Source: a virus. Taken from it: a DNA stretch of 29,387 nucleotides. Below, in pieces: positions 1 through 29,387 of the stretch (positions are counted from its first letter, which is position 1; each line of letters begins with the position of its first letter). The notes below the pieces were generated by a model, which saw nothing but the letters and a program-made list of their open reading frames with translations, was not told where the DNA came from and did not search any database. Where the stretch lies: positions 1-29,387 of the IMG/VR virus record IMGVR_UViG_3300010354_000416; one strand, written 5' to 3'. Both the position numbers and the translations under genes were made by a program.

Positions 1-2
1 AT

Positions 3-1577
3 CCGAAGATTGCGGTCAACTCTCGCCGTCCTGATGATGCGCCTAAGGCGATCATCACGGAGGCTGTGATCAACTATTGGTGGAAGCACTTTAAGGTGCG
101 TCCCGAGTTTCGTCGTGCCGTCAAGGACTTCCTCATTGTCGGTCACGGTTGGTTGAAGTGCGGTTACCGTTATGTTGAAGAGGAGCAGATTGGTGATGAG
201 GGTGACAATTCGGATGGATCGGCAGAGGGTAATGAAATCACTCCGTCGATCGTTGTTGTCGAAGATCGTCCTTTTGTTGAGCGCGTTTCTCCTTTTGATG
301 TTTTCGTTGACCCTGACGCCACTTCAATGTTTGACGCTCGTTGGATTGCTCAGCGTATTCGTCGTTCTCTGAAAGAAATCAAGTCGGATAAACGGTTCTC
401 TAAAGCGGCTCGTGACAGTATTTCGGCAACCTCTTGGGGTCGCTACAACGATGATCCTTCCAAGAAGAAGGTGCAAGACACCGAAGAAGGATATGTAGAG
501 ATCTGGGAGTTCTACGACATCGCAGAGAAAACCATGTGTGTGTTTGCTGAAGGTTGCGAACATTTCTTGGTTAAGCCGATGGAGATGCCATATGCGTTCG
601 GTCATCCGTTTGTGATGATCCGCAACTACGATGTGCCCGACTACTTTTATCCGATCGGCGATCTGGAAGCCATTGAGCCTCTCCAACGTGAGTTGAACGC
701 CACTCGTACGCAGATGATGAATCACCGTAAACGGTATTCACGCAAGTATCTGTTTAAGGAATCGGCATTTGATTCCGATGGTCGCGATGCACTTGAGTCG
801 GACTACGACAATGTGATGGTCCCCGTCTCCTCCGATGAGAATCTCAATAATGTCGTCGCACCGTTCCCTGCGGTGGTTACGCCGCCCGAGTTTTACCGTC
901 AGTCCGACGTCATTGAGTCGGACATCAACACGGTTTCGGGCATTTCCGAGTATCTGCGTGGTTCGTTGCCTGAGATTCGTCGTACGGCGACAGAGGCGGC
1001 TATCGTGCAGGATGCCGCTAACGCTCGTGCGGCTGACAAGTTGGCTACGATTGAGGGTGCTATTGCTGAAGTTGCTAGTCGTCTGGTGTCTTTGGCACAG
1101 CAGTTTATGACTGGCGAGCAGGTTGCCCGTATCGTTGGGCGAGACGGGGAACCGCTGTGGGTCACATTTGACAGCGATTATATTGCTGGTGAGTTTGACT
1201 TTGAAGTTGAGGCTGGATCTACCGCTCCTGTGAATGAGTCGTTCCGACGACAGATGGCGTTGCAGATGGTTGATGCTATGGCTCCGTTCGCTGGTTCTGG
1301 TTTGATTAACATGCAGGCTTTGGCTGCTCATGTGTTGCAGTTTGGTTTTGGTGTTAAGAATCCTGAACAGTTTATTCAGGCGGCTCCTCCGCCGATGGCT
1401 GGACCAGAGATGGGTGGTCAGCCTCCGATGCCACCTGAAGGTGGCGGAATGCCGATGGAAATGGGTGGGGGAATGGCTCCTCCGCCAGCAACACCTGAGG
1501 CGTTGTCTGGCGTTGATCCTGCTGTGCTTGCCGCTTTGTCGTCACGCATGGGCATGGATCTTCCGAATTCCATGTAA
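3..1577 (+). CDS. portal protein (5' truncated by window edge)
   Basis: Likely dodecameric portal at the capsid vertex, through which DNA is packaged and ejected. The frame is open from the first complete codon at base 3 with no stop, so the GTG at 66 is an internal codon and the true start lies before the window. The visible part has the Tyr/Trp-rich, acidic character of phage portals (for example NYWWKHFKVRPEF near the start and YFYPIGDLEAIEPLQRELNA around residue 215) and a following helix-rich region with RRTATEAA, a typical portal stretch. The last ~70 residues are a Pro/Gly/Met-rich low-complexity tail. It lies directly before a scaffold and a coat gene, the usual head-gene order. The identification rests on sequence style and gene order, not on a search. 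The exact family (P22-like or another podoviral type) is uncertain. Confidence 0.82.
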   Translation, partial: PKIAVNSRRPDDAPKAIITEAVINYWWKHFKVRPEFRRAVKDFLIVGHGWLKCGYRYVEEEQIGDEGDNSDGSAEGNEITPSIVVVEDRPFVERVSPFDVFVDPDATSMFDARWIAQRIRRSLKEIKSDKRFSKAARDSISATSWGRYNDDPSKKKVQDTEEGYVEIWEFYDIAEKTMCVFAEGCEHFLVKPMEMPYAFGHPFVMIRNYDVPDYFYPIGDLEAIEPLQRELNATRTQMMNHRKRYSRKYLFKESAFDSDGRDALESDYDNVMVPVSSDENLNNVVAPFPAVVTPPEFYRQSDVIESDINTVSGISEYLRGSLPEIRRTATEAAIVQDAANARAADKLATIEGAIAEVASRLVSLAQQFMTGEQVARIVGRDGEPLWVTFDSDYIAGEFDFEVEAGSTAPVNESFRRQMALQMVDAMAPFAGSGLINMQALAAHVLQFGFGVKNPEQFIQAAPPPMAGPEMGGQPPMPPEGGGMPMEMGGGMAPPPATPEALSGVDPAVLAALSSRMGMDLPNSM

Positions 1578-1617
1578 CGAACATTAGTTATATTTAGAGC
1601 AACCACTATAGGACTCT

Positions 1618-1622
1618 AGGAG
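1618..1622 (+). promoter_or_regulatory. ribosome binding site deciding the scaffold start
   Basis: AGGAG lies eight bases before the GTG at 1631. An in-frame GTG at 1622 overlaps this motif and cannot use it, so 1631 is the better start. Confidence 0.6.
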
Positions 1623-1630
1623 TGATACAG

Positions 1631-2404
1631 GTGAGTGACACCTCAACAGATAGCCTTGACTTTGAACCCACCGAGGGTGGACAATTCGATGATGGGGGCG
1701 GAGCGGAAGCGGATGTACCGTTTCTTGATGTCAGCGAATATGCCGATCACTATGTGACGGTTAAAGTTGATGGAGAAGAAATTTCGGTTCCTCTGTCGGA
1801 AGCAGTCGCTGGTTACAGTCGTCAAGCGGACTACACTCGCAAGACGCAAGAACTAGCATCGCAAAAGCAAGAACTTCAATGGGCCTCTGCTATTCGGCAG
1901 GCATTGGATAACGATCCTTCAGGAACGATTGATCTCCTTGCGGAACACTACGGTGTTTCTCGCAAAGAGGCACAGAGAATGGTTAATGATGACCCCTATC
2001 TGAACGATTCCGAATGGGACGATCCCGTGGACAAGCGTCTGAAGGAGATTGACCAGCGTGTCAAGTCTTTTGAGCAGGCGCAAGCACAGGCGAGGCTTGA
2101 AGCGGAGATCTCGCGATTGCAAAACAAGTATGGCGAAGAGTTTGATCCTCAAGAAGTTGTGTCGGCTGCGCTTGCGCAGGGCAACACGAATCTTGAAGCC
2201 GTGTTCAAGCAGATCGCTTTTGACCGTCTCAATACTAAGAAGCAGGCTACTGCCAACAAGGAAGCAGGCGTGAAGGAAGCGAAGAAGGCGGCATCCGTTG
2301 TTTCGGGTGCTTCTTCTGCGAGAACGGCGAAGGATGACTCGGGTCCGATTCGTTCAATTGCTGACGCCTACAATGCCGCAAAACGGCATCACGGCGTCTC
2401 CTAA
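1631..2404 (+). CDS. capsid scaffolding protein
   Basis: Probable scaffold (257 residues from GTG 1631) that guides coat assembly and leaves or is degraded before the head matures. The N-terminus (1-40) is acidic and disordered, with a Gly/Asp-rich patch. Residues ~42-80 contain the recognisable stretch VKVDGEEISVPLSEAVAGY followed by a Ser-Arg-Gln-x-x-Tyr-Thr-Arg-Lys segment. That stretch is common at the front of phage scaffold proteins located just before the coat gene. The remainder is Lys/Glu/Gln/Ala-rich and predicted to be coiled coil, and it ends in a basic Ala/Lys/Ser segment, the usual coat-binding end of scaffolds. No protease motif is seen. It sits between portal and coat protein, with 14 bases to the coat start. 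The role is inferred from composition and position. Confidence 0.75.
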   Translation: MSDTSTDSLDFEPTEGGQFDDGGGAEADVPFLDVSEYADHYVTVKVDGEEISVPLSEAVAGYSRQADYTRKTQELASQKQELQWASAIRQALDNDPSGTIDLLAEHYGVSRKEAQRMVNDDPYLNDSEWDDPVDKRLKEIDQRVKSFEQAQAQARLEAEISRLQNKYGEEFDPQEVVSAALAQGNTNLEAVFKQIAFDRLNTKKQATANKEAGVKEAKKAASVVSGASSARTAKDDSGPIRSIADAYNAAKRHHGVS

Positions 2405-2418
2405 CCTAAGGAGGCATC

Positions 2419-3360
2419 ATGCCTGGTAACGCTAATTTTGACACCCTGTTGTCAACCACCATTGCGAACTATCGCAAGACCCTGACCGACAACGTGTTCA
2501 CCGCACGTCCGTTGACCTACTTCCTCATGGATAAGGGTCGTATTCGGATGCTGAACGGTGGTACAAAGATTGTGGAGCCGCTGATCTACGGCACGAACTC
2601 CACCGTCGCTTCGTACTCGGGCTACGACACGTTGAGCCTCACCCCGCAGGAAGGCATCTCGGCTGCTGAGTACGATTGGAAGCAGTACGCTGTGTCCATC
2701 GCGATCTCGGGCATTGAGGAAGCCAAGAACAACGGCGAGCAGGCGATTCTGAACCTGTTGGAAGCCAAGATCATGCAGGCTGAAGAGTCCATGAAGGAAG
2801 GCTTCAACCAGATGTTCTTCGGTGACGGCACGGGTAACTCGGGCAAGAACTGGCTGGGTCTTGGAGCCATCGTTGAGTCGGGCAACACCGTTGGTGGAAT
2901 TGACTCTTCGGCTGTTGGCAACGGTTTCTGGCAGTCGTATGAGGAGAACACCGCTGGTGCGCTCACTCTCGCCCAGATGACCACCGCCTACAACAGCGTG
3001 TCGGTTGGTAACGACCACCCCGACATGGTGCTCACCACTCAGACCCTCTTTGAGAAGTATGAGTCGCTGTTGCAGCCGCAGTTGCGTTACACCGACACGA
3101 AGACCGCTGATGCGGGATTCCAGAACCTGCTGTTCAAGGCCGCTCCCGTGGCTTACGACGTGCATTGCACCGCTGGTGTCGTGTACTTCCTCAACAGCAA
3201 GTATCTCACCCTCGTCGGTCACAGCGACAAGTGGTTTGCCAACACGGAGTTCGTGCGTCCCGAAAACTTGGATGCTCGCTACTCGCTCATCATGTGCTAC
3301 GGCAACCTCACCTGCCGTAACCGCAAGAAGCAAGGCAAGTTGACGGCCAAGACGGCCTGA
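2419..3360 (+). CDS. major capsid (coat) protein
   Basis: 313-residue protein forming the icosahedral shell, very probably with the HK97-type fold. It follows the scaffold and has the strongest ribosome site of the late region (AAGGAGG at 2408-2414, five bases before ATG 2419). It is followed at once by an intrinsic terminator, as expected for a gene needing high expression. Codon use is visibly more C-ending (AAC, GAC, ACC, TTC) than in its neighbours, another sign of high expression. Features typical of phage coats include an N-terminal helix (residues 8-25), the KIVEPLIYGTN segment, the long region with EAKIMQAEESMKEGFNQ (an E-loop/spine-like helix), and the FFGDGTGNSGKNWLGL turn common to many phage major capsid proteins. 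Specific subfamily not determined. Confidence 0.88.
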   Translation: MPGNANFDTLLSTTIANYRKTLTDNVFTARPLTYFLMDKGRIRMLNGGTKIVEPLIYGTNSTVASYSGYDTLSLTPQEGISAAEYDWKQYAVSIAISGIEEAKNNGEQAILNLLEAKIMQAEESMKEGFNQMFFGDGTGNSGKNWLGLGAIVESGNTVGGIDSSAVGNGFWQSYEENTAGALTLAQMTTAYNSVSVGNDHPDMVLTTQTLFEKYESLLQPQLRYTDTKTADAGFQNLLFKAAPVAYDVHCTAGVVYFLNSKYLTLVGHSDKWFANTEFVRPENLDARYSLIMCYGNLTCRNRKKQGKLTAKTA

Positions 3361-3374
3361 TCAGTTTAGGTTGG

Positions 3375-3398
3375 GGGGAGCGCATTCGTGCGCTCCCC
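3375..3398 (+). terminator. UUCG-loop hairpin terminator after coat gene
   Basis: Perfect 10-bp stem (GGGGAGCGCA paired with TGCGCTCCCC) around a TTCG tetraloop, 14 bases after the coat stop. Two G-U pairs could extend the stem. Only a short T-run follows (TTGATCTG), so it may terminate partially and act as an expression step-down or an mRNA-stabilising 3' end for the coat message. Confidence 0.75.
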
Positions 3399-3444
3399 TT
3401 GATCTGAAAAACCATATCAACCACATTAATTTTAGGGAGTCATG

Positions 3445-3774
3445 ATGGCTGCAAAGAAGAAGTCAACTCGTTCTGCCGATGCGGCGGCTGGTGCTGCTGC
3501 GGCAAAGGCGAAAGCAAAGGCAAAGGCAACTGGTCAAACGGCGGAGTCCAGCATGGATGCTGCTAGTCGTCGCTACAAGACATCTACTCGTTATCACAGT
3601 TCTGGCAAAGACACTTTGACTGCCGTTGAACGCAAGGATCGTCTTACTGGAAAAGTTTCTGGTAAGTACACGGGTACTGGCAGGGGCAAGGCGATGGCTG
3701 CTTATTTGAGCAATAACACCGCCGCCCAGAAGTCTGCGCGTCGCAAGGGTCAGCGCAACATCAAGAAGGTTTGA
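3445..3774 (+). CDS. small Lys/Ala-rich basic protein, paralogue A
   Basis: 109-residue, strongly basic protein of unknown function. The first ATG (3442) is only two bases from the ribosome site AGGGAG (3434-3439), so the second ATG at 3445 is preferred. Residues 1-35 are almost only Ala, Lys, Ser and Arg, including an AKAKAKAKA stretch encoded by a GCAAAG-type hexamer repeat. The rest is Ser/Thr/Lys/Arg-rich and ends in RRKGQRNIKKV. This composition recalls histone-H1-like tails and small nucleic-acid-binding or decoration proteins, but no domain is recognised. It begins right after the coat terminator. The next gene is a clear relative sharing the opening AAKKK-x-x-RSADA motif, and the two overlap by one base (TGATG). 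Confidence 0.7.
   Translation: MAAKKKSTRSADAAAGAAAAKAKAKAKATGQTAESSMDAASRRYKTSTRYHSSGKDTLTAVERKDRLTGKVSGKYTGTGRGKAMAAYLSNNTAAQKSARRKGQRNIKKV
3502..3528 (+). repeat. hexanucleotide (GCAAAG-like) coding repeat
   Basis: Four and a half copies of a GCA-AAG type unit, one of them GCG-AAA, encode alternating Ala-Lys. The tract could expand or contract in frame by slippage. Confidence 0.7.
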
Positions 3775-4169
3775 TGGTGGCCGCAAAGAAAAAGACTGGT
3801 CGTTCTGCTGACGCCTATGCTGGTGCGGCGCAAGCAAAAAAGCGCGTTATGGCAAAGGCGCCTGGAACCGCTGACACAAAAGCGCGTCAGCAAAACAAGT
3901 ATGAAAAGGTTCCAAGTAGAAGCACTAGGGTTGTTAAGTCTGGAAAAGAAGTTGTTGAGGCTTCTCGCATTACTGGATTTTCGCCCTTCAAATCCAATGC
4001 TGGAAAGCGTATTGGGGAAACAGTAAAGAGAACTGGATCTTCAATGGTTGGGGATGGCGAATATGAATCTTTTACCAGTAGAACACGTTCTTCTGATGCG
4101 ATTGTAAAGCCTCGTATAAAGAAGGCTTCTCCGAAGAAGACCACCAAGCGTCCTCGCCCCAGACCGTAA
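3774..4169 (+). CDS. small basic protein, paralogue B
   Basis: 131-residue basic protein of unknown function, read from ATG 3774, which overlaps the stop of the previous gene (TGATG). A GTG at 3777 is an alternative. Residues 2-30 repeat the beginning of its neighbour: VAAKKK-x-GRSADAYAGAAQAKK against AAKKK-x-TRSADAAAGAAAAKA. After this shared leader the two diverge. This one is Ser/Thr/Lys/Arg-rich with an ITGFSPFKSNAGKRIGE segment and ends in a Lys/Pro/Arg tail. The shared leader suggests tandem duplication, or a common signal such as head targeting or DNA binding. Codon use is more AT-rich than in the coat gene. Function not recognised. Confidence 0.68.
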   Translation: MVAAKKKTGRSADAYAGAAQAKKRVMAKAPGTADTKARQQNKYEKVPSRSTRVVKSGKEVVEASRITGFSPFKSNAGKRIGETVKRTGSSMVGDGEYESFTSRTRSSDAIVKPRIKKASPKKTTKRPRPRP

Positions 4170-4197
4170 CTTCAGGTAACGAAGCCATCTATTTGTG

Positions 4198-4434
4198 ATG
4201 GCTGGAACACCTCTATATTCATACTACGGCGAGTCCGCAATGCGGAATGCTCGTAGCAGCATGTCCCCCAACGCTGGTGCACCCCAGGCTGGGGGCATGC
4301 CTTTTCTAGGTCATACACGCTGTATGGCTAACGAAGAAACATGTCAGGGAGCACGTGCCAAGGGCACGGATTACTGCATCGGTCATCTGCGTCAGATGAC
4401 TAAGGAGAAGTCCAATGAACAAACTGGAGATTAG
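4198..4434 (+). CDS. small putative zinc-knuckle protein
   Basis: 78-residue protein read from ATG 4198; the GTG three bases earlier is an alternative. The N-terminal 35 residues are Ser/Ala/Pro-rich. The C-terminal half carries Cys42, Cys49, Cys60 and His63 (C-x6-C-x10-C-x2-H, ending YCIGH), a spacing able to bind one zinc ion. Such short knuckles are frequent in phage proteins of unknown role. The end overlaps the adaptor gene by 20 bases, and the adaptor's ribosome site AAGGAG (4402-4407) lies inside this gene, suggesting coupled translation. A virion or assembly role is possible from its place between coat and adaptor genes, but nothing proves it. Confidence 0.68.
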   Translation: MAGTPLYSYYGESAMRNARSSMSPNAGAPQAGGMPFLGHTRCMANEETCQGARAKGTDYCIGHLRQMTKEKSNEQTGD

Positions 4435-5107
4435 AGCAAAGATCCGTGAGATCGTTGACTTGGATCAGCAGGACTTGTCGGACACTCTGCTGGACATGTA
4501 CATCAAGGATGGTTACGAGCGCATTATCGCTTTGGAACGACGATGGCCATTTTTCCAAGAAACATATACGTTGAATACTGTCGCCAATCAGCGTGACTAT
4601 CAGATTTCGTTGATCGGTGACGGTGATCTTCGCGAGATCACCTCCATTGTTGATACTTCTGCCGTGGGTAACCGTATCGAATTGATCTCGTATGATGATG
4701 CTGAGAGTATTTGGATTGGTTCTTATGATCAAGCGCAACGACCTTTGTATTTCTCGTTGTGGCAGAACAAGATGCATTTGTGGCCCAAGCCCGATGCGGT
4801 CTATCCGCTGGTGGTACGAGGATATCGGAAGGCGTCCGATTGGTCTGCTTCGGATTCGGCGGAGGTTGATGCGGATGAGCGTTTGCATCAGTCGCTTGTG
4901 TATTACGGGGTGGCGCAAGTTTATCAACTTCAGGAAGATGTTGAATTGGCGACGTTCTATCGTAAGACGTTTGATGAGGCTGTCCGTCTTGCGGCGGCTG
5001 ACATCATGCGTCCGTCCTCACAACGTCCGCTAGCGTTTTCGGACGGTGTTCCTCGTCCTTCTGGTCGTTGGTGGATGCAGTCTTTGGGTAGGACTCTTGG
5101 TCAATGA
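4415..5107 (+). CDS. head-tail adaptor (connector) protein
   Basis: 230-residue protein likely to form the ring under the portal. ATG 4415 has a good ribosome site (AAGGAG, seven bases away). The opening pattern, with a short helix, then LLDMYIKDGYERIIALERRW and a PFF-x-x-TY-x-L strand, is characteristic of podoviral and siphoviral adaptor proteins of the gp6/gp4 type. Next comes a beta-rich centre (LYFSLWQNKMHLWPKP) of the kind seen in such adaptors, then a helical region (SLVYYGVAQVYQLQEDVELA). It ends with an ATGA overlap into the nozzle gene. The role is inferred from pattern and order. Confidence 0.75.
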   Translation: MNKLEIRAKIREIVDLDQQDLSDTLLDMYIKDGYERIIALERRWPFFQETYTLNTVANQRDYQISLIGDGDLREITSIVDTSAVGNRIELISYDDAESIWIGSYDQAQRPLYFSLWQNKMHLWPKPDAVYPLVVRGYRKASDWSASDSAEVDADERLHQSLVYYGVAQVYQLQEDVELATFYRKTFDEAVRLAAADIMRPSSQRPLAFSDGVPRPSGRWWMQSLGRTLGQ

Positions 5108-6957
5108 GTCGTCTGTCGCTGCTTCGTACCGACGACTTTACGGGCGGTCTTAATCTTCGTGCTGATCCTTTTCAGTTGGGAGATAACGAGTCGCCTGATC
5201 TGTTGAACGTGGACATTGATCCTCGTGGTGGTTTTCAGATGCGTGGTGGCATGACGAAACTGAATACTTCCGCTGTTGGTGGTATTTCTAATGGCGTGTT
5301 TGCACCCAAGCGTTTGTTCGCTTGGGACAATAGTACGCCACAAGTATTGTTGTCTGCTAATAATTTTTCTTATTACGCTACGACAACAAGTTTTTCCAGA
5401 ATGCTTGAACCTTCTTTTTCTATAACTAATGCTGTTTATAGTCCAACTTTTGCTACTACAACGTATACCACATCCGCACCTCATGGATATAGCACAGGAG
5501 ATACTGTTACTGTTTCGGGAGTAACACCTAGTTCTTTTAATAGAACCGCAACAATTACTGTTGGTAGTTCAACTACTTTTTATTTTTCTTTGTTCAATGG
5601 TAGTACTGGTGGTGCTTATTCTTCGGGTGGTTTTGCTCAAAAGAATGTTCCAATTTCCGCTCCTTTTGGTGCGTCGTTTGCTTCATGGTCTGCTTCAGAT
5701 CAAAGCCTTGTTTATATTGCGACTGGCACAACCTCCTACAAGTGGAATGGTTCTACCGCCACTTCGCTGATCCCTTCTGAGACTGGACAATGGCAGAATG
5801 ATTACTCTGCTCCTACGGGTACGCACATGCCGAAGTCTCGTCACGTGTCGTCGCACGTAGATCGTTTGTGGTGCGCATATACTACCGAAAGTGGTATTGA
5901 CTATCCGAATCGGGTGCGTTTCTCGCATCCGATTAATCGCGAGTCATGGGCTGAAGCGGACTACATTGATATTGTTGAAGGCGGTTCTGGCATTACTGCT
6001 ATTGTCCCGTTCAACGGCAATCTTCTTGTGTTCAAGAAGCGTGCCGTTTTTGCAATCTTGGGTTATTCAACCGATACTTTTCAGGTTGTGAGTTTAACTT
6101 CCGAGGTTGGTGCTGTGAATGCTATGGCTGTAGCGGCGACAGAACGGGCAGTCTATTTCTTTTCTTGGCCTGATGGTTTGTTCATGTATGACGGTCAGCG
6201 TTTCATGGATTTGTTCACTTCTATTCGTCCGATCATTCAGGACGGTACCGTGAACCCTGCCGCTCAGGATGCCATTTGTGTGTCTGCGGTTAATCGTAAG
6301 GTTTGGGTTTCTTTGCCCGATGCCACCGAGACGAAGCCATCATATACGTTTGTGTACGATCCTTCCATTAGTCAGCGTGGTGCTTGGTCCAAGTATCAAA
6401 CTTCCGATGGGAAGGGTGTTGGTCCTGGTTGCGATTTTATTACGTCTACGGGTGCTACGCATTATCTTGTTTGTCATCCTTCTAATCCGTATGTGTTGAA
6501 GGCTGATCAGTTGTTTGTGTATCAGGATGATGTTGGTTCTGGTTTAGTTAATTTCAATTCGTATTATGTAACTCGTTGGCATGATGCTCGGAGTGTGTCG
6601 TCTCGCAAGATGTGGCGTCGTCCCGACTTTATCACAAAGCAGACGAGCGTAGATACAACGCTGGATGTGAGTGTTTATCATGATTGGGAAGAATCAATTG
6701 TTGCTAGGTCTTTCCAAATTTTTCTTGATGGTTCTTCCGACGCCTTGGTTTGGTCTCCGCCTGGTACTGAGCCCGATGGTATTGACGGATGGAATGAGGC
6801 GAACTGGGGTGAAGAGGCTTCTGGTTCTGCTTTCTATAAGGGTAAGAATGTTGGTTTGGCACGTTCGGTTCAGTTGAAGATTGCTGGTGAGGGTGGCAAG
6901 CCTTGGGGTGTTAATTCTATTACTTACAAGTTTAATCCTAGAAAGGTGCGTGCCTGA
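5104..6957 (+). CDS. tail nozzle / packaged-DNA stabilisation protein
   Basis: 617-residue structural protein, probably beta-propeller-like, that closes the head and forms the short tail tip. The start RTDDFTGGLNLRADPF, followed by a DNE-x-PDLLNVDIDPRGGFQMR-type stretch, is the hallmark of podoviral nozzle/stabilisation proteins, in which the N-terminus lists ordered strands after the adaptor gene. The central part has repeated short strand motifs (RLWCAY, FNGNLLVFKKRAVFAI, VYFFSWPDGLFMYDGQRF) typical of propeller blades. Residues ~115-180 form a separate AT-rich insert with APHGYSTGDTVTVSGV, an Ig-like/adhesin-type small domain. It overlaps both neighbours (ATGA before, TGATG after). Exact equivalence to T7 gp12 or P22 gp10 cannot be settled from sequence reading. 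Confidence 0.7.
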   Translation: MSRLSLLRTDDFTGGLNLRADPFQLGDNESPDLLNVDIDPRGGFQMRGGMTKLNTSAVGGISNGVFAPKRLFAWDNSTPQVLLSANNFSYYATTTSFSRMLEPSFSITNAVYSPTFATTTYTTSAPHGYSTGDTVTVSGVTPSSFNRTATITVGSSTTFYFSLFNGSTGGAYSSGGFAQKNVPISAPFGASFASWSASDQSLVYIATGTTSYKWNGSTATSLIPSETGQWQNDYSAPTGTHMPKSRHVSSHVDRLWCAYTTESGIDYPNRVRFSHPINRESWAEADYIDIVEGGSGITAIVPFNGNLLVFKKRAVFAILGYSTDTFQVVSLTSEVGAVNAMAVAATERAVYFFSWPDGLFMYDGQRFMDLFTSIRPIIQDGTVNPAAQDAICVSAVNRKVWVSLPDATETKPSYTFVYDPSISQRGAWSKYQTSDGKGVGPGCDFITSTGATHYLVCHPSNPYVLKADQLFVYQDDVGSGLVNFNSYYVTRWHDARSVSSRKMWRRPDFITKQTSVDTTLDVSVYHDWEESIVARSFQIFLDGSSDALVWSPPGTEPDGIDGWNEANWGEEASGSAFYKGKNVGLARSVQLKIAGEGGKPWGVNSITYKFNPRKVRA

Positions 6958-7952
6958 TGGCTACTGCTTCTGTTACTTACACTTTTGCCAACGGCACGAA
7001 TGCCGATGGCACACAGGTGAACTCCAACTTTACTTCTGTTCTCAACTTTCTTAACACCGAGGTGATTCAACGTGATGCGTCTGTTGCGTTTACTGCGATC
7101 CCCACTTTGCCTGCTACGACACCCACGCTTGATAATCATGCTGTTAGGAAGGCGTATGTCGATGCGTTTATTCCTGCTGGTATCATCACGCAATATGGGG
7201 GTAGTGTTGCGCCAAGCGGATGGCTTATTTGCGATGGTTCAGCGATTTCGCGTACGAATGCGGCCTACACTCGCCTATTCGCTGCAATCGGAACTACCTA
7301 TGGTGTGGGTGATGGTACTACGACATTCAACGTCCCCAATCTGAAGGGTCGTGTCCCTGTTGGTTATGATGCTACGCAAGTTGAGTTTGATGCGTTGGCT
7401 GAGACTGGTGGTGCGAAAACTCATACTTTGACGGCCTTTGAAATTCCTTCTCATACGCATGGTGTGGGAACGTATACCATTAGTACGGCGGCTGATCACT
7501 CGCACTCCAATACGTTTAGTATTGGCAACTCTTCTAGCCACTCTCACGGTGATGGCACTTTGACTGTTGCATCTAGTGGTTCTCACTCGCATGATCCGTC
7601 ATTCAATGTTTTGAACTTTCAAGGTTTTCTATATAACGTCACATCGTACTCTACTGGATATATAACTGGACGTGACTCTAACAATGATGGAACAATTGAT
7701 GGGACAACCAATACGTTTGGTATTGCTGTTGGAACTTTGCCAACAACAACGTCAAATGGTTCCTTACACACACATGATGTGAGCGGCAGTACCGCTTTGG
7801 ACGGAATCCACGATCACTCTATTTCGGGTGGCGTGAGTAACGGTGGATCGCATTTCCACACGTTGTCTGGTGCTTCTCAGGCAACTGGTGGTGGTGCTGC
7901 GCACACCAACCTTCAGCCTTATGTCGTGGTGAATTACATCGTTAAACTCTGA
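6957..7952 (+). CDS. tail fibre with phage tail-collar domain
   Basis: 331-residue fibre/short-fibre protein. Residues 1-70 form a phage fibre N-terminus (TYTFANGTNADGTQVNSNF) that probably attaches to the tail. Residues ~73-137 match the tail-collar family (PF07484): PAGIITQYGG, then GWLICDGS and FNVPNLKGRVPVG. Residues ~150-315 are a Ser/Gly/Thr/His-rich shaft with seven H-x-H motifs, followed by AAHTNLQPYVVVNYIVKL, the standard C-terminal end of collar-type fibres. H-x-H motifs in trimeric fibres such as T4 gp37 bind metal ions on the three-fold axis, so a metal-threaded needle is plausible. The start overlaps the previous stop (TGATG). Confidence 0.85.
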   Translation: MATASVTYTFANGTNADGTQVNSNFTSVLNFLNTEVIQRDASVAFTAIPTLPATTPTLDNHAVRKAYVDAFIPAGIITQYGGSVAPSGWLICDGSAISRTNAAYTRLFAAIGTTYGVGDGTTTFNVPNLKGRVPVGYDATQVEFDALAETGGAKTHTLTAFEIPSHTHGVGTYTISTAADHSHSNTFSIGNSSSHSHGDGTLTVASSGSHSHDPSFNVLNFQGFLYNVTSYSTGYITGRDSNNDGTIDGTTNTFGIAVGTLPTTTSNGSLHTHDVSGSTALDGIHDHSISGGVSNGGSHFHTLSGASQATGGGAAHTNLQPYVVVNYIVKL

Positions 7953-9958
7953 TGGAGAAGTGGACTGCGCCAGCGATTGCATCACTTCGTGGTGACAATA
8001 CGATTCCTCTTCAGCGAACATTTGCGTCGCTGACGGAGTATCTGTCAACGCTATCTGATAGTTATCTTCCTACTGGTGGCACAGCAGGTCAGATTCTCGC
8101 TAAGATTGATGCCACCGACTACAACACACAATGGATTGATAACTTCGTAGAGAAGACCAAGTGTCTTGTTAAGAGTGATAACGCCGCAACCCTTCCGAAG
8201 GGTGCGGTCGTTTATACGTCTGGTGCTAATGGTACGAATATTCTGGTGAAGGGTGCTATCGCTACGAGCGATGCGACTTCAGCCACGGTTCTCGGTTTAC
8301 TTGAGACATCTCTTGCATATAATGCTCAAGGGTATGTGATTACCGAAGGTCTTATTTCTGGCATTGACACGAGTGCGGCTAACGCTGGTGATCCCGTCTG
8401 GTTGTCGCCAACGGTTGTCGGTGGTCTTCTATTCGGTTTGGCAAACAAGCCGCACGCCCCATACCATCTTGTGTATTTGGGTGTTGTCACTCGTGCACAT
8501 GCAATCAATGGAGAGATTGCCGTACATATTCTTAACGGCTGGGAATTGGACGAACTCCATAATGTCGCCGCTCTATCGCCGTCTAATGGCGACACGATCG
8601 TCTACAACTCTACGACATCGTTGTGGGAGAAGGGCAAGTATCCTGCTGCTCAGTTGTCTGGTACAGCGTTGCCTGCAACGATCGTGACATCAAGCCTGAC
8701 TTCGGTGGGTACTCTTTCTGCTGGCAGTATTCCCTCATCGTTGATTACTGGTTTGGCGGCGTCCGCTACGACGGACACGACAAACGCAAGTAACATTACT
8801 TCTGGTACGTTGCCTTCGGCACGTTTGTCGGGTTCGTATCCGAGCGTTACTGGTGTTGGCACTTTATCGTCTGGTTCTATCCCGTCTTCATTGATTACGG
8901 GTCTTGCTGCTTCGGCAACGACAAATACGACGGACGCAAGCAACATCACTTCTGGCACTCTTCCTTCGGCGCGTTTATCTGGCTCCTATACTGGCATTAC
9001 TGGCGTAGGGACGATTACAACTGGAACATGGTCGGGTTCGTTTGGTTCGGTATCTGGAGCAAACTTAACTTCGTTGAATGCTTCCAACCTATCAAGTGGA
9101 ACGGTTGCATCCGCTCGAATTTCTGGTTCGTACACAGGCATTACTGGTGTCGGAACGCTGACAAGCAATCTTGTTGTTGACGCTTTCAATAGTCCTGCCG
9201 TCAATGTTGGTGATTGGAGCGTCAATGGTATTTATGGATCAATTTTTACTTCGTATGGTGCTCTACTTTTAGGAACATCTACAGACCAGAATCTTAGTCT
9301 TCGTTCTTATGGATCATCTAGCGTAGTTGCGATTGGTAATGGTACGGATGTAAACGCCGTGCAAATTGGGACAAACATCAATATGAAATATGGAATCATC
9401 GGCACTAACTCTGGAAATCAAAATAACTATATAAAGTTGGGTACTGGTGCCACCGACTCAAACGCAACGCTGTTCGGCTATACGGCATACGGAAACTTGC
9501 GAACCACTTGTGGTTACAACGTCGGCATTTCGTGGATCAGTACGGGTGGTGCATCACCTAACGGTTTTGTGCCAAATGCACACGCCGTTTTTTTGGCTGG
9601 AACAACGGTTTCGGGAGACATCCGTTCTAATGCCAATAACTCCACTTCATACAACACAACATCAGATTACCGATTGAAGAAAGATGTTGTTGATATTAAC
9701 GATGGAATGTCGTTGATTAGAAAACTAAAGCCAAAGCGTTTCAAATTTATCAACGATCCGTCGGAGAAGGTATTTGATGGATTTTTGGCGCACGAAGTAC
9801 AGGATATAGTTCCAGTTGCCGTATCTGGCGTAAAAGACGCTGTTGGCGAAAATGGTCATCCGATTTATCAGCAGATTGATACTTCTTGGATGGTGGCATT
9901 GCTGGCGGCTGGCATAAAGGAATTGGATCAGCGTTTGACTGAATTGGAGAAAGTATGA
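7952..9958 (+). CDS. tail fibre with C-terminal S74 self-cleaving chaperone
   Basis: 668-residue receptor-binding fibre. Residues 1-65 (ending with DYNTQWIDN) are an attachment/fibre linker. Residues ~65-230 are a beta-rich region. Residues ~250-405 are Ser/Gly/Thr-rich repeats (GSIPSSLITGLAASATT; NITSGTLPSARLSGSY). A variable AT-richer region then holds the probable receptor-binding part. Residues ~565-668 are an intramolecular chaperone (peptidase S74, PF13884): SDYRLKKDV at 571, then FLAHEVQDIVP and SWMVALLAAGIKELDQRL. In that family the chaperone drives trimer folding and then cuts itself off. The start overlaps the previous stop (TGATG) with no good ribosome site, implying coupled translation. 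Confidence 0.86.
   Translation: MEKWTAPAIASLRGDNTIPLQRTFASLTEYLSTLSDSYLPTGGTAGQILAKIDATDYNTQWIDNFVEKTKCLVKSDNAATLPKGAVVYTSGANGTNILVKGAIATSDATSATVLGLLETSLAYNAQGYVITEGLISGIDTSAANAGDPVWLSPTVVGGLLFGLANKPHAPYHLVYLGVVTRAHAINGEIAVHILNGWELDELHNVAALSPSNGDTIVYNSTTSLWEKGKYPAAQLSGTALPATIVTSSLTSVGTLSAGSIPSSLITGLAASATTDTTNASNITSGTLPSARLSGSYPSVTGVGTLSSGSIPSSLITGLAASATTNTTDASNITSGTLPSARLSGSYTGITGVGTITTGTWSGSFGSVSGANLTSLNASNLSSGTVASARISGSYTGITGVGTLTSNLVVDAFNSPAVNVGDWSVNGIYGSIFTSYGALLLGTSTDQNLSLRSYGSSSVVAIGNGTDVNAVQIGTNINMKYGIIGTNSGNQNNYIKLGTGATDSNATLFGYTAYGNLRTTCGYNVGISWISTGGASPNGFVPNAHAVFLAGTTVSGDIRSNANNSTSYNTTSDYRLKKDVVDINDGMSLIRKLKPKRFKFINDPSEKVFDGFLAHEVQDIVPVAVSGVKDAVGENGHPIYQQIDTSWMVALLAAGIKELDQRLTELEKV
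8700..9165 (+). repeat. protein-level repeats in fibre shaft
   Basis: Two near-identical blocks and a third, shorter, diverged one encode G-S-I-P-S-S-L-I-T-G-L-A-A-S-A-T-T, S-G-T-L-P-S-A-R-L-S-G-S-Y and G-V-G-T modules. The amino acids are kept but most codons differ, so DNA identity is much lower than protein identity. Confidence 0.8.
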
Positions 9959-10092
9959 GCGAGCCGCAGATTGATGCACAAAAGGTGATTGATTCGCTTA
10001 TTAGGCAGATCGCAGATATGGCTGGCAAAGTTGCCATGCTGGAGGCTTTATTGGCCCAAGAACGTGAACAAAGTAACGAAAAGGCTGATTAG
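9955..10092 (+). CDS. 45-residue helical protein
   Basis: Short gene between the S74 fibre and the internal-virion genes, found by reading the gap. ATG 9955 overlaps the fibre stop (ATGA), and the frame runs to TAG at 10090. The protein starts MSEPQIDAQKVIDSLIRQIA and continues with D-M-A-G-K-V-A-M-L-E-A-L-L-A-Q-E-R-E. The heptad-like pattern of I/L/V/A fits a coiled coil, and the tail is Glu/Lys-rich. Small coiled-coil genes at this position occur in many tailed phages and may be fibre chaperones or assembly helpers. No function can be assigned. Perfect packing between neighbours supports it as a real gene. Confidence 0.72.
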   Translation: MSEPQIDAQKVIDSLIRQIADMAGKVAMLEALLAQEREQSNEKAD

Positions 10093-10094
10093 TG

Positions 10095-10526
10095 ATGGCT
10101 TACACCGATATAGGACTAGCGTATGAACCCAAGAGACGTGCCGCTGCCCAGCAGCGGGATGCGATCATGTCCCAAAACGCCTTCAGCCGTTTCCTGTCCC
10201 AGCAACGTGGCTCACGCCAGTTGCAGGATTTGGATCGGTCGTCTTCTCGCGGCCTTGAGGGGTTTGGTGCTGGATACGGTAAGCGTGGTTTGCGGAATAG
10301 CGGTATTTACCGTCAGGCAACTTCGGACTATGCGCAGAACTGGATGACTCAGCGCAACGACATGTTGGATGCTTTGCGTCAGCAGGAGGCTCAGTACGGT
10401 TTGGCTGATGCTCAGGCTCGTGCTGGTTATGAGGATACTTTGGCTGAGATTGAGTTGGCGAAGCAACGTGACATTCTTGCCACGGCTGCTTCTTTGTCGG
10501 GCTTACGCCCATTTTTGGGGAGTTGA
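10095..10526 (+). CDS. small Gln/Arg-rich putative internal virion protein
   Basis: 143-residue protein read from ATG 10095, two bases after the previous stop; the GTG at 10092 is less likely. It is rich in Gln, Arg, Ala, Ser and Gly and largely helical (RRAAAQQRDAIMSQNAFSRF; NDMLDALRQQEAQYGLADAQ), with a glycine-rich centre GFGAGYGKRGLRNSG. It has no recognised domain. It opens a run of four genes (10,095-21,270) with similar helical composition and a giant last member, the usual place of podoviral internal core or ejection proteins, so a virion role is likely. The next gene's ribosome site (GGGGAG at 10517-10522) lies inside its end. Confidence 0.62.
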   Translation: MAYTDIGLAYEPKRRAAAQQRDAIMSQNAFSRFLSQQRGSRQLQDLDRSSSRGLEGFGAGYGKRGLRNSGIYRQATSDYAQNWMTQRNDMLDALRQQEAQYGLADAQARAGYEDTLAEIELAKQRDILATAASLSGLRPFLGS

Positions 10527-10528
10527 TT

Positions 10529-11713
10529 ATGCCTCGTTACGGTTCTGCTGATTCTGAAGAGCGTCGGATCCAGGCTGGTAAGAAGCCGTCTGGCACGACG
10601 ACGACGGTTAATCCTCGTGACAAGTTTACGAAGGTGATGGATGAGTATGGTCAGCCTACTCCTATTTGGAAGTGGAATGATCCTGCGACCCAGGCTGCTA
10701 TTGGTGCGTTTGATGCTGGTGAAGTTACTGCTAGTGGTTTGGGGAAATGGTCGGATATTGCTGATGTTCAGCGTGCCATCTTTGGTAGTAATGCCGCTTA
10801 CAATCGTGCCAGCAATCCTCCTCCTCCCGCATCTGGTAGTGGGGGCTACGGCAACTTGATGTCGGCGCTACAACAGTATGCTTCCAGTATCCCCGATAAT
10901 ACTGGGATGATTCAATCTGGTTATGCGGATCTAATTAAGTCTATTACTGATCGTTCAACGCAACAGGATGATTTGATTAAGTCTTTGTTTGGTGAGCAGA
11001 CCAGCCAGTTGGAGCGTAGTAATGCTGACATGTTGTCGCAGTTGGCGAACATGTATACGCAGGCTACTGGTGAGGTGGATCGTCAGACGGCTGAAGGTCT
11101 TCAGACGATTGATGATACGACTCAGCGTGCTTTGGAGGCTTTGCAAGCACAGCAGAATCCGTATGCTGGTTTGCAGATGCTTGCGGCTCCTTCGGTGACT
11201 GATCCGATGGCCGCTTATTCGCAGGCTGTTGGTGCGCCTGCGGAGGGTGTGAATGCTTTGCAGAATATGTTGCAGTCGCAGAATGCGGCGACAGGTAATG
11301 CGTTTAATAATTTGGCGCAGTTGTTGGGTGCTTCGCAGTCGGCTGCTCAGCAGTCTCGTATTGGTGATGTGAATGTTGCTCGTGCTGGTGCACAGCAGGA
11401 TTTGGGTGCTAATCAGCGTGCTGTTGCTTTGCAGTTGTTGAATCAACGTAATCAGCAGGAGATGGCTCAGCGTGCTCGTTTTGATGAGCAAAGGTTGGGT
11501 TTGGGTCAGAATATGTTGCAGGCTCGTTTGGGTACGTCTGGTCAGTTGAGCGATATTTTGAATAGTTTGGGTTCTCAGCAGTTGCAGACTTTGTTGCAGG
11601 AGCGTCAGGGTCAGCAGGCTACTCGTGCTGGTTTGCAGGAGAAGTTGTTGGAGTTGGCTGCTAAGGGTGTTGATGTTTCCAAGTTGATGGCGTCTCTTGG
11701 AGGTGTGCGATGA
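10529..11713 (+). CDS. Gln/Ala-rich coiled-coil putative internal virion protein
   Basis: 394-residue protein. ATG 10529 is six bases after GGGGAG and is preferred to the TTG at 10523. Residues 1-110 are basic then Ser/Gly-rich with several Pro. Residues ~110-394 are a long helical region very rich in Gln, Ala, Leu and Asn (LQALLGASQ-like and QQLQTLLQERQGQQATRAGL-like stretches), consistent with extended coiled coil. Such proteins line the inner core or are ejected with DNA in podoviruses. Codon use is strongly biased to CAG, TTG, GCT and CGT, which leaves few stops on the other strand and creates long mirror frames. It overlaps the next gene by ATGA. No enzyme motif was seen. Confidence 0.65.
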   Translation: MPRYGSADSEERRIQAGKKPSGTTTTVNPRDKFTKVMDEYGQPTPIWKWNDPATQAAIGAFDAGEVTASGLGKWSDIADVQRAIFGSNAAYNRASNPPPPASGSGGYGNLMSALQQYASSIPDNTGMIQSGYADLIKSITDRSTQQDDLIKSLFGEQTSQLERSNADMLSQLANMYTQATGEVDRQTAEGLQTIDDTTQRALEALQAQQNPYAGLQMLAAPSVTDPMAAYSQAVGAPAEGVNALQNMLQSQNAATGNAFNNLAQLLGASQSAAQQSRIGDVNVARAGAQQDLGANQRAVALQLLNQRNQQEMAQRARFDEQRLGLGQNMLQARLGTSGQLSDILNSLGSQQLQTLLQERQGQQATRAGLQEKLLELAAKGVDVSKLMASLGGVR

Positions 11714-12861
11714 CAGACTTTCAGGCTCCCAATAACTCGTATGAGATGATGCTGGCCATGTTGGGTGGCGTTAATCCCAAGTCGGTTAACACGATGCAGG
11801 ATCTGTCGTCGTATCTTTTTAATCCTCAGTACGGTATTACTGGGGATACGTATGAGTCTGCTTATACTTTGCCTGAGCCGTATGTTCCGAATACGCCTCG
11901 TCTTGATGCGTATATGAATAGTGCTAATCCTATTTGGCGTGATGTTGCTTCTGGTATTCAGGGCGGAAGCCTTGATGAGGCTTCTGCTGTTGCGGCTTTG
12001 TATAACGGTTTGGGTTTTGAATACGACACGCAGATTAAACAGGGTTTGTCTGTGTCTGATTTGCGTTCTGCGGTTAAGGAAATGTTTGATGAGAAGGAGC
12101 GGGATATGGCCGCTCGCATTGAATACGATCGCAACTTGTTGGAATCTGAACGAGAGAATGTTTTTGGTAAGGCTGGATTGCCTCAGCCGTATGATCAATG
12201 GTCCGCTGAGACGATGCCTGTCAGCGACGATTTGAAAGCGTTTCTTTCTCGTCTAACATCACTCCAGGGTGAGATTAATACGGCAAAAGATAAGACCAAT
12301 AGTGCTCAGGAACTCGCAAAGTTGCGTATGCTTTCAAAAGTTACTCCTTCCGCCAAGTCGCAAACTTCTGGAATTTACTTTCCGAATACCGAAGATCAGG
12401 CCAAGCAGTTGGCTAAGCAGATTGGTGTCAATGAAGAGTGGTTGGTTAATAGTTGGGAAGAAGTTAATACGGTCTCGGCGACGGCGCAAGAAAAACAAGA
12501 TATGTGGAAGCGCAAAATGGAAAACGAAATACGCGAAATGGGTTCTGCTGTATACGATTTTGGTCAAGATGAACTTGAGGGACGTAGGGCTAAGAAAGTT
12601 CTTGGCATTACAGCCGACAAATTTGAGGGCGAAGAAAGTCCAGAAACCAAACGCGAAAATCGTCTTTTGTTGGAACGTGCTTCCCGTCAGTCCGTTCAGG
12701 ATGAGCGTCAAAATGTGGTTAATTTGCAACGCAAACTTCTGCAGAATCAAGCGGTTGCCGCTAATAGACTCTTGGGTGAAAAGATTGCTTTGGGCATCCA
12801 AGGACGTAATCCCCTTGAGGAAGCCCTGCGTAGACGTGCCTTGGGCCTCCAAGGCATGTAA
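11710..12861 (+). CDS. putative internal virion / ejection protein
   Basis: 383-residue protein with a good ribosome site (GGAGGTG just before ATG 11710) and an ATGA overlap with the previous stop. The N-terminal third is Tyr/Pro/Asn-rich (YEMMLAMLGGVNP, YLFNPQYGITGDTYESAYTL), with several Pro-x-x-Tyr turns. Residues ~120-383 are charged and helical, ending in LLGEKIALGIQGRNPLEEAL and an Arg/Leu-rich tail. No known domain is recognised. The second half has lower G+C and more AAA/GAA codons than the first. Its place between a coiled-coil protein and the giant protein supports an inner-virion role. It is a conserved-hypothetical type, not identified further. Confidence 0.62.
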   Translation: MTDFQAPNNSYEMMLAMLGGVNPKSVNTMQDLSSYLFNPQYGITGDTYESAYTLPEPYVPNTPRLDAYMNSANPIWRDVASGIQGGSLDEASAVAALYNGLGFEYDTQIKQGLSVSDLRSAVKEMFDEKERDMAARIEYDRNLLESERENVFGKAGLPQPYDQWSAETMPVSDDLKAFLSRLTSLQGEINTAKDKTNSAQELAKLRMLSKVTPSAKSQTSGIYFPNTEDQAKQLAKQIGVNEEWLVNSWEEVNTVSATAQEKQDMWKRKMENEIREMGSAVYDFGQDELEGRRAKKVLGITADKFEGEESPETKRENRLLLERASRQSVQDERQNVVNLQRKLLQNQAVAANRLLGEKIALGIQGRNPLEEALRRRALGLQGM

Positions 12862-12879
12862 CAGCCACCCCTATTATTG

Positions 12880-15800
12880 ATGGCTGTTTACGACTCCAAT
12901 AAAGGTTTTATCAACCCCCGTCTGGCTGGACGTTCTGCCGTACAGTCCCTTCAGGACGTACTCAAACAACAGAACCTCAATACTTCCACCCAGTTGGAGA
13001 ATCCGCTCCGCAAGGACTATTGGGCTGGCGATGTCGCCAAGGCCACACAACCCGAACTTGGTGGTTGGAAGGGTTTCCTCACCGACGTCATTGAATCGCC
13101 TCTTGGTAAGGCTGTCGTCAAGGCTGGCGAAGTTATTTCCATGCCTGGTCGTGCTGTCGTCGCCTCGTTTGAGGAGTTGCGTGACGCTCTAGACGGCGAT
13201 CCAAATACTGCCGCTTCTTGGAATGACTTCACAAGAAACGTAGCCAACCCGATGTACGGGTTCGGCTCGTTGACGGGTGATGTGTTTGAGGGCGACTCTG
13301 GATGGGCCAAGTGGGGTAACCGTCTTATCGGTTTGGCTGGCGACATTGTTACGGATCCCCTCACATATGTTTCGCTTGGTGCAAACAAAGCCTTGGGTGC
13401 GGTGGGCAAGGTTGATGATGTTGTTGAAGCAGGCACTAAGGGTATGCGAATTACTGGACGTGCGGGTCGTGAAGCATTGGCTGTGCGTGTCTTGGACAAG
13501 ACTGGCAACGCCGAACTAGCCAAGCAGGTTTCACGCTATGGACGTCGTGCTATGTCGACGCTTTCGGATGACGTGTTCAAGCAGATTGGCTTGGAGCGTG
13601 CTGGACTCTACTTTATGGGTCGTCGCATCAAGGGGACCACACGTATCGGTCAGGCCACGGAGCGTGGCTTGACCTCAATGCGTGTTTGGAGCGGAGACCA
13701 TCTATTTAAGCGTGCTAACGAATTCTTTACTCTGGATGACGTGAAAGAGGCTCGCCGAGCGTTGGCTCGGGGTGTTGCGCCGACAGAACGGGCTGAAGCG
13801 TATTTGCGGATGATTGCTTCGGAGAACACGAAGCGTGCCGCTAAGGCGGCTCAAGGGCGTTATGCGCAGGCTTCGTTGCGACAGTTGGTTACTGAGGTTG
13901 GCGAGCAGAACTATCGTGCTGCTTCGCCGAATCTGTATAAGGCTCTTGAGGGTTCTGTCGCTGTTGATGCGTTGACGCAAGGTGAACGTACGGTCTATGA
14001 CCGTGTTGTTTCGTGGTTTGATGATCTGTGGGGTCGTGTTGATGCTGGGGCTAAGGCTGTTGATCCCGCTCAGACAACCAGAAAGGTCAACCAGTATTTT
14101 CCTCACGTGTTGACTGATGATGCTATTCGGTTTGTGACTACGAACCAGAGCGACTTTGCTCGCGGTTTGCGTGAAATCATTTACAACCCTCTTGATCCTG
14201 CTGGGTCGTTTAAACCTCGTATGACGATTGACGACGATTTCTTCGGCATTAAGTTGAAGGCCGACGATTTGAAGGTGGAGCGTCTCAATGAGATTGCTCG
14301 TAACGCTGGCTATAAGGGCGACTTCTTTGAAACCAACCTTGCTGCCGTTATGGACAAGTACATCGGCAGTTATGCCGAGCAGATGGGTTTGATTGCACGC
14401 AAGAAGTATCTGGTTGATAGCGGCATCTTCTCCAAACTTGAACGTGTGGATAAGGTTGACAAGGAAGCAGTTAAGGCTTTGCGTAAGTCTATGACGGATA
14501 CTGCGGCTAGCCGTTCCAACGCCGCCAAGGTTGTTCAGAAGTCTGTTGATGACATTCGTAAGATCATCAATGAGGTGACCAACAACAGGTTGGATGACGC
14601 TCAGGGTCGTTTGGGTGCTTGGGCTAAGGGTGTCGCTAGTGCAGACGAGGCTGTTGAACTTGCAGGCCGTGCGGTGGTTATGACACGACAGCATCTTGAT
14701 GAGATGTCTCGTGTCATGAACGAAACCAGTTTGGCTATCTCTAACATGTTTGAGGGTGAAGCCCCCGACATTGTACGCTATCTTGAGGATGGGCATCAGA
14801 AACTTTTGCGCGATATTGAGGACATGCGCACCAACTTGTCTGATGTTATTGCTAGCGGCGAGCAGACTGCCGCACGCTTGAAGCAGATTGAGGATCAGGT
14901 TACTTCGCTTCGTGAAACCGAAGAGATTCTGTTCCAGTTCGGCAACTCGCTTCAGATGCATATTGATGATGTGATTGACGGCAAGAACATTGCCGACTCT
15001 ATTGTCGGCGCTGATGTGTTGCGTGGCGTTAAGTCTGCTGCTAGGGGCGACATTAAGATTGCTGGTGGTAGGGACAAGATTCTTGCCGACTATGTTGCTT
15101 CACCTACATTCAAGATGCTGAATGGTGAGGCGGAGATTTCTTTTAAGAAATTGCGTGAGTTTACGCCAGAGAGTGTTTTGGACATTGTTCAATCTGCCGC
15201 CCGTGGAGAGGCGGAGATTGAAGATATTCGTGCCGCCATCATTTGGATGGACGCTGTTAGCGAAGGGGCATTGTCACGTGGCTCCCGCACCGAGCCTTCG
15301 TTGCGTCGCCTGTTTGAATTGGATGGCGAAACCAAACCTGGTTCGTTGCGTCGTATGGCCGAACTTCAGCAATGGAAGAAGGTTCTTGCTGAGGCACGTC
15401 AGAACAAAGAGTTTGTTCGTGTTGAGAAAACTTTGAACAACTACCAGAAGGTTTACGACGACATCACCACCGCTGTCATGGTTTATTATTCATCTAACAA
15501 AATGTTGGATGAGATTACTGGCGTCAAACTGTACAAATATGGTGGGTCCAAGGAGGCCCCTCTTGCCGAACAGTTGGCACGTATAACGTACGATCAAGAT
15601 CCTCGGGCTTTTGTAAAGTCTTTTCTGGCTAAGCCCGAGTATGATTCGCTGCAAACTTTTTTTGCCGACTATCTTGACGATGCCTTTGAGGGCCAGTTGG
15701 AGTCGTATGATGATTTCATCAAGAGTTTAACTCGGCTTGCTGATAGTTACGATGGCTTTGCTCAGGAAGTTGTTTTTACGTCGCAGCGTTTTGGTCAAGA

Positions 15801-18800
15801 GGCTGTTAAGACTGGATCAGTACGGTTTGATGCGATGGAATTTCTTGTTGACATTAACGATATTATTCGTTATGGCGATGCTGAGGACATTTCTGATTTT
15901 ATTGAGTTGATGTTGAGCGGTAGGGTTAAGGAAAGCCCTCGCGTCGATCCTAATGCTGGCGCAAAGTTAATTGATAACGAAGAAATTGCTGATGCCGCAA
16001 AACAGCGGAATCGTATTCCCCAAGGTGGCCCCAAGGCGAAGGGCCGTACTGGTAGAGCAACTACTGGCGGAAAATCTGTTGATGAGATTGAACGCATTCG
16101 TTCTAGTATCGGGAACCTTGAGCGACGCATCGGGCAAGAAGAAACAAGAATTTTTGTTAAGAAGAAACTTGGTGAGTCTCCAGCAGATGCCGTCCTACGC
16201 AAAACCATCATCAAGTTTTACTTGAAGGAACTCAAAGAGCAGAATGTTGCTAAGTCTTCTCTGCGTAGCATGATTGATGCAAAGTCTTCTGAGTTGCGCA
16301 AACTAAACCCCAAGGTCCGTATCGGCAATGTCAATGCGGTGTGGTCTTCGGAGATTGGCGTCAAGGCGAAGAGCGACATCATTGACGCTTGGTTTGCTTT
16401 TGAAACAGAACGACGCATGAAGGCTGTCACCGATACTCTTATTCCGATCGGCTTGATGCCCGACGAGGTTATTGCCCAGAGGATCTATCAGAAGGTTGCT
16501 AGGGAGTTTATCGGCGAAACGCAACGTGAGATTTCTAGTTTGCGTGAAGTGTCCGATGGTCTTGGCAAGATCTATCGTGCGGCCCTAGAGGGCCAGCACG
16601 CAGATGCCGCCTCTCTGCATGATGAGATCAGCAAGTTCCTTGCACAGAATAACGGCAACGTCCATCTGGCGAAGCATGCTGGTGCGGCTGGCGGATATGA
16701 GATTCGTCGTAGTTTTGAGTTGTATGGTGGACGTACGGGTGCTCGTGGCGAACTGGAGCGTCTGCGTAAACTTGAGATTGATTTGCGTAAGGCGACGACA
16801 ACTGCGGAGAAGCAGGCTATTCGTTCTCAGATGGGTGGACAAACCTATAAGGGTTTGTCTGTTGAGCGTAGAAGGTTGATGAACGAAGTTTGGATTCCTT
16901 GGTATCGTAGTGTTACTGGTCGCACCAAGGGTCGTCCTACTCTTCGTGAGATTCAGGATGCTCTTGATGCTTATGCCCCCAAGGCTTCCGCTAAGGCTGA
17001 GAAGCGTGCGGTGTTGAAGGCTGTCAAGTCTGGACAGTCTGAGATTCAGGCTAAGGCTATTGAGCGTGGTCGTCCTTATGGTTCTATCGCCGAGGATGCG
17101 ACTCGTGAAGACATGATTTCTTGGCTTGCTTCTGTCGCCGCAATTATGCGCCAACAGGCGTTTGATACGAGGAAGCAGTTTAGAGGAATCTTGAATATGG
17201 CTGATCCGTTCTCGGTTCCAACGATGGCAGATCTGGGTGTTCGTGCTGTGCGTGGTGACGCAATGCCTACTTTTATCGCAGATGTGGCACGCCGTACCTA
17301 TGACAGTTTGTTGCGTGAACGTGATGAGATTGCTCGTATTGGTATTGAACGACGACAGATTGTTGGTCAGGTTGCGCAGGCCGAAAAGAAGGTTGGTCGT
17401 GCTACCGCCGCTCGTCGTGTCATTGAGGATGAGTCTGCGGTTGCTCGCCCCTATAAGGGGCAGAGCGAACCTTACCGTGAGTTTTCTAGCGATGATCTGA
17501 AGGCGGCTCGTGAGGCTTACAAGCAGATTTCCGAGTTGAGTAATGATCCGAATTATTTGTCTGGCGTTGAGCGTCAGCAATTGAATGAGATCATCAAGGT
17601 GTTGGCGCAACTTGATCCCATTGACCAGATTTCTTTGAGCCATAGATTGAACGATGTGGCTAGAACCAAGAAGTTGTTTGAAGATGGCGCAGATATTTAC
17701 ATGCGCAACGAAAAGGGCGAGTACGTTAAGGTGACTCGTTTGAAGCAAATAGAATCTCTTGCTAGCGATCCGAATAGGGTCAAGGACGAAACTTTCTTTA
17801 TTCGTCGTGCGATTGGTGCGCCTACTGCGCAAAAAGAAGTTATGGTTGGCGGCAAGATGCAGCGAAGTGTCGCCTACAAAAATGCCATTGCCAAGTACGA
17901 AAGAGAAGTTCTTCGTGCTGACAGCATTGAAAATAAGTTTGCGGCGACCGAGGCTACTCGCAAATCAAATGCTGTTAAGGCTCAGCAAATTCGTGACAAT
18001 GCCGAAAAGGAATTGGCGCAATTTGGTGCGGCTACGGAATCTTCTATTGATGATTTTATCCCGATTCAAACTGTGTCCAATCAATCTAGGCAAGAGATCA
18101 TCCAAATTGATAGGGATATTTCTAAACTTGAAATTGAGTTGGCTCGTGCTATTAACCCTGCAGATAAGGGAAGAATGGTTTCTTCCGATTTATTTGATCA
18201 GCAATTAGCCAATGTTTCTTCTGACGCTGATCTTATTAGAAATCAAATTAAGGATCTGAGGGCCAAGAAAGAAAGTTTGCTTTCTAGGGGCGGGTCTATT
18301 GGCATTGCAAATTTGGATGCCAAGGAAATTGAAGCATTGTTTATGCCGATTGTCCAAGGTCAAGTCGTACCAGATATTGCTGCTTTGTCTAAGCCTGGTC
18401 GTTTGACTGCCGAGATGCGTCCGCTGTGGGAGGCGCAACAGGAAGTTCAGCAAAGTCTTTCTCGTGTGGGCAAAGAGATCAGATCTCTTGAACAGAAGGG
18501 TATTCGTCTTGACGACGCTTATCGGCGTCGCAAGATTTCGCGTGCCGAATACGATGTTCAGCGCAATCTGAACGAAAGCATGATTGAAGAAGCACGTCGT
18601 GACATGGTTAGTTTGCGTCGTGAATATAACAAGGCACAAATGAGGATTGAGGCTGCAGATCCCGATATTAGAAACGCCATTCTTTACAAGATCCAAGATA
18701 TCTCTGATTTGATTAACGATGGTGTGTTGACGTTGGACGATATTGTTGAGTCAGTTGCAGAGGCTGGTTCTAGAGCGAGCGAAGCAACAATCAAAGCACG

Positions 18801-21270
18801 TCTCAAATTGTTGGATGATTTGTGGAAGGGTTCCGACGAACAGTTGGCTGTTGCCCGTATGGAGAAGTTGAACGCCTCTGTCGGTGCGCGTGTTTATCGT
18901 GCCGTGGTTGCTGACCAAACCAGGTTGAACAGGGTTTTGGATCAGACCAATCAGAAGTTGGTTGAGCGTGGTGGTGCGATTGAACGTCGTCTTGGTGAGT
19001 TGCCGTCTGGTGCTGCCGACGATTTTGTCGGCCCCACCGCCCCATTCGACTTGGCTATTGACGTACGTCGTGGACGTGCGGCGGCGACAAAGAAGAACTT
19101 TGATTCCTTGCTGGAGACGATTACTAGGCAGACCAATGGTCAGTACGATGCCAAGGTTCGTTTCCGTGAGTTGATTGCTCAGAAGAGGAATGCCAATAAG
19201 AGTCCTGTTGAGATTGTGGAGATGATGCGTGTTGAGATTGAGAAGTTGAAGCCTCGTCTACCGAAGAAGAATCTGCTTAAAGGCGAGTTTAGTGGTGTTG
19301 TTAGGATTACGGATTACGATTCGCTTACTACGAAGATAAATGATCTTCTTGACGAAGCAGACTTCATCGCTCGCAACTATATGATGCCTAGCGGCAAGTC
19401 TATTTTCTCCGATCAGCAAGATTATTTGATGGCACGTATTGGAAGCATGGAAACGGAAGCGGTTGCTTACGAGAAGGCTTTGGCTGGCCAGAAGCGTCTA
19501 ATGGCTCAAGACGACAGGAAGGCTGCTGCCGCCTTGTCCAAGCAAGCGGATCAGGCTGAGAAGGCTGTGGCTAAAGCGCAGAAGGCTTACGATGATGCTG
19601 TGGATCGTTTTGAGACGGCGACGATTGCTTACGGTGATGCACAGTATTCCGAGAATGCTCAGCGTCTTGAGAAGTATGCCGCCGAATTGAGTGACTTTGC
19701 AAAGCGCATTGAGGATCAGATGCCTGCTGGCAAGGTGAAGGATCCCAAGGATCTTCCTTTCGTGTTGGCGTTGCTTGACGAGTTTGAGCAGGTGATTGGT
19801 CGCAACGGGCCCGAATTGGCTAAGACTAACCCAGAGATTATCCCTACGTTGGAAAGGTTGCGCAACGACTATCTGGTTGCTCAAGTTAACTTCTTTATGG
19901 CTGACAAAAACGATCAGTTGTATCGTTCGTTCCAGAAGTTCATTGATGATGGCTCGTTTGGACGTACTGTTGAAGAACAGGTTTCTAAGGGATTCAAGAG
20001 TCTTGCTAGCATCGGTTTGCCGTCGTATCAGGCGCAGGAATGGTTGTCGGAATTGTCGGTGAACTTGAATCGTTTGAGCAAGCCAGAGTTCGTTCGTGGT
20101 TTGACACCATTCTTAACTAAGTACACAAGTTTCTTTAAAGCGTATGCCGTGTCGTCGCCTGGGTTCGTTGTGCGCAATACAATGAGCAACACGTTTATGT
20201 TATTTGCTGCTGGTGCAGATTTGAAGAGTATGAGTCAGGGCTTGGAGTTGTACGGCGCTTGGCGTCGTGCCGTGTCTGCTGGCGAGGAAGCCAAGTGGTT
20301 GGCTTCTCTGCCAGCGTCTCGCCGCAACCTTGTTGAGACTGCGGTCGCCGCGATGGACGCTTCAGGTTATGGTCGTGGTATGGAGGCCGTGCAAGCATTT
20401 AATCCGAAGCGCAAGTGGCTGGTTGATAACCGTTGGGTGAATACGTTCCGTAAGGCGAACGAAGTGTCGGAGGGTTCGGCACGTTTCATTCTTGCTTGGG
20501 ATTCGGTACGTAAGGGCGCGGACTTTGATGCGGCGACAGCAAGGGTGAAACGGTACTTGTTTGATTACGAGGCTACGAGTGCTGGCGATGAGGTGATGCG
20601 TTCTATTGTGCCGTTCTGGTTCTGGATGTCACGCAACTTGCCGATGCAGATTGTGAATCAGTATGAGAATCCTCGTGCCTATTTGATTTATCAGAAGGCG
20701 ATGAAGAATGTTGCTCAGGACGAGGATGAAGACGAGATGGTTCCGTCTTGGTTGAAGGAGCAGGGCGGCGTCAAGATTGGTACGAATACATACTTTGCTC
20801 CTGATCTTGGTTTCAATAGGATCAGCCAGCAGTTCAACGAGTTGAAAGACCCGAAGCGTCTGTTGTCGTATGTGAACCCTGCTTTGCGTGTGCCTGTTGA
20901 GTTGTTGGGTGAGCGTAGATTCTACAACGACGTTCCATTCAGCACTAAGGGCGAGCAACCTATGGGTGGCCCTGCGTCCTCCGCTGTGTCGGCGTTGGCT
21001 TCAATCTTAGGTCAAGAGAAGCGCACTCGTGAAGGTGATATGGGTGTTGATCCGAAGTTGAATTATGCGTTGATGAACTTGTTGCCGCCGCTGGCACAAA
21101 CTGAGCGTTTGTTGCCTGCGACGGATCTGTACAAGGGCAAGCAGGGTGGTTCTATTCTGTCGTACTTTGGTGTGCCGTTGAAGACTGTCACTCCGCAGAT
21201 GCGTGAGGCAGAGCAGAGGCGACGACAGATTGAGCAGGATGCGTTGAGGAAGAAGGCGTCTGGAGGCTGA
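12880..21270 (+). CDS. giant (2,796 aa) putative internal virion / ejection protein
   Basis: About 310 kDa, uninterrupted, read from ATG 12880 (a TTG at 12877 is possible; the ribosome site is weak). Residues ~20-200 hold Gly/Ala-rich semi-hydrophobic helices (LGKAVVKAGEVISMPGRAVV; WGNRLIGLAGDIVTDPLTYV) that could interact with membranes. QYFPHVLTDDA at ~405 resembles a motif seen in large phage polyvalent/inner proteins. Residues ~480-2,300 are mostly charged coiled coil with many Glu/Lys/Arg heptads. Near the end come SPGFVVRNTMSNTFMLFAAG (~2426) and VPFWFWMSRNLPMQ (2577-2590), the pattern of the C-terminus of very large phage virion proteins. I see no clear transglycosylase or protease catalytic motif. 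Size and position match the T7 gp16-like role of an ejected core protein, but at twice that size. Stop TGA 21268-21270 is one base before the lysin start. Confidence 0.72.
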   Translation: MAVYDSNKGFINPRLAGRSAVQSLQDVLKQQNLNTSTQLENPLRKDYWAGDVAKATQPELGGWKGFLTDVIESPLGKAVVKAGEVISMPGRAVVASFEELRDALDGDPNTAASWNDFTRNVANPMYGFGSLTGDVFEGDSGWAKWGNRLIGLAGDIVTDPLTYVSLGANKALGAVGKVDDVVEAGTKGMRITGRAGREALAVRVLDKTGNAELAKQVSRYGRRAMSTLSDDVFKQIGLERAGLYFMGRRIKGTTRIGQATERGLTSMRVWSGDHLFKRANEFFTLDDVKEARRALARGVAPTERAEAYLRMIASENTKRAAKAAQGRYAQASLRQLVTEVGEQNYRAASPNLYKALEGSVAVDALTQGERTVYDRVVSWFDDLWGRVDAGAKAVDPAQTTRKVNQYFPHVLTDDAIRFVTTNQSDFARGLREIIYNPLDPAGSFKPRMTIDDDFFGIKLKADDLKVERLNEIARNAGYKGDFFETNLAAVMDKYIGSYAEQMGLIARKKYLVDSGIFSKLERVDKVDKEAVKALRKSMTDTAASRSNAAKVVQKSVDDIRKIINEVTNNRLDDAQGRLGAWAKGVASADEAVELAGRAVVMTRQHLDEMSRVMNETSLAISNMFEGEAPDIVRYLEDGHQKLLRDIEDMRTNLSDVIASGEQTAARLKQIEDQVTSLRETEEILFQFGNSLQMHIDDVIDGKNIADSIVGADVLRGVKSAARGDIKIAGGRDKILADYVASPTFKMLNGEAEISFKKLREFTPESVLDIVQSAARGEAEIEDIRAAIIWMDAVSEGALSRGSRTEPSLRRLFELDGETKPGSLRRMAELQQWKKVLAEARQNKEFVRVEKTLNNYQKVYDDITTAVMVYYSSNKMLDEITGVKLYKYGGSKEAPLAEQLARITYDQDPRAFVKSFLAKPEYDSLQTFFADYLDDAFEGQLESYDDFIKSLTRLADSYDGFAQEVVFTSQRFGQEAVKTGSVRFDAMEFLVDINDIIRYGDAEDISDFIELMLSGRVKESPRVDPNAGAKLIDNEEIADAAKQRNRIPQGGPKAKGRTGRATTGGKSVDEIERIRSSIGNLERRIGQEETRIFVKKKLGESPADAVLRKTIIKFYLKELKEQNVAKSSLRSMIDAKSSELRKLNPKVRIGNVNAVWSSEIGVKAKSDIIDAWFAFETERRMKAVTDTLIPIGLMPDEVIAQRIYQKVAREFIGETQREISSLREVSDGLGKIYRAALEGQHADAASLHDEISKFLAQNNGNVHLAKHAGAAGGYEIRRSFELYGGRTGARGELERLRKLEIDLRKATTTAEKQAIRSQMGGQTYKGLSVERRRLMNEVWIPWYRSVTGRTKGRPTLREIQDALDAYAPKASAKAEKRAVLKAVKSGQSEIQAKAIERGRPYGSIAEDATREDMISWLASVAAIMRQQAFDTRKQFRGILNMADPFSVPTMADLGVRAVRGDAMPTFIADVARRTYDSLLRERDEIARIGIERRQIVGQVAQAEKKVGRATAARRVIEDESAVARPYKGQSEPYREFSSDDLKAAREAYKQISELSNDPNYLSGVERQQLNEIIKVLAQLDPIDQISLSHRLNDVARTKKLFEDGADIYMRNEKGEYVKVTRLKQIESLASDPNRVKDETFFIRRAIGAPTAQKEVMVGGKMQRSVAYKNAIAKYEREVLRADSIENKFAATEATRKSNAVKAQQIRDNAEKELAQFGAATESSIDDFIPIQTVSNQSRQEIIQIDRDISKLEIELARAINPADKGRMVSSDLFDQQLANVSSDADLIRNQIKDLRAKKESLLSRGGSIGIANLDAKEIEALFMPIVQGQVVPDIAALSKPGRLTAEMRPLWEAQQEVQQSLSRVGKEIRSLEQKGIRLDDAYRRRKISRAEYDVQRNLNESMIEEARRDMVSLRREYNKAQMRIEAADPDIRNAILYKIQDISDLINDGVLTLDDIVESVAEAGSRASEATIKARLKLLDDLWKGSDEQLAVARMEKLNASVGARVYRAVVADQTRLNRVLDQTNQKLVERGGAIERRLGELPSGAADDFVGPTAPFDLAIDVRRGRAAATKKNFDSLLETITRQTNGQYDAKVRFRELIAQKRNANKSPVEIVEMMRVEIEKLKPRLPKKNLLKGEFSGVVRITDYDSLTTKINDLLDEADFIARNYMMPSGKSIFSDQQDYLMARIGSMETEAVAYEKALAGQKRLMAQDDRKAAAALSKQADQAEKAVAKAQKAYDDAVDRFETATIAYGDAQYSENAQRLEKYAAELSDFAKRIEDQMPAGKVKDPKDLPFVLALLDEFEQVIGRNGPELAKTNPEIIPTLERLRNDYLVAQVNFFMADKNDQLYRSFQKFIDDGSFGRTVEEQVSKGFKSLASIGLPSYQAQEWLSELSVNLNRLSKPEFVRGLTPFLTKYTSFFKAYAVSSPGFVVRNTMSNTFMLFAAGADLKSMSQGLELYGAWRRAVSAGEEAKWLASLPASRRNLVETAVAAMDASGYGRGMEAVQAFNPKRKWLVDNRWVNTFRKANEVSEGSARFILAWDSVRKGADFDAATARVKRYLFDYEATSAGDEVMRSIVPFWFWMSRNLPMQIVNQYENPRAYLIYQKAMKNVAQDEDEDEMVPSWLKEQGGVKIGTNTYFAPDLGFNRISQQFNELKDPKRLLSYVNPALRVPVELLGERRFYNDVPFSTKGEQPMGGPASSAVSALASILGQEKRTREGDMGVDPKLNYALMNLLPPLAQTERLLPATDLYKGKQGGSILSYFGVPLKTVTPQMREAEQRRRQIEQDALRKKASGG

Positions 21271-21271
21271 G

Positions 21272-21727
21272 ATGGCAAAGCGTAAGTATACGGGGTTTGA
21301 CGGGATTGCTCAGGGGTATTTGGCTGGGACTGAACGATTCAAGAACATGGTTCTGTTTCTTCATGGTGGGAAGTTGAAGAACTATGGTTCGTTTCAGATA
21401 CGAAAGATCCGCGGTACCGACAAGATGTCTGTTCATTCAACTGGTCGGGCGATCGATTTCGGTTACGTGAACCGTGAGGACGGTTTGACGTTTATTGATT
21501 TCTTGGTACGAAACGCTGAGGCGTTCGGCATTGAGGCTATCCACGATTACCGCTATGGTGATTGGGGTCGTGGATGGTATTGCAATAAGGGTGACTGGAC
21601 TGTCTACAAGAAGAATTCAATTGGTCGTGGCGGGAACTGGGTTCATGTTGAACTCAGCCCCGCCATCGCCAAAGACGCAGGATACATTGATGCTGTTTTT
21701 AACTGCCTTCTTGCTCCTGCTCGCTAG
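21272..21727 (+). CDS. endolysin, M15-type (LAS) peptidoglycan peptidase
   Basis: 151-residue single-domain lysin that should cut peptide bonds in peptidoglycan at the end of infection. ATG 21272 follows GGAGG at 21262-21266. SVHSTGRAIDFGY at 53-65 is the M15/LAS motif S-x-H-x-x-G-x-A-x-D, giving zinc ligands His55 and Asp62. The second signature, WVHVEL at 123-128, gives the third ligand His125. In LAS enzymes the catalytic acid normally lies three residues before that His, but Asn122 is there in this protein. No signal peptide or wall-binding domain is present, so export needs a holin. The C-terminal end overlaps a one-helix protein in another frame and a gene on the opposite strand. Confidence 0.78.
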   Translation: MAKRKYTGFDGIAQGYLAGTERFKNMVLFLHGGKLKNYGSFQIRKIRGTDKMSVHSTGRAIDFGYVNREDGLTFIDFLVRNAEAFGIEAIHDYRYGDWGRGWYCNKGDWTVYKKNSIGRGGNWVHVELSPAIAKDAGYIDAVFNCLLAPAR

Positions 21728-21797
21728 TGTTTTCTACGGCCTCTTTAAGGCTGTCAGCGATTACATGGATGAACATGAGCAAATCCATGAGGGCTAG
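21690..21797 (+). CDS. 35-residue one-helix membrane protein, holin candidate
   Basis: Short frame starting inside the end of the lysin gene. ATG 21690 is preceded by AGGA at 21679-21682. The product starts MLFLTAFLLLLASVFYGLF, one hydrophobic helix of about 18 residues, and ends in a charged tail with DYMDEHEQIHEG. A tiny hydrophobic protein overlapping a lysin lacking a signal peptide fits a holin or a lysis helper. It also overlaps a minus-strand gene by 99 bases, which may instead mean that one of the two is not translated. I judge it plausible, not proven. Confidence 0.45.
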   Translation: MLFLTAFLLLLASVFYGLFKAVSDYMDEHEQIHEG

Positions 21798-21965
21798 CAC
21801 ACTACCTTTGCTTGCTTTCTCATAGGTTGCCAGGAACTCTGTAGCCCCTTCGTGGGGCACATACATTCCGATCTCATAGTATGTCGTCGCATCTTTGACG
21901 ATCTTCTCCGCTTTCGCTTTGAGATCTTCAATGTCACGAGGATCAATCCCTTCAAAGTCGCTCAC
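21699..21965 (-). CDS. unknown 88-residue protein, last gene of the early operon
   Basis: Read from GTG 21965, which has a strong ribosome site (AAGGAG, complement of 21972-21977, six bases away) and overlaps the preceding gene's stop as GTGA. The N-terminus is acidic (M-S-D-F-E-G-I-D-P-R-D-I-E-D), then helical with Lys/Ala (KAKAEKIVKDATTYYEIGMY). Residues ~55-75 are mildly hydrophobic (SVLALMDLLMFIHVIADSL) and the tail is Glu/Gln-rich. No known family is recognised. Its 3' end lies over the lysin end and the holin candidate on the other strand, so late and early transcripts are antisense here. Confidence 0.72.
   Translation of the reverse strand: MSDFEGIDPRDIEDLKAKAEKIVKDATTYYEIGMYVPHEGATEFLATYEKASKGSVLALMDLLMFIHVIADSLKEAVENTSEQEQEGS
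21844..21858. terminator. weak hairpin near the convergence point
   Basis: GCCCC-TTCGT-GGGGC, five G-C pairs, 47 bases after the last + strand stop and inside the minus-strand gene. No T-run follows. It may pause or end late transcripts, but it is also explained by the codons it spans. Confidence 0.25.
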
Positions 21966-22129
21966 TTGATTCTCCTTCTATTGATCGGCTTGAACATGAA
22001 GTGAACCAAAGTTTTGTTACGAAGATCTCTCACATTGTGAAGATGCGTCTTGGGCATACCAGCCTCAACGATGGATTGCTCCAATCTGTCAAGGAGTCTT
22101 TCTAGTTCATTCATCTCCGCTGGAGTCAT
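21962..22129 (-). CDS. 55-residue basic helical protein
   Basis: Short gene found between two longer ones. It runs from ATG 22129 to a TGA at 21964-21962 that overlaps the next gene's GTG as GTGA, and it overlaps the previous gene by 23 bases. An in-frame ATG at 22114 is an alternative start. The product begins MTPAEMNELERLLDRLEQSI (an amphipathic helix) and ends with a basic tail, K-P-I-N-R-R-R-I-K. It has no recognised domain. Seamless packing with both neighbours, and its containing the next gene's ribosome site, support it as coding. Confidence 0.65.
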   Translation of the reverse strand: MTPAEMNELERLLDRLEQSIVEAGMPKTHLHNVRDLRNKTLVHFMFKPINRRRIK

Positions 22130-22292
22130 TCCCCTGAAACCTTTCCTTGATCTGGTCTGCGATGTTTCCGATCTCGTTCAACGCTTTTTCGTTGCCCGAG
22201 GTGATCCACAGCACGACCGCCAAGGTGAGTGCCGCAATGTCGGGGAATGCGATGTCCCCACCTTCGTTGATCATGTCTTTGGTGGTGCTCAT
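22107..22292 (-). CDS. 61-residue protein with one membrane helix
   Basis: Read from ATG 22292, which overlaps the previous stop as TAATG. A longer frame to 22373 would overlap the upstream gene by 82 bases and is not needed. Residues ~17-34 (PDIAALTLAVVLWITSG) form one predicted membrane-spanning helix, flanked by an acidic, Gly-containing N-terminus and a charged C-terminal helix ending in a Ser/Asp/Glu tail. It could be an inner-membrane modulator or a second lysis protein; nothing in the sequence decides. It is in the early operon rather than beside the lysin, which favours a membrane role early in infection. Confidence 0.65.
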   Translation of the reverse strand: MSTTKDMINEGGDIAFPDIAALTLAVVLWITSGNEKALNEIGNIADQIKERFQGNDSSGDE

Positions 22293-23059
22293 TATTGAAT
22301 CTCCAGTTCTAGGGTGAAAGTGTTGGCCAGCAACATCAGGCCGATAACAGCATAGCCCAGTAAGTCCATCCAAGAGTCTAAAAGGGACTCGTTCATCGCA
22401 TTTTTATTTCGCAGGTTTTTGATGCGAGCAATCTTGTCGGACATTCGGACACAGATGCCGATGTCACCGAATGCGAGGATGTTGTCGTGACCGTAGTCAG
22501 CCTGCTTTGAGCAGAGCAGTTCGTGGATTGAGTCCAACGTCACGTCGTAGCCACGCAGATGGCTGATGGCGTACAGGGCGACGGACGAGAACAGTTCGTG
22601 AATGTCGGGTGCGAACATGTCACCCTTTTCGTCTACGTACACGATCAGTTGCGATTGAAGGGCATCCAGCCCGTTGTCACTCGTGATGATGCAGATTCCG
22701 CTGTTCACTTCTTCTAGTTGTGACCAGCATGCTTCGTTCCAATTGTTGAACATTTTGTACCTCCTGTTGATTGATGGTTTGTTGATGAGTTGTTTGCGTA
22801 GTTCTTCCATTGCTTTCTGTGCAAGCCTCCATGCGTGAGGCTTGCTACATCCGAGTCTGTCTCCCAGTTTGCTGTATGGGATTCGCTCGTAGAAGATTGC
22901 CTCTATACATAGTTTGGATTGCGGCGACAGGGACTCTACGGCTTTGATCACCGTACTGATGTGTTCGGTGTTGGTGTCGTAGGGGATGTCGCCTAGTTGC
23001 AGAAGCCATTCGGCTTCGTTCTTCGGTTCTGCCGCATAGATGTCAGGGTTGAAGATCAT
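22292..23059 (-). CDS. sigma-region-4-like HTH fused to Nmad1 (DUF1599) domain
   Basis: 255-residue protein from ATG 23059, overlapping the previous gene by 17 bases. Residues ~40-92 (LSPQSKLCIEAIFYERIPYS, then KLGDRLGCSKPHAWRLAQKA) look like sigma-70 region 4: a helix-turn-helix that reads the -35 element. Residues ~170-245 match DUF1599/nucleotide-modification-associated domain 1 (PF07659): ADYGHDNILAFGDIGICVR, then MSDKIARIKNL, NESLLDSW and DLLGYAVIGLMLL. The join (SINRRYKMFNNWNEA) contains AGGAGG followed six bases later by ATG 22753, giving a second complete start for a 153-residue Nmad1-only product. So one gene may give two proteins: a long DNA-binding form and a short form. The role in transcription switching or nucleotide metabolism is inferred. 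Confidence 0.7.
   Translation of the reverse strand: MIFNPDIYAAEPKNEAEWLLQLGDIPYDTNTEHISTVIKAVESLSPQSKLCIEAIFYERIPYSKLGDRLGCSKPHAWRLAQKAMEELRKQLINKPSINRRYKMFNNWNEACWSQLEEVNSGICIITSDNGLDALQSQLIVYVDEKGDMFAPDIHELFSSVALYAISHLRGYDVTLDSIHELLCSKQADYGHDNILAFGDIGICVRMSDKIARIKNLRNKNAMNESLLDSWMDLLGYAVIGLMLLANTFTLELEIQ
22760..22765 (-). promoter_or_regulatory. strong internal ribosome binding site
   Basis: AGGAGG on the minus strand, six bases before an in-frame ATG (22753) within the sigma4/Nmad1 gene. It encodes Arg-Arg in the long product and is one of the best ribosome sites in the whole early module, better than that of the gene's own start. Confidence 0.7.
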
Positions 23060-23507
23060 GTTTGATCGGCTCCGCTGGGAAGTTTGCTATGGGCAGGGCG
23101 AAGTATGGTTTGTTGTTGTCGGGGAATCTTGCGACTTCGCCGTGTGTGTGGCAGGCTCTTGTCCAGTCTTCTAGGGTGGCATCCCAGTAGCGTTTGCGTC
23201 CTGAGTCCCACACCCAGATGCGGACTGGTCCGATGCATGACCATGTTGCGAGTGCTGACAGTTTCTCAAACTTGACTTTGAGTTTGCCGTCGCCACGTGA
23301 TGTGCATCCCATGACCTCATACATGAATGTTGAGGTCATGAAGTCGGGTGCGTATCGCATAGGGTCTAGCATTCCTCGTACGTCAAAGTCTGGGCGGTTG
23401 AGTCCGACACGGTGGGCGTAGGGGTGCACCGACAAAAAGGCGTTCTCTGCGGTGTCTCCCATTGTGCCGAGACGGTTAGCCCATGTTTGGTCTTTGAAGT
23501 TGCTCAT
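23043..23507 (-). CDS. conserved-type phage protein, possible PD-(D/E)XK-like fold
   Basis: 154 residues from ATG 23507, which overlaps the RusA stop as ATGA. The longer frame to 23552 is not favoured. Visible elements are an acidic N-terminal helix (GDTAENAF), then RYAPDFM, MYEVMGC and KVKFEKLSALATW, followed by the strand VRIWVWDSGRKRYW. The order helix-Glu, Pro-Asp-Phe, Glu-x-Met, Lys-x-x-Lys echoes nuclease cores of the PD-(D/E)XK type, but the usual Lys of E-x-K is Met, so activity is doubtful. It follows a resolvase gene, so a role in DNA processing is possible. No firm name can be given. Confidence 0.6.
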   Translation of the reverse strand: MSNFKDQTWANRLGTMGDTAENAFLSVHPYAHRVGLNRPDFDVRGMLDPMRYAPDFMTSTFMYEVMGCTSRGDGKLKVKFEKLSALATWSCIGPVRIWVWDSGRKRYWDATLEDWTRACHTHGEVARFPDNNKPYFALPIANFPAEPIKHDLQP

Positions 23508-23920
23508 GCTTTTATCGCCACGATCTTGACGACTTGTGAGTCGTCTGCCCATGCTACACCGTTCAACCCGTCAAGGACGGTTTTCACGTAGTTGTCAAGG
23601 TCGCCTCGTAGGGATGCCTTGCCTTCTATGTCGATTCGTTCAACAATGACTGCTGTGCCTTCTTTGTCTACGACGATGTGTACGGCAACTTCTCCGTGGA
23701 ACACAGGACCATCCCATGCGGCGGCTACAGCCTTCTCTGCTTCCACCGTTTTGGACGGTGTGTACATGAAGGGTTTGCCTGCTTTGGATGTGGTCGCTCG
23801 TGGACGTTCCTTCGGGTGCGGTTTGCCTTCTATGTAGATGGAGTGTGACCGTACGCTCGTACCAGCAACTTCTCCAGTTCCAGTCGGCCTGCTTCGCCCC
23901 TGATCATGTACTTTCCCCAT
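23504..23920 (-). CDS. rusA: RusA-family Holliday junction resolvase
   Basis: 138-residue endonuclease that cuts four-way DNA junctions as a dimer, resolving recombination and replication intermediates before packaging. The RusA (PF05866) signature is clear: PHPKERPRA at 35-42 (N-terminal strand and basic loop), FMYTP at ~51-55, and RGDLDNYVKTVLDGLNG from 105 with Asp107, Asp109 and Lys113, then WADDSQV with Asp126/127. These Asp and Lys residues correspond to the catalytic set in E. coli RusA. The only start codon available in frame is ATG 23920, so the gene overlaps the primase gene by 91 bases, with a GGAGG 13 bases before the start. It is ATGA-linked to the next gene. Confidence 0.88.
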   Translation of the reverse strand: MGKVHDQGRSRPTGTGEVAGTSVRSHSIYIEGKPHPKERPRATTSKAGKPFMYTPSKTVEAEKAVAAAWDGPVFHGEVAVHIVVDKEGTAVIVERIDIEGKASLRGDLDNYVKTVLDGLNGVAWADDSQVVKIVAIKA

Positions 23921-24723
23921 CTTGTATCAGCGTCCTCCAAAATAGACATGGCATCCTCGGGATTGAGGTTTGCCTTACGGCATTCGTGTGCGAGGTGTGT
24001 CAGGGTTGTTGACCTGTCACGCCCCTCTAACGGGCCATCACGGAAGATGGTTCGTCCTAAGGGCGTGAGTCGCCTCGCGGATTCTGTCATGTCATGTGTT
24101 GGTGGTGTCGCCGTGTATGAGATCACGGGCGGACGATAGTAGGCGGCGAGTCGGATGATGGTGTCAGCCGAAGTGTAGCGGTTGAACGCTTCACGTACGA
24201 ACTCGTCTACTGGTATGGCCTGTAGGTCTCGTGTGACCATGACACGTCGCCCTGTCCCGTCGTTGGGGTAGGGGAGACGCACATAGTTGCCAACTTGACC
24301 TTTCATGAGCGTCTCTTGTTTCGGGTTCACTTCCTTGGCAGGAAGTTCTGCGACTTGATGTGCCGCTAGAAACATTCGTCTCATGTGTTTGGCTTGGATG
24401 AGTTCGGGTGTGAACACCCAGATGTGGTAGCCACGGCGTGTGCGTTCAACCCACGAGTGAACCCCTGCCGCTTCAAAGGCGTCGTGTAGAAGCCATGCGT
24501 GGTCAGGGTTGTCGTAGTCAATGTCGGAGCATCCCCACACACACATCGTCTCGCCGTTGAACGGGACGCATGGGTATACGCCGATGAACGCTTCACCGAA
24601 TAGGTGTTCTTTGAACGTGGCTTCACGCAACGGTTCCCGAACGCATCCACCTTCCCACGCCCCGTAGCAGTCTCCACGTCCACGGAACAGGGTGATGAAG
24701 TCGTTGAGGATGTCGTCACTCAC
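23830..24723 (-). CDS. archaeo-eukaryotic-type (AEP) primase
   Basis: 297 residues from GTG 24723, which overlaps the helicase stop by eight bases. An upstream frame to 24810 would overlap far more and looks non-coding. Motifs of AEP primases are in order: CSDIDYD with Asp67 and Asp69 (metal-binding D-h-D), SWVERTRRGYHIWVF with His100 (the s-x-H motif), and GNYVRLPYP around 145-152. This resembles the TOTE/bifunctional primase branch. The C-terminal ~100 residues are helical (LTHLAHECRKANLNPEDAM), as in primase C-terminal domains that partner a helicase. Directly next to a DnaB-like helicase, it probably makes primers at the fork in place of DnaG. Fork-partner pairing is inferred from gene order. 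Confidence 0.82.
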   Translation of the reverse strand: MSDDILNDFITLFRGRGDCYGAWEGGCVREPLREATFKEHLFGEAFIGVYPCVPFNGETMCVWGCSDIDYDNPDHAWLLHDAFEAAGVHSWVERTRRGYHIWVFTPELIQAKHMRRMFLAAHQVAELPAKEVNPKQETLMKGQVGNYVRLPYPNDGTGRRVMVTRDLQAIPVDEFVREAFNRYTSADTIIRLAAYYRPPVISYTATPPTHDMTESARRLTPLGRTIFRDGPLEGRDRSTTLTHLAHECRKANLNPEDAMSILEDADTRWGKYMIRGEAGRLELEKLLVRAYGHTPST

Positions 24724-25762
24724 CACGCACCGCCTCATAGAACTGCGACGGCAGTTCACCGTCACGCAGACGTGTGAGACGACCCGTGCCCTGCTCAATC
24801 TCAAAGTCAATGTCGTCCAGCAGGTTGCCAGCAGGACGCTTGTTCTTCACCAGATTGAGGGTCAGGGTGTGAGCGTGGATACGTGCCTCGTATCGCAGAC
24901 TGTCCAACTGTTCCATCGTGCGTTCCGATGCGGTGGACTTGTCCAACTTGGCTTCAAGTTCACGAATCTGCGATTCAATCTCAAACCGCTTACGACGCAC
25001 ACCGACGATGTGGGTTGCCTGCTGTTCACCGCCGAACGATCCCGAAGAGATCGTGAGACGCTTGCCGTCAGCACCCGATGAACGTGATGTCTGATGGAGT
25101 ACGAGCAACGGCACATCGTGTCGTCGCCCCCACGCCTTGAGAGTGTTCGCCTTTGACGGCACATCCTCTCCACCACCCTGAAGCAACTCAAGATAGTCAA
25201 ACACCACGAGGTCGGGCTTCTGACCCCACAGGTCAGTCACCTCGCCCATCGCACGTTCCATGTCGGACAACGACAGAGGTTGGTCAAATACTGCGAGCGT
25301 CGGGAAGAACTCGTTCGCTGTCTGCTTCAGCAGATCAATCGCTTCGGGTTCATCGGCGGCAACCATACGCTCCAAGTCTATCGCATTCACGCCGTGCGTG
25401 ACGCAAGCCAACTTGATGAGCACAAGTGTGCGTGGTTCGTCAGGGACGAAGTACACGACGTTCTTGTTATGGTTCGCTTTCAGCATCTCCAACAGGGTGA
25501 GGGTCTTACCGCTGTGGCTGTAGCCGATGACGAGACACATCTCGCCAGAGGCGATGCCACGCATCTCGTTGTCCAGATCGGTGAAACCCGTGTAGATGCG
25601 TTCGTGTGGGGACTGTGCCCAACGTACGAACTCGTGTGCCGCTTCTTCAAGCGGACGGTAGTAGGAATGCGTTTTCGTTTCTGTTGTAGACGAAGACGGG
25701 GGGCTTTCGCCCCCCGCCATCAACGCTTCCCACTTGAGGGCAAGTGCTGATTTGTCCGTCAC
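24716..25762 (-). CDS. DnaB-like replicative helicase (RecA-fold ATPase)
   Basis: 348 residues from GTG 25762 (GTGA overlap with the previous stop). The hexameric helicase ATPase core is visible: Walker A GYSHSGKT at 80-87, motif YFVPDEP at ~104-110, Walker B LVVFDYLELL at 185-194, then VLHQTSR at 221-227 with a following SGSFGGEQQATHIVGVRR segment and the C-terminal strand DIDFEIEQGTGRL. The N-terminal primase-binding domain of full DnaB is missing. Only ~50 linker residues precede the core, similar to short phage helicases and RepA/KaiC-like relatives. A strong hairpin with a GAAA loop lies in codons for residues ~16-22. It likely unwinds DNA at the fork beside the AEP primase. Confidence 0.87.
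   Translation of the reverse strand: MTDKSALALKWEALMAGGESPPSSSTTETKTHSYYRPLEEAAHEFVRWAQSPHERIYTGFTDLDNEMRGIASGEMCLVIGYSHSGKTLTLLEMLKANHNKNVVYFVPDEPRTLVLIKLACVTHGVNAIDLERMVAADEPEAIDLLKQTANEFFPTLAVFDQPLSLSDMERAMGEVTDLWGQKPDLVVFDYLELLQGGGEDVPSKANTLKAWGRRHDVPLLVLHQTSRSSGADGKRLTISSGSFGGEQQATHIVGVRRKRFEIESQIRELEAKLDKSTASERTMEQLDSLRYEARIHAHTLTLNLVKNKRPAGNLLDDIDFEIEQGTGRLTRLRDGELPSQFYEAVRGE
25697..25716 (-). promoter_or_regulatory. GAAA-loop hairpin inside the helicase 5' coding region
   Basis: Perfect 8-bp stem, CGGGGGGC-GAAA-GCCCCCCG on the minus strand, beginning 46 bases into the helicase message. It would be very stable in RNA and could attenuate transcription or slow translation. It uses the otherwise scarce codons GGG, CCC and CCG. 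Confidence 0.55.
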
Positions 25763-26235
25763 GCAGCACCTCGGGGAGGCCAGAACGCAACTGCTTCCTG
25801 TCCGTCGGACACGTCAGCCTGCTTGAACCACGGGCGACGTGTGCCGACAGCGGTGTCACGGTTGTCCCACACTCGGGTCACGCCAGCCTTCTTTGCGGCG
25901 ACGACAAGCCACTTGGGGATGTCGCCGTGTTGCTTGCCAGCGATCACGATCTCTCCGCTACCGATAGCAGGGGCGGACGTGATGGTGGTGGACGGCTGTT
26001 CGCCGTTGATGCTGGTGACTTCCGAATTGGGGAAAGCCTGCTGGAGCAGAGCCTCGCCGTGCTGTGCGTTGAAGCCGTGGGTGTTGTTCAGGATCTCGCA
26101 CACGAAGTCGTAGTGACTGAGGTACAGCGACTGAACAGCCTCGGGCGTACGCTCGGGGATGGCGGTGGTGTTGGTCAGTTCGCTCGCAATCTTTGCGGCG
26201 ACCTGCGTAACGATGGACTGGTCCTTGCTAATCAT
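25759..26235 (-). CDS. putative single-stranded-DNA-binding-like protein
   Basis: 158 residues from ATG 26235, with AAAGGA nearby and an ATGA overlap with the exonuclease stop. The N-terminal part is helical (DQSIVTQVAAKIASEL; VQSLYLSHYDFVCEILNN). The middle is Thr/Ser/Pro-rich linker. The C-terminal ~55 residues contain PKWLVVAAKKAGVTRVWDN and R-P-W-F-K, a segment I associate with C-termini of phage ssDNA-binding and recombination proteins, and it ends AFWPPRG. No complete OB-fold is visible, so the name is tentative. Its place between a RecB-like exonuclease and the helicase supports a DNA-replication or recombination role. Confidence 0.5.
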   Translation of the reverse strand: MISKDQSIVTQVAAKIASELTNTTAIPERTPEAVQSLYLSHYDFVCEILNNTHGFNAQHGEALLQQAFPNSEVTSINGEQPSTTITSAPAIGSGEIVIAGKQHGDIPKWLVVAAKKAGVTRVWDNRDTAVGTRRPWFKQADVSDGQEAVAFWPPRGAA

Positions 26236-27056
26236 GATTGTTCCTTTGGTGTGATGTCCACGGGGGACAGTTTGCTTCCCTTGCAGATTGACCACCACGG
26301 ACACCACGTTTCACTACACAGGAAGTGTGTGTCGTTCTTTGTCCATGAGTCGTCAGTACCGATTGAGATGGCTGTCCGCACGAGCGGACGCACCATCTCT
26401 CGGAGCCATTCGGTGTGGCTCTCGTTGCGATGAACGCTGACGATCTGTGATTTGCCTCCACGAACCATCACGCCGTAGTTGAACGTGACGGGATACTCGT
26501 GCCATCCTTGTGCGACAGAGGCGGCTGTGTACATGGTTGGCTGAACAGCCTGCGACTGCTTTTCGCGAGCGTTGTACTTGCGACTCGCAGTCTTCCAATC
26601 CCACAATCCTGTCTCGGTCACGCAGTCAATTGTACCTTTGCCGTACACCGTGATGGGGGTATCTCCGATCTGAAATTGATCCAGTTGGAAATGAAATTCC
26701 TTTTCGGTGTATAGCACCTTGCCCAGGTGGGGTTTGATGTTCGCCTCCCACTCGTCGCACATGTCCATCACGTACCCGATCATCTCATCGTCGCTGAACT
26801 TCGTCCGCTTGAACGACTGCTCCATCAGATCATGGAGAGCCTCCAAGCCGACCAGTCTCGCAGGAGTGTTGGTGCGTGTGAGGTTCGCCTCAATGCCTGC
26901 GTGAACCGCAGTACCCATGATCGTGGCATCGTTCGGCATTGACCATTCGGGACGCAGGATCGCTTGGCGACCCCGTTCCCCACACATCAAAGCGTCGTTG
27001 ATCCACGACTGACGTACATACACGTCGATTCCGTGCTCTCGGTGTTCAACTCTCAT
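26232..27056 (-). CDS. Cas4/RecB-like Fe-S PD-(D/E)XK exonuclease
   Basis: 274 residues from ATG 27056, which overlaps the previous stop as TAATG. RecB-nuclease motifs are in order: MGTAVHAGIE with His52, GKGTIDCVTETGLWDWKTA with Asp144 and Asp153-x-Lys155 (metal and catalytic residues), and QAVQPTMYT with Gln169/172 (the QhXXY-type motif). Four Cys, one near the start (Cys25) and three at the end (Cys247, Cys252, Cys258), match the 4Fe-4S arrangement of Cas4/AddB-type enzymes. There is no CRISPR or cas gene nearby, so this is a phage recombination/replication exonuclease that makes single-stranded ends, consistent with the SSB-like, helicase and RusA genes after it. Confidence 0.85.
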   Translation of the reverse strand: MRVEHREHGIDVYVRQSWINDALMCGERGRQAILRPEWSMPNDATIMGTAVHAGIEANLTRTNTPARLVGLEALHDLMEQSFKRTKFSDDEMIGYVMDMCDEWEANIKPHLGKVLYTEKEFHFQLDQFQIGDTPITVYGKGTIDCVTETGLWDWKTASRKYNAREKQSQAVQPTMYTAASVAQGWHEYPVTFNYGVMVRGGKSQIVSVHRNESHTEWLREMVRPLVRTAISIGTDDSWTKNDTHFLCSETWCPWWSICKGSKLSPVDITPKEQS

Positions 27057-27517
27057 TACTCTGTCCCTTCCACCATCTCAATGGTGCGTCGTCGTAGGTG
27101 GGAAGCATAACTGGGTGTCATGTCAATCCCGTATTTGCTCATGAGGTGAATGCGAACCGACGTGGACGTAGCCCCGTCAACGAACATCTCCTGAACCTCA
27201 CGCATTTGCGCTGGGTCTAGCAGGGTCTTGCGTTCGCTCTTGCGTCGCTCTGCCTCAAGATCCGAAAGGCGAGCCTTCCGTAAGCCAATCAGCACCTCTT
27301 CGTAGAAGAGAACCTGTGCTGACAGGAAGCGAAGCATCTTCTCGTCGTCCCAAGGCGACGACAGTCCGAGATGCTGGATGATTTCCTTGGCAAACCAAGA
27401 GTCGTTCCCGAAGTCTATGTTTGCGATGGGGGTCGTCTCTTTGACGACGACATCGCAGAGACAGTCTTGAGGGTGCTCTGGATTTGGACAGTTGTATTCT
27501 TGGGGTTTCCTACCCAT
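27056..27517 (-). CDS. unknown protein with C-terminal HTH-like region
   Basis: 153 residues from ATG 27517 with ribosome site AAAGGA. It is the first gene after the regulatory gap, so its product is made first in this operon. The N-terminus holds Cys10, Cys19 and Cys21 (a possible partial metal site). The middle is helical (MLRFLSAQVLFYEEVLIGLR). The end (DPAQMREVQEMFVDGATSTS followed by V-R-I-H-L-M-S-K-Y-G-I, then T-P-S-Y-A-S-H-L-R-R-R) has the spacing of a helix-turn-helix of the resolvase/transposase or phage regulator kind. It could regulate its own operon by binding the palindromes just upstream; this is inference from position. Confidence 0.62.
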   Translation of the reverse strand: MGRKPQEYNCPNPEHPQDCLCDVVVKETTPIANIDFGNDSWFAKEIIQHLGLSSPWDDEKMLRFLSAQVLFYEEVLIGLRKARLSDLEAERRKSERKTLLDPAQMREVQEMFVDGATSTSVRIHLMSKYGIDMTPSYASHLRRRTIEMVEGTE

Positions 27518-27542
27518 GATCTTCCTTTCTTGTCGTTGCTAG

Positions 27543-27578
27543 AACCACAAGTGACACCCTGTGGTGTCACTTGTGGTT
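27543..27578. repeat. perfect 16-bp inverted repeat (hairpin or operator)
   Basis: AACCACAAGTGACACC and its exact complement flank a CTGT loop. It lies 26 bases before the start of the operon's first gene. It could be an operator for a dimeric repressor, or a leader hairpin. No T-run follows on the minus strand, while the + side is followed by TTATCTGTTTCC. Confidence 0.7.
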
Positions 27579-27647
27579 ATCTGTTTCCTCCCCTGTCGGA
27601 AAGTCTATTGCTGGCTTTGTCAACGGTTGTTCACGAGACACCGTGTG

Positions 27648-27666
27648 TTTGTCAACAATTGACAAA
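27648..27666. repeat. 19-base palindrome, operator candidate
   Basis: TTTGTCAA-CAA-TTGACAAA, a perfect dyad with 8-base arms and a 3-base centre. An exact copy of TTTGTCAAC occurs at 27616-27624, 32 bases away (about three helical turns), suggesting cooperative binding of a regulator. Confidence 0.55.
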
Positions 27667-27699
27667 GTATACGTGGACAGGCACGTAGAAACAGGAATA

Positions 27700-27723
27700 G
27701 CCCACCACGTTTCCGTGGTGGGC
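27700..27723 (-). terminator. GAAA-loop intrinsic terminator
   Basis: Perfect 10-bp stem, GCCCACCACG-GAAA-CGTGGTGGGC on the minus strand, followed by TATTCCTGTTTC, 28 bases after the stop of the preceding minus-strand gene. It separates the right-edge gene group from the replication operon. Confidence 0.75.
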
Positions 27724-27750
27724 GACTCCTAGATGATACGACCGTATCAA

Positions 27751-28200
27751 CTACAACTGGGCTTCAATCAAATCCGCAATGGTATTGAAATCGTATCCCG
27801 AATCGTTGAAGTACGAGATGTGGCGAGGTGAACGAAACATCGGCGAGGTCAGGAACGGATCACCTTGGTTGAAGTACGTGTCGTCGGGGTCGTCCTCTCC
27901 ACACGTCGGCAGTCCAGCCCACTCCACCACCTCGTGCGGTAGGTCAACCACCGAACCACCCCAACCGTAGTGGAACACTTTCCATCCCCGAGCATCCGAG
28001 ATGCCCTGCCTGTAGGCACTCAGTTCGTCGCCTTCCTCACGCTTGACGACATTGTGGGCGTAGGCAAGATCGCACAACACACCAAGACAGCAGAACCGTT
28101 GCTCTCCAGAATCGTCTTGATAGTGAAGCACATCACCTCCCTGCTTGTATCCGCCAGAACGCAGAGCGTTCACCCACATCGTCTTGATTTCCTCATTCAT
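27751..28200 (-). CDS. widespread phage protein of unknown function
   Basis: 149 residues from ATG 28200, preceded by AAAGG. It belongs to a type I recognise from many tailed phages by its start: M-W-V-N-A-L-R-S-G-G-Y-K-Q-G, then FCCLGVLCDLA with three clustered Cys at residues ~37-43, and an end reading YFNDSGYDFNTIADLIE. It has no known activity. Acidic stretches around 95-115 (CGEDDPDDTYF) are present. The gene overlaps the small zinc-knuckle gene by eight bases and is followed by a terminator. The Cys cluster could bind a metal; nothing more can be said. Confidence 0.75.
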   Translation of the reverse strand: MNEEIKTMWVNALRSGGYKQGGDVLHYQDDSGEQRFCCLGVLCDLAYAHNVVKREEGDELSAYRQGISDARGWKVFHYGWGGSVVDLPHEVVEWAGLPTCGEDDPDDTYFNQGDPFLTSPMFRSPRHISYFNDSGYDFNTIADLIEAQL

Positions 28201-28345
28201 TGTCGTTGCCTTTCCGTTTGGTCATTTTGGTGTAACCGCCTGCGTGTTTGTTGCAGACGGGATCTGCTGTGAGTGGAAGGTGGGTTATGACCCAAGCATT
28301 ACACTTGGGGCATACCCACTTCACACCTTTGGGAGTGCGACTCAA
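28193..28345 (-). CDS. 50-residue zinc-knuckle protein with TTG start
   Basis: Small gene found by reading the gap between two longer ones. The start is TTG 28345, overlapping the previous stop as TTGA; a GTG at 28324 is an alternative. The product shows KWVCPKCNAWV (Cys12, Cys15) and PVCNKHAGGY (Cys31, His34): C-x2-C-x15-C-x2-H, a classic one-zinc site. The C-terminus is basic (T-K-M-T-K-R-K-G). Its stop overlaps the next gene. Zinc knuckles of this kind are common small phage proteins that may bind nucleic acid or host proteins. The exact overlaps on both sides and the intact zinc site make it convincing despite its size. Confidence 0.7.
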   Translation of the reverse strand: MSRTPKGVKWVCPKCNAWVITHLPLTADPVCNKHAGGYTKMTKRKGNDNE

Positions 28346-28566
28346 GACCAGTCGCCTTCGTCGTTGTAGGACTCCATCAACGCTTCCGAGATGATGGAAC
28401 GAACACTTCCAAGAAGTGCTCTGTCTTGTCGGGCAACACGACCCATTTCGGTGGACGGAGGGAACTTGTCCACCTTGGAACCGATGTTGTCCAATGCGAT
28501 ACCGACAGTCTTGGAGAGAGCCTCCAGTTCTGCGATAGTGAATTCAACCGATGTCACTTTGTTCAT
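28342..28566 (-). CDS. 74-residue helical protein of unknown function
   Basis: ATG 28566 has a strong ribosome site (AAGGAG seven bases before), so the longer frame to 28671 is rejected. The product starts MNKVTSVEFTIAELEALSKT and is largely alpha-helical with charged surfaces (RQDRALLGSVRSIISEALME), ending in an acidic Asn/Asp/Glu tail, G-D-W-S. No family is recognised. It resembles small phage proteins that may be regulators or host-takeover factors; this is only a guess from size and place. Confidence 0.65.
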   Translation of the reverse strand: MNKVTSVEFTIAELEALSKTVGIALDNIGSKVDKFPPSTEMGRVARQDRALLGSVRSIISEALMESYNDEGDWS

Positions 28567-28618
28567 TTGATTTCTCCTTTCGTGTAGTGACGTTGAGATT
28601 GTACCAAGTTGAGTGTCA

Positions 28619-29086
28619 TCAGAACGGGTTGGCGGTCTGAGAGTGGCGGGTGATGATAGGGCATGGGTCAACGTTCAGGATCTGAACGCTGTGTCCTGCG
28701 ACGTTGAGCGTTGCCTCGGGGATTGACGCCATCGGGTCACGGTCGTCGGGAAGATCACGCACGTAACGCATTAGTGCCGCATGAACCATCTCGTTGTTCA
28801 GATGATTGGCAAGATTGAGTGCGTGTGGAACACGTATCTCAAACTTGGTTGCGACCGTCGTACAGAGTTCGTACTTGTGTGTCTTACCGCGAGGGTCAAT
28901 GATGGTGGCATCCTCAAACAGGACGTCCACCTCCTGCCACCATTCGTCGTTCGGGTCAACACCCATTTCATTCAGGCGATCAACTGTGGCCTGAAGAGCG
29001 GTCAATGCTTGGCGAAGCCTACGGCTCGCAATGAGGAACGCTTCCTCAATCGTACTGTTGTACTGAGTGGGGTCAGCCATGCTCAT
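28619..29086 (-). CDS. 155-residue protein of unknown function
   Basis: ATG 29086 is served by GGAGGTGA (complement of 29093-29100), the longest match to the ribosome's anti-SD in the window. It overlaps the previous stop by one base. The first 50 residues are helical with heptad-like Leu/Ala (ASRRLRQALTALQATVDRL), the middle has Asp/Trp-rich turns (VDPNDEWWQEVDVLFED), and the end is beta-rich (VAGHSVQILNVDPCPII). No domain is recognised. The strong ribosome site implies abundant early synthesis. Confidence 0.68.
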   Translation of the reverse strand: MSMADPTQYNSTIEEAFLIASRRLRQALTALQATVDRLNEMGVDPNDEWWQEVDVLFEDATIIDPRGKTHKYELCTTVATKFEIRVPHALNLANHLNNEMVHAALMRYVRDLPDDRDPMASIPEATLNVAGHSVQILNVDPCPIITRHSQTANPF

Positions 29087-29387
29087 CAGAAATCACCTCC
29101 GAACAGCGTCGCATCATCCCAATCTTCGGTGCAGGTACACCATCCTCTGTCCAGCGAACAGTAGTAGCACACCTGGCATTTCGGACAGTCCCACGGTTCC
29201 TCCTGAATCAGATCGTAGATCGTTCTGTCACCGCACTCACCGCACTCCCACTCCACGACATCGTAGTCCTCACATTCGTAAGCAGGAAGCCACATGTGAC
29301 GCTCGTTGCAGAACGCAGTATCACGAGACGACCAGCGACCGCTCACCGTGTCGTAGTTGCGGTAATCAGGCTCAATGGTAGAACCGA
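29086..29387 (-). CDS. Cys-rich zinc-ribbon-like protein (truncated at window edge)
   Basis: The frame remains open to the right edge (first complete codon at 29385), reading G-S-T-I-E-P-D-Y-R-N-Y before the in-frame GTG at 29346. That GTG has no ribosome site, so the true start is probably outside the window. At least 99 residues are visible. Cys pairs at WECGECGD, WDCPKC, VCYYC and WCTC, plus CNERH near the start, indicate one or two zinc ribbons. The spacer is acidic and Trp/Tyr-rich. Such proteins often bind nucleic acid or RNA polymerase, but no function is assigned. Confidence 0.65.
   Translation of the reverse strand, partial: GSTIEPDYRNYDTVSGRWSSRDTAFCNERHMWLPAYECEDYDVVEWECGECGDRTIYDLIQEEPWDCPKCQVCYYCSLDRGWCTCTEDWDDATLFGGDF

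Follow-up and report, generated by a model that had tools for sequence, protein, structure and literature searches.

The 29,387-nucleotide stretch of viral DNA analysed here, referred to as the window, carries on its minus strand a gene in which a sigma-70 region 4-like helix-turn-helix (HTH) is joined in frame to a DUF1599/Nmad1 domain (Table 1). This single frame had been proposed in an earlier reading of the sequence alone, and both of its halves are matched by Pfam profiles. The minus-strand sequence around the join is ATCAAC-AGGAGG-TACAAA-ATG-TTC, so that the AGGAGG which the sequence-only reading had placed six bases before an in-frame ATG (22753) is found at 22765–22760 with a spacer of 6. 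The border between the two domains coincides exactly with this AGGAGG-TACAAA-ATG, a candidate Shine–Dalgarno (SD) sequence and start codon.

Table 1. Coordinates of the HTH–DUF1599 locus and of further features observed in the window.
Feature	Position	Strand	Basis or remark
Full-length gene, sigma-70 region 4-like HTH + DUF1599/Nmad1, in frame	22292..23059	minus	255 aa, one open frame
Sigma-70 region 4 domain, aa 41-89 of long form	22793..22939	minus	Pfam PF04545
Internal SD AGGAGG, codons R99-R100 (AGG AGG)	22760..22765	minus	duplex energy
Spacer TACAAA between AGGAGG and internal ATG	22759-22754	minus	
Internal in-frame start codon ATG, M103	22751..22753	minus	
Nested putative short gene, DUF1599/Nmad1 alone, 153 aa, ~17 kDa	22292..22753	minus	Pfam PF07659
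Long-form start codon	23057..23059	minus	SD -5.8; overlaps 3' end of upstream gene by 17 nt
Upstream overlapping gene, conserved neighbour in many relatives	23043..23507	minus	PD-(D/E)XK-like by eye only
Primase	23830-24810		PF22548 match, 60.6 bits (AEP domain of TOTE conflict systems)
Open frame of 2797 aa, probably virion protein	12877-21270		more than a quarter of the window
Strong hairpin	27543-27578		16-nt arms, 100% complementary; 4-nt loop
Strong hairpin	27693-27730		17-nt arms, 88% complementary; 4-nt loop

The gene lies at the end of a replication operon, in which a Cas4-like exonuclease, a 182-aa protein, a DnaB-like helicase, an AEP-type primase and RusA are followed by HTH and DUF1599. 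The PD-(D/E)XK-like protein stands between RusA and the HTH in many relatives; in the window, the upstream gene (23043..23507) had no match in Pfam or PHROG. Genes for a lysin and a giant virion protein are convergent with the operon, and the surrounding operon is kept in phages with fused and with split forms of the gene alike. PADLOC returned no match. Both hairpins listed in Table 1 fall within the apparently non-coding interval 27518-27750 on the early strand, which may represent a terminator or a regulatory region.

Residues 41-89 of the long form belong to Sigma70_r4 (PF04545; 27.6 bits, cut-off 24.1), and the sigma-region-4 match of the gene in the genomic scan scored 7.6e-9. A profile search of the N-terminal half against PDB retrieved FliA (1.7e-10). 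Structure prediction of both halves, a check suggested by the sequence-only reading, yielded two domains for the full-length protein (AlphaFold2, mean pLDDT 86.8), and the structural matches of the N-terminal half were to sigma region 4 of SigL/SigH/FliA with Z scores of 9-10 (SigL region 4, Z 10.3; FliA, 1rp3, Z 9.0 with 32% identity). On the basis of the model we assign this half to sigma region 4 with confidence. The protein is not a complete sigma factor: region 2, which provides -10 recognition and core binding, is absent, and the part N-terminal to the region 4 match measures only ~40 aa. Consistently, the NCBIfam sigma models match the gene with only their last ~60 positions, and none of them reaches its cut-off. 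Compared with sigma-70 region 4 proteins of the FliA/sigma-28 type, the phage gene has neither region 2 nor region 3, and its putative recognition helix (SKPHAWRL) is, by eye, unlike that of host sigma factors. Among the NCBIfam results at E≤1 there was no ArpU match; ArpU/RinA-type late regulators form divergent families.

The C-terminal half, scanned as the short form, belongs to DUF1599/Nmad1 (PF07659; 26.0 bits, cut-off 25.0) and matches phrog_1485 at 2e-15, and all 29 C-terminal halves in alignment A5 match DUF1599 at E≤0.1 (best 7e-9). Modelled alone, it folds into six helices (pLDDT 91.5), the first of which begins just after the internal Met. Its invariant residues include K185, D188, H191, D208 and D232 (long-form numbering). 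A PDB sequence search with this half gave nothing at E≤5, and Foldseek gave no match at E≤0.001. Its top structural matches include dimeric dUTPases, with Z scores of 5.2-5.8 that are within the noise for helical bundles. The all-alpha dimeric dUTPase/MazG-like NTP pyrophosphatases share an all-alpha fold with catalytic ExxE...ExxD motifs; as evidence for a dUTPase relative, Z scores of 5-6 were too weak to trust. DUF1599/Nmad1 received passing mentions only in the literature searched.

The internal start signal is stronger than that of the full-length gene, as had been supposed from the letters alone: the predicted anti-SD duplex energy is -11.6 kcal/mol at the internal site versus -5.8 kcal/mol at the full-length start. 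With its spacing of 6, the internal SD surpasses that of every other start checked in the window, including the capsid gene (-10.8). The mRNA structure is unusual at neither of the two starts (z 0.34 and -0.42), so that accessibility should neither help nor hurt. The signal is also widespread among fused relatives. A start codon (ATG, GTG or TTG) is present at the join in 64 of 78 distinct fused members; in 34 of these 64, the join SD is the best of ~18 in-frame starts, and it beats the SD of the first upstream ATG, as chosen automatically, in 57 of 62 fused members. A second SD and start codon, in frame and at the domain border, are hence a conserved property of the family.

These relatives belong to a large, little-studied group of podovirus-like phages that is represented mostly by uncultivated metagenome contigs. 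Scans of viral contigs recovered hundreds of relatives, which reduced after removal of duplicates to 94 loci with the C-terminal half (window included), 92 of them with both halves. Whether relatives carry fused or separate genes had been raised as a question by the sequence-only reading; the 92 distinct viral loci comprise 78 in which the halves are fused in one frame and 14 in which they are separate genes. In most split loci, the two genes overlap or directly adjoin each other at the join, with values of 4, 1, 0, 14, 17 or 23 nt (ATGA or GTGA, -4; TAATG, -1; in-frame TAA then ATG; -14 to -23), while one has a 19-nt gap. The split loci have a start codon at the join, usually accompanied by an SD-like sequence, and judged by its sequence this is the classical layout of coupled genes. 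In L089/L131 the two genes share one frame with a single TAA between them, and in L013/L069 they lie in different frames with a GTGA overlap. The deposited complete podovirus genome MW202803.1 likewise carries the split form, with HTH and DUF1599 as overlapping frames (L237, 11453-24232; locus at about 5841-6780) and no feature annotated over the locus. Ten related phage records each contain a single sigma-region-4 match, namely this HTH. More distant DUF1599 loci lacked such an HTH within 1.5 kb in 80 of 80 cases, indicating that DUF1599 stands alone in other phages, as far as these 80 loci tell. Genome contigs gave 27 pattern matches and no relative by tblastn, and there is consequently no host or prophage context.

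Some relatives carry a further repeated element. A near-perfect 17-bp palindrome, TTTAATTTSAAATTAAA, has at least 13 copies within 20 kb of relative G001 (L230, sites 51 to 11307), where 0.00 would be expected, and it was also found at L231:17819-18849 and in L007, L008, L010, L031, L032 and L035. It is located mostly just upstream of the ribosome-binding sites of early genes, with one copy at the end of the HTH–DUF1599 gene, and by its placement looks like an operator or 5'-UTR element; a promoter was considered as well. The window does not contain it, even with 3 mismatches allowed.

A conserved SD-like motif within a coding frame could reflect selection on the protein. If only the long fusion were made, the SD-ATG at the join would be left over from a formerly separate second gene, or would merely follow from amino-acid conservation; the fused frame is indeed kept, conservation is high in both domains, amino acids are retained at the join too (R-Y-x-M) and some fused clades do without the signal. 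We drew synonymous codons anew according to local usage while leaving every protein sequence unchanged. Under this null model, the join of the window's own gene reached p=0.007. The join SD beat the synonymous null at p≤0.1 in 15 of 36 clusters versus 8 of 418 control windows (p = 4e-7 by Fisher test and 3e-18 by Mann-Whitney test), the clusters being not fully independent; at the level of genes, the same threshold was passed by the join in 38 of 78 fused genes versus 25 of 909 other windows.

Codon usage at the join points in the same direction. R100, the core of the SD, is AGG in 11 of 11 clusters of the window's clade, AGG making up about 10% of Arg codons (about 6-23%). Degenerate columns that are equally conserved serve as control for shared ancestry: of these 83 columns, only 3 show no codon change. 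Invariance is far less probable for R100=AGG (log10P -10.9) than for the remaining two, which hold the two-fold degenerate Asn codon AAC (-2.1). A relic would decay, yet 80 of the 83 columns changed codon and AGG did not. By-products of conserved amino acids are likewise hard to reconcile with the other lineages, which keep SD and start while the join amino acids differ and build the SD from different residues (KGE in L046, LGG in L100/L101, KEG in L042, RRR in L207-L210). Where the start position encodes Val or Leu, the codon is GTG or TTG if an SD is present, whereas the clade without SD uses CTA, GTA, CTT, TTA or CTC; for these residues, start-codon triplets are thus retained only together with the SD. 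In L038, a member of the window's clade, SD (AGG to AAG) and start (ATG to ATC) were lost jointly. Conservation of the join residues without the SD-ATG spacing, which the sequence-only reading had named as the pattern that would speak against it, was not seen, as the window's clade keeps both and the synonymous position in addition. Taken together, the join starts, the randomisation, the AGG invariance, the GTG/TTG codons and the differing SD residues show, at the level of sequence, that selection acts on the initiation signal and not only on the protein, and we consider exclusive production of the long form unlikely.

Selection on nucleotides could also serve a purpose other than initiation, such as a programmed ribosome pause that could help folding, and AGG AGG does sit exactly between the two domains. 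A pause would, however, explain neither the constant distance to a start codon nor the use of GTG/TTG for Val/Leu, and the SD is present in split members too, which makes such a role very improbable.

The signal is not uniform across the family. No start codon is present at the join in 14 of the 78 fused members, and in several others (L038, L070, L085, L165/166 and L203/213) the SD is weak, so that the free DUF1599 protein does not seem to be kept universally. A sub-clade of 15 rows lacks the join signal, the only ATG at its join (L085) being without SD; the free protein may be dispensable in these phages, or its start may have moved. An ATG with an SD-like sequence is found 12 codons further upstream in this sub-clade, but the SD-like sequence is mostly within synonymous expectation, and relocation of the start is a suggestion only. 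Several clades (L042, L099, L198) show no advantage of the join over the synonymous null, which is partly due to amino acids at this place whose codons tend to be rich in purines anyway.

The unrooted maximum-likelihood tree of the C-terminal halves implies seven changes, in either direction, between the fused and split states, of which at least four are forced by well-supported branches. That split forms are laid out like coupled genes, and that DUF1599 stands alone elsewhere, favours the split state as the older one. Loss of a stop codon or of the frame is the likely way in which fusion happens, given the single TAA in L089/L131 and the GTGA overlap in L013/L069. The simple alternative that had been offered for the window, a recent fusion through stop-codon loss, does not hold for this gene, since fusions are spread over most of the family and are shared by members with only 30-50% identity to one another. 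The window-type fusion is common to at least 11 clusters under 70% identity, and the fusion of the window's clade is accordingly not recent. Even though L089/L131 is an otherwise similar pair with a single in-frame TAA in between, a functionless product of recent stop-codon loss or of an assembly error is scarcely credible, because the same fusion is present in two relatives at 82% identity and in ten clusters at about 43-49% identity, all from independent assemblies.

The reading that best accounts for these data is a nested in-frame gene pair, from which the phage would make both the joined protein and the DUF1599/Nmad1 domain alone; we give it a probability of about 0.78. The two products proposed at the outset are thus supported by nucleotide-level conservation of the start, synonymous constraint and the position at the domain border. 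In the scheme that follows, we infer that both proteins are made, in which proportion, which way fusion went and what the products do. Initiation at 23059, with the weaker SD, would yield the 255-aa (~29 kDa) sigma-region-4 + DUF1599 protein, a form that should be able to bind DNA or RNA polymerase, at low level and is probably coupled to translation of the upstream gene, with which this start overlaps. Initiation at 22753 on the same mRNA would yield the 153-aa DUF1599 protein, which is probably the more abundant of the two. Most likely, the arrangement began as a pair of neighbouring genes with coupled translation, which stop loss or a frame change would have fused in several lineages, the ribosome-binding site of the second gene being kept because the free DUF1599 protein was still needed.

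Through its sigma-4 domain, whose contribution we deduce by analogy with its family, the long form would bring the activity of DUF1599 to promoters or host polymerase. The free form would carry out the putative nucleotide or base chemistry of DUF1599 in solution or, alternatively, would tune the long form by co-assembly. The HTH being the only sigma-region-4 match and the position at the operon end are compatible with a putative regulator, and the gene position is compatible with a possible link of nucleotide status or DNA modification to the early/late switch, as the sequence-only reading had tentatively drawn it. More speculatively, the long form might use its sigma-4 domain to engage host RNA polymerase or phage promoters, its activity being set by co-assembly with the abundant free DUF1599 or by the catalytic product of the latter. 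Such a one-gene switch, which we regard as doubtful, would, if true, couple phage transcription to the state of nucleotides or of DNA modification.

Annotation pipelines would report a single product for this gene and overlook the putative short protein. The family amounts to a natural experiment within one syntenic operon, in which overlapping genes, fusion with an internal start and fusion without one can be compared, and the fusion/fission series makes it possible to study why a domain that is already fused should also be retained in free form. The tie to a sigma-like domain also offers a way to approach the DUF1599/Nmad1 family, whose function is unproven. To our knowledge, neither this domain pair nor a fusion/fission series with retained ribosome-binding site has been described before.

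The C-terminal half matches the known DUF1599/Nmad1 family (PF07659; phrog_1485), of which the other loci examined are without such an HTH. An independent neighbourhood link of DUF1599 with a transcription regulator was observed in Geobacillus phage PT9.1 (gp66-gp67, L238:1914-2659), where the DUF1599 gene overlaps a gene annotated as an ArpU-family transcription regulator by 4 nt. This arrangement differs from the present one in that the order is reversed, the genes are separate and the regulator is not recognised by Pfam.

In-frame internal starts at domain borders are already known in phages. Gene 4 of T7 encodes two collinear primase-helicase proteins (gp4A/gp4B), the shorter of which is initiated internally at a separate ribosome-binding site and lacks part of the N-terminal primase region (PMC12593628). 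The present gene is likewise one phage gene with a predicted internal in-frame start, recognised by its sequence features, but its domains are unrelated to those of T7 gene 4, whose two products have been demonstrated and co-assemble. In CTP1L-type clostridial phage endolysins, an internal SD (GGAGG/AAGGGGG) and start in the linker give rise to a product consisting of the C-terminal domain only, which is reduced when the SD is changed (PMC4777826). In contrast to these lysis enzymes, the two domains of the present gene also occur as separate overlapping genes.
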